From contig NZ_AP024898.1 in the NCBI RefSeq assembly GCF_024529975.1, positions 62,001-126,000 on the forward strand: 64,000 nt of DNA, in the 5' to 3' direction. The stretch is from Vibrio quintilis (GTDB lineage: Bacteria > Pseudomonadota > Gammaproteobacteria > Enterobacterales > Vibrionaceae). Below are positions 1 to 64,000 of this stretch, piece by piece (position 1 is the stretch's first letter; each line of letters begins with the position of its first letter). Both the position numbers and the translations under genes were made by a program. Under the pieces are notes generated by a model. It made no database searches. It had not been told where the DNA came from and saw nothing but the letters and a program-made list of their open reading frames with translations.

Positions 1-3000
1 GAACTGACATCTCTCCCTCTGACGGTAAATGGCAAGGTTGACCGTCAGGCTTTACCAGCGCCGGATGAAAATGCCTTTATCCGCTATGAATATGAAGAAC
101 CCCGGGGTGAAACGGAATGTATACTGGCTGATATCTGGCAACGTCTTTTGAACATCAGGCACATTGGCCGTCACGATCACTTTTTTACACTGGGAGGACA
201 TTCTTTACTGGCTGTTCAGCTCATTTCCCGTATTCGCGAGCAGTTGCATGTCGAGCTGTCTCTGGCCGATATGTTTGCATGGCCGGTGTTGCGTCAGCTG
301 GCCTCCCATATTCAGAAGATGAAACCTGCTTCATCAACAGGTTTTTCTATCCCATCTGATCCCGGTGAATATGAAAACTGTGCATTCCCGTTATCATTTG
401 CACAGCAGCGCTTGTGGTTTCTGGCGCAAATGGATACGGAAGCAGCACAGGCCTACATTATCGCAGGAAGTGTACATCTTAAAGGTCAGTTAGATATTCA
501 TATCCTGCAACAAGCACTGGACCAGATTGTGGCCAGACATGCAATATTACGGACGCATTTTCAAAAAGAATCAGATGGTCCGGTTCAGATCATTGAACCC
601 GTTGGCCGCGGATTTTCTTTGCAGGTCATTGAAGCTGAAGCGATAAAAACGAAAGATAATAAAACCGGGTCAGAAACATTTGAGCCTGCTTTTGATCTGG
701 AGAAGGGACCGTTAATCCAGGGGCGGCTGCTCTGTTTCCCTGAACATGAATATCAGTTACAGCTGGCGATGCATCATTTGATCGCTGATGGCTGGTCTGT
801 GAGTGTGTTTATCCAGGAGTTAAATGTCCTGTATGCCAGTCTGTATCAGGGAAAAGAAGTGCTCTTACCTGAGTTACCTTTACAATATGCGGATTATGCC
901 CGCTGGCAATACGACGCTTTGCAGGAAGCGGAGCTGAAAAAGCAACTCTCTTACTGGGTGAAGCAGTTACAGTGGATTCCGGAGTATTTAAACCTGCCGA
1001 CGGATTATCCAAGGCCTAAAGTACAGGATTACACCGGAAAATATTTACCGGTGCAGTTTGATCCTCTGTTTACGGCAGAACTCAGAGAATTTTGCCGTCT
1101 TCAGGGCTGTACAATGTATATGCTGCTGTTGGCTGGCTGGTCTGTGGTGATGGGACGGGTGTCTCAGCAGCACGATATTATGATTGGTTCCCCTGTGGCA
1201 GGCCGGACAATGATTGAGACCGAATCACTGATCGGTATGTTTGTGAATACACTGGCACTTCGTATTGATTTGTCAGACGCTCCGGATACAAAAAGTCTGC
1301 TGGCACAATTAAAATCGACCGCTTTATCTGCGATGGAAAATAAAGACATTCCGTTTGAGCAGGTTGTAGAGGCTGTTTCACCGGTACGGAGTCTGTCACA
1401 TAGTCCGGTTTTTCAGGTGATGTTTGCATTACAAAATGTTCCTGCTGCTGAAATTGATTTACCAGATGTAACTTTGCTTTCGTTTGAACCATTGGTAAAG
1501 AATGCCAAGTTTGACTTAAGCCTTGAAATCACAGAAAAAGAGGATGTGCTGGAAGGGTTTATCAACTACGCATCGGCCCTGTTTGATGAGCGGATGATAC
1601 AAAAGTATCTGAAGTACTGGCAGCAGTTACTGCAGGAAATGATACGTCATCCGGATCAGTCCGTTCATACCTTATCCATGCTTTCGCCACAAGAGTCAGT
1701 GAAGTTACTGAATGAATTCAGTTCAGGTGACAGGTCGCCTGTGAACTGTTTTTGTGTGCATGAGTGGTTTGAACAACAAGTCCGGAGAATACCTGATGCT
1801 ATTGCGGTTATTGCCGGTGAAGATCAGATTTCTTACCGGCAGTTAAATCAGCAGGCCAACCAGCTGGCCTCTTATCTAAGCCGCTCAGGGATTGGTCCTG
1901 AAAAGAGAGTGGCACTTTTGTGTGACAGAAATATCGGGTTTATTACCGCGATGCTTTCCGTATTGAAAGCCGGAGGTGGTTATATTCCGATTGATCCTTC
2001 CTGTCCTGGTGAGCGTTTGCAGTTCATTTTGTCAGACTGTAGTCCGGTGATGGTGCTGACGAACCGGGTTGTTGATCCGGCATTATTCTCTGAGCTGCCG
2101 GACAAGCCGATCCCGGTTGTTCACCTCAGGCAGGATGCTCATTTATGGGAAAAAATGCCGTCCGGAAATATTCAGCGGGAGGCATTCAGCCCGGAAAATC
2201 TGGCTTATATCATTTATACATCAGGGTCGACCGGATATCCGAAAGGCGTAATGGTCGAGCATCAAAATCTGGCAAACTTAATCCACTGGCACCATCAGGT
2301 ATTTACCCCTGAAACGGGCACATATGCTTCGGGTGTTGCCGGAATGGGGTTTGATGCGGCCGTATGGGAAATATGGCCGGTTTTATGTGCTGGCGCCAGT
2401 TTATTATTACCGCCGGTTTCTGCATCAGAAAACCCTGAACAGTTATTAAACTGGTGGTATGCTCAGCCTGTACATACCAGTTTTCTGCCAACCCCCATTG
2501 CTGAGCTGGCATTAGCAAGAGAGCAGATTCATCCGACGTTAAAAACACTATTAGTTGGTGGCGACCAGCTGCACAGACGCCCGTCTGAACTGCATTCTTT
2601 TTCCTTAGTGAATAACTATGGTCCGACAGAGACAACGGTTGTTGCTACTTCCGGTTCCATTCGGGATCAGGATGATGTATTGCATATCGGGCGCCCTGTC
2701 ACTAACACAAGTATCTACATTCTTGATGAAATGAGGCAGCTTGTTCCGGTTGGCATTGCCGGGGAAATTTATATTGGCGGAGCTGGCGTCAGCAGAGGGT
2801 ACCTGAATCAACCTGAGTTAACAGCAAAACACTTTTTATCAGATCCATTCAGCAAAGATCCAAAGGCCCGTATGTATCGCACTGGTGATCTGGGTCGCTG
2901 GAGAGCTGATGGTATGATTGAATATCTGGGACGGAATGATAATCAGGTGAAGATTCGCGGATACAGAATTGAGCTTGGAGAAATCATGGCTGCGATGCAG

Positions 3001-5241
3001 GGTTGTCAGGGGGTTCAGAGTGCAGTTGTGATTGCTGCCGGTAGTCAGACAAATAAAAGGCTGGTGGCTTATTTCACTGAACAGTCTAACCATCATGTGT
3101 CATATGATCGATTGAAAAGTCAGTTAAATGAATTACTTCCGGATTATATGGTGCCTTCAGCTTATGTTCGTTTGACGCAGATTCCTCTGACTCCGAACGG
3201 TAAAATTAACTATCAGGCACTTCCTCAACCGGATGAGCGTTCTTTTATCCGTCGCCGGTACGAACTCCCCAAAGGAAAACACGAGCAGGTATTAGCCGCT
3301 GTCTGGAAAGAGCTGCTTGGGGTTGAGGATATCGGCAGATATGACAATTTTTTTGAGCTGGGCGGCCATTCACTGCTGGCTGTTCAGGTGATAGAAAGTC
3401 TGCGTCAGCAGGGATATCACCTGGCAGTCAGGACACTTTTCAGTCAGCCTGATTTAGCGTCTCTGGCAGAAAGTTTAGCGCCGGTACCGGCAAATGAAGA
3501 TTTTACGGTTCCCCCTAATTATCTGGCGGATCATCCGGCAAAAATCACGCCGGATTTATTGCCTTTGGTTGATTTATCTCAGTCGCAAATTGATCGTATC
3601 TGCACTGAAATTCCGGGAGGTGCGGCTAATATTCAGGATATCTATCCTTTAACGCCACTCCAGGAAGGAATTTTGTATCATCACCTTGTACAGCAGCAAG
3701 GGGATCTTTATGTGATACGGAGCATCCAGTCTTTTTCTTGTTTGTCCCGGTTACAGAACTATATCGATGCAGTACAAGCCTTGATCGATCGTCATGATGT
3801 ACTCCGTACCTCTTTTGTCTGGGAAGGTGTGGCAGAACCGGTTCAGGTTGTTTGGCGTAAAGCTGTGTTACCCGTGATGATGCTGGAAACCGGGGAAGGG
3901 GACGTTGAAACGCAATTGCGTCAGCATCTTGAGCCCGGTCAGCGCAAAATGAACATTCGTCAGGCTCCAATGCTGGAAGCCTGGCAGGTTGAAGATAAAG
4001 CCAGTCAGTGTTGGTTACTATGTTTAAGAATTCATCACTTGTGTACCGATCACTTCAGTCTTGAACTGATGGGTGAGGAAATTCATCAGTATTTACAGAA
4101 CGGTGAAATACAAACACTGCCTTCGTTGCCATTCAGGAATTTCGTTGCCAGAACCCGGCATAAATATGACCCCGGAGCTGAAGCGGCTTTTTTCCGTCAG
4201 CAGCTTGGTGACATTGAGCAGCCTTCTGCTCCTTTTGGCCTGATGGATATTTACGGTGAAGGTCAGCAAATTACCAGACGACATGTACCCATTGATGATG
4301 CTCTGGCGAGGCGTATACGGGAACGGGTTCAGTTATTAGGCATCAGTTGTGCCAGTGTCTTTCATTTAGCGTGGGGGTTGGTTGTCCGGGCTGCAACCGG
4401 CCGGGATGATATTGTTTTTGGTACCTTATTATTTGGCCGGATGAATGCGGTTGAAGGGGCAGACCGGATGATGGGATTGTGCCTGAATACATTGCCGTTT
4501 CGTTTATCATTTGATCATTTATCCGTCCGGGATTGTGTCCTGGAAACGCATCAGCGACTGGCGCAATTACTTGAATTTGAACATACCCCTTTGGTGAGGG
4601 CACAACAATATAGCCGGGTTCTGCCACCGCAGCCATTGTTCACCAGCCTGCTGAATTATCGTTATCAGAAAGATTTTATCTGGTTGCGGAAATCGAAAGA
4701 AAGTTTAAAGCCGGAGATTCTTTTCTGTGAAGAACGATCAACTTATCCGGTCAGTTTATCTGTCAATGATTTTCCCGGAGGAGAGCTTTCTCTCGATATT
4801 CAATCGGATATCCGGGTCAGTTGTGACCAGCTTGGGAATATGGTGATGAATGCCTTATCCAGCCTGTTAATTGCATTGGAGAGTACGCCGGAATGTCCGG
4901 TTAATCATGTTGGTGTACTTGCTGAAAACACAACTGGGCTTTCCGGAGAAGGGGAAGTCATACAACCGATCAGCTTAAAGCAAGAGACGTATGCAGATCG
5001 AAGTTATGTTCAGCCCATAAACGGCACGGAGAAAACTCTGGCGAAGCTATGGCAGGTGTTGTTGAACGTGGAACAAATTGGCAGGAATGATGACTTTTTT
5101 GAGCTTGGCGGGCACTCATTACTGGCTATCAGGCTGATTAATGAAGCCCGGGAGCAGGGGCTGGAATTTTCGCTAACTACCCTTTTGAAATCACCTGTTT
5201 TAAAGGATTTAGCGAAACAGGTTAAGATCATGCGCAAGTGA
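1..5241 (+). CDS. Non-ribosomal peptide synthetase, 3' part (A-T-C-A-T-C-T)
   Basis: The frame is open from base 1, so the gene begins upstream of the window. The visible order is the end of an adenylation domain (LPLTVNGKVDR near base 30), a carrier domain (GGHSLL near 200), a condensation domain (HHLIADG near 775), a complete adenylation domain (SGSTGYPKG near 2225, NYGPTETT near 2620, NGKINY near 3200), a second carrier (GGHSLL near 3365), a second condensation domain (PLTPLQEG near 3655) and a final carrier (GGHSLL near 5110). My manual reading of the ten specificity positions of the complete A domain is DAWFLGNVVK, a known leucine code; this is inference. The second C domain has HHLCTDH, keeping the catalytic His but with His where Gly is usual. 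There is no thioesterase or reductase at the end, so release must use another protein. The gene converges on the EIIC-EAL gene with only 5 bases between them. Confidence 0.93.
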   Translation, partial: ELTSLPLTVNGKVDRQALPAPDENAFIRYEYEEPRGETECILADIWQRLLNIRHIGRHDHFFTLGGHSLLAVQLISRIREQLHVELSLADMFAWPVLRQLASHIQKMKPASSTGFSIPSDPGEYENCAFPLSFAQQRLWFLAQMDTEAAQAYIIAGSVHLKGQLDIHILQQALDQIVARHAILRTHFQKESDGPVQIIEPVGRGFSLQVIEAEAIKTKDNKTGSETFEPAFDLEKGPLIQGRLLCFPEHEYQLQLAMHHLIADGWSVSVFIQELNVLYASLYQGKEVLLPELPLQYADYARWQYDALQEAELKKQLSYWVKQLQWIPEYLNLPTDYPRPKVQDYTGKYLPVQFDPLFTAELREFCRLQGCTMYMLLLAGWSVVMGRVSQQHDIMIGSPVAGRTMIETESLIGMFVNTLALRIDLSDAPDTKSLLAQLKSTALSAMENKDIPFEQVVEAVSPVRSLSHSPVFQVMFALQNVPAAEIDLPDVTLLSFEPLVKNAKFDLSLEITEKEDVLEGFINYASALFDERMIQKYLKYWQQLLQEMIRHPDQSVHTLSMLSPQESVKLLNEFSSGDRSPVNCFCVHEWFEQQVRRIPDAIAVIAGEDQISYRQLNQQANQLASYLSRSGIGPEKRVALLCDRNIGFITAMLSVLKAGGGYIPIDPSCPGERLQFILSDCSPVMVLTNRVVDPALFSELPDKPIPVVHLRQDAHLWEKMPSGNIQREAFSPENLAYIIYTSGSTGYPKGVMVEHQNLANLIHWHHQVFTPETGTYASGVAGMGFDAAVWEIWPVLCAGASLLLPPVSASENPEQLLNWWYAQPVHTSFLPTPIAELALAREQIHPTLKTLLVGGDQLHRRPSELHSFSLVNNYGPTETTVVATSGSIRDQDDVLHIGRPVTNTSIYILDEMRQLVPVGIAGEIYIGGAGVSRGYLNQPELTAKHFLSDPFSKDPKARMYRTGDLGRWRADGMIEYLGRNDNQVKIRGYRIELGEIMAAMQGCQGVQSAVVIAAGSQTNKRLVAYFTEQSNHHVSYDRLKSQLNELLPDYMVPSAYVRLTQIPLTPNGKINYQALPQPDERSFIRRRYELPKGKHEQVLAAVWKELLGVEDIGRYDNFFELGGHSLLAVQVIESLRQQGYHLAVRTLFSQPDLASLAESLAPVPANEDFTVPPNYLADHPAKITPDLLPLVDLSQSQIDRICTEIPGGAANIQDIYPLTPLQEGILYHHLVQQQGDLYVIRSIQSFSCLSRLQNYIDAVQALIDRHDVLRTSFVWEGVAEPVQVVWRKAVLPVMMLETGEGDVETQLRQHLEPGQRKMNIRQAPMLEAWQVEDKASQCWLLCLRIHHLCTDHFSLELMGEEIHQYLQNGEIQTLPSLPFRNFVARTRHKYDPGAEAAFFRQQLGDIEQPSAPFGLMDIYGEGQQITRRHVPIDDALARRIRERVQLLGISCASVFHLAWGLVVRAATGRDDIVFGTLLFGRMNAVEGADRMMGLCLNTLPFRLSFDHLSVRDCVLETHQRLAQLLEFEHTPLVRAQQYSRVLPPQPLFTSLLNYRYQKDFIWLRKSKESLKPEILFCEERSTYPVSLSVNDFPGGELSLDIQSDIRVSCDQLGNMVMNALSSLLIALESTPECPVNHVGVLAENTTGLSGEGEVIQPISLKQETYADRSYVQPINGTEKTLAKLWQVLLNVEQIGRNDDFFELGGHSLLAIRLINEAREQGLEFSLTTLLKSPVLKDLAKQVKIMRK

Positions 5242-5246
5242 GTTGT

Positions 5247-7343
5247 TCAGGTGTTCGTTTCATCTGTTGGTCTCTTGTTGCCAAAAGACTGGCAGTACTC
5301 CATGAGTTCGAAGGTTGTCAGTGAATCACTGTAATACCAGCCCTGAACAGAAATACCCGGTAGCACCGGGATCACTGAGAGTTGATCCCGGGTTTCTACT
5401 CCTTCTACGGTGACACCAAGGTTTTGGCTGTGGGCGATATCAAATAAAGATAAGAATAAACTTCTGGCTTTGGGTTGATCGATTCCCAATAAAAAGCTTC
5501 GGTCGATTTTGATTTCATCGAGATTAAACATAGGCAGATAGCTCAGAGAAGAATACCCCGTACCAAAGTCATCCAGGTGGATATTGACACCAAGTGCGTG
5601 AAATTTTTCAAATACTGAGGTGATGAGATGTTGATTTTGCAGCAGACTTTTTTCGGTAATTTCTATATTGATACAGTCCGCTACTTCAGAAGCTTCGAGT
5701 AAACGGATGATTTTTTTTATCGCGCTATGACTGAGGAGTGTGTCAATCGATATATTGATTCCGATCCGGATATTTCCCCCGCTTTTTTTCATCAGCCTGA
5801 CGTCATGAACCACCTGATTGAATACCCATAAATCCAGATCTGTCATCATGCCTGCTTTTTCCAGCCAGGGAAGGAAGGTTGCCGGGTGATAGGTCTTGTT
5901 CTGGCTGTCTTTCACCCGGATTAGTGCTTCTGCGCTGACAACCTTTTGATCAATAAGGGATATTTGAGGCTGGTACTCCAGATAGAATTCAGCTGAGCTC
6001 AGCCGGGTCAACTCTTTTTCCAGCTGACAGTTTTCTTTTCTGCTTTGCGATAGATGACTGATCAGATCTTTTGTTGAAATATGTGCTTCTTCTTTTTTTC
6101 TCTGATAGTAAGTATCAAATTTTGAAAAGTAGATTGGTTTCGATTCATAAATACGACTGAGTTTTTTGACAAATGGCAGATAAATCAGAGTACCAAGACC
6201 AATGTTAACTACCTGTAGCAGCACAGCGTGCCAGTCTCCGTCTGTTGCAACATAGGCATTGACAAATAGCGGGCTGATATAAGGTACCGAAACGACAGTC
6301 GGATGAACCCAGCCGGCTTCAGTCACAAATACTGTCAGACAGATATTTAATACCGGCACGATCAGGAAAGGAAAAAATAACACCGGATTTAAAATAACAG
6401 GAATACCAAAAATCAGCGTTTCATTAATATTAAACAAACCGGGCGGAATACTGAGCAGCGCGATAATCCGTAATGATTTTTCTTTGCTGAATAATAGAAT
6501 GGCAATGATCAGTGAAAAAGTTGACCCTGCACCGCCTAACCGGGAAAAAATACCAATGGTCGTATGGTTCAGCGCAATAAAGTCAGAACCTCCCTGCATG
6601 TAACTGACCGCATTGTCAGCAGTTGCCTGAAATAGTCCCTGGTTTAAAAAAGAGAGTGTATAAAAACTGTGTAATCCCAGAAAGTGAGAAATGGCACTGA
6701 TCACAGAAATCAGATTGCCGTAGTAGTAGGGGTGCGCTTTTAAATCTTCAAGCATGACCGGTGCTGGTGCAATATAGTCCCAGAAAGTCAGCAGAGAACG
6801 ATTCACCAGAAGTACCAGCAACATGGTGATGAAAGCCGGAATTATCAGCGCCATGACCTCTGAAAAAGCATCAGATAAGTGACTGCTTTTCGGCAGTTTG
6901 AATATCTTCAGGCTTTGCAGCCAGGTGATAAGCGGAATTGTATAAAACGGGGTGACGATCGCGATAAAATATTGCAGAGCGACTCCCTGAGGATGCTCCG
7001 GAATAAAATACCGGAATAAACCCAGGAAAAAAATGGATAATAATATGAGCGGCGGGCGCGGTTGTTTCCAGCGGATGGATAATGTAAATGTCAGGGCGAC
7101 GGTGAGCAGATAACTGAATAAAATATGACTTTGCTGATAAAACCGGGTGACGAGTAAATGGTAGGTCTCGTTTTCCCCTGAAAAATAATGGGTAGCGCCA
7201 GCCAAAAGTATCAATACGGAATAGAGAATGATGCAGGGAACAATCCAGAGTAATGTGATTCTGAAATCGGCCAGGTGCAGTAATAAGCCTTTTTTTACTG
7301 CATTAAAGTATGAAGTCAATCTGGATAAAGTGACATTGAACAA
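5247..7343 (-). CDS. PTS EIIC-like membrane domain fused to EAL phosphodiesterase domain
   Basis: The N-terminal half (about 400 residues) is a multi-helix membrane domain of the lactose/cellobiose EIIC type. Its segment LFNINETLIFGIPVILNPV closely matches the cellobiose EIIC at 62563-63888. The C-terminal 250 residues form an EAL domain with EALIR, the DDFGTGYSSL metal-binding loop, VEGVET and the QG motif intact, so c-di-GMP hydrolysis is expected. No EIIB or EIIA domain is attached, so the EIIC part may serve as a sugar or membrane sensor (inference). The frame opens at a TTG at 7400 with no ribosome site. A TTG at 7343 preceded by GGGGA looks better and is used here; the start is uncertain. 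Confidence 0.85.
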   Translation of the reverse strand: MFNVTLSRLTSYFNAVKKGLLLHLADFRITLLWIVPCIILYSVLILLAGATHYFSGENETYHLLVTRFYQQSHILFSYLLTVALTFTLSIRWKQPRPPLILLSIFFLGLFRYFIPEHPQGVALQYFIAIVTPFYTIPLITWLQSLKIFKLPKSSHLSDAFSEVMALIIPAFITMLLVLLVNRSLLTFWDYIAPAPVMLEDLKAHPYYYGNLISVISAISHFLGLHSFYTLSFLNQGLFQATADNAVSYMQGGSDFIALNHTTIGIFSRLGGAGSTFSLIIAILLFSKEKSLRIIALLSIPPGLFNINETLIFGIPVILNPVLFFPFLIVPVLNICLTVFVTEAGWVHPTVVSVPYISPLFVNAYVATDGDWHAVLLQVVNIGLGTLIYLPFVKKLSRIYESKPIYFSKFDTYYQRKKEEAHISTKDLISHLSQSRKENCQLEKELTRLSSAEFYLEYQPQISLIDQKVVSAEALIRVKDSQNKTYHPATFLPWLEKAGMMTDLDLWVFNQVVHDVRLMKKSGGNIRIGINISIDTLLSHSAIKKIIRLLEASEVADCINIEITEKSLLQNQHLITSVFEKFHALGVNIHLDDFGTGYSSLSYLPMFNLDEIKIDRSFLLGIDQPKARSLFLSLFDIAHSQNLGVTVEGVETRDQLSVIPVLPGISVQGWYYSDSLTTFELMEYCQSFGNKRPTDETNT

Positions 7344-7660
7344 GTTCTTTCCCCACTTTGAAACGCCATTGCAAAGTATGGACCTGCTGATTATCCGCAA
7401 ATCATCATTAATGACATAATACTTTATAGCTTAATCTCCTGTTTGTCCCGGCATTCTTCGATATTTATGAAGTCAGATGATTTTGTTACTACCGTCATTG
7501 ACGATATTTGTTTCTGATTTTGTGAGTTATTCCGAAGAATTCTGAAAAAGTCACTGAACATTTATGATATCCGGACGCCTTTTATCTCTGAGAGAATTCG
7601 ATCAGCATCTTCTGGAATAAACATCGCGTTTGAAGATGAGGCGCAAACTTAGGGAATACA

Positions 7661-8095
7661 ATGATAAATAAGGGTTCGTTAACATTCTTTTACGGAAGTA
7701 CAGCAACAGCAAGTCCGGCATTCTTAAAAAAAATTGCTTCAGAAAGATCGGCGGTTTTACTTTCTGAACACGAGTGGTTGTCAGCGCTTTATCCGGGGCA
7801 GATTATTTCACTTGAGGACTATTTGAATTACTCATCCCGTCTTAAACCCCGGATGAAAACCTATGTACAACATATTTTATCAATTGGGACCAATGTTGTG
7901 ATGGATTTTCCGGCCTGCACGCGTCAGCAACGACGATGGTTTTTTGAACTTGCCACGGAAATCAAAGCAGAACATGAGTTAATGATTATTTCTGAGCAGC
8001 ACCAGAAGCCTGAAGCAGCGCCATCTTTCCGGCCACATCCCCAAATGTTTGAAACGCCTGATATCAGTGAAGGACTGGTGATTAAGGTCTGTTGA
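7661..8095 (+). CDS. Small kinase-like protein with degenerate P-loop
   Basis: This 144-residue protein resembles the small predicted P-loop kinases (COG0645/zeta-toxin-like). It keeps their typical segments: a hydrophobic first strand, the VLLSEHEWLSALYPG-like region, and the FPA segment after a VVMD strand. The Walker A region, however, reads GSTATASPAF instead of a G-x4-GK-S/T motif, so the phosphate-binding Lys is missing. The protein also stops early, without the Arg-rich lid (R-x-R-N type) expected after about residue 120. It sits between the NRPS/EIIC-EAL pair and the siderophore-type ABC genes, with about 250 bases on either side. It is probably catalytically dead as an ATP-using kinase. 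Family assignment is from memory of motif patterns. Confidence 0.6.
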   Translation: MINKGSLTFFYGSTATASPAFLKKIASERSAVLLSEHEWLSALYPGQIISLEDYLNYSSRLKPRMKTYVQHILSIGTNVVMDFPACTRQQRRWFFELATEIKAEHELMIISEQHQKPEAAPSFRPHPQMFETPDISEGLVIKVC

Positions 8096-8294
8096 CCTTA
8101 GCGTATTCATTTTTGTTGCCAAAGCCAGCCCCACCGTTCAGCAATTCCTAAAGGTATCTCCGGAACCTCAAACCCGCACCTTGAGGTTTTCAGGTATATT
8201 CCCTGCCGGCTTTAAAATGTTACCTGTCAGTTTTTTTGTTTATATCTGAGAGAATTCCGGCGCCAGAGTGTTGCAAAATCAATGAATGAAGAGT

Positions 8295-8313
8295 AATGAT
8301 ATTAATTATCATT
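8295..8313 (+). promoter_or_regulatory. Probable Fur box upstream of the ABC pair
   Basis: AATGATATTAATTATCATT is a perfect 19-bp palindrome and closely matches the Fur consensus GATAATGATAATCATTATC. It lies about 35 bases before the start of the first ABC gene, which suggests iron repression of that operon. Confidence 0.75.
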
Positions 8314-8347
8314 TGCATTAATTTATTGTAAGACTCAAGGAGTGTTT

Positions 8348-10192
8348 ATGGAAACCCTCAGTCAAGCGCTGGATGATGAAAGCGGCCCGGTTGATACTGA
8401 TCCGTCGGCCTCATCTCCAGATTACCTGGCCAGTCTCAGGCTCATCTGGCCTTACTTAACTCATCAACGTTTTAAACTGGTTGCTGCCATCGGTCTGGCA
8501 ACACTATCTGTTGTACTTGAGTTGGTGCCGGTTTATGTCATTTATAGCCTTGCCGGAGAAGTGGTGACTCACCAACTTACATCACAGCATCTGTTAGTCG
8601 ATGGACTGATAGTGATTGGAGCCGTTATTTCAGGTTATGTGCTATTAGGTGTTGCAATGGGTATGTCACATCTGGTGGCATTCGAAGCGATATATCAACT
8701 GAGATTACATATTGCCCGGCATATGGCCGGTTTGCCATTGGGCTATTTTGCTGACCGGCGCAGCGGTGAAGCTAAAAAGCTGGTGATCGATGATCCTGAA
8801 AAGCTGGAACTGGTTGTGGCACATGGTTTGCCGGAAGGCGTGAGTGCCGTTGCGACCTGGCTGGCGGTTTCTGTCTGGTTATTTGTTGTTGACTGGAGAA
8901 TGGCTTTAGCTGTCGTGTTTATTACGCCGGTCTCATTTGTGCTATTAACGCTGGCAATGATGCGTGGCAGCCGGTTTGCCCGGGATTATCAAATGTCCGG
9001 AGAGCGGATGAACTCAGCGATTGTGGAATACCTGAATGGTATGCCGGTGGTGAAAATTTTTAATCGCGCTGGCGAGAGCTTTCGGGAAGCAAGTGAAGCC
9101 GTGCATGAATTTTCAAAAGTTGAGACTCAGTGGGCCCGGGCATATTTACCGGTTGGCGGGACTTTTTTCAGTCTTGTGCTAAGTAATATCGTGTTTATCA
9201 TCCCGGTCGGTGCCTTTTTGATTCTTGACCATAGCTTAGACCTGGTCACCTTATTATTTTTCGTCATTTTGGGTGCCAGCTATAGTCGCCCGTTACTCAA
9301 GGGATTCCATCTTTTTCATGAACTCGCTCATATCAGTATGGGCTCCATGCTGGTTCATGATTTACTGGAAGCGCCTTCCCAGCCTGATAATGGGCAGACG
9401 GTGAATTTGTCCGGATATGACGTGACTTTTGAGCAGGTGTGTTTTGGTTACGATGACGGTAATGATGTACTGCATGATGTCAGTTTCACAGCAAAAGAAG
9501 GTGCGGTCACTGCGCTCGTTGGTCCTTCCGGTTCGGGGAAGAGTACGATCGCTGGCCTGATTCCGCGTTTTTTTGATGTGCGATCCGGAAGCATTTCGAT
9601 CGGTGGCGTTGATATTCGAGACATCGGACTTGAACAGCTGATGGATACGGTGGCTTTTGTTTTTCAGCAGACCATTCTATTTAGCGACACGATTGCCGCC
9701 AATATCCGTTTTGGCAAACCCGATGCCTCAGATACTGAAGTTGAAAATGCCGCCCGGGCGGCTCAGGTACATGAGTTTATTATGGCTTTACCGGATGGTT
9801 ATCAAACACGGATTGGCGATCTCGGACGACAGTTATCTGGCGGAGAGCGTCAGCGGATTGCGATTGCGCGGGCCATTTTGAAAGATGCGCCTGTGATTGT
9901 GCTGGATGAAGCGACTGCCTTTGCGGATCCGGATAATGAGTCTGCAATTCAGTCAGCTATCGAAGCTTTAGCCGAAGGACGTACTCTGATTATTGTTGCC
10001 CACAGGCTTCATACCATTCGTGATGCACAAACGATTGTTGTGACTCAGCAGGGATGTATTGCTGAACAGGGGCAGCATGATGCATTGCTGGAGAACCACG
10101 GGGTTTATGCTCAATTGTGGGCTGATTTCGTGGCTGCCCGGCGGGTTGGTTTCCGGCAGCTTTCTCAGGCAAATACAGATGGAGAAATGTGA
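8348..10192 (+). CDS. Siderophore-type ABC transporter, permease-ATPase half (YbtP/IrtA-like)
   Basis: The N-terminal ~330 residues form a six-helix exporter-fold membrane domain. The C-terminal ATPase has Walker A GPSGSGKST, signature LSGGERQR, Walker B IVLDEATAFADP and an H-loop VAHRL. The DEATAFADP wording is typical of the YbtP/YbtQ and IrtA/IrtB pairs, which have an exporter fold but take up ferric siderophores. The ATG at 8348 is chosen because AAGGAG lies just before it; a GTG at 8342 falls inside that ribosome site. The gene overlaps the next ABC gene by one base (TGATG), so the two should form a heterodimer. The upstream Fur box supports a role in iron. Export of a peptide made by the upstream NRPS is the main alternative. 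Confidence 0.9.
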   Translation: METLSQALDDESGPVDTDPSASSPDYLASLRLIWPYLTHQRFKLVAAIGLATLSVVLELVPVYVIYSLAGEVVTHQLTSQHLLVDGLIVIGAVISGYVLLGVAMGMSHLVAFEAIYQLRLHIARHMAGLPLGYFADRRSGEAKKLVIDDPEKLELVVAHGLPEGVSAVATWLAVSVWLFVVDWRMALAVVFITPVSFVLLTLAMMRGSRFARDYQMSGERMNSAIVEYLNGMPVVKIFNRAGESFREASEAVHEFSKVETQWARAYLPVGGTFFSLVLSNIVFIIPVGAFLILDHSLDLVTLLFFVILGASYSRPLLKGFHLFHELAHISMGSMLVHDLLEAPSQPDNGQTVNLSGYDVTFEQVCFGYDDGNDVLHDVSFTAKEGAVTALVGPSGSGKSTIAGLIPRFFDVRSGSISIGGVDIRDIGLEQLMDTVAFVFQQTILFSDTIAANIRFGKPDASDTEVENAARAAQVHEFIMALPDGYQTRIGDLGRQLSGGERQRIAIARAILKDAPVIVLDEATAFADPDNESAIQSAIEALAEGRTLIIVAHRLHTIRDAQTIVVTQQGCIAEQGQHDALLENHGVYAQLWADFVAARRVGFRQLSQANTDGEM

Positions 10193-12006
10193 TGAACGCA
10201 CATACTACAGAGACAGAATATCGTTCTGATGCTGAAAGTCTGAAACGTATTTGGGCATTAGCCGGGCCAGTCAGGCGTCAGCTTATCAAAGGTATCTTGT
10301 TCCGTTTTGCTCAGTCGTTTTGTCTTGGTCTGGGGTTCGGGGCGGCAATTATGTTAGTCACCGATCTCTGTTCAGCATCTTTTACCCCGACGCTGGCCTG
10401 GGGAATAAAGATGACACTTTTAGCTGCTATTTCTCTGATCGGGCAGGTCGTCTTCAGTTATCTGGCTTCCAGCCATAGCTGGATCGCCAGTTTTAAACTG
10501 GGGAAAGAACTCCGGTTGTCAATGTTGAATCGTTTACGGGAATTACCGCTTGGTTTTCATTTGTCCCGTAACCGGGGTGATACAGTGACGATGCTCACAA
10601 CTGACATGCAGATGGTTGAGACATTTATGAGTGATGGCTTGCCGCGTATCGCTGAAGCATTTGGGTTGCCGGTTGCAGTTTTTTTGTTCCTGCTCTTTCA
10701 GGACTGGGTTATTGCGATATCAGCACTGGCATCCGTTGTGGTTGCGGTTCCGATCTACATATGGACCAGCCGGTATATGGCGCAACTTGGTATTAAACGA
10801 CAGGATATGCAAGCCTCCGCTGCGGCAAAAATGATTGAGTTTGTTCAGGGATTATCTGTGATTCGTTCATTTAACCGTCTGGCTAAAGGAGAAGAAGACT
10901 TTAAGGAAGCTTTAAAAGCCTTCCGTCAGTTATCAATTAATATGGTTGTGCAACTGACGGCACCGTTAGTCGTGTTTGGTCTGGTTTTGATGTTGGGAGC
11001 TCCGGTGATCATCTGGACGGGAGGATGGCGTTACCTTCAGGGAGAAACTGAGTTATCGACAATGATCACGGCAATCATGCTGATTTACGCCTTATACAGT
11101 CCGCTGCTTGGTGTGACAGCTGTGATGGAGCAAACCCGGATGGCTGATGCATCACTGACCCGCATGGATCGGATATTAACTTCGGAACCCCTTCCGGAGC
11201 CTTCCGTACCTGTAGAACCGGATGGGCTGGATATTTCTTTTCACCATGTCAGTTTTGGTTATCAGCTGCAGCCGGTTCTCAAAGATATATCCTTTTCAGT
11301 ACCGGGCGGAAGTATGACTGCTATTGTTGGTCCTTCGGGGGCCGGGAAAAGTACCGTATTGAATCTTTTGCCCCGTTTCTGGGATGTGGATGAAGGTTGT
11401 ATTTCCATTGGTGGCGTTGACGTCCGGGAACTTTCTGCTGAACGGCTTGCAAGTATGATTACCGTGGTTTTCCAGGATGTCTATCTGTTTTCCGGAACGA
11501 TTTTTGACAACATTTCATTCGGTAAACCAGAGGCAACACCTGAAGACGTCGAGTCGGCAGCACGGATTGCTCAGGCTCATGCATTTATTTCCGCTTTACC
11601 TGACGGGTATCAGACCCGGGTTGGAGAAGGTGGGGCGGCTTTATCCGGAGGAGAAAGGCAACGGATTTCAATTGCCAGAGCAATATTAAAAGATGCGCCG
11701 GTTATTTTGCTTGATGAAGCGACGGCGGCCATTGATCCAACCAATGAAAGGGCGTTACAAAAAGCGCTGGCGGCATTAACAGCACATAAAACCCTGATTG
11801 TGGTTGCTCATAAATTATCCACTGTCCGTGAAGCTGACCAGATTATTTGCCTGGATGACGGCCGGATTGTCGAATCTGGCAATCATGATGCGCTGATTGA
11901 ACGCAATGGATTATATTCCCGCTTATGGCATCACTGGACGGCAGCTGCTGAATGGCGTCTCGGAAAATCTGTCGTAAAAGCGAAGAATGTGTTGAACGAA
12001 GTTTAA
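10192..12006 (+). CDS. Siderophore-type ABC transporter, second half (YbtQ/IrtB-like)
   Basis: This is the partner of the preceding gene, with the same layout: about six membrane helices, then an ATPase with Walker A GPSGAGKST, signature LSGGERQR, Walker B ILLDEATAAIDP and H-loop VAHKL. Both halves have complete catalytic motifs, so both ATP sites may be active. Translation is coupled to the upstream gene through the TGATG overlap at 10190-10194. The operon seems to end here, since a hairpin follows at 12118 and then 900 bases without a gene. The substrate is inferred from family and Fur control, not seen directly. Confidence 0.9.
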   Translation: MNAHTTETEYRSDAESLKRIWALAGPVRRQLIKGILFRFAQSFCLGLGFGAAIMLVTDLCSASFTPTLAWGIKMTLLAAISLIGQVVFSYLASSHSWIASFKLGKELRLSMLNRLRELPLGFHLSRNRGDTVTMLTTDMQMVETFMSDGLPRIAEAFGLPVAVFLFLLFQDWVIAISALASVVVAVPIYIWTSRYMAQLGIKRQDMQASAAAKMIEFVQGLSVIRSFNRLAKGEEDFKEALKAFRQLSINMVVQLTAPLVVFGLVLMLGAPVIIWTGGWRYLQGETELSTMITAIMLIYALYSPLLGVTAVMEQTRMADASLTRMDRILTSEPLPEPSVPVEPDGLDISFHHVSFGYQLQPVLKDISFSVPGGSMTAIVGPSGAGKSTVLNLLPRFWDVDEGCISIGGVDVRELSAERLASMITVVFQDVYLFSGTIFDNISFGKPEATPEDVESAARIAQAHAFISALPDGYQTRVGEGGAALSGGERQRISIARAILKDAPVILLDEATAAIDPTNERALQKALAALTAHKTLIVVAHKLSTVREADQIICLDDGRIVESGNHDALIERNGLYSRLWHHWTAAAEWRLGKSVVKAKNVLNEV

Positions 12007-12117
12007 ACAGAGCTTGCTCAGATTGCTTGGGTATATATTGGATTTACCAGTTTCATGACATTTGATTTTCTTTTTGTGCTTTTTTGTAATGGGAGAGAGT
12101 GTGTATTTTTACAGGGT

Positions 12118-12149
12118 GATGAGTAAGGATAAATAGTTCATTACTCATC
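12118..12149 (+). terminator. Hairpin after the ABC operon
   Basis: GATGAGTAA and TTACTCATC form a perfect 9-bp stem around a 14-base loop, followed by ATTTTGTG. The T run is weak, so it may be a terminator or only an inverted repeat. Confidence 0.45.
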
Positions 12150-12717
12150 ATTTTGTGTAAATTTAATCGATAGTCAGAAAATGATGAATAATGTCTTTTA
12201 ACGGTGAATTCAATGTAGTATCCATATCGTTTGAGGCTTTATGGATATTTTCTTTTGGTTGGCCTGTTGTTCGCGTCAGGAATGAATCGGGTTTATATAA
12301 CTTGTTGTATTTTAATTGTTATTCATAAATGTAAGATGAAATTGAAGCACTAAAAAATTATTCATGAAGCATGTTTTTTTATTTTTTAAAGAGTAGAATT
12401 ATTCGGGTGTTTTTAAGCGGTTATCTGTTCTGACTCTTTATTTAAGATGTAACTTTGTTATATAAACTACAGGTCAAATATATTTATATATTGAATGAAT
12501 ATTGAGTGAATCGTCAGTGTGAACAGAGAAAGTGTTTTCAGAGAAGAAAGTTTGATAGTCGTCAACTTATTTCAGATGCCTGACCATTTTATTGTCTTAA
12601 TATTGGGCAACTCTGATTTCCGTCTGGTTATCTCAATCCTGAATCAGTAAAAAATTTCCACTTAAAAATAACAGAAAAAACCAGCATCAGTGTGATTCAG
12701 TTTTCAGGTGGTGGTTA
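12150..12717. other. AT-rich intergenic region without a recognised gene
   Basis: This stretch between the ABC operon and the emrA-like gene is AT-rich. I see no convincing reading frame, RNA gene or operator. The rest of the gap is filled by the repeat element at 12718-12894. Confidence 0.5.
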
Positions 12718-12894
12718 TATACCCAAGCAACCTGAAGACGCATGATTCAGCTTACGCCCTGCGGGTGAGTTTGTCAGGCTCTGATACGGCGTGACTGATT
12801 TTCAACGTAGAATGACTCTATCTTCAAATCAGTGCCTTGTCTCAGAACCTGACAAATCTCACTGAAACCTGCATCTTCAGGTTGTTCGGGTATA
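12718..12894. repeat. Full 177-bp copy of the TATACCC inverted-end repeat
   Basis: The element starts TATACCCAAGCAACCTGAAG and ends CTTCAGGTTGTTCGGGTATA, so its ends are inverted repeats. The interior (GGTGAGTTTGTC, GATACGGCGTGACTG, CAACGTAGAATGACTC) is shared with the copies at 24396 and 59722. Its length is identical to the 24396 copy. It lies just upstream of the emrA-like gene. Confidence 0.85.
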
Positions 12895-12954
12895 AAAAGC
12901 CTTCGGCACCAGGGCTACATTCTGGTGATGAATAACAGATATATTGAGGTTTTA

Positions 12955-14184
12955 ATGGCTACAGAAAATACAGAACAAAATGAAAATACTCAGCAGAATA
13001 ATAATGAACAATCTGGTCATGATGTGCCATCTGCTGCTCCACCGGGAAAACGGAAAAAAAGTTTACTCATATTTGTTTTCATCCTGTGTGTGATCGCTGG
13101 TGGTACCACTGGCTGGTATTACCTGTTCGAAATGGGTTATGTGAAAACTGAGGATGCATATGTGGATGGTAATCTGGTTCAGATAACTCCTCAGCTGGTC
13201 GGAACAGTGACCCGAATCGGTGTTGATGATGGTGATTATGTTCAGCAGGGAAATGAGCTGGTGCGTTTTGACCCGAGTGATGAAGATATTGCGGTTCAGA
13301 CTGCCAAAGCAAATCTGGCTCAAGTGGTTCGGAAAGTCCGTTCATTGTTTAATAATGTTGAGCAGGCAAAAGCGGTTGTTGCTCAAAAAGAAATCGCTCT
13401 TAAGAAAGCCAAGACCGACTATCACCGAAGACAGGAAATGGTGAAATCAGGTGGCTTATCCCGGGAAGAACTGAGCCATGCAAAAGATACGGTTGATTCG
13501 ATGCATAAAGCCTTGCTTGTAGCGATTCAGCAACTGAAATCACAGGAAGCGATGACTTATAACACTAACGTTGAATCTCATCCTTTGGTCCGCACTGCTG
13601 CTGCCCAGTTACGTAAAACCTATTTGAATCAGTTGAGAACCCGGGTTGTTGCACCAGTATCCGGATATATTGCCCAGCGTAATATTCAGGTTGGACAACG
13701 TGTTAATCCGGGAGCTGCACTGATGGCTGTTGTGCCTTTGAATCAGGTATGGGTTGACGCGAACTTTAAAGAAACGCAAATGAGAGACATGCGGATAGGA
13801 CAAAAGGTTACACTGATTTCTGATCTTTATGGTGATGAAGTTCAATTTCATGGTGTGATTGAAAGTCTGGGGATTGGGACTGGTAGTGCCTTCTCTTTAT
13901 TGCCCGCACAAAATGCAACAGGTAACTGGATTAAGGTGGTTCAGCGATTGCCGGTCCGTATCAAACTGCAAGAGGATGAGTTAATGAAACATCCGTTGCG
14001 GATTGGATTGTCAATGCAGGTCAATGTTGATGTGAAAGATCAACAGGGAAGATTGTTGTCTGACGTTTCACCAGCCTCTCCAAGATACCAAACCGATATT
14101 TATCAGGAACAGTTATCCGGTGTTGAAAGAATCATTCAGGAAATTGTTAAATCCAATGATATTGCAAATCATAAGGATTCATAA
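12955..14184 (+). CDS. HlyD/EmrA-family membrane fusion protein
   Basis: This is the periplasmic adaptor of a tripartite efflux pump. A polar Q/N-rich N-terminus precedes one membrane helix (about residues 37-57). A biotinyl-lipoyl-like half motif (YVDGNLVQITPQLVGTV), a long helical hairpin and the second half (VVAPVSGYIAQRNIQVGQ) follow, then a beta-barrel domain. Size and order match EmrA. The ATG at 12955 is used because TGAGG precedes it; the frame also permits an ATG at 12925. The stop overlaps the start of the emrB-like gene by one base, so the two proteins are made together and should work with a TolC-type outer-membrane channel that is not in the window. Substrates are unknown. Confidence 0.9.
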   Translation: MATENTEQNENTQQNNNEQSGHDVPSAAPPGKRKKSLLIFVFILCVIAGGTTGWYYLFEMGYVKTEDAYVDGNLVQITPQLVGTVTRIGVDDGDYVQQGNELVRFDPSDEDIAVQTAKANLAQVVRKVRSLFNNVEQAKAVVAQKEIALKKAKTDYHRRQEMVKSGGLSREELSHAKDTVDSMHKALLVAIQQLKSQEAMTYNTNVESHPLVRTAAAQLRKTYLNQLRTRVVAPVSGYIAQRNIQVGQRVNPGAALMAVVPLNQVWVDANFKETQMRDMRIGQKVTLISDLYGDEVQFHGVIESLGIGTGSAFSLLPAQNATGNWIKVVQRLPVRIKLQEDELMKHPLRIGLSMQVNVDVKDQQGRLLSDVSPASPRYQTDIYQEQLSGVERIIQEIVKSNDIANHKDS

Positions 14185-15680
14185 TGAATGAAGATCAAGG
14201 TTTTCGTCCTGCAAATTTTTCACTGTGCGTGTTTGCAATTTCACTGGGTGTATTTATGCAGGTACTGGATAGTACGATTGCAAATGTTTCCCTGTCGACC
14301 ATTGCAGGAAATATGGGAGTCAGTCTGAATCAGGGAACCTGGGTTATTACTTCATTTACTGTGTGTAACGCGATCGGTTTACCTGTGACTGCCTGGTTGA
14401 GCCGGCAAATTGGTGAGGTTCATCTGTATGTTGGCTCTCTGGCTATCTTTGTCATTACTTCGTTTTTATGTGGTATCTCTCAGTCAATGACCGAGCTGGT
14501 TATGTTCAGGGCGCTTCAGGGGTTGGCTTCCGCACCTTTATATCCGATGAGTCAGGTTCTGCTGATGTCTATTTTTCCCAGAGATAAAAGGCCGATGGCT
14601 TTAGCATTACTGGGAATGGTTGCCGTTGTTGGCCCGATTGTTGGACCTATTTTAGGTGGATGGCTGACTTATAATTACACCTGGCCATGGATATTCTTTA
14701 TTAATATACCAATTGGTATTTTCACGATTTCAGTGGTTCTCAGTCAGATGAAAGAACGTCCGCATGAACCTCAGAAGTCCCGGTTAGATTATGTTGGCTT
14801 TGTCGGACTGGCACTTGGTGTCGGAGTTTTACAGGTGGTTCTGGATAAAGGGAATGACCTTGACTGGTTTAGTAATTTCTGGATTATCGCCGGTTCCGTA
14901 TTTGCGTTGGTGATGCTGGTATTCACTGTGATTTGGGAGCTGACGGATAAAGCACCGATTGTCAATCTGCGTTTATTCAGTAACTGGAATTTTTGCTTTG
15001 GTACTCTGTTGCTGACTTTGGGTTATGCCGGTTTCTTTAGTATTAACCTGATTTTACCGCAATGGCTGCAAAGCCAGATGGGATATACCGCATTATGGGC
15101 CGGGCTTGCTGTTGCCCCGATGGGCATTATACCGATATTTCTATCACCAATTCTGGGGAAAATCGGTAACCGCCTGGATATGAGAAAATTGTCTGCGATG
15201 GCGTTTGTTGTGATTGCATTGAGTTGTTATATCCGTGCAACATTTAATCATTCTGTTGACTTTCAGTCGATTGCCTGGGTACAGCTATTTATGGGAATTG
15301 GTATTTCTCTGTTCTTTATGCCGATCACGAATATCTTACTTGCGGAGTTATCCGGGCCGGAAATTGCGGATGCTGCATCTCTGTCAACATTTATCCGGAC
15401 GATCGGGGCCAGCTTCGCATCATCGCTGACAACCTGGATATGGACGAGAAATGCCAGCGTGCATCATTCGATTCTGGCTGAACAAATCTCACCGTATAAT
15501 CCTCAGGCCGCTTCGGTGGTGCAAAGTGGTTCTACATCAACTCTGGCTTATACAAACCAAATTGTGACACAACAGAGTTATATGTTGTCTACAATTGACC
15601 TGTTCCAGATACTGATGTGGTTGTTTGTTTTCCTGATTCCATTTCTGTTTATTACCCGTCCTGTAAAAGCGCACCATTAA
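14184..15680 (+). CDS. DHA2-family MFS drug exporter (EmrB-like)
   Basis: The 498-residue protein has about 14 membrane helices and the DHA2/EmrB hallmarks: FMQVLDSTIANVSLSTIAG near the N-terminus, the GxWLSRQIGEVHLYV loop between helices 2 and 3, and GPIVGPILGGWL (motif C of proton antiporters) in helix 5. With the upstream adaptor it should form an EmrAB-type proton-driven pump. The start overlaps the adaptor's stop. A long hairpin at 15693 follows. The substrate cannot be deduced. Confidence 0.92.
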   Translation: MNEDQGFRPANFSLCVFAISLGVFMQVLDSTIANVSLSTIAGNMGVSLNQGTWVITSFTVCNAIGLPVTAWLSRQIGEVHLYVGSLAIFVITSFLCGISQSMTELVMFRALQGLASAPLYPMSQVLLMSIFPRDKRPMALALLGMVAVVGPIVGPILGGWLTYNYTWPWIFFINIPIGIFTISVVLSQMKERPHEPQKSRLDYVGFVGLALGVGVLQVVLDKGNDLDWFSNFWIIAGSVFALVMLVFTVIWELTDKAPIVNLRLFSNWNFCFGTLLLTLGYAGFFSINLILPQWLQSQMGYTALWAGLAVAPMGIIPIFLSPILGKIGNRLDMRKLSAMAFVVIALSCYIRATFNHSVDFQSIAWVQLFMGIGISLFFMPITNILLAELSGPEIADAASLSTFIRTIGASFASSLTTWIWTRNASVHHSILAEQISPYNPQAASVVQSGSTSTLAYTNQIVTQQSYMLSTIDLFQILMWLFVFLIPFLFITRPVKAHH

Positions 15681-15692
15681 TTCTCTTTGCTT

Positions 15693-15718
15693 CGACAGGT
15701 CTGTGTTCAGACCTGTCG
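15693..15718 (+). terminator. Hairpin after emrAB-like genes
   Basis: CGACAGGTCTG and CAGACCTGTCG form an 11-bp perfect stem with a TGTT loop 13 bases after the emrB-like stop. The tract that follows (GTTGCTTTCG) is not a pure T run. Confidence 0.6.
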
Positions 15719-15821
15719 GTTGCTTTCGTGATGAACATGGCAGTTTACTGGTTTTCAGGCTATTTTTTAAGAAAGCCTTTTATATGAAGCTGGTAAGTGA
15801 AAATGCCTGAGGATATAAGTC

Positions 15822-16739
15822 ATGAGATGCATGTGCGCACTATACGCACAATTCCTGTTACTGCTTCTTTCATTCAGTTCTGCAGCGAGTGTTAAGCCTG
15901 CTGAAATCGTTTATCCGGTGAAAAAATCTGAAATGGATCACCGGTTCAATGATGTGATTGAACTGATTGATACGGCTCTGCAAAAAACACTCAGTACTGA
16001 TGGCCCTTACATTTTGCGTCCTGCCCGTATTTATATGTCCTGGAAACGTTCTTTGGAAGAAATCAAACAAGGGAGGGAGTTAAACCTCATCTGGGGGGTG
16101 CCCACCCGGGATAATCTCAGGCATCTTTTACCAGTCCGTATTCCGTTAAGAAAAGGGTTACCTGGCTACCATCTGCTTTTAATTCATAAAGATCATCAGG
16201 TTAAATTTGCGAAAATAGGCTCTCAGGCTTCGCTCAGGCAGTTACGTCCGGGATTGTGGGTTAATAGTACTGATGTGGATATTTTCCGGCTGAATGGATT
16301 TGATGTGATTGAAGGTAACAGCTACGAGGGCTTGTTTAAAATGCTGATGTTCAGACGACTAGACTATCTTCCCCGCAGCGTCAATGAGGTATTTAAGGAG
16401 TTCAGCCAACGAGCAAAGGAATTTCCCCGGATGGCGGTAGAAGAAACACTGGTAGTTTATTACCCTCTTCCCCTGTTTCTTTTGGTGAGTAAAGATTATC
16501 CGGAATTAGCGAAGCGGCTGGAAAAAGGACTGAATTTTATGGTAAATGATGGCAGTTTTGACCGGATTTTTTATAAGTATCATCGTCAGGGTATTGAACA
16601 GGTGAATTTCAGTCACCGGAAAGTCATCAGAATGCTTAACCCGCTTCTGCCAAACGAAATAATTCCGTTTGACAGAGAGAAGTTATGGCTGGATGTAACG
16701 GATCCGGAATCCCTTCTTTCAGGACCGGATATTCAGTGA
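15822..16739 (+). CDS. Periplasmic substrate-binding-like protein of unknown ligand
   Basis: The 305-residue product has a signal peptide (hydrophobic stretch LLLLLSFSSAAS, cleavage near residue 24). The remaining chain resembles stand-alone family-3 solute-binding folds: the LRHLLPVRIPLRKGL segment, a hinge near VNSTDVDIFRLNG, and the late FMVNDGSFDRIFYKYH segment typical of these proteins. No transporter genes adjoin it, so it may be a sensor or orphan rather than part of an ABC importer. GAGG lies 8 bases before the ATG. The family call is by overall pattern and the ligand is unknown. Confidence 0.65.
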   Translation: MRCMCALYAQFLLLLLSFSSAASVKPAEIVYPVKKSEMDHRFNDVIELIDTALQKTLSTDGPYILRPARIYMSWKRSLEEIKQGRELNLIWGVPTRDNLRHLLPVRIPLRKGLPGYHLLLIHKDHQVKFAKIGSQASLRQLRPGLWVNSTDVDIFRLNGFDVIEGNSYEGLFKMLMFRRLDYLPRSVNEVFKEFSQRAKEFPRMAVEETLVVYYPLPLFLLVSKDYPELAKRLEKGLNFMVNDGSFDRIFYKYHRQGIEQVNFSHRKVIRMLNPLLPNEIIPFDREKLWLDVTDPESLLSGPDIQ

Positions 16740-16747
16740 ATGGTTTG

Positions 16748-17992
16748 TCAGCCTAAAGATGGCAAAACGTTCAGAGTAATCAGACACTGAGCAAAGATAA
16801 TTAATATGCCGGCCAGTGTAACCAGATTCAGGACAGATTTCCCGCCCCGGACCTGATAGGTTGCGCCTGAATTGATGTTTGCAGCCTGAGTGGTTGTATT
16901 TTCTGAATCATGGGCTCTTCTTACTTTATGAATCATCGCAACCGGAAGAAAAATCGCCAGTATAGTCAATGCGATAGCTGCGTATCCCAGCGCCATAATA
17001 AACCCCTGAGGATAGAACAAAGCGAAACACATCGGTGGAATAAAAGTAATGAGAGCCGGGTAAATCCGGTTCTGTTTACCGCCGGTTTTTTTCTTTAATG
17101 TGTCGCCAAGAAATTCGAATAAACCCAGACTCACTCCTAAAAATGAAGTCAGTAAGGCTAAGTCAGCAAATACACCAATGATTTGGTTAAGCTGGCTGAA
17201 GTGTACTTTTGATGACAGGGCTCCAATTAATGCGCTGAGCCGGTGATGATGGGATAATTCTTCCTGACTAATGACGCCCAGTGTAACAATTTGCCAGAAA
17301 ATGTAGATAACCAGCGGAATTGCTGAACCGAAAATGATGGCCTTTTTTAATGCACGGGTGTCGCCATCCAGATAGTTGACGATAGCAGGAATACTGCCAT
17401 GAAAGCCAAATGAGGTGAAAATGACCGGGATAGCCGCAATCACCAATCCCTGTTTCAGGGGCATATCTAACAGGTAAGATTCGGTCACATTGGGTGTCAG
17501 GAAGAAAAGTACAGTCACCATGGCAACCAGTTTTGCCAGAAACAATAAGCGATTAAAGTGATCGACAGTTTTGGTGCCGATTGTAACAACAAAGCTCACG
17601 ATCAGGGTGAAAATGACGGTTGATTCTGTCTCCGTCAGCTGAATTCCTGCGAGCTGTGAGATTCGTTCACTGAACTGGGAACCGCCGCCGGCAATATAAG
17701 CTGCGCACAGCGCATAAAACAGAAACAACATGGCAAAACCAGCGATCCACTGACCTTTATATCCAAGAAATTGTTTGGTTAATGTGTGTAATGTTGCATT
17801 TGCCGGGGCATGTTGGTGCAGTTCCAGCATTAATAATGCGGTATAGGTCATCAAAGCCCAGAGGGCCAGCATGATCAACAAAGCCGTTGAGAAACCAATT
17901 CCGGCAGATGCCAGAGGGAGTGCCAGCATGCCGGCACCGATGGTTGTACCGGCAATGATCAGTGTACTGCCAAAGATCTTAGATTGAAGCAT
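16748..17992 (-). CDS. tyrP: Tyrosine-specific proton symporter TyrP
   Basis: The 414-residue protein has about 11 membrane helices and the aromatic amino acid permease (HAAAP) start IIAGTTIGAGMLALPLASAG. The following WALMTYTALLMLELHQH closely matches E. coli TyrP rather than Mtr. A TyrR box pair lies about 130-165 bases upstream, which supports tyrosine control. The gene ends 9 bases from the end of the convergent binding-protein gene. Confidence 0.9.
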   Translation of the reverse strand: MLQSKIFGSTLIIAGTTIGAGMLALPLASAGIGFSTALLIMLALWALMTYTALLMLELHQHAPANATLHTLTKQFLGYKGQWIAGFAMLFLFYALCAAYIAGGGSQFSERISQLAGIQLTETESTVIFTLIVSFVVTIGTKTVDHFNRLLFLAKLVAMVTVLFFLTPNVTESYLLDMPLKQGLVIAAIPVIFTSFGFHGSIPAIVNYLDGDTRALKKAIIFGSAIPLVIYIFWQIVTLGVISQEELSHHHRLSALIGALSSKVHFSQLNQIIGVFADLALLTSFLGVSLGLFEFLGDTLKKKTGGKQNRIYPALITFIPPMCFALFYPQGFIMALGYAAIALTILAIFLPVAMIHKVRRAHDSENTTTQAANINSGATYQVRGGKSVLNLVTLAGILIIFAQCLITLNVLPSLG

Positions 17993-18118
17993 TGTATAAT
18001 TATCTTTACAAAAATGTGATTGGTTTTATATAGTTCACACTAGAAATAAACATTTATAACGTGATTTATAGGAGTTACATTCGATTATTCAGCATTTTTA
18101 TTTGCTGATCAAGCATTG

Positions 18119-18157
18119 TGTAAAAACAAAATACCAATGTGTAATTTATATTTTACA
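18119..18157 (-). promoter_or_regulatory. Probable TyrR box pair upstream of tyrP
   Basis: TGTAATTTATATTTTACA at 18140-18157 fits the strong TyrR box TGTAAA-N6-TTTACA with one mismatch. A weaker half box, TGTAAAAACAAAATACCA, lies at 18119-18136. A strong and weak pair in tandem is also the known arrangement at E. coli tyrP. Confidence 0.7.
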
Positions 18158-18180
18158 TTTTGGTTTTTCCTGTTTCTGTA

Positions 18181-18199
18181 CGGATCATTTTGAGATCCG
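18181..18199. promoter_or_regulatory. Inverted repeat between tyrP and the small gene
   Basis: CGGATC and GATCCG flank a 7-base AT-rich spacer. The site lies about 110 bases before the small gene at 18308 and could be an operator for it. No known regulator is recognised. Confidence 0.35.
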
Positions 18200-18307
18200 C
18201 ATCTACGAATTTCTCAATTGGCCTTTTCGTATTCAAATATCTGTCATATAAATTGATTAAAAAGGACAACAGACTCAATGTTTGTCTGGTAATTAAAAGG
18301 AGGTCAT

Positions 18308-18427
18308 ATGAGTGATTTCGAGTATGATGAAGATAGTTTGGAGCTGCTGGATGCGATGGAAATAGGAATGAATATTTCTGAATTACAACAGCTCATGCAG
18401 GAAACAGAAGCAGAAAATAATCATTGA
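18308..18427 (+). CDS. 39-residue acidic small protein, function unknown
   Basis: An ATG at 18308 is preceded by a perfect AGGAGG ribosome site with five-base spacing. It opens a 39-codon frame ending TGA at 18427. The product begins MSDFEYDEDSLELLDAMEIG, is very acidic and probably helical, and has no signal peptide or membrane segment. It has its own upstream space and a following hairpin at 18454, so it looks like a single-gene transcription unit. I do not recognise the family. The strong ribosome site and tidy gene boundaries are the main evidence. Confidence 0.65.
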   Translation: MSDFEYDEDSLELLDAMEIGMNISELQQLMQETEAENNH

Positions 18428-18453
18428 AAACTGGCTTCAGTTCGATCACTGTT

Positions 18454-18486
18454 CCGGTACGCACGAATGACTTATGTGTGTACCGG
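18454..18486 (+). terminator. Hairpin after the small gene
   Basis: CCGGTACGCAC and GTGTGTACCGG pair as an 11-bp stem with one G-T pair, around an 11-base loop, followed by TTTAAGC. It lies 27 bases past the small gene's stop. Confidence 0.55.
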
Positions 18487-18633
18487 TTTAAGCTTCCCCC
18501 TGATTTTACAGCCACAGGTTTATGTCATCATTAATTCTGACTGTATCAATATCTCTTAAGATCAGCCGCATTCCGTGACTTTTACCCCGATTCAGTTCAT
18601 GATTTTGTTTTTCAGTATGACTTTGCCTGAATG

Positions 18634-19290
18634 ATGAATTTTTTAGCCCACTTACATATTGCAAATGCCTGCCAGTCCAGTTTACTGGGCAACCTGCTGG
18701 GGGATTTTATTAAAGGGAACCCTGAAAAACAGTTTCCTGATGCGGTGGCGCAGGGAATCAGATTACACCGTTTTGTGGATGCTTATACTGATCATCACCC
18801 CATGATCAATGAAGTGAAACCATTGTTTGCTGGTCCGGCCCGGCGTTTTGCTGCAATTGCGCTGGATGTGTTCTGGGATCATTGCCTTTCATGCCAATGG
18901 CAGGATTATCATGCGCAGCCGTTGAATGAGTTTTGCCGGGATGTCCGCCAGCAGCTTGAGCAGGAGATAACGTTTCCTGTGCCGGAACGTTTCGTCATGG
19001 TGAATCATAGAATGTGGCAGAGTAAATGGCTTGAGTCTTATGGTGATATGCGCAATATAGAACTGGCACTAAACCGGATGTCTTTACGTTCAGAACGAAT
19101 GCATGCTTTACAGCAATGTTATCCGCTTCTTGAAAGTAATTATCCCGTTTTACGGGCGTGTTTTGACCAGTTTTATCCGTTGATTCTGTCAGCGACACAA
19201 AGCCGGGTGAGTGGCAATGATAGGTTGAATATGACCTCATTCGCATCATGTGCGAATGAGGCCGTCAAAATCAAAAATAGTGTCAGCTAA
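18634..19290 (+). CDS. acpH: Acyl carrier protein phosphodiesterase
   Basis: The protein has the AcpH/DUF479 pattern: MNFLAHLHIA at the start, GNLLGDFIKG, an LHRFVDAYTDHHP motif with the metal-binding His/Asp residues, and ALDVFWDHCL. AcpH removes 4'-phosphopantetheine from holo-ACP. Two ATGs are in tandem; the second (18634) matches the usual MNFLAH start. The stop codon overlaps the stop of the convergent PLC-like gene by two to three bases, and a perfect inverted repeat lies within the last 20 codons. Confidence 0.9.
   Translation: MNFLAHLHIANACQSSLLGNLLGDFIKGNPEKQFPDAVAQGIRLHRFVDAYTDHHPMINEVKPLFAGPARRFAAIALDVFWDHCLSCQWQDYHAQPLNEFCRDVRQQLEQEITFPVPERFVMVNHRMWQSKWLESYGDMRNIELALNRMSLRSERMHALQQCYPLLESNYPVLRACFDQFYPLILSATQSRVSGNDRLNMTSFASCANEAVKIKNSVS
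19235..19261. terminator. 11-bp inverted repeat inside the acpH 3' end
   Basis: CCTCATTCGCA and TGCGAATGAGG form a perfect stem with a 5-base loop. It lies inside acpH coding sequence and just past the end of the minus-strand PLC gene, so it may stop minus-strand transcription. T runs are short on both strands. Confidence 0.4.
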
Positions 19291-20192
19291 AAATAGAACT
19301 TGAGTTCTGCACGGGTTAGAGCTTCTGAAGTAAAATCAGAAATGATCACCCCGTAGTGACCTGATTTCTGGTCATCAAAATAATGAATCAAACGTTGATT
19401 GATATCTTTTGCGACCCCCGGAATATTCGGGATTCCGAAGATTGGGCGATAGCCACTGGTAAAGTTGAGGAAGAGTTCACCATTGCTTTGTTTGGCTAAA
19501 CCCAGATTTTTATTAATTTCCTGCCATTTATTGTCATTTGATGACGCGCTGACCTTGTAATAGTCCTGAACATGGATTGGCGTATTTCTGGAATCATTTA
19601 TTGTAAATTCTGCATTATCAGACCATTGCGTGACATCGATGCCGCCGGCATTCCAGAATGAACCGGGAAAGCGTCTCAATAATACAATTTTTCCCCGGGC
19701 TTCTCCCAATTTTGGCAGATAACTGTGTCCCCACCAGAAGTTATTATATTGGGACTCGTTTTTATACTGAACAAAGGTTTGTTCAAATGTGCGGGAATTA
19801 TTTTCTGGTTTGTATTCCTGTGAGACTTCCATGAGTACCGTTTCGGACGGGTGCAATGAAAGAAAATCTGTCACAGCCTGAAGTACATCATCAAAATTAA
19901 GGTGTTGATAGACGGAACCGTGGTGGACAACCAGCGCATCGCCATAATGGCGTAAGCGAATGTCAAGGTAACGGACTCCGATGTTCAGTTGATCAGCAAT
20001 CGAGAGATTTTGTGTTTTTGCGATGCCACTGATGGGTTCATGTGTTGCTCCGGAGTCATGTGTGCCTGGAATCGTCATATTTGTCAGAGAAACTGAATCA
20101 TCCACATTATTCATCCAATCTGATAAGTTGGAGGCAAAACATGAAGCAGGCAGTGTGAGTGCTAAGGTTAAGATTAAAGAGTTAATTTTCAT
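19287..20192 (-). CDS. Secreted phosphatidylinositol-specific phospholipase C-like protein
   Basis: A signal peptide (MKINSLILTLALTLPASCFA) precedes a PI-PLC X-type domain. The two catalytic histidines appear as IPGTHDSGA (near residue 46) and VVHHGSVYQ (near residue 90), with RYLDIRLRHYGDAL and the conserved ETVLMEVSQEY between and after them. About 301 residues is the usual size for bacterial PI-PLC. The ATG at 20192 is chosen because it starts the signal peptide; the frame extends eight codons further. Bacterial enzymes of this type cleave PI or GPI anchors; the natural substrate here is unknown. Confidence 0.88.
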   Translation of the reverse strand: MKINSLILTLALTLPASCFASNLSDWMNNVDDSVSLTNMTIPGTHDSGATHEPISGIAKTQNLSIADQLNIGVRYLDIRLRHYGDALVVHHGSVYQHLNFDDVLQAVTDFLSLHPSETVLMEVSQEYKPENNSRTFEQTFVQYKNESQYNNFWWGHSYLPKLGEARGKIVLLRRFPGSFWNAGGIDVTQWSDNAEFTINDSRNTPIHVQDYYKVSASSNDNKWQEINKNLGLAKQSNGELFLNFTSGYRPIFGIPNIPGVAKDINQRLIHYFDDQKSGHYGVIISDFTSEALTRAELKFYF

Positions 20193-20361
20193 AGTATAAT
20201 ATCCATGTGAAACCAATTGCCTAATTTTGCGAAAGTAGCAGGGAGTACAAACAAAAGGGAAGCTGAATTTCGATTTTCGTGTTCAGGAAGAGATCTTCAT
20301 TCGTTTTTCCGGAGCATTGGTTAAAACAAACAACGTTTATTTTTTTATCATCAGAGGTTTT

Positions 20362-21012
20362 ATGGATCAGTTTATGACACATATACTTTCGGTTTTTATG
20401 GGATTTTTTGCCATGATGAACCCAATAGCAAATACACCGGTATTTCTGGGTTTAACTGCAGAAGAAACGCCGGAAGAACGAAAAAAAGTGGCGTGCCGGG
20501 CTTTGGTTGTGAGCTTTTTGATTATTTTTGTATTTGCAGCAGCCGGAAAAGTAATTTTTGATTTATTCGGGATTACTTTGCCCGCATTCAGGATTACCGG
20601 TGGGATTCTGATTGGATTGGTGGGATATCACATGTTACAGGGAGGAGAACATTCTTCTATCCAGCACCCGAGTGAAGAAGATAAGAAAAAGAGCAGTGAA
20701 GCTCTGATGAGTATCGCTGTTTCCCCGCTGGCTATGCCGATTCTTGCCGGGCCGGGAACAATTGCAACGGCGATGAATTTCTCTTCTTCTGGCGGCATCG
20801 TGGAATTTGCCGTCACTATGGTTTCGTTTTTGATGCTTTGTATTATCAGTTACGTATTTTTTGTGTCAGGTGAAAAATTTATCAGTTATATCGGCGATAA
20901 CGGCGTAAAAGTGATCACCCGGTTAATGGGATTGATTCTGGCCGTGATTGGTGTACAGATGTTAATCGGGGGGATTGGCGGAGCGGTGACCTATCTTCAG
21001 CTGCATCATTAG
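20362..21012 (+). CDS. MarC-family inner membrane protein
   Basis: The protein has six predicted membrane helices and the MarC/UPF0056 signatures: FFAMMNPIANTPVFLGLT, the RITGGILIGLVGYHM segment, and SPLAMPILAGPGTIATAM in the middle. The function of the family is not settled; older links to multidrug resistance were withdrawn. The ATG at 20362 follows AGAGG; an upstream ATG in frame at 20317 has no such site. Its nearest E. coli relative by pattern is likely YhgN or YchE. Confidence 0.88.
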   Translation: MDQFMTHILSVFMGFFAMMNPIANTPVFLGLTAEETPEERKKVACRALVVSFLIIFVFAAAGKVIFDLFGITLPAFRITGGILIGLVGYHMLQGGEHSSIQHPSEEDKKKSSEALMSIAVSPLAMPILAGPGTIATAMNFSSSGGIVEFAVTMVSFLMLCIISYVFFVSGEKFISYIGDNGVKVITRLMGLILAVIGVQMLIGGIGGAVTYLQLHH

Positions 21013-21412
21013 TTTGTTTGGGAATTAACATGAAACCGGAATGGTTTGACATCGCTCAGGTATACCCGCCCGGGTCACTCCCATTCCGGTTCTGCTTTAT
21101 CTGCCAGGTTTTAATTATTTCCCGGGAGCATACAATTGTGTCGGAGTTTCAGTTTCGCAACGGTGCTTATCAAAATCATTCTGCATACCGCCATTCCCCA
21201 GGAATGTCATTCTGACGATCATTCCCCGATCAGTAAACCACTTCAGGTCTTCACAGGCGATGCGGTAACTCAGCTCTTTGATGTGTACCCGTTTCCAGCG
21301 TACACCTCCGCCATGGGTCGAGACCGTATAAGCAATCACACCATTGTCTGTTACTTTAATCTCTTTATGATCTCGGAACGTGTCAACCTGTTTTGCACCA
21401 CCCGGAAAATAA

Positions 21413-22555
21413 TTAAATTGCATTTCTCGTGACGCTGGATAAGGTTGGGAAATTCACACCTTTTTCTATCACTTCACTATCAGCATCTTCCGGTACCGGA
21501 TTAATACTCACTTCTTTGGCTGGCATCGCGACTTTGGGGGCACCTTTAGCAAAACGCTCCGGGTGTGCAGCATAAGCGGCATCAAGACCCGCCTGACGTG
21601 TCACTGCCTCCTCTGTATATCTTCCTGTAAAAACATGCTCCGGTGTAAAGCCACCTAACTGGCTGTGATAATGACAGGTGTTGTACCATGTTACATAGTC
21701 CTGACACCAACGATTCGCATGCCCATAATCTTCAAAACGACGGGGATAATCTGGTTGATATTTGAGTGTTTTAAATTGTGATTCACTAAATGGGTTGTCA
21801 TTACTGACCCGCGGACGACTGTGGCTGGCGGTGACTGCAAGCTCAGACAGCAAATCCAGATAACAATGGGCAGTCATCGGCGCGCCTCTGTCCTGATGAA
21901 GGGTTAAACCGCTTGATTCAAGGTCATAACGGGTGATTGCTTCTTCCATTAGCTGGGATGCTAACGCACTGTTTTCCTTGCGCGATAGCATCCAGGCAAC
22001 AATGTAACGGCTAAATAAATCCATCACGACATAAAGTGATAAATATTCTCCCCGCTTTTGAGTGGGTAATTTGGTGATATCCCAGGTCCAGACCTGATTG
22101 GGATGTTGAGCCACCAGACGGGGAACCATGTGAGACTGCGCTGGCCGCTGTGCCCGGCGTTCACCATGAAGATTATCTTCACGTAAGAGCCGGTGCATGG
22201 TGCTGACTGAGCACAGATATTGCCCTTGCTGCAACAGGTCATAATAAATCTGCACCGGCGGTTGGTTACAATAAGTTTCACTGAGCATCACCGATTTCAC
22301 TGTTTCTCTTTCTGTATCGCTTAATGCTCTGGGCTGGCGCGCGTGTTTCCGGGAGCGGTGAATCCGGGGCAAAGGGCCACAAAACTGAACACCCCGGATA
22401 TAACGTCTTAATGTATTGCGGTTGACGTTAAGCACCTGGCAGGCGAGCCTTTGGGAGACAAATGCAGGTAAGGGATGTTGCGCCAGCGTCATGATTTGTT
22501 CTCTTGTTCCATCGCTTCTATCAACGCCAAGGCTTTTTTTTGGAGCGAGAGACAA
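21413..22555 (-). CDS. IS3-family transposase OrfB (DDE integrase)
   Basis: The protein has an N-terminal helical region (HTH_21-like, NRNTLRRYIRG), then an rve integrase core with the DDE triad: first Asp in VWTWDITKLP, second Asp in LHQDRGAPM, Glu in NDNPFSESQFKTLKY. A Tyr-rich C-terminal segment (WYNTCHYHSQLGGFTPE) is typical of IS3 transposases. The frame overlaps orfA by 67 bases and is in the -1 frame relative to it, so the active product is probably an OrfAB fusion made by frameshifting. All catalytic residues are present. Confidence 0.93.
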   Translation of the reverse strand: MSLAPKKSLGVDRSDGTREQIMTLAQHPLPAFVSQRLACQVLNVNRNTLRRYIRGVQFCGPLPRIHRSRKHARQPRALSDTERETVKSVMLSETYCNQPPVQIYYDLLQQGQYLCSVSTMHRLLREDNLHGERRAQRPAQSHMVPRLVAQHPNQVWTWDITKLPTQKRGEYLSLYVVMDLFSRYIVAWMLSRKENSALASQLMEEAITRYDLESSGLTLHQDRGAPMTAHCYLDLLSELAVTASHSRPRVSNDNPFSESQFKTLKYQPDYPRRFEDYGHANRWCQDYVTWYNTCHYHSQLGGFTPEHVFTGRYTEEAVTRQAGLDAAYAAHPERFAKGAPKVAMPAKEVSINPVPEDADSEVIEKGVNFPTLSSVTRNAI

Positions 22556-22905
22556 CCGTCTTTTACCTCAATCTGATGACGAAGACGGGCGTTCTCTTTC
22601 TCTAAGAGCTCAATGCGTTTTTGCTCGGGAGTTTTTGCTGACGCAGGACCGGGGGCTGATTTTTCGAGCCCTTTGATGCCGTTCTCAGCGAATTCTTTCC
22701 GCCATTGTGAAAGCTGATTTGAGTAAAGCTTTTCCCGCCGGAGTAAGGCACCAACCTCGCCATGTTTACAGGCATCGGCCTGTTGTATAATGGAAAGCTT
22801 GTATTCGGTCGTAAAGATACGGCGGGTTTTCTTTTCCAGCTCCGGAGAGGGATTGACCTGCGGCTCAACCGTTGTGTTCTTTGGCATCATGAACTCCTTT
22901 TTCAC
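22489..22905 (-). CDS. IS3-family transposase OrfA (HTH, leucine zipper)
   Basis: The protein has an HTH_Tnp_1-type domain (RRIFTTEYKLSIIQQADA, SQWRKEFAENGIKGLE) followed by a helical zipper (EQKRIELLEKENARLRHQIEVK). This is the usual OrfA arrangement, and binds the IS ends. The start could be the first ATG at 22905 or the MMPKN methionines a few codons later. Confidence 0.9.
   Translation of the reverse strand: MKKEFMMPKNTTVEPQVNPSPELEKKTRRIFTTEYKLSIIQQADACKHGEVGALLRREKLYSNQLSQWRKEFAENGIKGLEKSAPGPASAKTPEQKRIELLEKENARLRHQIEVKDGCLSLQKKALALIEAMEQENKS
22534..22541 (-). promoter_or_regulatory. Probable -1 frameshift slippery run in the IS3 element
   Basis: On the coding strand an A8G run reads CAA AAA AAA GCC in orfA and CCA AAA AAA AGC in orfB. 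Slipping back one base here would join orfA to orfB, the normal way IS3 elements make OrfAB. Runs of this A-type are common at such sites. Confidence 0.65.
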
Positions 22906-23195
22906 CCTGATTTGTATGTTATCTCAAAAGCGGGTGGTTCAATAGCAGGTTGACACACAGGGATCTTTCAGGTTGTCTTTAGCGACCTGAATTGTTTCCT
23001 GAGAAGCGGTTGTTTGAATTTCATTAATATTTTGAGCACAGCCACTGATGACAAAAGCGGAACATGCCGCAATAAGTGTGGTTTTAATATTCATATATCA
23101 CTCTTTATGATTTATTGAAGTTATTACCTTTATTAACGGCGCGTGATACTAACACATTGATTAAAATTCCGTGTCACTAAATAAATTTCAAAGCT

Positions 23196-23217
23196 TATTT
23201 CAGGTTGTTTGGGTATA
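23196..23217. repeat. Half copy of the TATACCC repeat
   Basis: The segment TTTCAGGTTGTTTGGGTATA matches the right end of the repeat family. It lies about 100 bases upstream of the broken lipoprotein gene, as the half copy at 23813 does for the intact paralogue. Confidence 0.65.
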
Positions 23218-23277
23218 AAACCGGAAACCTTTGACTCTTAGTGTTTGGGCATATGGTTTATTTGGTTGACCTCAAAA

Positions 23278-23298
23278 CTCCCGCTTTAATTGCGGGAG
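23278..23298 (-). terminator. Terminator of the lipoprotein gene
   Basis: CTCCCGC and GCGGGAG form a 7-bp stem with a 7-base loop. On the minus strand it is followed by TTTT, and it lies 30 bases past the stop of the gene ending at 23329. Confidence 0.7.
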
Positions 23299-23328
23299 CT
23301 TCAGTTGGTCGTCAGCAGAGTTGGTTTT

Positions 23329-23718
23329 TCAGGAAGGTTTTGTATCTGAAGGGTGATTCACCGGCATGATTACCTGGCATCGTTCCTGATTATAATCATT
23401 TGTGATGCCTTTGGTTCCCTGAAAAGCAACCCGGACGGTCATCCCATGGTCAACAAACCAGCGGAGCTGTCCGCAAGCAATTTGAGTGCTGTACTCTTCT
23501 ATTTTGTGTCGCACCCAGTATTGATTATTCGGTATGTAGACTCTGAAATAGATCACTCCGTTTTCAGTGATTTTGATTTCCCTGATGTTTTTTAATCGTT
23601 CTTTTGCCAGAGAAATTGTTTCCTTCGAAGCTGTTGTCTGAAGTTCATTAATATTTTTAACACAGCCACTGATGACAAAAGCGGAGCAAACCGCAATAAG
23701 TGTGGTTTTTAAATTCAT
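23329..23718 (-). CDS. Small lipoprotein, function unknown (intact paralogue)
   Basis: The 129-residue product has a lipoprotein signal with lipobox VISGC (Cys19). The mature domain is about 110 residues, with conserved Cys in IACGQLRWF and near the end in QERCQV, which may form a disulphide. I do not recognise the family. It is a tandem duplicate of the gene split by the IS at 21115-23094: the coding sequence, roughly 60 bases upstream of the ATG and a half repeat are shared. The intact copy could supply the lost function. A terminator follows at 23278. Confidence 0.8.
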   Translation of the reverse strand: MNLKTTLIAVCSAFVISGCVKNINELQTTASKETISLAKERLKNIREIKITENGVIYFRVYIPNNQYWVRHKIEEYSTQIACGQLRWFVDHGMTVRVAFQGTKGITNDYNQERCQVIMPVNHPSDTKPS

Positions 23719-23812
23719 ATTTCACTCTTTATTAATTATTGACGTTATTACCTGTTTAACGGCGCGCGATACTAACATATTTTCTACTGCGTTATCGCCT
23801 GCGGTGAATACA

Positions 23813-23845
23813 CTGAAACCTGCATCTTCAGGTTGTTTAGGTATG
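23813..23845. repeat. Half copy of the TATACCC repeat
   Basis: CTGAAACCTGCATCTTCAGG followed by TTGTTTAGGTATG is the right end of the repeat family with one or two changes. It lies about 95 bases upstream of the intact lipoprotein gene. Confidence 0.75.
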
Positions 23846-24120
23846 AAGCACAAACAAATTGCTGCCAAAATTTCCCTGAAAGATCAACTGACCCTGGCAA
23901 CTTTACGAATGTGAGTGGCTCAGGTAAAGGCAAGTTTGTATGCATCCTTTTCTGGTGTGGCGGGAAACAATCCTGTCATTAAGAATACTATTCGGTTAAA
24001 TATGTGATATTGCTCACAGGGGTAAATCTTTTTTGAGCTCGTTTATATGAAAATAATTTCATTGCTATATATCATGAAAACAGACCTGATTTTTTCAATT
24101 TTCTGACATAAATCTGAACA
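23846..24120. other. Intergenic region before the crystallin-like gene
   Basis: This is the divergent space between the lipoprotein gene and the gene at 24121. It is AT-rich toward its end. No operator or RNA could be supported. Confidence 0.4.
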
Positions 24121-24423
24121 ATGAGATTAAAAAATATATTATGTGCAATCGCAGTGATTGCCATGGCTTCCGTGAGTACGGAGGCGGGCCTGAATACCAG
24201 GCAGGATCATACAGTAAGCTCCGATGAGCCCATGTCTGTGTTGTGGACTGAAAATGACTTCTCCGGGCGAACCGTGATTTTAAAAAACTTTCTGGATATC
24301 AACTCGTTGAACCATTCCTATGATTTAGATGCGAAAACTTCTCTGATCCGGCTGGAAAATGGTGCTGAGATTATATTTTATGATGACGAATATGATATAC
24401 CCAAGCAACCTGAAGATACATAA
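24121..24423 (+). CDS. Small secreted beta/gamma-crystallin-like protein, end formed by a repeat
   Basis: A signal peptide (about 22 residues, ending STEAG) is followed by one short domain. VLWTENDFSGRTVIL, the middle region with DLDAKTSLIRL, and EIIFYDDEYD resemble a beta/gamma-crystallin Greek-key unit, where a new strand would normally follow the last motif. Instead the frame enters the 177-bp repeat at 24396 and ends after IPKQPEDT. The natural end may have been cut off by the repeat. The crystallin assignment is by pattern only. Confidence 0.55.
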   Translation: MRLKNILCAIAVIAMASVSTEAGLNTRQDHTVSSDEPMSVLWTENDFSGRTVILKNFLDINSLNHSYDLDAKTSLIRLENGAEIIFYDDEYDIPKQPEDT

Positions 24424-24572
24424 TGCAGCTCACGCCCTTCGGGTGAGTTTGTCTGGCTCTGATACGGCGTGACTGATTTTCAACGTAGAATGACTCTATC
24501 TTCAAATCAGTGCCTTGTCTCAAAGCCAGACAAATCTCACTGAACCCTGCATCTTCAGGTTGTTTGGGTATA
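24396..24572. repeat. Full 177-bp copy of the TATACCC inverted-end repeat
   Basis: It starts TATACCCAAGCAACCTGAAG and ends CTTCAGGTTGTTTGGGTATA. It has the same length and nearly the same interior as the copy at 12718-12894. Its left end overlaps the last eight codons of the crystallin-like gene. Confidence 0.88.
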
Positions 24573-25378
24573 TACATCAGCACTAATTATTACTTTCAGG
24601 TTGTCCCTCTGTATTGTGACAGCTAAATCAAACCAACTGTACGTGCTTAAGTCTTCAGTCTTACCGTTTTATTCTCTGCCGGAGCTGATTTGTTCTGAAA
24701 GAGACGCTTCTGCTGATGATTCAGAACTATTTCTGACCGGGCGATTATTTCAGCAATATGGGGAAAGTCATTGTTCTGACATGTTTCTCTGCTTTGATAA
24801 ATAAGCTCATCTTCTGCTATATGAAACCAATGTTATTTATTGGGTAATAGCGTATAGGTTTAAGTATCACCATTAATAATATTCATATGCATCACCTCTA
24901 TTATTGGTGTGACTTATTCTGTGTGATATGACTCAATTTGAGACATCTGATTCTATTTTTTAGTGGTTAAATGACATACGATGGGACAGCGGTTGGAAAC
25001 CGTTTTCCTGTAATTGACATGATTTGGCAGCTTATTGCTGACCTGGTTTTGTTTTAAACGTAGTTTTAAACACAAAAACCAAATGAATCTGAATGATGTC
25101 TTTTTTCCGGAAATGTAATGAATACCTGATGGCTTAACAGGTATACATTATCCGGAAAGTCATAAATATAAATCATGGGAAGCGCGGTGTTCCTGACAGT
25201 GATATTGGCTTACCTGTCTTTATGTCCGCAATGCGTTTATCTGTTTTTTCTTCTGTCGTACTGAAGGAGACAACAACAGGGCAGAAGCAATGCTGTTCAC
25301 ATAACGAATCTATCATGATCAGCGGGCAGACAAACGCGAAAAACAATGAATAAAAACGCTCAGTTGGGAGTATACAGA
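24573..25378. other. 800-bp AT-rich region without a supported gene
   Basis: A 67-codon frame at 24601-24804 has no ribosome site or recognisable features and is not accepted. I see no RNA, operator or further repeat here. It may hold the decayed remainder of the crystallin-like gene or an accessory insertion. Confidence 0.4.
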
Positions 25379-26065
25379 ATGATAATTGAAGATATAAAAC
25401 AGCATTTGGGGAAACCCATTACAAAATTATCACTCGGGGGAATCCGCCCCACGCATGAATTAACCGAAAGCTGGATTGGTAAGGTATTTCTTTTTGACCA
25501 GGGGGAAACGCTTCCCCGTGATGATCTGGGAAATGAGATGATGCCGCTGGCACAGATTTGTTTGAAAAACCTGCCATATGTTCCGGAAGCAGTTGAGGGA
25601 ATTGAACTGTTAACTTTGTTTGTTTCTACGGAGTTTCCCCAGCCATTTGATGAAATGGGCAGCAGCTGGTTGATTCGTGAATATCGTTCAGTTCAGGGAC
25701 TGGAAAGGAAAGAGTTTGTCTGTTCTGATTTGGAACCGTTTCCACTTCATCCTGAAATGGTCGAAAGAGATTGTCCGCTCTGGGAAGACCAAATTTTAAG
25801 TAGTATGAAAAATGATATGCCGGTCATGGAAAATAGTGGTGAAATTGAATGCTACTATGACACGATTGATCATTACTATGCCCATAAATTTGGTGGTTAT
25901 CCTTCTTATTGTCAGCCCGGTATTGATTTTGGGGAAGATTATGAATTTGTTTTTCAAATCGCATCTGATCCAAATGTCCGGTTAACTATCGGGGATAACG
26001 GCAGCTTTATGTTTGCCAGAAACCGCAGGGATGGATGTTGGGTCATGTACTACGACGAGTACTAA
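25379..26065 (+). CDS. DUF1963 (YwqG-like) protein
   Basis: The product (about 228 residues) fits the DUF1963/YwqG pattern of cytosolic proteins: an early KLSLGGIRP and later ESWIGKVFLFDQGETLP with the MPLAQICLKNLPYVPE segment, acidic surface, and a C-terminal YSCQPGIDFGEDYEFVFQIASD-like region ending in a GDNGSFMFA strand pair. No membrane segment or signal peptide is present. The biochemical role of the family is unknown to me. The ATG at 25379 follows GGGAG; an ATG at 25346 is in frame but has a poor ribosome site. A strong terminator follows. Confidence 0.7.
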   Translation: MIIEDIKQHLGKPITKLSLGGIRPTHELTESWIGKVFLFDQGETLPRDDLGNEMMPLAQICLKNLPYVPEAVEGIELLTLFVSTEFPQPFDEMGSSWLIREYRSVQGLERKEFVCSDLEPFPLHPEMVERDCPLWEDQILSSMKNDMPVMENSGEIECYYDTIDHYYAHKFGGYPSYCQPGIDFGEDYEFVFQIASDPNVRLTIGDNGSFMFARNRRDGCWVMYYDEY

Positions 26066-26099
26066 TCCATCGTGGATATTTGAACATTGATTGATCATT

Positions 26100-26127
26100 G
26101 CCCGGTGAATGTACCGGGCATTTTTTT
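26100..26127 (+). terminator. Rho-independent terminator
   Basis: GCCCGGT and ACCGGGC pair around a 6-base loop, followed by ATTTTTTT, 34 bases past the DUF1963 gene. Confidence 0.88.
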
Positions 26128-26201
26128 GATGATGTGACCGATCGGACAGATTCTTTCATCCGATAACGGTTCGGGGATTCGGATTCAAGGCTTAAGGTTC
26201 T

Positions 26202-27560
26202 TTATGATTCTGCCGGTTGCACCTGACCGAAGAACTGATATTTGAGTTTTCTCCTGACCTGAATCACCAAAACAACCGCTGCACCGCTAAGTCCGGCAAT
26301 CAGCAGTGACCAGATGACCTGAATCCCCGGTTCGCTCCACCACCATCCCCGCACACCAACGATATAGCTCAGTGGTAAAATAAACACCCAATAAGCCAGA
26401 AAAGTCGCGACAAGAGGTTTGACGAATTCCTGCATCCCTCTGAGTATTCCGGATGCAACGATCATGATTGCATCAGCAAACTGGAAAAGAGCGATATAGC
26501 TCAGTAATGCTTTCAGCAGTAACTGCACTTCCTGATGATGACTGAAGCCGGTGAGAAGGGGAGTGATGTACCAGTTAATGAGAACAGCCATGCCAGCACC
26601 ATATACGACGGTAAGAGAGAGTGCGGCTGAACTGGTCCTTATTGCATTTTCCTGTTGCTGATGGCCGGAAAAGTGGGCAATTCGGATGGTTGCTGCACTG
26701 CTTAGTGCCAGCGGGATCATGAAGACAACCAGTGCGATATTAATTGCAATCTGGTGCGCGGCAATCACTGTTGTGCCCAGTGAAGAGGCAAAAAAGGCCA
26801 GTAAGGTTAAAGCCAGCACCTCAACCACGATAGAAATACCGACCGGTAATCCTTCCAGAAAAATGGCTTTAGTCTCTTTTGTGTTGATTGTGATTGCAGT
26901 GGCAGGAAAGGCTGACGGGATCTGATGTCTGGCCAGATAATGAATCATCACTGCGCCCAGTGTTACTGAAATTGCAGTTGCCAGTCCGCAACCTGCTCCT
27001 CCCAGCTCCGGCAGACAGCCCCAGCCATTTACCAGACTGAAGTTAAGCAGCAGGTTAACTCCGAAAAGCACAACTGTGGTTATGATAACGGGCTTCAGGC
27101 AACTGTTTCCTTCACAGAAAAAGCGGTTCAGAACCAGATAAATCAGTCCCGGCATGCCAAAACCAATGTAATGAAGGTACTGCTGAGTAACGGTCGCGAC
27201 CTGCTGATCACCGATAAACAGCGGGCAGATAAAAGCCAGTAACTGAATCAGTACAAAACCAGCTGCACTGAGGATGAAGGTGATTCTTTTGCCGTGTTGA
27301 AACAATTGTTGCATTTGTGCGTATCTGCCGGTACTGGCTGAGGCTGAGATTTTTGGCACCAACGCATAAAGCACACCGGTAATCAGGGTCAGAACCGGTG
27401 TCCACAGGCTGCTTCCAAGACCGGTTCCGGCTAAATCGGTCACATGATACCGGCCTGCGACAAATGTATCTGCCAGTCCAAGAGACGCCTGACAAACCTG
27501 GATGAACATAATGGGAATGGCGAGTTTTAAAATAGGTAAAGCTATCTTGCCTGTATCCAT
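26202..27560 (-). CDS. MATE-family efflux transporter, possible siderophore exporter
   Basis: The protein has about 12 membrane helices in two similar halves: PIMFIQVCQASLGLADTFVAG in helix 1 and LEGLPVGISIVVEVLALTLLAFFAS in helix 7. This is the NorM/MATE pattern of sodium- or proton-driven exporters. It is divergent from vibB, and a Fur box lies in the 170-base space between them. By context it may export the siderophore, but it may also be a general multidrug pump; the family alone cannot decide. Confidence 0.88.
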   Translation of the reverse strand: MDTGKIALPILKLAIPIMFIQVCQASLGLADTFVAGRYHVTDLAGTGLGSSLWTPVLTLITGVLYALVPKISASASTGRYAQMQQLFQHGKRITFILSAAGFVLIQLLAFICPLFIGDQQVATVTQQYLHYIGFGMPGLIYLVLNRFFCEGNSCLKPVIITTVVLFGVNLLLNFSLVNGWGCLPELGGAGCGLATAISVTLGAVMIHYLARHQIPSAFPATAITINTKETKAIFLEGLPVGISIVVEVLALTLLAFFASSLGTTVIAAHQIAINIALVVFMIPLALSSAATIRIAHFSGHQQQENAIRTSSAALSLTVVYGAGMAVLINWYITPLLTGFSHHQEVQLLLKALLSYIALFQFADAIMIVASGILRGMQEFVKPLVATFLAYWVFILPLSYIVGVRGWWWSEPGIQVIWSLLIAGLSGAAVVLVIQVRRKLKYQFFGQVQPAES

Positions 27561-27608
27561 GCTCTCAATCCTTATTGTATTGAATTTATGATGATTTATA
27601 AGAGAATA

Positions 27609-27629
27609 TAAATGATAATTATTATTATT
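27609..27629. promoter_or_regulatory. Probable Fur box between MATE and vibB
   Basis: TAAATGATAATTATTATTATT matches GATAATGATAATCATTATC at most positions. It is placed 50 bases from the MATE start and about 105 bases from vibB, so it could repress both directions. Confidence 0.72.
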
Positions 27630-27734
27630 TACATGTAAAGAGTTTGTTGCTAGTATCGAAAACCCACTGAAAATCAGACAACCTGGCGTTTCAGTGAGTG
27701 TAATGTTGGCTCAATAAAATAAAGGATAAATACC

Positions 27735-28631
27735 ATGGCTATTCCCAAGATTGCTTCATACGATCTGCCTGATTCCGGGCTTTTCCCGCAAAACAAAGTG
27801 AACTGGCAGATTCAGCCTCAAAGAGCCGTTCTGCTGATTCATGATATGCAAAGCTATTTCCTGAATTTCTTTAACCCTGATGCAGCGCCTGTCCCTGAGC
27901 TGAAACGCAATATCAGCGCGCTGAAAGATGCGGCTCATCAGGCAGGTATTCCGGTAATTTATACTGCGCAGCCCGTGAATCAGGATCCGGAAGAAAGGGC
28001 ATTACTGACCGATTTCTGGGGGAGCGGGCTGACAGGCGATGCTGAAATTGTCCCTGAATTATCCCCGGATCAGGACGATATTTGTCTGACGAAATGGCGC
28101 TATAGCGCATTCAAGAAAAATGAATTGCAGGACTATATGCAAATCCACGGCAAAGACCAGATTATTATCTGTGGTGTTTACGGGCATATCGGCATTCTGT
28201 CTACGGCTTTAGAGGCGTTTATGCTGGATATTCAGCCATTTATCATTGGTGACGCCATTGCTGATTTCTCAGCCGGAGAACATGAGTGGGCGCTGAAATA
28301 TGTCGCGGGGCGTGCCGGCTCAGTGAAATCGCTGCAAACGGCGTTAGGAGAGATTTCATCAGCAGACAAGGCATCGTCAGGTTTAACTTTAGACACGATG
28401 CAACATGATATTGCACAGGTGCTGGAAATCGCCATTGATGAGGTTGATGTGACGGAAAATCTGCTCTTTTTAGGGCTCGATTCTGTCCGGGCAATGACAT
28501 TACTGGAAAAGTGGCAGCAGCAGGGCGCCACCATCACCTTTGCGCAGCTGATGGAAAAAGTGACATTGCAGGAATGGTGGCAGCTGATTGATCAACAGGC
28601 GGTAACGACACAGGCAAGTCACGCAGCCTGA
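27735..28631 (+). CDS. vibB: Isochorismatase with aryl carrier domain (VibB/EntB-like)
   Basis: The protein has two domains. The isochorismatase domain (residues 1-210) shows the [10 protein letters not shown] start, the catalytic Asp in [10 protein letters not shown], Lys in [10 protein letters not shown] and the [20 protein letters not shown] segment. It makes 2,3-dihydro-2,3-dihydroxybenzoate from isochorismate. The C-terminal 75 residues are an aryl carrier protein with the phosphopantetheine serine in [12 protein letters not shown]. The gene begins the vibB-viuB-NRPS operon behind a Fur box. Genes for the other 2,3-DHB steps (EntA, EntC, EntE types) are not in the window. Confidence 0.93.
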
Positions 28632-28681
28632 GAAAGAACAGATATCGAAAGACAAAGAACGAAAGAGAAAGGAAAAGCCGG

Positions 28682-29497
28682 ATGAGTCAAAATAAACAGG
28701 CTGGCAATCGTCAACCACGTTTAATTGAGTGTGTCAGAAAGACATATATTACGCCGCATTTTGTTCGGGTCACATTTACCGGAGATGATTTGAGGGACTT
28801 TCCGTCTGACCGGAATGGTGCCGGAATCAAGGTGTTTTTCCCCAACCCGCAGACCGGAACGCTGGAATTACCTCACTGGGAAGGTGAGAAGATTATCTGG
28901 CCGGAGCACAAGCCGGCGTCCCGGGCTTATACAATTCGATATTACCGGCCTGAGTCGAATGAACTGGATATTGATTTTGTCGTGCATGGCACGGAACCAC
29001 CCGGTTCCGGCTGGGTTGTCCGGTGTCAGCCGGGAGATCAGCTTGGACTGGTGGGGCCCGGACAACATCCGGTTTTAGCACCTGCTGACCGGTATATTCT
29101 GGCCGGAGATTTAACCGCTCTGCCTGCAATGAGCGCGGTGCTTGAAATGTTGCCCGAAGTGGCGCAGGGGCAGGCTTTTATTGAAATTGATCACCCGGAA
29201 GATCAGCATTCATTGACACATCCTCCCGGTATTGATGTGCAATGGCTGATCAGAGATCCGGCACAGGCTCCATGCCCGTTGATTGCTGCGGTTCAATCCG
29301 TCGAAATTCCTCAGGGATTATCAGTATCAGCGTTTATCGCTGGTGAGAACCGTTCCGTGATTGCCTGTCGTAAATTCATGGTTGAAACTTATCAGCTGAC
29401 GAAAAAGTCAATGTATGCAGTGCCGTACTGGCGTCGGGGGAAAAGTGAAGAAAAATATCATGATGAACGCCACGAAATCATGGATGAGGCTTATTAA
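28682..29497 (+). CDS. viuB: Siderophore-interacting FAD protein (ViuB-like ferric reductase)
   Basis: This 271-residue protein matches the SIP/ViuB family. It has an FAD-binding barrel with RAYTIRYYR (the RxYT motif), followed by VVHGTEPPGSGWV and GDLTALPAMSAVLEMLP. The C-terminal end carries YWRRGKSEEKYHDERHE. These proteins reduce or release iron from ferric siderophores in the cytosol. It follows vibB by 50 bases, and a terminator hairpin follows it directly, before the NRPS gene. Confidence 0.93.
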   Translation: MSQNKQAGNRQPRLIECVRKTYITPHFVRVTFTGDDLRDFPSDRNGAGIKVFFPNPQTGTLELPHWEGEKIIWPEHKPASRAYTIRYYRPESNELDIDFVVHGTEPPGSGWVVRCQPGDQLGLVGPGQHPVLAPADRYILAGDLTALPAMSAVLEMLPEVAQGQAFIEIDHPEDQHSLTHPPGIDVQWLIRDPAQAPCPLIAAVQSVEIPQGLSVSAFIAGENRSVIACRKFMVETYQLTKKSMYAVPYWRRGKSEEKYHDERHEIMDEAY

Positions 29498-29508
29498 GTT
29501 TCTGATGA

Positions 29509-29540
29509 AAAAGCCGGTTTCATGTGAAATCGGCTTTTTT
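29509..29540 (+). terminator. Rho-independent terminator or attenuator inside the siderophore operon
   Basis: AAAAGCCGGTTTCA and TGAAATCGGCTTTT form a 14-base stem with one G-T pair and a very tight loop, followed by TT. It sits between viuB and the NRPS, so it should reduce transcription of the NRPS relative to vibB-viuB. Confidence 0.85.
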
Positions 29541-29574
29541 CGGCGAAAGAGTAAACAGGGACAGGCAAATCAGC

Positions 29575-32500
29575 ATGAACAAACCAATGCAGCAGGATTT
29601 AACCGCAATGCAGGCGGCATACTGGACCGGCCGGCAGTTTGAGCAAACCGGTGATGGTGTCGCTTCCCATTTATATACTGAATTTGACGGACAGAATATC
29701 GATGCCGGCAGGTTACAGCAGGCAGTCAGGCAATTGTTTCGTCTTCATCCCATGCTTCGGGTCAGCATTTCTGAACAGGGTTACCAGACGATCCTGCCCC
29801 CGGCTGAACATCACTGCCTGACAATCGTTGACTGGTGCGAAGCCGGGCCGGAAGAGATTGCCGGACGACTGGATGCGGTTCGCCGGGAAATGTCGCACCA
29901 AACACTGGATCTCAGCCATGGACAGGCCGTTGATTTCAGGCTGACATTACTGCCGGATAACCGTTTCAGGTTCCATTTTGATATGGACATGATCGCGGCG
30001 GATGCTCTCAGTTTCCGGATTATCCTTGAGGATCTGGTCAGATTGTATCGTGAGCCGGGTAGCTTGAAAACGAATAGCTTGAAACCGGATGATGAAGTTC
30101 GTTTTTTCCGCTATCTGGCATGTCGTCATCAAAGCTGCCGGTTCAAAGAATCTCAGGCCCAAAGCCGCCGCTGGTGGCAGGATAAAATTGCTTCAATTCC
30201 CCCGGCACCACCGTTTCCCTATCTTGCACCCGAAAAGCTGACACCGAATCAGGCCACGCATAGCCGTCTTTCCGCCAGCTTAACGTCACAAGAGCGCCAT
30301 CAGCTGGAGCGTATCGCCGGACAACATTATCTGACAATGACTCATCTTTGTCTGGCAGCTTTTGCCCGTTCGGTTGCCGTGGTATCCGGCAGCCGCCGGT
30401 TCCGGTTGAATGTACCGGCATTTTACCGGCCGGATGCCGGGATTGATGTCAGCAATGTGGTCGGGGATTTTTCCACTCTGATGATTCTGGGGGTTGAGAT
30501 TGATCATCAGGAAACCTTGTTATCTCTGGCAAGGAAAATATCCATTCAGATGCGCGAATTACTGACCCATGCCGATTATCCCGGTGTCAGTGTGATGCGG
30601 GATCTGTCCCGTTATCATGGCGCCATGCAGGCTTCTCCGGTCGTATTTACTTCCGGGCTCGGATTATCCGGAGGCCGGTTATTATCTCCGCAGGTTCACG
30701 ACACACTCGGCCAGATGGTCTGGACGATTTCTCAGGGGCCGCAGGTCACACTGGACGCACAAATTGCAGAGTTTGAAGATGGTTTACTGATTAACTGGGA
30801 TGTGCGACATCGTGTATTCCCGGAGAATTATATTGAAGGGTTATTTCAGTCTTTCATCGGGTTATTGCAGACATTATCTTCCTCTCCGGATGTGATTCAT
30901 ACGGTATTTTCTGTTGAAGATTCATTGAAAGAACAGCATCGGTCCGTGGCAGACAACATGCAGCAGTCCGGTTGTTTTTCTGAGACAGATAATAAGCAAC
31001 ACGTCTTACCTCTGACTGCTTTGCAAAGGGCCTACCTTGCGGGAAGAAATGAGTATTTGCCGCTGGGTGGCGTGGCCATGTATGACTTCCGTGAGTTTCG
31101 CGGGCTGGCAGACCCGTCGGTGCTTTCTGAGCGGCTGACCCGGCTGGTCAGGCAATATCCGCTGTTACGGACTTATATTGATGAAGCGACATTGACTTGT
31201 TATGTCTCTGAGCAAATTATCGTTCATTTGGAGGTGTGCGATTTTTCTCATCTCAGCCACGATAAAGCACTGGCAGAGGCTGACCTGATCCGCCAGCGTT
31301 ACCGGCAGCAAATCTATGCTTTCTCCCGTTCTCTGTGGGGAATATGTCTGGTCATCCTGCCTGACAGCGCAGCGCAGGAACTCTCCGCAAAGCATCTTGT
31401 TTTTTCCGGTTTTGACGCATTGATTGCTGACGGCAAAACTATTTCACAGATTCTGTACGGGTTACTGGCAGATCAAGCTGGCTTGCAGGCTTCACCTGCA
31501 TTGAAACATCCGGATTTATCCGCGTCTGAGCGCAAAGAATCTGTAAAACAATTAGTGAAACCATCGGATAAAGCCTACTGGCAGGAAAAACTCAGTCCTG
31601 TCACCGGAATTCCAGCACTGCCGTGGCGGCAGTCTCCGGAAACCATTCACTGTGCGACTTATCAGCGACAGACTTTGACAATCAGTCATACCATGCTGAA
31701 ACAGCTGACACGACAGGCTGCTGAAGCCCGACTGTTACAAAACTCCTTGTTGTCTGCCATCTTGCTTGAGGTGTTGTCACAATGGTGTGATGCGCCTGAG
31801 ATGTGTATCGGAGTTCCGGTGATGCAGCCGGGAAGTGCAGAAACGTCGGGTAATCATTCTTCATTTATTGCGGTTATTTACCGGCATCGTCAGGGAACAT
31901 TTCCTGACAGGGTGCGTCAGTTGCAGCAGGATGTTATGTCCGGTATGGCGCATTTAACCTATTCCGGCGTTGACTTGAATCGCTATCTGCTGAGTAAAAA
32001 CGGAGGCGCTTTGGCGCTGCCTGTCGTGTTAACGAATGCGCTGAGCTGGCCGGTTTTACCTGCAGATAATCAGATACAGGCCGTTGATGGCCAGACCCAG
32101 ACGCCACAGGTTGCCATTGATTTACGCCTGACATATGACCCGCATAAAAATCTTCTTCTCAGCGTGGACTATGCGACTGCAGCCATTGCTCCGGGGCTGA
32201 TCCGCACTTTTCTCTCCGGGGTGCAACAGGCCGCTGAGGCGATTTGCCGGGAAGGCGATATGGCCGCTGTCCGGCCTGGAATGATGAATTTATCCCATGA
32301 TTGCCATGACAGTGCTGAAGATGTGTTTGTATGCAGTGAATTTTTGCAGAAAATTCATGACAATTTATATGGAGAACAGAACCATACGACGGCTTTGATC
32401 TATCAGGGAGAATCCATCAGTTATCATGAACTGGGTAAACAGGTTGCCGGTATCAGATATCATCTGAGTGCTGCGGGTGTGACATCCGGTGGTGTCGTGG

Positions 32501-34176
32501 CGATTTGTTTACCTCGCAGCCCGGCTCATATAGCTGTGTCACTGGCTTGTGCGCTGTCCGGCATCATTCGTGTGCCGGTTGATGCTGCAGCTCCTGCGCA
32601 GAGATTGAGCTATTTTTTACAGCATTGCCACCCGGATCTGGTGATTTATCAGGATAAGCCGGAGGTTGATGAATCTGTCCCGGTTCTCTGTGTGGATGAA
32701 CTGATGCAGTCGCCTGCTTATACTGAAGAGAATAGCGATGACGGGGCGCTTCCCGACGTTGATTTGTGTGCACTGAGCCAGAGTGAATCACCGGCTTATT
32801 ACTTATATACTTCCGGCAGTACCGGGAAGCCGAAATGTGTGGTGCTCAACAATAAAGCTACGTCGAATGTCATTGGACAAACACTGAAACGGTGGCATGT
32901 GACCCGGGACGATGTGAACATGTCGGTCACGCCGCTGCATCACGATATGTCCGTTTTTGATGTGTTCGGTACACTGACTGCCGGTGCTACGCTGGTTGTA
33001 CCCGCTCAGGCAGAGGATAAAGATGCTATTCGCTGGAATCAGCTGGTGCAACAGCATCAGGTCACCCTTTGGTGTTCTGTGCCGGCAATTCTGGAAATGC
33101 TGCTCTCGTGCGGGATGACGGATGCATTACAGTCTCTGCGGCTGGTCGCGCAGGGCGGCGATTATATTAAGCCGGATACGATTGCGCTGTTGCGCCGGCA
33201 TTATCCTGCTGTGAGACTGTTTTCCCTTGGCGGGCCGACCGAAACAACGATCTGGAGTATCTGGCACCCGCTGAGTGCAGAAGATACCACCGTGATTCCG
33301 TATGGCCAGCCGTTACCGGCAACACGGTACTATGTTTTGCATGAAAGTCCTGAGGATGATAACCCACATCCGAAAGGGCAGACCTGTCACTGTCTGCCTT
33401 ATCAAACCGGCCGGATTTATACCTCGGGCGTGTGTCTTGCGCTGGGGTATTTGCAGGACGGACAATTGAACCAAAACGATTTTGTCACCATCACCGACCC
33501 CGAAGGCCATTCACGGCGGGCATACCGGACCGGTGATCTGGGTTACTACCGGGAAGATGGCACGATTATCTTTGCCGGGCGGGTGAATGGGTATGTCAAA
33601 GTGCGTGGTATCAGGGTGTCGTTACCGGATATTGAAGCGGAGCTCAGGAAACATCCACTGGTGCAGGATGTGGTGATTGCAGATTACACTGAAGCGGGGA
33701 ATGGTGACGTGGTGCTGGGTGCAGTTTTTTCCAGCCTGGATGGTGTGTCACTGCCTGCTTCAGAGTTACGTGACTTTCTCCGGCGTCAGGTGCCGGTTTC
33801 TCATCTGCCGGGTATTTTTCATCAGGTGACGCAGTTCCCTTTGTCTGCTAACGGAAAGATTGATCGCAGACAGGTGAAGCAGCAACTGATGCAATTCATC
33901 GCGAAGCCAGCTGAAACCACAAAACCCACCCGGCCCGGTTTCAGCCGGAATCTGGCAGACTGTTCGCAGATAATCGGGGTTTACAGTGTAAAACTGGCGG
34001 TGCCAGCTGCGATAATGACGCCGGAGACGGCCTTTATTCGACTGGGTTTGCGGCCTGCACATCTTAAAGGACTGACAGAGGCTTTGAATCAGAGATTTGG
34101 TTGCCGGATTCAGCCTTTGGCACTGGCTGGTTGTAAAAATGCAATACAGGTCAGGGCACTTTTGCACACTACTTAA
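29575..34176 (+). CDS. Siderophore NRPS: Cy-Cy-A with degenerate carrier domain
   Basis: The protein (about 1533 residues) begins with two heterocyclization domains. The first has DMIAAD near base 29985 and the second DALIAD near 31415, both fitting D-x4-D in place of HHxxxDG. An adenylation domain follows with TSGSTGKPK near 32815, GGPTETT near 33230, YRTGDLG near 33525 and NGKIDRR near 33855. Cy-Cy-A order is known from VibF, and AngN/AngR share the parts. The final 75 residues align along their full length with a carrier domain, but the serine is Pro (LGLRPAHL, near 34050). AngR is known to have a similar carrier defect. The start used is ATG 29575, since the GTG at 29524 lies inside the terminator hairpin. 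Substrate is probably Thr, Ser or Cys (inference). Confidence 0.9.
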   Translation: MNKPMQQDLTAMQAAYWTGRQFEQTGDGVASHLYTEFDGQNIDAGRLQQAVRQLFRLHPMLRVSISEQGYQTILPPAEHHCLTIVDWCEAGPEEIAGRLDAVRREMSHQTLDLSHGQAVDFRLTLLPDNRFRFHFDMDMIAADALSFRIILEDLVRLYREPGSLKTNSLKPDDEVRFFRYLACRHQSCRFKESQAQSRRWWQDKIASIPPAPPFPYLAPEKLTPNQATHSRLSASLTSQERHQLERIAGQHYLTMTHLCLAAFARSVAVVSGSRRFRLNVPAFYRPDAGIDVSNVVGDFSTLMILGVEIDHQETLLSLARKISIQMRELLTHADYPGVSVMRDLSRYHGAMQASPVVFTSGLGLSGGRLLSPQVHDTLGQMVWTISQGPQVTLDAQIAEFEDGLLINWDVRHRVFPENYIEGLFQSFIGLLQTLSSSPDVIHTVFSVEDSLKEQHRSVADNMQQSGCFSETDNKQHVLPLTALQRAYLAGRNEYLPLGGVAMYDFREFRGLADPSVLSERLTRLVRQYPLLRTYIDEATLTCYVSEQIIVHLEVCDFSHLSHDKALAEADLIRQRYRQQIYAFSRSLWGICLVILPDSAAQELSAKHLVFSGFDALIADGKTISQILYGLLADQAGLQASPALKHPDLSASERKESVKQLVKPSDKAYWQEKLSPVTGIPALPWRQSPETIHCATYQRQTLTISHTMLKQLTRQAAEARLLQNSLLSAILLEVLSQWCDAPEMCIGVPVMQPGSAETSGNHSSFIAVIYRHRQGTFPDRVRQLQQDVMSGMAHLTYSGVDLNRYLLSKNGGALALPVVLTNALSWPVLPADNQIQAVDGQTQTPQVAIDLRLTYDPHKNLLLSVDYATAAIAPGLIRTFLSGVQQAAEAICREGDMAAVRPGMMNLSHDCHDSAEDVFVCSEFLQKIHDNLYGEQNHTTALIYQGESISYHELGKQVAGIRYHLSAAGVTSGGVVAICLPRSPAHIAVSLACALSGIIRVPVDAAAPAQRLSYFLQHCHPDLVIYQDKPEVDESVPVLCVDELMQSPAYTEENSDDGALPDVDLCALSQSESPAYYLYTSGSTGKPKCVVLNNKATSNVIGQTLKRWHVTRDDVNMSVTPLHHDMSVFDVFGTLTAGATLVVPAQAEDKDAIRWNQLVQQHQVTLWCSVPAILEMLLSCGMTDALQSLRLVAQGGDYIKPDTIALLRRHYPAVRLFSLGGPTETTIWSIWHPLSAEDTTVIPYGQPLPATRYYVLHESPEDDNPHPKGQTCHCLPYQTGRIYTSGVCLALGYLQDGQLNQNDFVTITDPEGHSRRAYRTGDLGYYREDGTIIFAGRVNGYVKVRGIRVSLPDIEAELRKHPLVQDVVIADYTEAGNGDVVLGAVFSSLDGVSLPASELRDFLRRQVPVSHLPGIFHQVTQFPLSANGKIDRRQVKQQLMQFIAKPAETTKPTRPGFSRNLADCSQIIGVYSVKLAVPAAIMTPETAFIRLGLRPAHLKGLTEALNQRFGCRIQPLALAGCKNAIQVRALLHTT

Positions 34177-34236
34177 TCACTTCGTTCATTGTACCTGTAT
34201 CCGGGGGGCTGGTAATCAGAAAACTGTTCCCCGTGT

Positions 34237-34256
34237 TCCGGGCTGTTCTGCCCGGA
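34237..34256 (+). terminator. Hairpin after the siderophore NRPS
   Basis: TCCGGGC and GCCCGGA form a 7-bp stem with a TGTTCT loop, 60 bases after the NRPS stop. TATCATTTCTTT follows, so termination is plausible but not certain. Confidence 0.5.
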
Positions 34257-34350
34257 TATCATTTCTTTACAGCATCCTGCTCTTGAATTGGCTTCATTCA
34301 GCGGTATAGTACGCGCTATCAATATTTTTATAAAAAGAGATGCAATTAAT

Positions 34351-35073
34351 ATGTTTGCTAAAACACTTGTTGGTGCGTTCGCTTACGCAGGTTTTTATAA
34401 AACAGCTTTATTGAAAGTGACTCTGATGCCAATCCTGCTGATGCTCGGACTCGAACTGTTGAGAGGCTATATGACATCATCGGTGTCATTTTCTTTGATG
34501 GATATGATTATTGTCGGTATTTTGCAAACGGTGATGGCTTTCAATATCTGCCGTGTGGTTCTCCTCGGTCCGGATGCTGTGCCTGCGTGGGGAAAATATT
34601 CACTGGGCCGGAGTGAATTTCAGCTCATTAAAAAGATGTTTTTACTGGGGATCTGTGCCGGTTTAGGCGCGTTAGCATATAGTATTCTGATTCTGACGTT
34701 TGAAGGTGTTACTGCAATCAGTCATACCACTGTTATTGTGATTAGTTGCCTTGTCTGGACACCGGTCATCATTCTGGGGAGTCGTCTGTTGCTGGTCATT
34801 CCGGCGATTTCGGTTGAACATATGATGTCATTCGGTGAAGCCTGGAAGAGAACGAAATCAAAAACCGCTTATATGTTTGGTATTATGATTGTTTTCATGT
34901 TGATTACGATTCCGGTCTCTGTATTTTTGCCAAAAGCGGGGGTGCCTGCATGGCTCATTTCTTTGATTTGTTATTATATCGGTATTGTCTCAACCATTGC
35001 TTTATGTCTTGCTTATCAACTTATTATTAAGCGGGATGAGGCTAAGGAAAGTATGCCGGTTTCTCAGGAATAA
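34351..35073 (+). CDS. Inner membrane protein, function unknown
   Basis: The product has about 240 residues with five or six membrane helices (for example TLMPILLMLGLEL, MDMIIVGILQTVMAF, TTVIVISCLVWTPVIIL, MFGIMIVFMLITIPVSVF). A short charged tail ends it. No enzyme or transport motif is visible. The start is placed at ATG 34351, with AAAAGAGA upstream; the 21 codons before it contain no ribosome site. It is not obviously linked to the siderophore operon, from which a hairpin separates it. Confidence 0.7.
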   Translation: MFAKTLVGAFAYAGFYKTALLKVTLMPILLMLGLELLRGYMTSSVSFSLMDMIIVGILQTVMAFNICRVVLLGPDAVPAWGKYSLGRSEFQLIKKMFLLGICAGLGALAYSILILTFEGVTAISHTTVIVISCLVWTPVIILGSRLLLVIPAISVEHMMSFGEAWKRTKSKTAYMFGIMIVFMLITIPVSVFLPKAGVPAWLISLICYYIGIVSTIALCLAYQLIIKRDEAKESMPVSQE

Positions 35074-35251
35074 GCCTGCTGGTATGCGACTCGTCAACAT
35101 TCTTAGTCTGGTACGACTGAAATCAGCAGACAACCGGTTCATCCCGGCCGGGAAATGATTTAATATTGAGAGCTTTATAATAAACAAAATGGCTTTACTG
35201 GCTTGTATCGGGACGTCTGGTTATATCATCCCGATGATTTAAGGAAATAAG

Positions 35252-35815
35252 ATGAATTGTACTCACTGTAATAATGGCACGCTCCGTCCCAGTTTTATTG
35301 ATGGCCTGTTCAGAGCACATACCTGCTCTGGTTGTGGTGGTAACTGGGTGCTGATCGAAGATTTTGTGACCTGGAAAGAAAAGAATGAAGCATTTCATTT
35401 TCCTGCTGATTACAACGTTTCTGAACTTTCAGAAGAAAGTGAAGATACCAAAAGAGCACTGATGTGTCCTGTAACGGGAACCATCATGAGGAAGTTTAAG
35501 ATTTCTGCGAAAAATGATCACAGGATCGACTACAGTGCACCTGTTGGCGGAATCTGGCTCGATAAAGGTGAGTGGGAATTACTGAAAGCGGAAGGATTGG
35601 CCGGGGTACTGAACCATGTTGTGACGGCGCAATGGCAGAAGAAAATTCGTGAAGAAAGTGCTTCAGATAACTTTGCGGCGCTTTATGAAGCAAAATTTGG
35701 TCAGGCAGACTACGCTAAAATCCGGGAAATCCGTGAATGGCTGAATACTCACCCTCAAAAAGCAGACCTACGTTCTTATCTTCTGGCTGATGATCCTTAT
35801 TCTGCTGAGAAATAA
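35252..35815 (+). CDS. TFIIB-type zinc-ribbon protein
   Basis: The protein has an N-terminal Cys pair CTHC and a second pair CSGCGGNW, which form a zf-TFIIB-like zinc ribbon. A second, partial unit follows (LMCPVTGTIMRKF, then GGIWLDKGEWELLK, the typical end of this fold). The C-terminal 60 residues are helical. A ribosome site AAGGAA precedes the ATG. The role is unknown; members of the family are small cytosolic zinc proteins. A hairpin follows. Confidence 0.75.
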   Translation: MNCTHCNNGTLRPSFIDGLFRAHTCSGCGGNWVLIEDFVTWKEKNEAFHFPADYNVSELSEESEDTKRALMCPVTGTIMRKFKISAKNDHRIDYSAPVGGIWLDKGEWELLKAEGLAGVLNHVVTAQWQKKIREESASDNFAALYEAKFGQADYAKIREIREWLNTHPQKADLRSYLLADDPYSAEK

Positions 35816-35844
35816 GACGACAATATTACCCTCCATCTGACTGA

Positions 35845-35872
35845 ATTCTCCCGGTAATTTTGCCGGGAGAAT
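35845..35872 (+). terminator. Hairpin after the zinc-ribbon gene
   Basis: ATTCTCCCGG and CCGGGAGAAT form a perfect 10-bp stem with an 8-base loop 29 bases past the stop. There is no clean T run after it. Confidence 0.55.
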
Positions 35873-36152
35873 GAATAATTATTCTTAAAATTATGAATGC
35901 GGGAATCCCTGTTTCACTGACTTTATCAGAGTGGTGAATGGATAAGCTTATACACATTCGCGTGACATGATGTTTGTGAGTTAAATTCATTGAATTCATA
36001 TGGTTATGACCTGGTGTTGCTGTTTTTTCAGCATCATCACCGGGGCGATCCTGGTGTAAATATAAGCAAACAAACCCCGCTCGATTTTTTTATTATCCGG
36101 ATATTGATGCCGCGTATTGATAAAGCTGAAAATTCGTGCAATTGTTGAATGA

Positions 36153-36190
36153 TATACCCGGAATACCTGAGCCTTCAGGTCGTGTGGGTA
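36153..36190. repeat. 38-bp miniature copy of the TATACCC repeat
   Basis: TATACCCGGAATACCTGAG is followed directly by CCTTCAGGTCGTGTGGGTA. The two ends of the family meet with no interior, giving an imperfect palindrome. Confidence 0.6.
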
Positions 36191-36288
36191 CAGAATGAAA
36201 TACACAGGCCAAAGGGAAATTCTATGCAGTATGGCGTTTTGTATTCATTATATTTATTTTATAACCATCAGGAAAAGGAGAGTCTGCA

Positions 36289-36717
36289 TTGGAACCCAGA
36301 ATCAGTATTATTACCTTAGGTGTTACCAGCCTCGAACAATCATATGACTTTTATACCCGGCTCGGTTTTCCTACCTCAAATAAACCTAAAGATGGCATCA
36401 TATTTTTCAAAACAGGTGGTGTGTGTTTAGGCTTGTACGCCCTTGAAGAACTGGCTGCTGATATTTCTCCTGAGTTTAGTGCCAAACGCGAAGGTTTCTC
36501 CGGAATGACGCTTGCGCATAATACAAGAACAAAAGAAGAAGTGGACGCGGTGTTGAAGCTGGCTGAAGATGCGGGTGGTCGTATTGAAAAGACAGCGCAT
36601 GATACGTTTTGGGGGGGGTACAGCGGCTATTTCTCTGACCCGGATGGTTATTTGTGGGAAGTTGCTTACGGAGATTGCTGGGATTTCAATGAAGATGGTA
36701 GCCTGATCATCGAATAA
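36289..36717 (+). CDS. VOC/glyoxalase-family protein
   Basis: The 142-residue protein starts EPRISIITLGVTSLEQSYDFYTRLGF and ends with FSDPDGYLWEVAYGD, the start and end motifs of the vicinal oxygen chelate fold. Metal-binding Glu appears in LWEV, but the usual early His is replaced (ITLGV). The enzyme activity is unknown. The start is TTG at 36289 with AAGGAG eight bases before it. A GNAT gene follows 40 bases later, so the two may be co-transcribed. Confidence 0.85.
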   Translation: MEPRISIITLGVTSLEQSYDFYTRLGFPTSNKPKDGIIFFKTGGVCLGLYALEELAADISPEFSAKREGFSGMTLAHNTRTKEEVDAVLKLAEDAGGRIEKTAHDTFWGGYSGYFSDPDGYLWEVAYGDCWDFNEDGSLIIE

Positions 36718-36757
36718 AACATATTATCCCGGAATGAAGTAGTGACAGAGGTAAGAT

Positions 36758-37213
36758 ATGGAAATCATTGTTGATAATTTACAGGGTGGTGAAGTGATTG
36801 GCCTTTTGGAAGAGCATCTGGCAGATATGTATGCGACGTCTCCGCCGGAAAGTGTCCATGCGCTGGATGTTGAATCACTCAAATCACCGGAAATTACATT
36901 TTTCAGCTGCTGGGAAAACAAAACGTTGCTCGGATGTGTTGCGATTAAAGAGTTAAATGCAACCCATGCGGAGCTTAAGTCGATGCGGACTACGGGGCAT
37001 GCGAGAAAATCAGGTGTCGCTTCAAAGCTTCTGAAGCATGTTTTAACCGTTTCTGAACAGCGCTCGTATGAACGTATCAGTCTTGAAACCGGAGTTGAAG
37101 ATTATTTTGTAGCGGCCAGAAATCTGTATGAAAAATTCGGGTTTGAATACTGCGGGCCGTTTGCGGATTACCTGCCTGATCCAAACAGTACATTTATGAC
37201 CCGAAAGCTATGA
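36758..37213 (+). CDS. GNAT-family N-acetyltransferase
   Basis: The 151-residue protein shows the acetyl-CoA-binding loop region AELKSMRTTGHARKSGVASKLLKHVL (Q/R-x-x-G-x-G/A pattern as RKSGVA) and the late YEKFGFEYCGPF strand. This is the usual GNAT fold. Overall it resembles the YafP/PaiA-like small acetyltransferases. The acceptor substrate is unknown. GAGGT precedes the ATG and a strong terminator follows at 37278. Confidence 0.88.
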   Translation: MEIIVDNLQGGEVIGLLEEHLADMYATSPPESVHALDVESLKSPEITFFSCWENKTLLGCVAIKELNATHAELKSMRTTGHARKSGVASKLLKHVLTVSEQRSYERISLETGVEDYFVAARNLYEKFGFEYCGPFADYLPDPNSTFMTRKL

Positions 37214-37277
37214 ATTAGCTCAAATAGTGTGACCAGATGTGTCCGGAATCAAAGCCCGGAATCAGTCAGAAGAAGAG

Positions 37278-37310
37278 CAGCCATATCCTGATTTATGGCT
37301 GTTTTTTTTT
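37278..37310 (+). terminator. Rho-independent terminator after the GNAT gene
   Basis: CAGCCATA and TATGGCTG pair around an 8-base loop, followed by nine T residues. Confidence 0.9.
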
Positions 37311-37561
37311 CATATCAGCAGCCTGTTATTTTCTTCGCTCCATTTCTTCTGTATCTTTATACCGCAGGTTTGTCGTCTTATAGCGCGAATCGATATCTTC
37401 CATCATCACTGTATCGTTGTTTCATCCAGTTAATTTGCCATAATCAAATAGGGGAGGTTTCAATCATTATTTTATTGATAAAAATAATTATACCCGTATG
37501 ATTCATCAACAATACAAAATTAAAACGTCAGTTCTTTTTCAATATTAATGAAGGTAATTGT
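37311..37561. other. Chemoreceptor upstream region
   Basis: This AT-rich region precedes the chemoreceptor gene. I see no gene or clear operator. Confidence 0.4.
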
Positions 37562-39337
37562 ATGAATATTAAGAGAAAACTATATTCATTAGGGGTGATT
37601 GCCATCTTGGGAATTGCGTTTTTAGTGGGGACAGATGCTCACTTCACCAGCTCAACAAGTGAATTAAGTAAAGCCAGTCAGCTTGTCGATCGTCTTGAAA
37701 TCCGCTTGCTTAATCTGCGCAGAAATGAAAAAGATTTTCTGCTCCGTCGTGATGCCAAATATCTTGGTAAGTTTGATAAAAACCTTGCTTTGTTTCTGGA
37801 ACTGGAACAACAACTCTCGCCACTGCTCGATAAGCATGATTTACCTTCGAGTGACCAGCTGAGAAGGGATATTCTTCAATATCAGGGAGGGTTCCATTCT
37901 CTGGTCAGCGGATTTCAGACATTGGGACTGAAGCCGGATCAAAATCTTTTGGGTGCTTATGCTCAGGCACTGGCAGCATCTAAATCTGCTCTTTCCAGTG
38001 ATGAACTGATCAAACTGTTTCAATTTAATACAGCTGTGGAAGATCACGGCAGACTTGAATTGGATATGTTAAATGGGGCGGATGTACCGGCGTTGGTGAA
38101 AGCAGCCACTGCACTGGTCAAACAAAAACAGATCATTGGGTTAAAATATAATGAAGGGTTGTTAGGCAATACCAGAGAACTTTCCCATAAAGTGGAAAAG
38201 CAGTTTGCCTCTTTTTCAACTGCGCTTGATAAAGAGATTGTTGCTTCAGGTAATGAAGTCAATTTTCTGCAGAAGCTGATTTTAGTGTTGATTGTGATTG
38301 TTCTGGGCGGATTTATCTACTGGATTGTCCGCTCGATTAACAATCAGGTTGAATTGCTGCTCTCAACCATTCAGGAAATTGTCCGCAATAATAATGTTGC
38401 GATGCGTGCGAACCTGACCGGGAAAGATGAACTGGTGTCTATCGCATCATACTTCAATCGCCTGCTGGAAAAGCTGGAAGGTTTGATTTCAGGAACGCAA
38501 CGCAAAGCCGGGCATTTGTCTGAAAATACCACCGCGATGCACAATGAACTGCAAAATGTAATTACTCAGTTCGATGTTCAGGCGGATCATACAACGTCGA
38601 TGGCAACGGCTGTGCAGCAAATGGTGTCGACGATTGCGGAGATTTCAGAAAGTACCGCTGTGGCGGTTGAAGGTGTGCATCAGGCTGCTGTCAACGCAAA
38701 AAGTGGCCGGGCCGTTGTCGAAGAAACCGTTGGTAATATTAATCAGCTCTCGACTATTCTGGATGACAGCCAGACTTCCATTTCTTCGTTGAATAATCAC
38801 GTGAGTAAAATTGGTGGTGCGGTGAATATTATTCAGGATATTGCTGAACAAACGAATTTGCTGGCACTGAATGCGGCAATTGAAGCCGCGCGGGCAGGCG
38901 AGCAGGGCCGGGGCTTTGCTGTCGTTGCTGATGAAGTTCGTGCATTGGCACAACGAACCCATGAATCAACCGAAGACATCACCAAAGTCGTGACTGACAT
39001 TCAGCAGCAGATGTCAGAAGTGGTGACTGATATTGACCGATGTAATGAGCAGGGGCATGCGACGCTGACGGCTTCCGGTCAGCTGGATGAAAGTCTCGGC
39101 CAGATTATTTCTGATATGGATAATATTCAGGCTAACTCTGAGCGCATCGCTTCTGCGATTGAAGAACAGGGGATTGTTATGAATCAGGTGAGTGATTCGA
39201 TCACTGAACTGAATACGATCTCTGACAATAATATGAAATCTGCTCAGCAGTGTCTGGCTGAAGTTGATGAAGTGTCGCAGCAGGCAAAAGAGATGGACGA
39301 AGCTGTCGCTGAGTTTAAAACTTCCCCGGACACGTGA
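37562..39337 (+). CDS. Methyl-accepting chemotaxis protein (helical sensor type)
   Basis: The 591-residue protein has a short cytoplasmic start and a membrane helix (about residues 8-25). A helical periplasmic domain carries [20 protein letters not shown], which resembles the HBM or related helical sensor domain. A second membrane helix (about 238-256), a HAMP region and a signalling domain with the hairpin tip [20 protein letters not shown] and [13 protein letters not shown] follow. It should report to CheA/CheW. The ligand is unknown. Its own terminator follows. Confidence 0.93.
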
Positions 39338-39393
39338 AAATGACAATCCTGAATTCCGGATATCGGTATTCAGAGTCTGTTAGTTTTTTGAAT

Positions 39394-39424
39394 AAAAAAC
39401 CGGCCATCATGTTGCCGGTTTTTT
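39394..39424 (+). terminator. Rho-independent terminator after the chemoreceptor
   Basis: AAAAAACCGGC and GCCGGTTTTTT pair around a 9-base loop, 57 bases after the stop. Confidence 0.9.
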
Positions 39425-39452
39425 CTTGTCATACCGGTTGTGTCGTCAGCCT

Positions 39453-39547
39453 CCCGAAAAATAACATCTTGTTCCTGCATTCCCTTTCCTTGAACGGTAC
39501 CTTTCGGCTGCACGCTGAATCCTGCATCTTCAGGTTGCTTGGGTATA
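39453..39547. repeat. Partial copy of the TATACCC repeat with a second shared block
   Basis: The right end CTGCATCTTCAGGTTGCTTG GGTATA is present. The block before it (TTCCTGCATTCCCTTTCCTT, then GGCTGCACGCTGAAT) matches, in reverse, the extra internal segment of the 265-bp copy at 59722-59986. Confidence 0.75.
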
Positions 39548-39766
39548 TGTTGATCGGAGTGCCAGGCGAAAAGGGGTTGCCACAAAGTTATTGTCACGTC
39601 TGAAAAATATATCTTCATCCCCTTTATACATTAGTCAGTAATCAGGTTGCCGTTGATATATAAAAAACAGTTTTGCTGTCACCTGAAAATTCCGGGATCC
39701 CGGCTTTGCCCATGAGGTCTGGGTGTGTAGGCCGGAGCAGCATGATGTTGAATGAGTTTTGGTCTG

Positions 39767-41224
39767 TCAGGCCCGGTTTGCCCCGGTGACAATCACGGCA
39801 ACCTGCCCACGGAGTGTCCCTTTGGCTTTTGCCGCGATGAGACCGGCAATCCCGGCCGCACCGGAAGGTTCTGATACCAATGACTCGTATTGCGCCGCAT
39901 ATGTCATAGCAGTGTCGATTTGCGCGTCACTGACAAGAATCATCTCATCAATCAGTCCTGCCATATCCGCCACGGCTTCCGGTATCGGCGCTCTGATTGC
40001 CAGTCCATCTGCGATGGTATCTGTCGACGCCCGATCAACAACCTGCGCCTGTTTCCAGCTTTGATACATGGAATCAGCCCCGGAAGGCACGATGCCGATG
40101 ATTTGCGTATCGGGGGAAGAAGCTTTGATCCAACGCGCGACGCCGTTGATCAGGGCACCGTTACCGACCGGAATATAGATCGCGTCAAAATGATGTCCGC
40201 TTCGGGAGAGTTCCATCCCAATCGTTCCTGCACCAGCCGTGACCATGATTTCTTTGCCGTCTTCGGCGAACGGATAACCATGTTGCTGACAGTACGCTTT
40301 GGCGGCTGCCTTGGCGCTGTCTAAGTCGTGGCCTGTTTCTGTCACCTGCGCACCGGCTGATTTGATCTGATTCACTTTCACCGGATTCGCATTCTCCGGG
40401 ACAAATACTTCCAGTGGATACCCCCGTTTTCGGCAGCTCCATGCGAGCGCAAGGCCCCAGTTACCGGCACTGGCGCACACCAGCGGATTTCCTGTCCGGG
40501 CCTGTGTCGCCAGAGATGATAAATAATTTTCAGCGCCCCGGCCTTTGAAACATCGAATCGGATTGTCTGTTTCGTCTTTCAGCCAGATTTGTGTTTCAAA
40601 TAACCGGCTCAGACCTGTTGCATGAGTTAGTTTTGAGTCAAGAAAAACCGGATCAATGTGTGTGACCGATGCGCGAATATCAGCATAGGAGATTCGGTGT
40701 GCGTTCTGCCCGGCTGATTGCTCCGGACGCTGTTCAATCGGTAATACATGGCCTGGCGTCGCATGATCAATCATTAAGATGCCATCCAGATGATCATATT
40801 CATGCTGTAAAAGCTCCGCCAGGTCGGCTGGCAAATGCTGCCAGACGTGTGTTTTCCCTGTCACATCCTGATATTGCAGGCTGATACTTTGATGGCGTTG
40901 CAGCCGGACAACCCGGTCCGGTGTGCTCAGACAGTCATCCCAGACTGTTTGCATTGTGTCGCTGCGCCAAATGATTTCCGGGTTAATCAGTGTGATGGGA
41001 TCGGCGCCGGGATGAACGACAATAATTCGCAAAGAGATACCGGTTTGCGGCGCTGCCAGTGCTCTGCCAAACCCCAGTAGTTTCTTCACCTGGTCTAATG
41101 TTTGATGTAAACCACTGACCAGCTGGTGCAAAGCCTGATCAAATTGTGTGACCGGTTCTGCTTTCTTTCGCAGAATCCCTGATAAATCAGTTTCCGGTGT
41201 GAGTATCTGCATTCTTTCCTGCAT
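39767..41224 (-). CDS. Fusion of peptide-deformylase-like domain and PLP-dependent lyase-like domain
   Basis: Residues 1-160 are peptide-deformylase-like. The three metal and active-site motifs are GFGRALAAPQ (51-60), DDCLS with Cys98 in place of the usual EGCLS, and HEYDH (141-145). Residues 185-485 are a fold-type II PLP enzyme of the threonine dehydratase group: the Schiff-base Lys227 in RCFKGRGA, SAGNWGLA (252-259), AGTIGMEL, the phosphate loop PVGNGALING (352-361) and the final IVTGANRA. Both halves look catalytically complete, with small changes. One polypeptide with these two activities is unusual. An Lrp-family gene precedes it by 120 bases on the same strand. A joint role in handling N-formyl amino compounds is only a guess. 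Confidence 0.85.
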   Translation of the reverse strand: MQERMQILTPETDLSGILRKKAEPVTQFDQALHQLVSGLHQTLDQVKKLLGFGRALAAPQTGISLRIIVVHPGADPITLINPEIIWRSDTMQTVWDDCLSTPDRVVRLQRHQSISLQYQDVTGKTHVWQHLPADLAELLQHEYDHLDGILMIDHATPGHVLPIEQRPEQSAGQNAHRISYADIRASVTHIDPVFLDSKLTHATGLSRLFETQIWLKDETDNPIRCFKGRGAENYLSSLATQARTGNPLVCASAGNWGLALAWSCRKRGYPLEVFVPENANPVKVNQIKSAGAQVTETGHDLDSAKAAAKAYCQQHGYPFAEDGKEIMVTAGAGTIGMELSRSGHHFDAIYIPVGNGALINGVARWIKASSPDTQIIGIVPSGADSMYQSWKQAQVVDRASTDTIADGLAIRAPIPEAVADMAGLIDEMILVSDAQIDTAMTYAAQYESLVSEPSGAAGIAGLIAAKAKGTLRGQVAVIVTGANRA

Positions 41225-41344
41225 GTTTGAGTTTCCTGATTGACTTCAGATGTGAACAGATTAGGAGAATGCATTGCTGAATTGCTCTGTTTTCTGCCCG
41301 GAATACGCTTGAATCCGGCGCAAAAAGTGAAAAACATGCCTGAT

Positions 41345-41821
41345 TTAATCATCCATGCTAGCCGGGTGTTCTATAAACGCGGACAAATCTGTTTTCGATT
41401 TCCTGACGACCAGAGAAGAGGTGAAAGATTTGACGTTGTCGTCTGACATCAGACGATGCTGGGTAAACCGATCAAACTCTTCGACACTGCTGACGCCAAT
41501 CATCAGGCAAAAGTCGGTTTCTCCTGTCACGTAATAACATTGAAGCACACAAGGGTCAGACTGCATTTTCTTTTCAAACGCCCCGATATTGCTGCTTCTC
41601 TCATGAATCAGATCAACATTAATCATAAACAACATCCGGATGCCGAACTTTCCGGAGTTTAATTGCGCAATCTCTTTTTCAATCACATTGTTGCTGCGGA
41701 GTTGTTTGATCCGGCGCTGGACCGCAGACGCGGATAATCCGACAGCAGAACCGATATTTTCTGAACTGATTTTTGTATCGTGCCGGTAAAGGGCCAGTAT
41801 TTTTCGGTCAAGTTTGTCCAT
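41345..41821 (-). CDS. Lrp/AsnC-family transcriptional regulator
   Basis: The protein has an N-terminal HTH (DRKILALYRHDTKISSENIGSAVGLSASAVQRRIKQL) and a C-terminal RAM domain (VLQCYYVTGETDFCLMIGVSSVEEFDRF). This is the usual Lrp/AsnC arrangement, binding DNA and sensing an amino acid. It sits 120 bases upstream of the deformylase/PLP fusion on the same strand and is a good candidate for its regulator. The amino acid sensed is unknown. Confidence 0.92.
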   Translation of the reverse strand: MDKLDRKILALYRHDTKISSENIGSAVGLSASAVQRRIKQLRSNNVIEKEIAQLNSGKFGIRMLFMINVDLIHERSSNIGAFEKKMQSDPCVLQCYYVTGETDFCLMIGVSSVEEFDRFTQHRLMSDDNVKSFTSSLVVRKSKTDLSAFIEHPASMDD

Positions 41822-41911
41822 ATCTGTGTTATCTGGTGAATCTGTGATGATGCTAGTGTCTGATAATCAGCGGGTGATTGGAAGACCGGCGTTATCCCGG
41901 CTGTGCAAATC

Positions 41912-41940
41912 CCCGAAAAATGACATCTTGTTCCTGCATG
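41912..41940. repeat. Fragment of the repeat family (second block)
   Basis: CCCGAAAAATGACATCTTGT followed by TCCTGCATG matches the block at 39453-39480. The TATACCC end is absent. Confidence 0.55.
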
Positions 41941-42094
41941 TTTTCATCTGTTATTTAATGCAATCCGGTGAGAGCCGGGTATGTCCGGGCAGGAACAACG
42001 CCACCAGTATTACTGAGTGTAAACTTGAGTAAAGCACTGAATTTATCCGAATGAATTCGTTCATAATAATCAATGAATGAACAGACTGAGGAAC

Positions 42095-42382
42095 ATGAAA
42101 ATAATGAAGAGTAGTATTCGTTTTACACTGGCCGCTTTGATGAGTTCGTTGTTACTTTCTTCCCTCTCTTTTGCATCGGATTCTTCACGCAGAGAACCAC
42201 CCGGACCACCGCCTTCGTTTGAGGATTCAGATCTGAATCATGATGGTGTTTTGACGGTTGATGAGATGCAGGGACCGATGGCGCAGGACTTTGATCAAAT
42301 TGATACAAACGGGGACTCGCAGGTTACTGAAGAAGAGCTGGATACATTTATGCGGTCGCACAAGCCGCCGGAGCCGCGGTAA
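42095..42382 (+). CDS. Small secreted EF-hand protein
   Basis: The product (about 95 residues) has a signal peptide ending SLSFA. A Pro-rich linker and two EF-hand calcium loops follow: DLNHDGVLTVDE and DTNGDSQVTEEE, each with the ligand residues at positions 1, 3, 5 and 12. It is probably a periplasmic or secreted calcium-binding protein. The ATG at 42095 follows GAGGA; the frame also allows one six codons earlier. Confidence 0.88.
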   Translation: MKIMKSSIRFTLAALMSSLLLSSLSFASDSSRREPPGPPPSFEDSDLNHDGVLTVDEMQGPMAQDFDQIDTNGDSQVTEEELDTFMRSHKPPEPR

Positions 42383-42449
42383 GCTGTGGACCAAACCGCT
42401 CAATGCAGGGCGGGCAAGATGGCCCGCTCTGATCCTGAAAAAAACATCT

Positions 42450-44054
42450 TTAAATTTTATATTCGTTGACGACCTGATTCATCTCCTGTGCAAGGACTTC
42501 CAGATTTGACGCAGTGTCAGCACTACCTTTGACAAATTCATGGTTTTCCAGGGCCATTTTTGCCACCTGCTCAATATAAGAAGCAATACTCTGACTGGCC
42601 ATGTTTTGTTCTTTAATCGCTGTGGCAATTTCTTCTGACATTTGCATGGAGCGAGCGCTGGCTTCGCTAATCCGGACGATAGTGCTGTTTGCCTGCTCGG
42701 CACATTCAACCCCATTTAAAATCAGTTGTTCGGCCTGAGACATTTGACCAACCGTATCGGCTGAAACGGACTGAATTGCGGCAATCATTGATGATATTTC
42801 CTGCGTGGAACGCGCGGTGCGCTCGGCAAGGTTACGTACTTCATCGGCAACCACGGCAAACCCCCGACCCTTTTCTCCGGCCCTGGCCGCTTCAATGGCG
42901 GCATTGAGTGCCAGTAAATTAGTTTGTTCAGCTACGTCATTGATTACAGTAATAATTGAAGAAATATTTTCACCGTGAGTTTCCAGTGCTTTGACACCCG
43001 CAGACACTTCATTGACCGATGTTTCAATGGTATGAATGTGTTCCGTGGTTTCCTGAATGACACTGATCCCCTGTTTGGCCAGTTCCCGGGTTTGATCGGA
43101 TAAATGGCGCGATTCTTCAGCCCGTTCAGCAACACCTGAGATACTGACAGTCAGCTCTTCAATGCTGGCAGCAATATCTGCGGATGCATCGGTTTGACGT
43201 GAAGATGCTTCAGTCGCCTGTGAAGCAGAATGGCGCATCTCGCCTGATGAATGGTTGAGTTGTGCCGATTGTTTCAAAACCAGATTAAAGCTGGCATTGA
43301 GTCTGTCTAACACCTGGTTGAATGCATTGGCAATGTATGTCATTTCATTGTTACCGGATACATGAGCCCGGACCGTCAGATCCAGATCGGTTTCGAACTG
43401 GCGCATGACTTTTTGTATTTCATTCATCGAAGAACGGATATTACGGACGATCAGAAAGCTGAGAGTCAGCACAACACCAATTGAAATCAGCGTTGCAATG
43501 ACAGACAGCCAGGTACCGAAATCGGCCTGATGTATGGCTTTCTGTGCAGACAGACTGGCTCTGTTGATTGTATAGGTCAGGTGCTGATCAAATACCTTTG
43601 CCAGTTCGGCCCGTTTTGCGCCCATCGGGCCAGCCATTGAAAGCGCATTTTCGTTATGGTGCGTTTTTTCAAAATATTGGTGAAGCATTGCCAGATAATC
43701 GGTAACCAGTTTTTGCTCAGTCTGATAAATCTGCTGTTCTTCTTCACCGTTAATATAAGAGGCATATTGTTTTATACCGGATTGAAGTTGAGTGGCGATC
43801 TGCTTCACTGAATTTTCAACCACATTTTTGTCTGCTGTTTTTTTAGCCAGTGTATGGCGGAACAAATCGATCGCAATTTTTTGTTGATCAGATCTCAGAG
43901 AGTGAAGCAGATTCAGCCCCGGAATAGCTTTTTCATTGACAAGTTTGAGTGATCCGGAGCTATTTTTAGAGACCGAAAAACCCACACCGGCAACGATAAG
44001 TAAAATCAAAGTAAAAGTGCAGGATAAAAGCAGTAATTTTTTAGCGATAGTCAT
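42450..44054 (-). CDS. Methyl-accepting chemotaxis protein (four-helix sensor)
   Basis: The N-terminal membrane helix ([20 protein letters not shown]) is followed by a helical periplasmic domain of about 160 residues, of the 4HB_MCP type. A second membrane helix (near 185-205), HAMP, and a signalling domain with [20 protein letters not shown] and [17 protein letters not shown] follow. The ligand is unknown. ATG 44054 with AAGGGA upstream is used; a TTG two codons earlier is also in frame. It is convergent with the EF-hand gene. Confidence 0.93.
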
Positions 44055-44684
44055 ATTCAATCCCTTGCTTAAAGACGCATTTTGATAAGAACACGCCCTG
44101 GGATCTGTTCATTCTTTTATTCAAAGCAGGATTGCAGATCCCCGATTTATGGTAATAGATGTTGTGGTGTTGAATGCATATTCTATAACAGTTGACTTAT
44201 AAATTGATATGACAGAGTTCTTTGTTTCGGATTTCAAAGAAATTTCGTGAATGATGAGTTACTTAACTTGATCATCGATGTTGTGTGTCTGAGTTCAAAT
44301 GATCGAAAATACCAGCTATTGAACATATTGTGAATTAAGTTTCTTATGTTAAAGTTGTATATTCAAAAAAATAATTTCACCATATTAATGAATTGAATCC
44401 GACCACCAGGGTATAGAGAGTATTCTACTCAAATTATCCATGGCACAGATCAAAATTATTGCATGATATATTATTTATAACCAATTTAAAATGTGATGTT
44501 CATTCATTGAAAGGTGTTTTTGTATGAAGTTTCACAAAACATTGGCATGGTCACAGAAAAAGAAATAATTACTAACTTTCCAAAGTTCGATCCGTAGAAT
44601 GTGCGCCGGTCGTAATTGATTGCATACTCATTTCGTGTGTATGAGCCATGTTGTGTTTATATGTCGGTCTTGTGTGAGGGACTT
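44055..44684. other. 630-bp divergent upstream region of the EPS operon
   Basis: This long AT-rich region lies between the chemoreceptor and the first EPS gene and should hold the EPS promoter. I found no convincing sigma-54 site or regulator box by eye, and no gene. A long leader is common for such operons. Confidence 0.5.
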
Positions 44685-46097
44685 ATGATATTCAGGCAAA
44701 CACTCAGATTCGTCGATGATGATTACTCATTGGTGACTAAAGCTTTTGATTTTATTATCATTAACCTGCTGCTGGCAGGCTTGATTCATAGTATGGGGGA
44801 GCATGAAACGCTGACAGATATTTCTGCCGGAATTTTACTCAGTTCATTATTTATTCTGGCAGGAGAACTGACCCGGTTATATTCGCAGCGTTTTAAGCGA
44901 CAGTTAAAGAAATCTTGTTGGTGTTTTTTTCTGACGGCTTTTATTTCTTATGCCGTTATTGCGGTGATGATTTGGATTTCAGATGATTTTGGCAAGATGA
45001 GTCAGTCTGACAGCCATCAGCATCATTTAAACTTTCAGGTGTACCATCTGTGGTTCTTTTCTGCACTGATTTTAATGTTGACTGCCCGTCTTGGCGGGTT
45101 GTTTCTCGGCCGGGCATTTAAAGCCAGAAAGCGGGTTGCGATTGTTGGCCTGACGAAGGCCGGTATTGCAACAAAGAACGCGTTACTTGAAGAATTTGGT
45201 GCACAGGAAATTGATATCAAATTCTATGATGAGCGTGAGTCTCTGAGCGGCTTACGGAGCAACTTTTATGGCGGCTCACTGACGGAACTGGTTGCAAAGG
45301 CAAAAGAAGAGCAGATCGATCATGTGTACATCGCTTTGCCGATGATCGCCAGAGACAGAATCAAATACTGTCTGGATCAATTGTCAGATACGATGGTTGA
45401 CACATCCATGGTGCCGGATCTGGAGAGTTATCATCTGGCCGTTTCCCGGGTGAATACTGTCCGGAATGTGCAGATTTTCAGTGTATTTTCAACGCCCTTC
45501 AATGGTTTTAAAGCACTGGTGAAGCGTCTGGAAGATCTGTTTATTGCGAGCCTGATTATTTTGATGATTTTACCGGTACTGATTGTCATTGCTGTTGGTG
45601 TCAAACTGAGTTCTCCCGGCCCGGTTTTGTTTAAGCAGGATCGTTATGGTCTGGGTGGTAAGAAAATCAAGGTGTGGAAGTTTCGTTCAATGCGGGTGAT
45701 GGAGAATGAAAGCCATGTCCGGCAGGCGACCAAACATGATCCGCGGGTGACAAAATTCGGCGCTTTTATCCGGCGGACTTCTCTGGATGAATTACCTCAG
45801 TTTATTAATGTACTTCAGGGATCGATGTCGATTGTCGGCCCCCGGCCACATGCAGTGGCACATAATGAACAGTACCGGGTCATCATCGAGAACTACATGA
45901 TTCGCCATAAAGTGAAACCCGGCATCACCGGATGGGCTCAGGTGAATGGTTATCGCGGGGAGACGGAAACCGTCGACAAAATGGAAAAGCGTGTGCAGTA
46001 CGATATTCAGTACATGCAGAACTGGTCACTATGGTTTGATTTGAAAATCATCTTCAAGACAGTCTTTGTCGGGTTTGTCAGTGAAGCGGCTTACTGA
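44685..46097 (+). CDS. Undecaprenyl-phosphate sugar transferase starting EPS synthesis (WcaJ/CpsA-like)
   Basis: The protein has four or five N-terminal membrane helices. A nucleotide-binding-like middle (RVAIVGLTKAGIATKNALL) and a fifth helix precede the bacterial sugar transferase domain with KVWKFRSM, RTSLDELPQF and the SIVGPRPHAV motif. It should move a sugar-1-phosphate (probably glucose or galactose) from UDP-sugar to undecaprenyl phosphate as the first step. It is the first gene of the operon; the ATG at 44685 follows GAGGGA. Gene content resembles the Vibrio cpsA-J type cluster, so this would be the cpsA position (from memory). Confidence 0.92.
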   Translation: MIFRQTLRFVDDDYSLVTKAFDFIIINLLLAGLIHSMGEHETLTDISAGILLSSLFILAGELTRLYSQRFKRQLKKSCWCFFLTAFISYAVIAVMIWISDDFGKMSQSDSHQHHLNFQVYHLWFFSALILMLTARLGGLFLGRAFKARKRVAIVGLTKAGIATKNALLEEFGAQEIDIKFYDERESLSGLRSNFYGGSLTELVAKAKEEQIDHVYIALPMIARDRIKYCLDQLSDTMVDTSMVPDLESYHLAVSRVNTVRNVQIFSVFSTPFNGFKALVKRLEDLFIASLIILMILPVLIVIAVGVKLSSPGPVLFKQDRYGLGGKKIKVWKFRSMRVMENESHVRQATKHDPRVTKFGAFIRRTSLDELPQFINVLQGSMSIVGPRPHAVAHNEQYRVIIENYMIRHKVKPGITGWAQVNGYRGETETVDKMEKRVQYDIQYMQNWSLWFDLKIIFKTVFVGFVSEAAY

Positions 46098-47367
46098 CTT
46101 TACCGGATTAATCATGATGATTTCCTGTTCTGCCTCTGCGGCGCTGACCCCAAAATTACACACATTGCCTGGCGGGATGGATGTCCGGAGCCGGCTCGAT
46201 GTCAGGTATGGTGAGAATACTAATGTGACCCGCCAGAACGGCCGTGCCGCGAGCAGGGCAGCGCGGCGCTCCGGCTTTTGGGCTGTTCAGCCCGGATTTG
46301 AAATTTCCGGGCAACATGCACAGGGGGTTTATCATCTGAAGTATGCTGGTCAGTACCGGCATTTTCAGCACAGCCCGGCAGATGATTATGCGGATCATCT
46401 TTATACCTTCAGCGGGAAATGGCTGCCTGAATCGCACCATGCATTGCAGTGGGAATTCAGCAGGATGAGTGGCCATGAGGCCAGGGGGCAGGGTGTCACT
46501 GAGGGGCTCAGCGATGAGCAGTTTCAACGCTATGGGATTGATCAAACACTGAAAACATCATTACATGATGCGGAACTGGCTTATGACTATGGATTACCGG
46601 AAGGCACATACGGGCTCAGGGCTTCAGTGAACCGGAAAACATTTTCGTTTCCACAGACCGGACATATTGAAAGTAATTTCCGGACCTATGTGCATGATCA
46701 GGCATGGAAAGAGCGCGCCTTTGCGGTCGCTCTGACGCAGCGGTTTTCATCAGACCATCAAATCCGCTACGGTTTGATGTCAACGAAGCGACACTATCAT
46801 ACGAACGGTATCAAAAACTTTGATAAGTATTTCCTCCGGGTTGGCTTCCAGACGCAATATTCGGCAATCACCCGGTTTCAGGGGAATTTTTCCTGGCTGC
46901 ATCAGGTGTTTCCGGATAATGCTCAGGCGAAAAGTTTTGAAGGACCAGACTGGGATTTGAGTGCACAGTGGCAACCACTCAGGCACTCATTGTGGGTGTT
47001 ACGTGGCTGGCAAAAAGTCACTGACCCGACGGAAAACGGCGGATATATCCTCGATTCCGGTGTCGGTGTTTCCTGGCAGCATCACTGGTGGACTGACCGC
47101 TTTTCAACCCGGTTCAAATGGTCCTATCAATCAAAGAGTTATCATATGTCCAGCCATGACCGTCATGATGATCTGCGATCGGCGGAAGTGGTGATTGGTT
47201 ATGATTTCCGGCCATCGGTTCGTTTTGAACTGAGTTATCAGCAACGTAAAAAGACTTCAAATCAGTTGCGGGACATATTTTTTATTGGTTCCGAACGCGA
47301 AGCCGTAGTCCGGATGCCTGGTTACGACCAGCATCAGATGCAGCTGACAATCAAGGTACAAATTTAA
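46081..47367 (+). CDS. EPS-cluster outer membrane beta-barrel protein
   Basis: A GTG at 46081 begins a plausible signal peptide (KRLTDFTGLIMMISCSASA, cleavage near ALT). It overlaps the end of the preceding gene by 17 bases. A barrel of alternating polar and aromatic strands with R/Y-rich short repeats follows, ending in a C-terminal aromatic/hydrophobic strand (HQMQLTIKVQI). This is the pattern of the OMP_b-brl_2 proteins found in polysaccharide clusters. It probably assists export through the outer membrane. A TTG at 46066 is another possible start. Confidence 0.8.
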   Translation: MKRLTDFTGLIMMISCSASAALTPKLHTLPGGMDVRSRLDVRYGENTNVTRQNGRAASRAARRSGFWAVQPGFEISGQHAQGVYHLKYAGQYRHFQHSPADDYADHLYTFSGKWLPESHHALQWEFSRMSGHEARGQGVTEGLSDEQFQRYGIDQTLKTSLHDAELAYDYGLPEGTYGLRASVNRKTFSFPQTGHIESNFRTYVHDQAWKERAFAVALTQRFSSDHQIRYGLMSTKRHYHTNGIKNFDKYFLRVGFQTQYSAITRFQGNFSWLHQVFPDNAQAKSFEGPDWDLSAQWQPLRHSLWVLRGWQKVTDPTENGGYILDSGVGVSWQHHWWTDRFSTRFKWSYQSKSYHMSSHDRHDDLRSAEVVIGYDFRPSVRFELSYQQRKKTSNQLRDIFFIGSEREAVVRMPGYDQHQMQLTIKVQI

Positions 47368-47927
47368 TGAGAGTATTGGTGTTATCTATCCTGAGTTTGT
47401 GGTTGTTGGCGGCCTCTTTGGCGACAAGTGCAGCGTGTACAGACACAACCGGCCGGTCAGACAGGGAAAGTACGGCGCCCTATCATCTTGGTCCCGGTGA
47501 CCAAATCCGGATTATGGTTTATGGGGAACCCGGTTTATCAATGACATTCATGGTCAACCAGCGGGGTTCCGTGAACTATCCATTTATCGGCCAGGTTCAG
47601 CTGGCGGGGAAAAGCCTGTCTGAGATTGAGGCGACGATAGCGCGGCGCCTGAAAGGTGATTATCTGCGTGAACCGATGGTAAGCGTTACCATGGAACACT
47701 TTCGCCGGTTTTATATTACCGGCGAAATTGAAGCACCAAACGGTTATGAGTATCTGCCGGGTTTAACTATAGAACAGGCGATTGCGCTGGCCGGAGGCCT
47801 GACTGACCGGGCTGATGACGACGATATTCAGATTCGTCATTCTGGCCGGGAACTGCAAAAAGATGTGCCTGTGACCTGTCCGGTTCATCCGGGCGATACC
47901 ATTATCATCGGCAAGAGCTTTTTCTGA
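47367..47927 (+). CDS. Wza-like polysaccharide export protein
   Basis: A signal peptide ends near SAAC; the Cys could be lipidated, but the lipobox is only partial. The Poly_export domain (YHLGPGDQIRIMVYGEPGLS, VNYPFIGQVQLAGKS) is followed by a SLBB-type domain (YITGEIEAPNGYEYLPGLTI, EQAIALAGG). At 186 residues it is short compared with Wza, and it lacks the long C-terminal helix, as is common in this type of cluster. It would form the periplasmic part of the export channel. Start and preceding stop overlap by one base. Confidence 0.92.
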   Translation: MRVLVLSILSLWLLAASLATSAACTDTTGRSDRESTAPYHLGPGDQIRIMVYGEPGLSMTFMVNQRGSVNYPFIGQVQLAGKSLSEIEATIARRLKGDYLREPMVSVTMEHFRRFYITGEIEAPNGYEYLPGLTIEQAIALAGGLTDRADDDDIQIRHSGRELQKDVPVTCPVHPGDTIIIGKSFF

Positions 47928-47928
47928 C

Positions 47929-50073
47929 ATGGCCGTTTCTCTGATTGAACAAAGTGCGGGTGTTGAGAGCCGGATTGATTTTGCGCCATTTCTGCGTGCG
48001 TTCCGGAAACATGTGTTGAAGATCGGATTAATTACACTGGTCCTGACCGGCATTCCGTTACCATTTATCGCTAAAATGACGACCAAATATCTGGCGACGG
48101 CCACAGTGCTGATTAAAGCCCAGGCTGATAACGCTGTGCCGGTTGATCAGGTTGATAATTTTGATTCGACCCGGGCACCGTATTACGAGACACAATATAA
48201 CCTGATGCAATCCAGGGTTGTGCTGGAACGAGCGGTGAAAGACATGCATCTGGATGATAATCCACGTTTTAACGGCGCGGATCACAATGATAAGGCCCGG
48301 TTAAAGTTAGCTGAACAGACAACTTTAACTGAACAGGCGCGGATTAATCATGCTGTTCAAACATTAAGCCGTGGCCTGACGTTTACGATAGTTCGTCAGA
48401 CACAGCTGATTTATATCTCGTACAAATCGACCTCGGCTGCTGAATCCGCCCGGATTGCTAACGGGGTGGCAAAGGCATTTATCCACTATTCGGTTGATCA
48501 GAAAATCCATAAGACAGCGCAGGCACAGGCGTGGAATACGCAGCAGATGCAGAAGCTGAAAAAACAACTGAGTGACAGGAAACAGCAAATGGCTCAGTTT
48601 CTTGATGAAAAAGACTTGCTGATGTTTCACGGCATTGATGGTTTTGAAACTGAAAAAATGGAAATCACCAACAGTAAACTTGCGGATGCCAAAGAACGCA
48701 GGCTGGCAGCGCAGGCAGCTTATGAAACCATGCTGAATACAGATCGCTCTTCTGCGGATACGTTTGCGTCATTACCTGAAATTGCTGATCATGCCCAGTT
48801 AAAGGACTTACGGATCGCGCTGACTCAGGCCCGGAGAAAGCTATATGAATTGCAACGGCTTTATGGTCCGAAGCATCAAAAAGTACTGGCAGCCGGCGCA
48901 GAAATAAAGGCAATTGAGGCACAATCAGAGGTGCTGTTTGCGGAGCTGAAAGAAAGAATTACGAAAAAATATCAGGAAGCGCGGATTAAAGAGCAACGGT
49001 ATCAGGTTTTATTGCACGAACAGACCCGTCAGGTGAAGGCTTTGGTAGCAAAGCGGGATCAGTACAATGAGCTGTTGACTGAGATAGAAAAAACGGAAGA
49101 TTTATATAAGTCCTTACTGAAACGCAGCAAAGAGCAGAGGCTGGCTGCACAATACCGGGAGCCAAATGCGATTCTTTATGATCCGGCGATGATTCCGGAC
49201 AAGCCACAAAAACAGAATAAGAAGCTGTTGATTGTCATGACTTTCCTGCTGGCGCTGGTGCTGAATGTGCTGGTGATTGTGGTGATGACAGCAATGAATC
49301 GCCGGATTGCCGGGATGCATCAGTTGAGAGCCCGGCTTGGTCTGGTGGCTGTCGGGGATATTCCGCTGTTTAACACACCGGATAACTGGGTGGATGCCGT
49401 CAGTCGTCATCCGCAGGCCGCAGAAATTATTCACGGGATTCAGACCGCGATTGATTTTTGTCAGAAAGATATCAAAGTGATGGGCGTTGCGTCCTGTTTT
49501 CCACAGGAAGGTGCGTCTTCCTTCTTTCGTCTGATGGCGCGTTCTGTTGCCAGAAAAAAGCGAACGTTAATGTTGGACCTTGATTACCGGCATCCGGATT
49601 CTCTGACAGAGGCGGGAACGCAGGCCGAAAATTCCGGGGGATTTACGGCGTTTGTTGCCGGAGCTGCTTTAAGTTCTGTGGTGTCCTCCGTCGATAACAA
49701 CCTGGATATATTAACCCGTGGAGAGCTGACGGAATCGCCGCTGATATTTTTTGATACATCCGCTTTTACCGGGGCGCTTGAATCTCTGAACCGGAGCTAT
49801 GAACAATTGGTGATTAACATGCCCGTGATTGAGCAAAGTAAAGACAGCCAGCTTCTGATGCGGGAACTGGATGCGTTGGTGATTGTGGTGAAAGCCAACC
49901 AGTATGCAGCTCCTGACCTGAAAAAAGTGCTGGCCAAATTACCGCTCCGAGAAGGCCAGACCGTTGTTGGCGTTGTGAACCAGGTCAAAGATGATGATTT
50001 GCAAAGTGAAGAGAGCCGTCAGTTTATGGCCAGCAGTACAATTGTTGATTTAGAAAAAACGGAGCAGAGATGA
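47929..50073 (+). CDS. Wzc-like chain-length protein with degenerate tyrosine kinase domain
   Basis: A Wzz-type domain (membrane helices near residues 30-50 and 433-453, long periplasmic coiled coil between) is followed by a BY-kinase-like domain. The P-loop reads CFPQEGASSFF, so the GKS/T lysine (position 529) is Ala. The Walker A' Asp pair is kept in MLDLDYRHP, but the Walker B position is Asn630 (VINMP). The usual C-terminal tyrosine cluster is absent (ending DLEKTEQR). It therefore probably controls chain length and assembly without autophosphorylation. The gene begins 2 bases after the Wza-like gene and overlaps the flippase by 4 bases. Confidence 0.88.
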   Translation: MAVSLIEQSAGVESRIDFAPFLRAFRKHVLKIGLITLVLTGIPLPFIAKMTTKYLATATVLIKAQADNAVPVDQVDNFDSTRAPYYETQYNLMQSRVVLERAVKDMHLDDNPRFNGADHNDKARLKLAEQTTLTEQARINHAVQTLSRGLTFTIVRQTQLIYISYKSTSAAESARIANGVAKAFIHYSVDQKIHKTAQAQAWNTQQMQKLKKQLSDRKQQMAQFLDEKDLLMFHGIDGFETEKMEITNSKLADAKERRLAAQAAYETMLNTDRSSADTFASLPEIADHAQLKDLRIALTQARRKLYELQRLYGPKHQKVLAAGAEIKAIEAQSEVLFAELKERITKKYQEARIKEQRYQVLLHEQTRQVKALVAKRDQYNELLTEIEKTEDLYKSLLKRSKEQRLAAQYREPNAILYDPAMIPDKPQKQNKKLLIVMTFLLALVLNVLVIVVMTAMNRRIAGMHQLRARLGLVAVGDIPLFNTPDNWVDAVSRHPQAAEIIHGIQTAIDFCQKDIKVMGVASCFPQEGASSFFRLMARSVARKKRTLMLDLDYRHPDSLTEAGTQAENSGGFTAFVAGAALSSVVSSVDNNLDILTRGELTESPLIFFDTSAFTGALESLNRSYEQLVINMPVIEQSKDSQLLMRELDALVIVVKANQYAAPDLKKVLAKLPLREGQTVVGVVNQVKDDDLQSEESRQFMASSTIVDLEKTEQR

Positions 50074-51296
50074 GTCTGATTAAAAGTATTCTGACCATTG
50101 CCAGCTCATCGCTGATGTCCCAGATCATTGGTGCTCTGTCAATCTGGCTGATTTCTCATTGGTATGGCATGGCTGATGTCGGTATTTATGCCCTGACATA
50201 CAGTATCGTGATCATTGGAGCCCAGCTTTGTACGTTGGCTTCTCATCTGTTATTACCCGGGCAAAAAGCATCATTACTCGGGCAGAATATTGTTTTCTGC
50301 CTGTTACAGACCAGCCTGTTATCTTTGGTTTATGCCGGGGTGGCCTCGGTTATTTTTGAACGGTCATTTGGGGTGATTTACATCCTGAATGTTGCGCATG
50401 CCTGGATACTGATTTCTGAAAACTTATTACTGCGGGCGGAAAAAATGCGTCATCTCGCTTTTCAGCGTCTGTCTGTTTCTGTGCTGGTTTTTACTGCGGT
50501 TTTCGTCACCGGTTCGGCAATGAGTATCTATCCGGTCTGGGCGGGTGGATTAATTATCCTGATTGCTTTCTGGCTGAGTTTTTCGATTGATCCGGCTGAC
50601 CTGAAACAGGCGGATTGGGGATGGAAAGCAAACTGGCGTTTTGTTTGTGAGAATAAAATACACCTCAGTCATGTCGGCATGGCTGAAGTGTTGGCTATCG
50701 CGAATACGAATTTACCCACAATTCTGATTAACTTCTGGTTTTCAGCAGTCACTGCGGGTTATTTTGCGGTTGTCAGCCGGTTTTGCCTGTCGCCGGTGAT
50801 CATTGCCGGGAATGCAGTCCGGAACTCTGTCTTTTCACGCTGGTCGGCAGATTTTCGTCGTCATTACTTCAATTTTGATGAGTTTGTGAAAGTCCGCCGG
50901 TTGCTGTTGGCAATGGCGATTGTTGCAACAACGGGAATCCTGATTTTCTATCCGTTACTGGTTCAGCTGGCATGGTTTCAGCCCTGGGCGGATTCAGTGC
51001 CGACTTCCCGTTACATGCTGCCATACCTGTTTCCTGCGCTGGCGGTGTGTCCTTTAACCATGCTTGAACTGGTGTTTGGTTCGAAGCGATATTTCATGCG
51101 GATTCAGATCGAACAGATATTCGTTGTGATGGCGGCATTTATCGTGTTGCCGGTTTTTTATCAAAGCTATGCCGCCTCTGTGTTTACGTATGCCTTACTT
51201 TCGGCGCTTCGGTATGCCTTTATTTATGTCCGGGTCAATCAACGGGCAACCAGCCTCAGACAAACCGGCGGAGCGGTGTGTGATGGCGCTGAATAA
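50070..51296 (+). CDS. Polysaccharide flippase (Wzx-like)
   Basis: The 408-residue protein has about 12 membrane helices and few charged residues. The opening SILTIASSSLMSQIIGALSIWLISHWYG matches the polysaccharide translocase (MATE/PST-like MOP) superfamily. By position it moves the lipid-linked repeat unit across the inner membrane. It overlaps both neighbours, the second by 14 bases. Exact specificity cannot be read. Confidence 0.85.
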   Translation: MSLIKSILTIASSSLMSQIIGALSIWLISHWYGMADVGIYALTYSIVIIGAQLCTLASHLLLPGQKASLLGQNIVFCLLQTSLLSLVYAGVASVIFERSFGVIYILNVAHAWILISENLLLRAEKMRHLAFQRLSVSVLVFTAVFVTGSAMSIYPVWAGGLIILIAFWLSFSIDPADLKQADWGWKANWRFVCENKIHLSHVGMAEVLAIANTNLPTILINFWFSAVTAGYFAVVSRFCLSPVIIAGNAVRNSVFSRWSADFRRHYFNFDEFVKVRRLLLAMAIVATTGILIFYPLLVQLAWFQPWADSVPTSRYMLPYLFPALAVCPLTMLELVFGSKRYFMRIQIEQIFVVMAAFIVLPVFYQSYAASVFTYALLSALRYAFIYVRVNQRATSLRQTGGAVCDGAE

Positions 51297-52692
51297 TGGC
51301 TTATTCTTTCAGCTATACAGCTTAATTACATTGGTGTTTTGTGGCGTCGTCCAGTACTTCACCGGCATCGGTGCTGTGCTGTGGCTGCCGTTTATGCTGG
51401 CATTTGTGATGGCAGGGCTGTTACTGATGCAAACCCGGTATGCTGATTTTTCTCTCGATACGCAGGAAGTGATCGTGCTGACGCTGTTCATCGGTTTTTT
51501 TGCGATGGCCGTGTTGTCTACCTTTTTACAAAATGGCGCAATGATCACGATTGTCGGACTGAAAAATGAACTGGCATTGAGTCTGGTGATGGGGTGTTTA
51601 CTGCTTGGCTTCTGTGGCTGCTCTCAGCTTTACCGGATTATCCGCCTGATGCACTGGGTTTTTTATGTGCAGTTTCCGGTCGTTTTGTTTCAGGTACTGG
51701 TGATTGTCCCGAAACGTGTTGCTTTCAAAGGAGAATTTGAAAAGTGGGATTCCGTTGTCGGGACATTTGGCGGTGATCCGATGGGCGGGGGAAATACGGC
51801 GGCAATGGGATTATTCTGCTTATTTATCATGCTGATCAAATTCTCCGAATATAAACATGGTGTTGCCTCCCGGCTGCAAACCGGATTACACATTGGTGGC
51901 GCGTTTATCCTCTGTGTTTTGGGGGAAATAAAGTTTGTGATTCTGCTGTCTCCTTTACTGATGGTGTTTATCTGGTTTGCGCCCGCTTATATGACCGGCA
52001 TGAAACGCTATGACTGGAAAATCATTCTGATGATTCTGGGAGGAATGGCCGGTTTGCTGATGCTGGCTGTATTCGTCCTCGGGGCTTCTTATGCCTCAGC
52101 ATTTGGTGCCAATCCAAATAAAAGCGCGCTGGATCTGTTTATCAGTTCCCTTGATTATGTGTTTGACCCTGATTACATCATGCCATCCGGAGAACTGGGC
52201 CGGATGACCACCTTTTTTTTCTGGGCCGGACACAGTGATTTATATGGCTGGCCCAGTCAGTGGTTTGGATATGGTCTGAATGCCACCAATCATGGCAGTG
52301 CTGTTGCTCCGGGCTTTTTGAATCTCATCTTTAATGTCCTGCTGGATTCAACCTCACTGAGTATGATGTTGTGGGAACTCGGGCTGGCAGGCACACTTTT
52401 TTTCATCATTTTGGTGTTTTATTCCATCCGGGTGACGATGCCCCGGCCGGTTTTTGAGCCAGCGCAGCTTACCTGGCAGGACAGGCGCCTGCTTTCATGG
52501 CAACCTGCGTTGATTGCTTTTGCGATCGCAGGGCTGCTGAGTCTGCCATACAGCCAGATTCTGATGTTAACACCAATGCTGCAGTTTCTTTTCTATTTTG
52601 CCCTTGGGGCAATGTTCATCATTCGTAAATCTGTATTAACCGTGAGTGCTTCTTGTTATGAGTCAAAAGCCTTTTATCAGTGTCATCATTAA
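51283..52692 (+). CDS. Wzy-like polysaccharide polymerase
   Basis: The protein (about 469 residues) has 10-12 membrane helices with a large periplasmic loop between later helices (roughly residues 300-350, including DPDYIMPSGELGRMTTFFFW). This is the layout of O-antigen/EPS polymerases, whose sequences are very variable. The ATG at 51283 overlaps the flippase; earlier starts in the frame are improbable. Function is assigned from topology and place in the operon. Confidence 0.75.
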   Translation: MALNNGLFFQLYSLITLVFCGVVQYFTGIGAVLWLPFMLAFVMAGLLLMQTRYADFSLDTQEVIVLTLFIGFFAMAVLSTFLQNGAMITIVGLKNELALSLVMGCLLLGFCGCSQLYRIIRLMHWVFYVQFPVVLFQVLVIVPKRVAFKGEFEKWDSVVGTFGGDPMGGGNTAAMGLFCLFIMLIKFSEYKHGVASRLQTGLHIGGAFILCVLGEIKFVILLSPLLMVFIWFAPAYMTGMKRYDWKIILMILGGMAGLLMLAVFVLGASYASAFGANPNKSALDLFISSLDYVFDPDYIMPSGELGRMTTFFFWAGHSDLYGWPSQWFGYGLNATNHGSAVAPGFLNLIFNVLLDSTSLSMMLWELGLAGTLFFIILVFYSIRVTMPRPVFEPAQLTWQDRRLLSWQPALIAFAIAGLLSLPYSQILMLTPMLQFLFYFALGAMFIIRKSVLTVSASCYESKAFYQCHH

Positions 52693-53659
52693 AACCTATA
52701 ACGAACAGTCAGGCATAGCCGGCACGATAAACAGTATCCGGGAACAACTGGATTTCCTGCGTATGCAATATGAAGTGATTGTTGCCGATAGTTTGTCGGA
52801 TGACAGGACGAGAGAGATTGCACTGTGCCATCAGGCGAAAGTTGTGACCTTAAAAGAGGGGACCGACCGGTGTTGTGGTGTCGGGCATCAGCTCGGTTAT
52901 TTGTATGCGCAGGGTGAGTTTTTATTACTGATGGATGGCGATATGGAACTTCGGGCGGGTTTTATTGAGCGGGGTCTCCGCTTTTTATTGCAGAATCCGG
53001 ATTATGCGGGTGTGGCCGGTACGGTGACAATGGATGAAGCCGTGAGCTACGAATTTCAGTCCCGGCAGCAGAGATTACATAAAATCTATCCACTCGGAGA
53101 TTGCAGCCACCTGGGTGGGGGCGGTTTATATCGCCGTTCCGCGATTGAACACATTGGTTATCTGACTCATTCAGGGCTGCATGCTTATGAAGAAGCAGAG
53201 CTGGGGATGCGTTTGAAACACGCGGGATATCGTCTGCGGCGTCTGGATACGCCTTATTTTTTTCATCAGTCATACGATATGCCGACGCTGGCTCTGCTGC
53301 GCCATCGCTGGCGGGGTGGTTATACATTTGCTTCGGGTGAGTTGCTGAAAAGTGCGTGGAAAAAACCGTATTTTACGGATGCTGTACTGGCAGTGAAAAA
53401 TGAAGCGATTTTCAGTTTATATTTATTCGGGCTGTGTGTGTTACTTCTGAGCGTAAATCCGCTGATGATTGGTTGCGGATTGCTCCCTCTGGTGGCTTTC
53501 TTTTTGATGAAAGCACTGAAAAACCGTTCAGTAAAAGCGGCGGTATTAAGTGTGATTAACCTGACGGTTTTCTCCGCAGGTTTTATTCGCGGGTTATTTT
53601 CAACGCTGAAATCTCCGCAGATCATGCCGGTGCATGAAGTGCTGGAGGCCGCAGCATGA
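52658..53659 (+). CDS. Family 2 glycosyltransferase
   Basis: The GT-A fold is visible: FISVIIKTYNEQSGIAGTINSI at the start, the nucleotide-sugar D in VIVADSLSDDRT, and a DxD-type LLMDGDMEL. The C-terminal part carries two hydrophobic segments (IFSLYLFGLCVLLLSVNPLM and nearby) that anchor it to the membrane. It should add one sugar of the EPS repeat unit. Its start overlaps the polymerase by 35 bases, and its stop overlaps the next gene by 4 bases. Confidence 0.92.
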   Translation: MSQKPFISVIIKTYNEQSGIAGTINSIREQLDFLRMQYEVIVADSLSDDRTREIALCHQAKVVTLKEGTDRCCGVGHQLGYLYAQGEFLLLMDGDMELRAGFIERGLRFLLQNPDYAGVAGTVTMDEAVSYEFQSRQQRLHKIYPLGDCSHLGGGGLYRRSAIEHIGYLTHSGLHAYEEAELGMRLKHAGYRLRRLDTPYFFHQSYDMPTLALLRHRWRGGYTFASGELLKSAWKKPYFTDAVLAVKNEAIFSLYLFGLCVLLLSVNPLMIGCGLLPLVAFFLMKALKNRSVKAAVLSVINLTVFSAGFIRGLFSTLKSPQIMPVHEVLEAAA

Positions 53660-54870
53660 AAGTTTTGATGGTAAACAAATTCTTTTTTATGAAGGGGGGG
53701 GCCGAAACCGTATTTTTTCAGGAAAGAGAGATGGCGGCCACCGCCGGGATTCAGGTGCTTGATTTTTCAATGCATCATCAGAGTAATCTTGAATCCCGCT
53801 TTAGCGATTTTTTTGTCCGGAATGTTGATTATTACGGTCGTCACGGTCTGATGTCGAAAGTCAAAACAGCAATTCGCTTTATTCATAATCGGGAAGCCTG
53901 TCAGAAGCTGGCAGCATTGCTCCGGGCGGAGCAGCCGGATATTGTGCATTTTCATAATATTTATCACCAGCTGACACCTTCCGTAATCAAAGTGGCGAAA
54001 GCCCATGGCTGTAAAACCGTGCTGACAGTTCATGATACAAAGATTGCCTGTCCGGCTTATACCATGTACCGCAATGGTCATACCTGTGAAGACTGCCTGC
54101 AGAAGAGTGTCTGGCATGCGGTGAAAAACCGGTGTCAGCATGGTTCTATGTTTAAGAGTCTTCTGCTGTCACTTGAAGCTGCGTTTCAGGGATTGGCCGG
54201 TAACTACCGGGCGCTGGATATGATTATTTCTCCCAGCGTGTTTCTGGCCGGGATTATCCGCCGGAAATTGCCGGATAACCGGATTGAGGTGATTGTGAAT
54301 GGGATTGATGAATCAGTCGGTGTCAACCGTTCTCAAAATGGCGGCTATTTTCTTTATTTTGGCCGCCTCAGCCAGGAAAAAGGAGTTGAAACGTTAGCAC
54401 AGGCCTATCAGTCATCCCTGCGCCAGCTGCCATTAAAAATAGTCGGACATGGCCCGCTATTCGCCGGACTGTCTGAACGATATACCAATATTGAATTACC
54501 CGGATTTCAAACGGGAGAGGCACTCGAATCTTTGATCCGCAATGCAACTGCGGTGATTGTGCCTTCGGAGTGTTATGAAAATTGTTCTATGGCAGTGCTG
54601 GAAGCGATGGCATACGGAAAGCCGGTGATTGGTGCCCGGATTGGGGGAATTCCCGAGCAGGTCCGGGATGGTGTTGAAGGTCGTTTATTTCCGGCCGGGG
54701 ATGTCGCTTCTTTGGCACAGGTCATGAACGAGCTCGCGGCAGCACCTGATTTGGTTGATGAATATGGCCGCAATGCCCGGCTCAGGCTGGAGGAAAAATA
54801 TTCATTGACCCGCCACAGGCTGGCATTGCTTGATTTGTATCAGTCTTTAACGGGAGAGCAAACATGTTAA
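53656..54870 (+). CDS. Family 4 glycosyltransferase
   Basis: The GT-B fold is shown by the start VLMVNKFFFMKGGAETVFFQ (glycine loop), the HFHNIYHQLTPS region, the C-terminal YFGRLSQEKGVETLAQA and the E-x7-E motif in VPSECYENCSMAVLEAMAYG. A CxxxxxxxxxxCxxC-like Cys cluster (IACPAYTMYRNGHTCEDCLQ) occurs in many related transferases. It should add a sugar to the growing lipid-linked unit. It overlaps the next gene by 7 bases. Confidence 0.92.
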   Translation: MKVLMVNKFFFMKGGAETVFFQEREMAATAGIQVLDFSMHHQSNLESRFSDFFVRNVDYYGRHGLMSKVKTAIRFIHNREACQKLAALLRAEQPDIVHFHNIYHQLTPSVIKVAKAHGCKTVLTVHDTKIACPAYTMYRNGHTCEDCLQKSVWHAVKNRCQHGSMFKSLLLSLEAAFQGLAGNYRALDMIISPSVFLAGIIRRKLPDNRIEVIVNGIDESVGVNRSQNGGYFLYFGRLSQEKGVETLAQAYQSSLRQLPLKIVGHGPLFAGLSERYTNIELPGFQTGEALESLIRNATAVIVPSECYENCSMAVLEAMAYGKPVIGARIGGIPEQVRDGVEGRLFPAGDVASLAQVMNELAAAPDLVDEYGRNARLRLEEKYSLTRHRLALLDLYQSLTGEQTC

Positions 54871-55967
54871 AAGTGACTGTTCTGGGAACCCGGGGTATTC
54901 CCGGTGTTCTGGGGGGGGTGGAAACCCATTGTCAGAATTTATATCCTGAGATTGTCCGGCAGTCAGGCACTGCGGTTACGGTGATCGCCCGTTCACCCTA
55001 TGTGGATTATCAAATATCAGAGTTTCAGGGTGTTCATTTGCGAACGGTTTCCGCGCCAAAGAAAAAATCGCTGGAAGCGATTATTCACTCGGTATTTGCT
55101 GCTATCACGACCCTGACCGATGGTTCGGATATTGTTCACGTTCATGCTATTGGTCCGGGACTGGTTGTACCGCTGCTACGTCTGGCTGGTAAGAAAGTGG
55201 TCTTTACCCATCATGGTCCTGACTATGATCGGCAGAAGTGGGGCCGGATGGCAAAAATGGTTTTGAAACTGGGGGAGAAACTGGCAGTAAAATTTGCCAG
55301 TGAAGTGATAGTGATTTCTGATGTCATCAATCAGCTCATTCAGGGGAAATATGGCAGAGATAATGCCTATCTCATACCTAATGGGGTTCATTTGCCACAG
55401 GCACTCAACAAAGCGACCTGTGATTCCGTTCTTGCACAGTTTGGTTTAACACCACAAGGGTATATTGTTGCGGTCGGCAGGTTTGTTGAGGAAAAAGGAT
55501 TCCATGATTTAATTCAGGCGTATCAGCTTGCCGGTATATCAAAGCCTCTGGTTTTGGTGGGTGATGCGGACCATCCGACGCCATACAGTGAATCATTAAA
55601 GCAAAAAGCCAAAGACACGCAGGGGGTTGTGCTGACCGGATTTCTGAAAGGTGATGCGCTGCAGGCTGTATTTTCACAGGCTGGATTATATGTGATGCCG
55701 TCTTATCATGAAGGGTTACCGATTGCGCTGCTGGAAGCGATGTCATTTTCATTACCGGCTGTTGTCAGCGATATTCCGGCAAACCTTGAAGTTGCACTGG
55801 AAAGTGATGTTTATTTCCCTGTATCGGATGTGGCTTCTCTGGCAGAGAAACTGAGACTGAAGCAGCACGAAACCCGTTGCAGCTATCATACATATCTGGA
55901 GAAGTATGACTGGGCAGCTATTGCCGCCCAAACAATGGCTGTTTATAACAAAATTGCAGGAAATTGA
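54864..55967 (+). CDS. Family 4 glycosyltransferase
   Basis: The start VLGTRGIPGVLGGVETHCQNL is typical for GT4 enzymes of the WcaC/rhamnosyl type. The C-terminal half has AVGRFVEEKGFHDLIQA, then MPSYHEGLPIALLEAMSF with the E-x7-E pair. It is the last glycosyltransferase of the operon. Sugar specificity cannot be read from the motifs. Confidence 0.92.
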   Translation: MLKVTVLGTRGIPGVLGGVETHCQNLYPEIVRQSGTAVTVIARSPYVDYQISEFQGVHLRTVSAPKKKSLEAIIHSVFAAITTLTDGSDIVHVHAIGPGLVVPLLRLAGKKVVFTHHGPDYDRQKWGRMAKMVLKLGEKLAVKFASEVIVISDVINQLIQGKYGRDNAYLIPNGVHLPQALNKATCDSVLAQFGLTPQGYIVAVGRFVEEKGFHDLIQAYQLAGISKPLVLVGDADHPTPYSESLKQKAKDTQGVVLTGFLKGDALQAVFSQAGLYVMPSYHEGLPIALLEAMSFSLPAVVSDIPANLEVALESDVYFPVSDVASLAEKLRLKQHETRCSYHTYLEKYDWAAIAAQTMAVYNKIAGN

Positions 55968-55970
55968 AGA

Positions 55971-56372
55971 TTGACAGAAAGTAAAAGTAAGGTAGCGGAC
56001 AGATTCTGGCAGATCCTGAATCCGGAAGTGGCTGCTGATCTGGATGAAGAACAACGTGCAGAGATTGAACGTACCGTTGATATTATGTGTTTATCAGGGC
56101 GCCATTCTGTTGATGTGCGTAAAACAGTTCCCTGGATAGGCAAGCGTTATTATTTAGTTTTTCTTGCAGGCAGAGATCGTCGGCAACATGTTCGGGGAGA
56201 TAAGCTGAAGCTGACTGATATTTTGCTGGCAGTTTTTATCGCTATGGTTATTTTGACAACAATCGGACTGGCGCTGCTAGCCTTATATTTAATCAAGTCG
56301 GCTTTGGGTATCGATGTGTTTAAGAATTTTTCTTTTGGTATTTGGGACTGGTTCCAGGGGCTGTACCACTAG
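55971..56372 (+). CDS. Small membrane protein at the end of the EPS operon
   Basis: A TTG start at 55971 is three bases after the GT4 stop. The 133-residue protein has a cytosolic helical N-half (AADLDEEQRAEIERTVDIM, then KTVPWIGKRYYLVFLAGRDRRQ) and one long membrane segment (ILLAVFIAMVILTTIGLALLALYLI). A short tail follows. Small proteins of this kind are found at the end of Vibrio EPS clusters and are often misnamed 3-phosphoshikimate carboxyvinyltransferase; I see no such enzyme domain. Its function is unknown. Confidence 0.8.
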   Translation: MTESKSKVADRFWQILNPEVAADLDEEQRAEIERTVDIMCLSGRHSVDVRKTVPWIGKRYYLVFLAGRDRRQHVRGDKLKLTDILLAVFIAMVILTTIGLALLALYLIKSALGIDVFKNFSFGIWDWFQGLYH

Positions 56373-56404
56373 TTGCAAAATGATATTTTATTTGCGTTTT
56401 GCAA
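56373..56404 (+). promoter_or_regulatory. Two LuxO-type boxes upstream of qrr
   Basis: TTGCGTTTTGCAA (56392-56404) fits the LuxO-P box TTGCATTTTGCAA with one mismatch. TTGCAAAATGATA (56373-56385) is a second, weaker box in which one half is changed. They lie about 110-140 bases upstream of the qrr start, the usual distance for an activator of sigma-54 promoters. Confidence 0.75.
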
Positions 56405-56488
56405 TTCTATTATGAACAACTACGCAATGAGATAATTAGAATTTAAAATAAATCCATTTATATCAATGATTTATTTTTTATTTAAAAG

Positions 56489-56506
56489 TTGGCACACTAA
56501 ATGCTT
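56489..56506 (+). promoter_or_regulatory. Sigma-54 promoter of qrr
   Basis: TTGGCACACTAAATGCTT has the invariant GG and GC pairs at the required spacing (GG at 56491-56492, GC at 56503-56504). This puts transcription start near 56516, exactly where the Qrr sequence begins. Confidence 0.88.
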
Positions 56507-56515
56507 CATATAAAC

Positions 56516-56621
56516 TGACCCTTTTAAGCCGAGGGTCACCTAGCCAACTGACGTTGTTAGTGAATTTATTTATTCACACTTATTTCAGCCAGTCACAATT
56601 TTGTGTCTGGCTTTTTTTTTT
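56516..56621 (+). ncRNA. qrr: Qrr quorum-regulatory small RNA
   Basis: About 106 bases. The 5' hairpin is TGACCC...GGGTCA, followed by the highly conserved Qrr core CACCTAGCCAACTGACGTTG and TTAGTGAA, a middle stem (GTGAATTTATTTATTCAC), and a terminator AGCCAG...CTGGCT followed by nine or ten T. Order, size and core match Vibrio Qrr1-5. Qrr RNAs bind Hfq, are activated by LuxO-P with sigma-54 at low cell density, and control luxR-type and other mRNAs by base pairing. luxO is not adjacent, so this is not the luxO-linked copy (qrr1). It starts 144 bases after the last EPS gene. Confidence 0.95.
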
Positions 56622-56690
56622 GCCTGACATCCGACCTTTAATTAACAGATAAAAGCAGGACAAAATATCTCTCAGTCCTGGTTGCTGCCT

Positions 56691-57380
56691 TTACCGGTAT
56701 GTTTTTTTTGTCATCGCGATTACATACCCCAGAATTTTTGTTGTTCCGGCAGCACTGTCATTCAGTGCCTGCTTTTCGTGGTTCAGGAGAGAATGGCCGG
56801 ATACTTTGCGGAGATATTGAATATAAATTTTTCCGTTGATATCAATCAGAAAACGTCCTGAGCCGATATTGAGCATTTCACGATTGATCAGGTAAACGTA
56901 ATCTTGTGTTTCGATTTCGACCGCATCAATCATCCGGGAAGTGTTATATTTTGTCTGTGATTTCTGCTGTGGCTGTTCAGAACCGGCATTGCTGACCGGG
57001 CAGGCACGGGGAAAGCTGTGGAGCACTGCTGCCCATTGTGTATGTTGTGCTTCTGAAAGTAAAATTTCGTAGTTATTTTCTGTATCCCGCACAATCGGCA
57101 TTGCAGGTCGTTTACACTGTAGGGAAGGATGTATTTCTGTTGCAGGTATATGCTGAGGCAGCGCGAGCTCTTTGACCGGAATATGCATTGCCAGATGAAC
57201 TCTTGCAATGACTTCATAAGGTGTTCTTTGGTTCCGGTTCCAGGTGCTGAAGGTTGATTTCGGGATATCAAGCAGCCGGGAAAGCTCCTGATAGTTTTTA
57301 CGCCGGGTTAATTTTTTCAGGTTTTTTGTAAAATCAGTGCCTTTAAGATAATCGTATGTTTTAACCTTTTCATATGACAT
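56691..57380 (-). CDS. Phage CI-like HTH regulator 1
   Basis: The N-terminal 75 residues are a CI-repressor-type HTH (YQELSRLLDIPKSTFSTWNRNQRTPYEVIARVHL). A variable linker follows. The C-terminal part (DAVEIETQDYVYLINREMLNIGSGRFLIDINGKIYIQYLRKVSGH) has an S24-like beta arrangement with no visible Ala-Gly cleavage site or Ser/Lys pair. The gene at 58948-59577 has the same organisation. It lies beside qrr, convergent with it, and upstream of galE on the opposite strand. It is not surrounded by phage genes, so it is probably a chromosomal regulator of the polysaccharide locus (inference). Confidence 0.75.
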   Translation of the reverse strand: MSYEKVKTYDYLKGTDFTKNLKKLTRRKNYQELSRLLDIPKSTFSTWNRNQRTPYEVIARVHLAMHIPVKELALPQHIPATEIHPSLQCKRPAMPIVRDTENNYEILLSEAQHTQWAAVLHSFPRACPVSNAGSEQPQQKSQTKYNTSRMIDAVEIETQDYVYLINREMLNIGSGRFLIDINGKIYIQYLRKVSGHSLLNHEKQALNDSAAGTTKILGYVIAMTKKTYR

Positions 57381-57819
57381 ACAAAATAGTCCTTACCGGG
57401 AAATGCGTTCAGTTCAGGACAACATATCATTTTGCTGGTATGGGAATAGTGGGATTTTATGTTAGCCCGGTCGCAAGATAAACCGGATATCCTCAATACT
57501 GGCTTTTCAGGCTGTTTGGATATTGATATGGGATTGTGCGTGAATCCGGGTATCGGGAAAATGGTCTTGTATTGTTGTATGACAATAGGTTGTCCAAGCG
57601 ATGATTCTTTCTTAACAGTACCTGTGGTTTTAAATATAATATCCTGTTTTATAAACAGACTCAGACAACCGGCATCTTTAGGTTGTTTGGATATAACAAT
57701 TTATTCAGATTACGGTGAATTTTGCTGGTGCTGCATCCATTCTGATTCTGAAGCCGGATGTGAGTCACCGTGATACAGGCAGGCTTTCATGAGAGCCGCT
57801 ACGTGAGGTGATAATCTAG
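57381..57819. other. Divergent region between the regulator and galE
   Basis: This 440-bp space holds half copies of the repeat family: GGCATCTTTAGGTTGTTTGG (57671-57690, continuing ATATA) and a weaker one near 57501-57520. A 104-codon frame here is produced by these repeats and is not accepted as a gene. Confidence 0.5.
57671..57695. repeat. Half copy of the TATACCC repeat
   Basis: GGCATCTTTAGGTTGTTTGG followed by ATATA resembles the right end of the family, with three changes. Confidence 0.45.
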
Positions 57820-58836
57820 ATGGAAATACTTGTTACGGGTGGATTAGGGTATATCGGCAGTCATACGTGTGTTCAGTTAATTGAGGCCGGGATAACGCCG
57901 GTGATTGTCGATAATTTGTGCAATTCAAGTCTTGAAGTATTAAAGCGGATTGAACAGTTAACCGGGGTTCAGGTTCGGTTCTGTCAGGGTGATATTCGCG
58001 ATGAAACTTTTCTTGATTCTGTTTTCAGCGACCACAACATTAAGTCAGTGATTCATTTTGCCGGTTTAAAAGCTGTCGGAGAGTCTGTTGAGCAACCGCT
58101 GGCGTATTATGATAACAATGTGAACGGTTCTCTGGTTTTAGCCCGCTGTATGCATAAAGCGAAGGTTAAAAGTTTAATTTTCAGTTCATCTGCGACCGTT
58201 TATGGTGATCCGGCAAGTGTTCCGTTAACAGAAGATGCGCCAGCCGGAGCCACAACCAATCCTTATGGCCGGAGTAAGTATATGGTTGAACAATGCCTGT
58301 CTGATTTATTGATTGCAGATCCGGCATGGAGTATTACTTTACTGCGTTATTTTAATCCTGTCGGTGCGCATCCGTCTGGCACAATGGGGGAAGATCCGCA
58401 GGGCATTCCGAATAATCTGATGCCTTTTATTGCTCAGGTTGCGGTTGGTCGTCGTGATAAATTATCTGTATTTGGTGGTGATTATCCAACTCCGGATGGC
58501 ACCGGAGTTCGCGATTATATTCATGTGATGGATTTAGCTGACGGTCATATTGCGGCTCTGAAAGCGGTTGGTGAGCAGTCCGGATTGCATATTTACAATC
58601 TGGGAACCGGGCAGGGGTCGAGTGTTTTGGATATGGTCGCAGCGTTCAGCAAAGCATGTGGTCATTCTATTGCTTATGAGATCTGCCCGCGCCGGTCAGG
58701 AGATGTTGCTGAATGTTGGGCAGGCACAGATAAAGCTGAGAAAGAGTTAGGCTGGAAGGCCAGCCGGACGATTGAAGATATGACATCAGATACGTGGCGC
58801 TGGCAATCACAGAATCCGGATGGCTACCAGTCCTAG
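57820..58836 (+). CDS. galE: UDP-glucose 4-epimerase
   Basis: The 338-residue protein has the NAD-binding GGLGYIGSH near the N-terminus, SSSATVYG with the catalytic Ser/Thr, and the active-site YGRSKYMVEQ (Y-x3-K). Its length and the GVRDYIHVMDLADGH segment match GalE. It interconverts UDP-glucose and UDP-galactose, supplying a precursor for the EPS operon upstream. The ATG follows GAGGTG, and a terminator follows the stop. Confidence 0.95.
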   Translation: MEILVTGGLGYIGSHTCVQLIEAGITPVIVDNLCNSSLEVLKRIEQLTGVQVRFCQGDIRDETFLDSVFSDHNIKSVIHFAGLKAVGESVEQPLAYYDNNVNGSLVLARCMHKAKVKSLIFSSSATVYGDPASVPLTEDAPAGATTNPYGRSKYMVEQCLSDLLIADPAWSITLLRYFNPVGAHPSGTMGEDPQGIPNNLMPFIAQVAVGRRDKLSVFGGDYPTPDGTGVRDYIHVMDLADGHIAALKAVGEQSGLHIYNLGTGQGSSVLDMVAAFSKACGHSIAYEICPRRSGDVAECWAGTDKAEKELGWKASRTIEDMTSDTWRWQSQNPDGYQS

Positions 58837-58859
58837 CCTGCTCCAGATATTATTAAAAC

Positions 58860-58895
58860 AAAAGACAAACCTGTTATCTGGCGGGTTTGTCTTTT
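58860..58895 (+). terminator. Rho-independent terminator after galE
   Basis: AAAAGACAAACC and GGTTTGTCTTTT form a perfect 12-bp stem around a 12-base loop. It can act on both strands and lies between galE and the convergent regulator. Confidence 0.88.
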
Positions 58896-58947
58896 GTGAC
58901 TTCTGCTTAGATATAAATCCCGGGCTGGTTGCAGCAGTCTTCTGGCT

Positions 58948-59577
58948 TTAATCACCTTTTGCGATTGTCAGCATTACTTTTCCGTTAACTTGAACATCGT
59001 CTTCGTTGACTGTCAGCATCGTTTCATTAAATGCAATGGCAAGCTGTTTTCCCGGTAATCGTTGCATCTGACAAAATGATTGCAGGCCATCTAATTCAAT
59101 CAGATAGGTTCCATTGGTCGCGTTGGTTGCTTCCTGATCGATAATATATGTTTTGTCACCTTCCCGTACAGCAATGACGTTGGATATATTGAGTTCATCC
59201 AAAAACAACTGATCAAGAGTCAGTGTGTTGTAAGGGTGTACTTTGCCATTTTTTAGCAGGAATAAATCGATGTTTGCCAGTGGTCTGGTTTTGGGTTGCT
59301 GAGACTCATGCTGATATGGCGTCATATTCGGATAAGGGTCACCTTCATCAAGCAACAGCCACTTAATAGACACACCTTTACTCAAATGCGTCCGGATAAC
59401 AACCTCGTAGGGGCAAACTTTTCTTTGATGCCAGGTGGCGATTGTTGATGCTGGTACATTGAGCAGTTCGGCCAGTGCCTTAGTATTTTTCAGATTAAAC
59501 AGAGTTCGAAGTTTTTCTGTGACTTGCTTACCAGCCAGATACTCAAAATTTGGTAATGAAACTTGTTTTTTATTCAT
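58948..59577 (-). CDS. Phage CI-like HTH regulator 2
   Basis: The N-terminal HTH (KALAELLNVPASTIATWHQRKVCPYEVVIRTHLS) is like that of the gene at 56691. The C-terminal domain (YIIDQEATNATNGTYLIELDGL, then QVNGKVMLTIAKGD) is again an S24-like beta fold without a visible catalytic pair. The shared words in the HTH (TIATW/TFSTW, PYEVV/PYEVI) show that the two proteins are paralogues. galE lies between them. Its target is unknown. Confidence 0.75.
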   Translation of the reverse strand: MNKKQVSLPNFEYLAGKQVTEKLRTLFNLKNTKALAELLNVPASTIATWHQRKVCPYEVVIRTHLSKGVSIKWLLLDEGDPYPNMTPYQHESQQPKTRPLANIDLFLLKNGKVHPYNTLTLDQLFLDELNISNVIAVREGDKTYIIDQEATNATNGTYLIELDGLQSFCQMQRLPGKQLAIAFNETMLTVNEDDVQVNGKVMLTIAKGD

Positions 59578-59721
59578 ATGCGATCAATAATATTCGTGAT
59601 TGGGATGTAATCAGGGGCGGCAACTCATCATTACATCTAAATAAACAATAACTTAGTAGAATACCATTATGCGCATAATTTAAGTAGGGCTAAATCATAA
59701 TTTTACCTGGGGCTGATTCTA

Positions 59722-59986
59722 TATACCCAGGCAACCTGAAGATGCAGGTTTCAGCGTGCAGCCGAAAAGTAAAGTTCAAGGAAAGGGAATGCAGGAATGT
59801 ACCCACCTTTCAAATTCTCTTGACGCAGAAATGTGTCTTTCAGCTCACGCCTGCGGGTGAGTTTGTCTGGCTCTGATACGACGTGACTGATTTTCAACGT
59901 AGAATGACTCTATTTTCAAATCAGTGTCTTGTCTCAGAGCCGGACAAATCTCACTGAAACCTGCATCTTCAGGTTGTTTGGGTATA
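59722..59986. repeat. 265-bp long copy of the TATACCC inverted-end repeat
   Basis: The ends TATACCCAGGCAACCTGAAG and CTTCAGGTTGTTTGGGTATA match the 177-bp copies. An extra 88 bases near the left end hold a block (AAGGAAAGGGAATGCAGGAA) that appears in reverse at 39481-39490 and partly at 41931. Confidence 0.88.
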
Positions 59987-60143
59987 AGTGATTTATGAGG
60001 CAGTTTTGGAGGTGAATTTTTATAAGACAGAGTCAATAATCTCTTCCGGGGTGGAATCTATACCATATCAATGATGGTAATGAGAGAGCTTATTTGTTGG
60101 CGGATTTTGGATATGTCGGTTATACGGATGTGAGACAAAAAAT

Positions 60144-60165
60144 AAAGGAGTCATATGACTCCTTT
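60144..60165. terminator. 22-bp perfect palindrome before the IS200-like element
   Basis: AAAGGAGTCAT and ATGACTCCTTT are perfectly complementary. It may be a host terminator or a preferred landing site for the element. Confidence 0.45.
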
Positions 60166-60181
60166 CGTTGTCATCCCTAAA

Positions 60182-60785
60182 CCACCGCCTTGGGCGGTGG
60201 TGATTGAACCTTGGGGCTATTGCCCGAAGAAATGCCCATGTTAGAAGTAAACCTCTTATTCACCACAAGTAAGAGGAAACAAAAAACATGGGCGACTATA
60301 GAAGTTCATCACATGTCTATTGGCGTTGTAAATACCATATAGTTTGGACGCCGAAATACAGATTCAAGATCCTGAAAGGTAACGTAGGTAAGGAGCTTTA
60401 TCGCTCAATCTATATTTTATGCAATATGAAAGATTGCGAGGTCTTGGAACTAAATGTTCAGCAAGATCATGTTCATCTGGTTGTGATAGTTCCACCAAAA
60501 GTGTCTATCTCAACGTTGATGGGGATGTTGAAAGGACGTTCGGCAATCCGGTTGTTTAACAAATTCCCGCATATAAGAAAGAAGCTCTGGGGAAATCATT
60601 TTTGGGCAAGAGGTTACTTTGTCGATACGGTTGGCGTAAATGAAGAAATCATCAGACGTTACGTCAGACACCAAGATAAGAAAGATCAAGAATACGAGGC
60701 GCAGTTAGAGTTGAAGATGAACTAACAGCGCGAGAATGCTCCCTTTCAGGGGGCTGTAAACCAAAGCCGCCTTCTAAGAAGGCGG
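60182..60785 (+). mobile_element. IS200-type element (IS200/IS605 family)
   Basis: The transposase gene is flanked by subterminal hairpins: CCACCGCC/GGCGGTGG at 60182-60200 and CCGCCTT/AAGGCGG at 60767-60785. There are no inverted terminal repeats, as expected for this family, and no tnpB. A further hairpin (CCTCTTA...TAAGAGG, 60252-60276) precedes the start codon and may limit translation, as in IS200. The exact cleavage sites outside the hairpins are not fixed. Confidence 0.85.
60288..60725 (+). CDS. tnpA: IS200-type Y1 HUH transposase TnpA
   Basis: The 145-residue protein has the HUH metal-binding pair in QDHVHLVV and the single catalytic tyrosine in EEIIRRYVRHQ. The WTPKYR and GNHFWARGYFVDTVG segments are typical. 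All key residues are present, so it should be able to cut and join single-stranded DNA at the element ends. The ATG follows AGAGGAAAC. Confidence 0.95.
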   Translation: MGDYRSSSHVYWRCKYHIVWTPKYRFKILKGNVGKELYRSIYILCNMKDCEVLELNVQQDHVHLVVIVPPKVSISTLMGMLKGRSAIRLFNKFPHIRKKLWGNHFWARGYFVDTVGVNEEIIRRYVRHQDKKDQEYEAQLELKMN

Positions 60786-60806
60786 ATTTTTACTATACCG
60801 GTGAAT

Positions 60807-61124
60807 TTAGGCTTCAGCCGGAAGACGCTTATAAACACTGATGAGTTCAGTAATAAGCTCTTTGGCTAAAATTGAAGTCATCAGGTGATCCTGAGCATGT
60901 ACCATGACCAGCGTCATTTGTGTCTTGCCTGTTCCTTCATCTTCTTCGATGAGTTTGGTTTGAACAAGATGAGCCTCTTTTGCGAATTCATTTGCTTGTT
61001 CAAGCAATGTTTCTGCCTGATCAAAGTTGCCCGCTTTCGCACAGCTCAAAGCTTCAAAACACAGGCTGCGGGATTGTCCGGCATTTACAATGATTCCCAT
61101 TACGGCTTCTTCTAGATCTAACAT
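60807..61124 (-). CDS. PTS lactose/cellobiose-family EIIA
   Basis: The 105-residue protein has the PTS_IIA lactose/cellobiose pattern: AVMGIIVNAGQSRSLCFEAL near the N-terminus and the phosphorylated histidine region LVMVHAQDHLMTS. It takes phosphate from HPr and gives it to EIIB. It is the last gene of the cellobiose operon and lies 17 bases after the glucosidase gene. Confidence 0.93.
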   Translation of the reverse strand: MLDLEEAVMGIIVNAGQSRSLCFEALSCAKAGNFDQAETLLEQANEFAKEAHLVQTKLIEEDEGTGKTQMTLVMVHAQDHLMTSILAKELITELISVYKRLPAEA

Positions 61125-61141
61125 ACTCTTCTTACCTCTGA

Positions 61142-62536
61142 TTAAAATCCGTTATTTTTTGAAACTTCTGCATACCATTCACCACTTTTCTTAATGGTTC
61201 TGGTTTGTGTCTCTAAATCAAGTTGCACAAAACCGTAACGGTTTTTGTATGCATTACTCCAGGACCAGTTATCAATGAATGTCCACATGTGATAACCAAG
61301 GCAATTTGCCCCTTCACTGATCCCTTTATGTAACCAGCGCAGATGTTCCCGAACGAATTCTATACGGTACTGATCATTAATTTGCCCATCTTCCAGGAAG
61401 CGGTTTTCACCTTCAACACCCATCCCATTTTCTGAAATATAACAAGGCAGGTTGCCGTAGTTATCTTTCAGGTTCGTCAGAATGTCATAGATACCTTTTT
61501 CATAAATCTCCCATCCCCGGTGAGGATTCATTTTACGGCCAGGCATTTCATATGGGTCAAAGAACCATTCAGGCATAAATGGTGAGTCGGGATTGACTGC
61601 ATTTTCCCGTGCTTTCACTCTGCGTGGCATGTAGTAGTTGACACCCAAAATATCGACTTTTCCACCTTGAAGCAGTACCGCATCCTCTGGCGTGCAGTCC
61701 GGTAATTGATCGTGTTGACGGAGCAGGTCAACTAAGGCTTGGGGGTATTCACCTTTGACTGCCGGATCAAGGAAACTACGGTTGAAAAGTAAGTCCGCAA
61801 TATTGGCTGCTTTTAAATCAGCCGGATTTTGTGAACGAGGATATGAGGGTGTCAGATTGAGTACGATACCAATCTGACCATCCAGATTCAGGTCACGATA
61901 GTGTTTGACTGCTTTCGCGTGTGCAAGCATTGTATGGTAAGCCACTGTTGCTGCACGGCGAAAATCCACAACATTAGGGTAATGGAAATCGTACAGATAT
62001 CCGCCTTCTACCGGGACAATTGGTTCGTTAAATGTAAACCAGTATTTAACTTTATGACCGAATAACTTAAAGCAGGTTTCAGCATATTGTGCAAATGCAT
62101 CGATGACTTCCCGGTTTTCCCATCCACCTTTTTCCTGCATGCTGAATGGCATATCGAAATGGAACAGGGTAATGAAAGGCTCAATACCGTTTTCAACGAG
62201 TTCATCAAAAAGCGCGTTATAAAAATCAACAGCAGTTTGATTGACTTCACCATTGCCATCAGGAATAAGACGAGCCCAGGAGATTGAAGTCCTGAAACTG
62301 TTATGTCCGATTTTCTTCATTAACTGAATGTCGTCACGAAAACGATCATAAAATGTCGATGTATCTTCAGGACCGACCTGATTAAAGAATCGGTTTGGCT
62401 GCGTTTTGAACCAGTGATCCCAGTTCGTTGGTGCTTTGCCATCCCGAAGGGCAGCGCCTTCGGTCTGGGCAGCTGATGAGGCACTGCCCCACCAGAAATT
62501 ATCAGGAAATCTGTACTGCATGATTTGATTACTCAT
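61142..62536 (-). CDS. bglA: 6-phospho-beta-glucosidase, GH1
   Basis: The GH1 barrel is clear: the start YRFPDNFWWGSASSAAQTEGA, the acid/base Glu in WFTFNEPIVP and the nucleophile Glu in YISENGMGV. The length of 464 residues is usual. Between EIIC and EIIA genes, the substrate should be phosphorylated cellobiose or another beta-glucoside made by the PTS, cleaved to glucose-6-phosphate and glucose. Confidence 0.95.
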   Translation of the reverse strand: MSNQIMQYRFPDNFWWGSASSAAQTEGAALRDGKAPTNWDHWFKTQPNRFFNQVGPEDTSTFYDRFRDDIQLMKKIGHNSFRTSISWARLIPDGNGEVNQTAVDFYNALFDELVENGIEPFITLFHFDMPFSMQEKGGWENREVIDAFAQYAETCFKLFGHKVKYWFTFNEPIVPVEGGYLYDFHYPNVVDFRRAATVAYHTMLAHAKAVKHYRDLNLDGQIGIVLNLTPSYPRSQNPADLKAANIADLLFNRSFLDPAVKGEYPQALVDLLRQHDQLPDCTPEDAVLLQGGKVDILGVNYYMPRRVKARENAVNPDSPFMPEWFFDPYEMPGRKMNPHRGWEIYEKGIYDILTNLKDNYGNLPCYISENGMGVEGENRFLEDGQINDQYRIEFVREHLRWLHKGISEGANCLGYHMWTFIDNWSWSNAYKNRYGFVQLDLETQTRTIKKSGEWYAEVSKNNGF

Positions 62537-62562
62537 TTTCAGTTCATATTAAGTCAGTTAGA

Positions 62563-63888
62563 TTATGCGGGAGTCGCTTCACTTGCTTTCGCGTCCTCTT
62601 CAGCTTGCTGTTCACTTTCCTGTTTCAATAACGTTTTTTCATAAGCTTTCAGGAATGGGAAGTACATCAGTCCGGCAACAACCATGCAAAGAATACACAT
62701 GAAGACTGGCGTTACAGCCCAGTTTGCAGCCCAGGAAGCTCCGACAGGTCCGGGTGTTGTCCATGGAGTGAGAGATACGACTCTTGGTAACAAGTCCATA
62801 CTCGTCGCCGCGTAAGCAAGCACTGCGTTAATCATTGGAACTAAAATGAATGGGAAGAAGAATACAGGGTTCATGACAATCGGTGCACCAAACAGAATTG
62901 GTTCGTTGATGTTGAATAAACCCGGAATAACGCCCATTTTACCGATAGTTCGCAAGTGAACAGCCCGGCTGCGAAGCAACAGAATGGCCAGTGGTAACGT
63001 TGAACCAACACCACCGATTAACAGATAGTGGTCCCAGAAGCCTTGAAGATAAATATGAGGAAGTGCTTCACCTGCAGCGAGTGCTGCCTGGTTTTCTGCA
63101 AGGTTAGTCATCCAGAATGGGTTCATGATACCAGTTACGATAAGAGAACCGTGAATACCAGCGAACCAAAGAAGCTGACAGATAAATACAGAAAGCAAAA
63201 CCGCAGGTAAAGAGTCTGAAGCTGATACTAAAGGTTGCAGTAAAGACATGATTGCTTTAGGAAGAATCATCCCGGTTTCTGCTTCAATAAACAGGTTCAG
63301 CGGATGTAGGGTCAGAATAATAGCCATTACCGGGATCAGGATTTCAAATGATCGGGCAACACCTGATGGCACTTGCTCCGGCAGACGAATGGTAATATTT
63401 TTCCGTTTCAGGAATGCATAAACTTCGGTGGAATAAATCGCGCAGATCAGTGCGGTGAAGATACCCTGACCCGAGAAGTATTGCATTGAAATATTGCCAT
63501 CTTTGACAGGTGCGGCAACCAGTAAGAATGACATCAGAGACAGTAAACCAGTAGTGATACGATCTAAGTCATAATGCTTACCCAGACTGGCAGCAACACC
63601 AACTGAAATAAACAATGTCATCACACCCATACTCAACTGAAATGGAAGTAACAGCTCGGTTTGATAAGTTTTAGAAAAATCGAGCCATGCTCTGGCAAAT
63701 CCCCAGGTTGTTTCCGGATCAAACGGAGGGAAAATGAAAACCAGCATGAAACTACCAACGATCATAAACGGTAAAGCTGCAATAAAACCGTCACGAATTG
63801 AGGTAATATATCTTTGTTGTCCAAGTTTCCCGGCTATTGGTGTGATGGTATCTTCGATCACAGATACCATCTTATTATAAAGACTCAT
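62563..63888 (-). CDS. celB: PTS cellobiose-family EIIC permease
   Basis: The 441-residue protein has about ten membrane helices and the EIIC signatures: SLYNKMVSVIEDTITPIAGK at the start and LFNINEPILFGAPIVMNPV in the later half. It translocates the sugar while EIIB phosphorylates it. A Glu/Ala-rich tail ends it. It precedes the glucosidase by 26 bases. The same LFNINE core occurs in the EIIC-EAL protein at 5247. Confidence 0.95.
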   Translation of the reverse strand: MSLYNKMVSVIEDTITPIAGKLGQQRYITSIRDGFIAALPFMIVGSFMLVFIFPPFDPETTWGFARAWLDFSKTYQTELLLPFQLSMGVMTLFISVGVAASLGKHYDLDRITTGLLSLMSFLLVAAPVKDGNISMQYFSGQGIFTALICAIYSTEVYAFLKRKNITIRLPEQVPSGVARSFEILIPVMAIILTLHPLNLFIEAETGMILPKAIMSLLQPLVSASDSLPAVLLSVFICQLLWFAGIHGSLIVTGIMNPFWMTNLAENQAALAAGEALPHIYLQGFWDHYLLIGGVGSTLPLAILLLRSRAVHLRTIGKMGVIPGLFNINEPILFGAPIVMNPVFFFPFILVPMINAVLAYAATSMDLLPRVVSLTPWTTPGPVGASWAANWAVTPVFMCILCMVVAGLMYFPFLKAYEKTLLKQESEQQAEEDAKASEATPA

Positions 63889-63916
63889 AATTCATCCTTT
63901 TTATTATTCTTTAACT

Positions 63917-64000
63917 CTATTGAATAAGGGACAATGCGAAATCCAGCACTTTGTCTCCACGTTGCATGCCGTAATCTGAAATATTGATAGGTTCAACAGG
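63917..64000 (-). CDS. PTS cellobiose-family EIIB, C-terminal 27 residues
   Basis: The frame runs off the window edge. The visible end is PVEPINISDYGMQRGDKVLD followed by FALSLIQ and a TAG stop, which matches the C-terminus of lactose/cellobiose EIIB proteins (the D-Y-G-M-x-x-G-D-K pattern). The catalytic Cys is outside the window. The gene ends 29 bases before EIIC. Confidence 0.8.
   Translation of the reverse strand, partial: PVEPINISDYGMQRGDKVLDFALSLIQ

Follow-up and report, generated by a model that had tools for sequence, protein, structure and literature searches.

The qrr unit behind the exopolysaccharide operon

The stretch of DNA analysed here, called the window below, comprises 64,000 bases (G000:C2:62001-126000, G000 being the organism's own Vibrio genome), and it carries a ten-gene exopolysaccharide (EPS) operon followed by a qrr unit, a CI-repressor-like gene, galE and a second CI-repressor-like gene (Table 1). 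The operon encodes a sugar-phosphate transferase, a beta-barrel protein, a Wza-like and a Wzc-like protein, three glycosyltransferases, a last protein of 133 amino acids and two proteins lacking a Pfam match, which presumably hold the Wzx and Wzy positions. The RF00378 Qrr is the sole Rfam match across all 64,000 bases (cmscan, gathering thresholds), and the covariance-model check that the sequence-only reading of this DNA had proposed for it recovers the family at full length. The model ends the RNA at 56620, giving 105 nt, where that reading had ended it at 56621 (106 nt); the two LuxO-type boxes, the sigma-54 promoter and the RNA with its core and terminator were all located, with coordinates agreeing within one base. 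The spacing holds as described, since the RNA starts 144 bases past the last base of the last EPS gene, and box 1 begins directly after the TAG stop codon of that gene (56370-56372).

Table 1. Features at the end of the EPS operon and around the qrr unit, in window coordinates
Feature	Position	Strand	Basis or remark
Ten-gene exopolysaccharide operon	44616..56372	+	ORFs, Pfam/NCBIfam
Last EPS gene, 133 aa	55971..56372	+	no Pfam/NCBIfam match
LuxO-type box 1, TTGCAAAATGATA	56373..56385	+	2 mismatches in 10
LuxO-type box 2, TTGCGTTTTGCAA	56392..56404	+	1 mismatch
Sigma-54 (-24/-12) promoter, TGGCAC-N5-ATGCT	56490..56505	+	1 mismatch; starts 26 bases before the Qrr RNA
Qrr sRNA	56516..56620	+	RF00378, 100.6 bits (gathering score 50), E 3.9e-18, full model 1-108
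Segment nt 24-51 of the Qrr, containing the conserved core	56539..56566	+	complementary to the 5′ region of the luxR/hapR homologue
Terminator of the Qrr (hairpin with T run)	56588..56620	+	no strong terminator found earlier behind the EPS operon
CI-repressor-like gene	56691..57380	-	PF07022; convergent with qrr
galE	57820..58836	+	TIGR01179, 462 bits (cut-off 262)
Second CI-repressor-like gene	58948..59577	-	PF07022, PF16452

The LuxO boxes were scored at ten positions against TTGCA-N3-TGCAA, the consensus as quoted in an excerpt of PMC3352281. By number neither motif rises above chance in the window, where shuffles led us to expect 3.16 sigma-54 motifs (3 found) and 5.18 LuxO boxes (3 found); the weight of both comes from their spacing, their position before the Qrr RNA and their recurrence in five sister units. 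None of the three sigma-54 matches in the window lies before the EPS operon. It had also been noted that luxO does not adjoin this qrr, and indeed the genome's 64 LuxO-like matches all fall outside the window interval; luxO is on contig C1 beside another qrr, in the gene order uvrB-qrr-luxO-Hpt, the first of these being a gene that we take to be uvrB-like.

Several other features of the region may be recorded here. The two CI-repressor-like genes flank galE, and in both G112 and G230 a qrr has related CI-like genes at a distance of about 7-9 kb. An IS200-like transposase gene (PF01797) is present at window 60288-60725, 3.7 kb from the EPS-side qrr, and another (PF01797, L042 8183-8641) is located 140 bases behind the qrr of L004. 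A 1550-aa ORF at window 29524-34176 resembles, by eye, a non-ribosomal peptide synthetase.

Qrr copies in the genome and the probable source of the EPS-side unit

Vibrio Qrr sRNAs (RF00378) number five in V. harveyi and four in V. cholerae. The EPS-side unit is like them in its RNA family, core, terminator, sigma-54 promoter and LuxO-type boxes, and the genome has both luxO (NF041946, 846 bits, cut-off 800) and a luxR/hapR homologue adjoining hpt (NF040929, 379.6 bits, cut-off 350); it is unlike them in sitting behind an EPS operon. Of the seven Qrr matches that the genome gives, six exceed the cut-off (101.8, 100.6, 95.7, 95.0, 82.6 and 80.8 bits) and the seventh scores 47.2 bits. The copy beside luxO is the one scoring 82.6 bits. 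Each of the six over-cut-off copies is preceded by a LuxO-type box (0-2 mismatches) and by a sigma-54 site (1-2 mismatches) that begins 26-31 bases ahead of the RNA. Each of their positions has a syntenic Qrr in G061, the genome of the sister species.

Across the genus, a Qrr is present in 214 of 227 genomes and the commonest count is 4, as obtained with stricter filters and with rows below the cut-off included. With the usual filters, among 20 chosen genomes, G111, G169, G172, G187 and G230 each have 8 over-cut-off copies and G112 has 7; three Qrr of G230 are found within about 4 kb. According to part of PMC8043402, one to five qrr per species are common, most often 4 or 5, in contrast to the six over-cut-off copies of G000; since the same paper has a histogram of Qrr counts, higher counts may already be in print. 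Our literature search found no paper on a 'qrr6'.

On C1 there is also a polysaccharide cluster that we take to be syp-like (L226 8271-16356; C1 ~426-434 kb), which by Pfam encodes a STAS protein and a LuxO-like sigma-54 activator, the latter 52% identical to LuxO (residues 23-405). In V. fischeri, as stated in a portion of PMC10162802, qrr1 responds to either of two activators, LuxO and the polysaccharide activator SypG; its promoter is of the same type as that of the EPS-side qrr, and it is the single qrr of that species, located beside luxO.

The origin of the EPS-side unit was approached by BLASTN, comparing window 55900-57200 with 32 other qrr units, each taken with flanks of 600-700 bases. 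Second only to the G061 orthologue is the unit that G000 itself carries between a GGDEF and a DUF3612 gene (196 bits, 79%, window 56373-56619), the identity extending over the 257 aligned columns between box 1 and the T run. The two have different neighbours, and box 2 is perfect in the DUF3612-side unit, whereas it has one mismatch in the EPS-side unit. The next matches are the DUF3612-side unit of G061 (161 bits) and, in a shorter alignment, its nupC-side unit (159 bits). In a tree of whole units, the EPS-side and DUF3612-side units of both species group together as a clade of four (support 0.918), which is not recovered in the tree of the RNA part only. Because the EPS-side unit is most like the DUF3612-side qrr of the same genome, it is probably a duplicate of the latter that reached its place behind the EPS operon before the two sister species diverged, as far as can be judged from sequence comparison. 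A qrr between GGDEF and DUF3612 genes is found in G000 (L003/L041), G061, G165 and a V. parahaemolyticus record, and its presence in the latter two makes this site probably the older one. The match begins sharply at box 1; since the alignments to several further units likewise begin at 56373-56375, this edge need not be an insertion point, and may just be the start of conservation.

Could the EPS-side copy be a decayed or redundant duplicate, with no effect of its own? The five other over-cut-off copies, all with the same or nearly the same core, and the degenerate box 1 would agree with this. However, there is no obvious damage to the RNA, its promoter or its terminator, and G000 and G061 have the same first 63 RNA nt despite differing flanks; we consider a copy without effect unlikely.

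The place behind the operon, and Qrr on plasmids and phages

Homologues of the 133-aa EPS gene are present in 28 of the 227 genus genomes (29 matches), and both G061 and G012 have the full set of ten EPS proteins, at 64-91% and 38-66% identity, respectively. When the 29 loci were scanned for a 31-base Qrr core, allowing up to 6 mismatches within 1.5 kb on each side, a Qrr was detected near the last EPS gene in two of the 28 genomes, G000 and G061. The other 26 carry the last EPS gene without an adjacent Qrr, so that the Qrr is not a general component of the EPS locus, and the earlier suggestion of co-inheritance with that locus is not supported for the genus at large. Within the sister pair it stands, since G000 and G061 have the EPS-qrr-CI-galE block in common and thus inherited it together; the order in G061 is the same as in G000 as far as the genes after the second CI-like gene, which we take to be PTS genes. 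We also considered, and rejected, an EPS-linked qrr in G012, where a Qrr precedes the EPS operon by ~4.6 kb and adjoins two genes that we call codB/codA-like by assumption. The same two genes flank a Qrr in G165, where the one EPS-gene match is located on a different contig, and we therefore read the proximity in G012 as a coincidence.

What lies behind the 133-aa gene in most of these genomes is a DUF4832/GH42-like, glycosidase-like gene, which follows it directly on the same strand in 19 of the 28, including G012, the source of the query protein (48-88% identical to the other 18), and on the reversed strand in G066. The qrr of G000 and G061 occupies this place, and the DUF4832/GH42-like gene is absent from both genomes, behind the EPS operon and also elsewhere by a genome-wide search that had no positive control. 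In G165, which the 133-aa gene makes the nearest relative outside the sister pair (61%), the place is taken by another gene, of 311 aa, so the loss of the DUF4832 gene may predate the arrival of qrr.

No hairpin followed by a T run is found between the EPS stop codon and the Qrr in G000, and the first strong terminator is that of the Qrr itself, with its T run ~240 bases past the stop (-14.4 kcal/mol; -18.1 in G061). A simple consensus terminator scan listed none between 56281 and 56751, the Qrr terminator included. These observations, and the fact that qrr stands at a position which 19 of the 28 genomes fill with another same-strand gene, would be compatible with an EPS transcript that runs on to the Qrr terminator and either yields a processed 3′-end Qrr without LuxO or disturbs the sigma-54 promoter. 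In G061, however, the palindromic boxes can fold into a hairpin of A/T pairs only (-10.4) with T's behind it, which might terminate weakly, and transcription may also end before qrr in a Rho-dependent manner. Such read-through seems to us quite improbable.

In addition to the chromosomal copies, the V. vulnificus plasmid pFORC54 (L131) and a V. navarrensis conjugative plasmid (L134) each carry a complete qrr unit that includes a LuxO box and a sigma-54 promoter; in both, umuD and a Y-family polymerase gene follow closely downstream. Qrr-like RNAs are found on phages as well. A 23-base core pattern matched four IMG/VR viral contigs (L126-L129), with RNAs of 74.5, 73.8, 64.6 and 62.2 bits, the first two nearly identical to each other and likewise the last two; a second core pattern added one contig (L218, 46.6 bits), and a stricter one had no match among the viral contigs. 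Vibrio phage K303 (L130) has a Qrr-like RNA of 46.6 bits, in a stretch that is present in 82 Vibrio phage records, most of them near-identical to one another; a V. alginolyticus plasmid with phage genes, p1 (L133), has one of 47.3 bits, and Aliivibrio phage H905 (L219) one of 43.0 bits. The gene after the RNA is a holin gene in K303 (by annotation) and in L127 and L219 (by PHROGs), a hypothetical one in p1, and a member of a family of unknown function in L128 and L129.

The seventh match of G000 is of this kind, since it lies in a prophage region (L045 7938-8018, minus strand; C2:696337-696417), where it adjoins a Rha/KilAC anti-repressor gene. It has neither LuxO nor sigma-54 signals (3 and 5 mismatches, respectively), and had no match in the phage collection. 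The nine phage-type copies checked, four of which pass the Rfam cut-off, have no sigma-54 site (5-6 mismatches) and no good LuxO box (2-4). In our literature search on Qrr with prophage, phage or holin, none of the paper titles listed dealt with a phage-encoded Qrr, and qrr mobility is apparently under-described. One could imagine that portable qrr cassettes spread through chromosomes, plasmids and phages and that one of them replaced the last gene of the EPS operon, whose transcription would then yield Qrr independently of LuxO. We consider this combination quite improbable; if it were true, surface-sugar production would be wired into the low-density quorum state.

Predicted targets and the likely role of the EPS-side Qrr

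Since pairing with local mRNAs had been proposed for this Qrr, its nt 24-51 or nt 8-51 were scanned in 30-base windows against 263 translation-start regions of the own genome. These comprise 260 ORFs of at least 110 aa from the window and 18 other own-genome stretches, together with luxR, aphA and luxO; ORF starts are those of the longest ORF, ORFs too near a stretch end were dropped, and the starts of luxR, aphA and luxO were chosen. The 30-base windows replaced unrestricted duplexes (Qrr nt 1-58 against 180-base regions), which gave long unrealistic helices and ranked luxR 4 of 263.

With nt 24-51, luxR ranks first of 263 at -25.2 kcal/mol, through the segment CTTAACAACG-TAATTGGC just before its start; with nt 8-51 it drops to 14. 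The ten EPS genes rank 13, 41, 58, 70, 87, 152, 180, 190, 221 and 238 with nt 24-51, the best being the last glycosyltransferase gene (-19.9 kcal/mol), and their best rank with nt 8-51 is 27. In the same two settings galE ranks 173 and 38, and the two CI-like genes rank 235 and 120 (nt 24-51) and 257 and 227 (nt 8-51). None of these local mRNAs stands out among the 263 regions, and the proposed pairing with them is not borne out. The known Qrr target aphA ranks 161 and 226 (nt 24-51 and nt 8-51), with the limit that our candidate, a gene with a PF10400 match and no NCBIfam equivalog over the cut-off, is a putative aphA. As luxO ranks 66 and 137 in these settings, neither the aphA nor the luxO link is recovered by simple duplex ranking among the 263 regions with either Qrr stretch. 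Judged from predicted duplexes, the canonical luxR target is supported, but a local EPS, galE or CI target is not.

That the RNA has been kept beside the operon as an EPS-linked regulator, by pairing with EPS, galE or CI-like mRNA or by other dedicated control, is very unlikely: the adjacency is common to two species whose EPS proteins are 64-91% identical, and the last glycosyltransferase gene and galE reach the 13th and 38th ranks given above, but a best rank of 13 among ten genes is near chance (~24 expected, probability near 0.4), galE falls to 173rd with nt 24-51, the CI-like genes stay between 120 and 257 in both settings, and 26 of 28 genomes lack a Qrr beside the last EPS gene.

Against the luxR leader of the own genome, the six host copies give -20.8 to -26.8 kcal/mol and the nine phage-type copies -15.6 to -26.8 kcal/mol. 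The phage Qrr-like RNAs, which have much of the luxR-pairing core, are candidate setters of the host quorum state; if functional, they would allow phages, without a LuxO switch, to push that state directly.

Taken together, the EPS-side gene is a genuine, ordinary-looking sixth qrr, and its adjacency to the EPS operon is real and looks like a lineage-specific feature rather than a functional link. We put at about 0.88 the probability that it is a complete qrr gene switched by phosphorylated LuxO and repressing luxR/hapR, which was copied from the DUF3612-side qrr in the common ancestor of G000 and G061 and landed behind the EPS operon. Phosphorylated LuxO would turn it on with RpoN at low cell density, and the RNA, presumably using Hfq, would pair with the luxR/hapR-type mRNA and repress it, acting additively with the other copies. 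The place beside the EPS genes would be a landing site, with no regulatory role implied. Caveats to this reading are that box 1 has two mismatches, the source of the duplication depends on one tree node (0.918), and the DUF3612-side and nupC-side units of G061 differ by 161 versus 159 bits.

The number and place of qrr genes appear to change fast, with six host copies here and seven or eight in six relatives, and it seems that a whole qrr unit, enhancer and promoter included, can occupy a new address. Why vibrios keep several near-identical Qrr thus becomes testable through comparison of sister species in which single copies differ.
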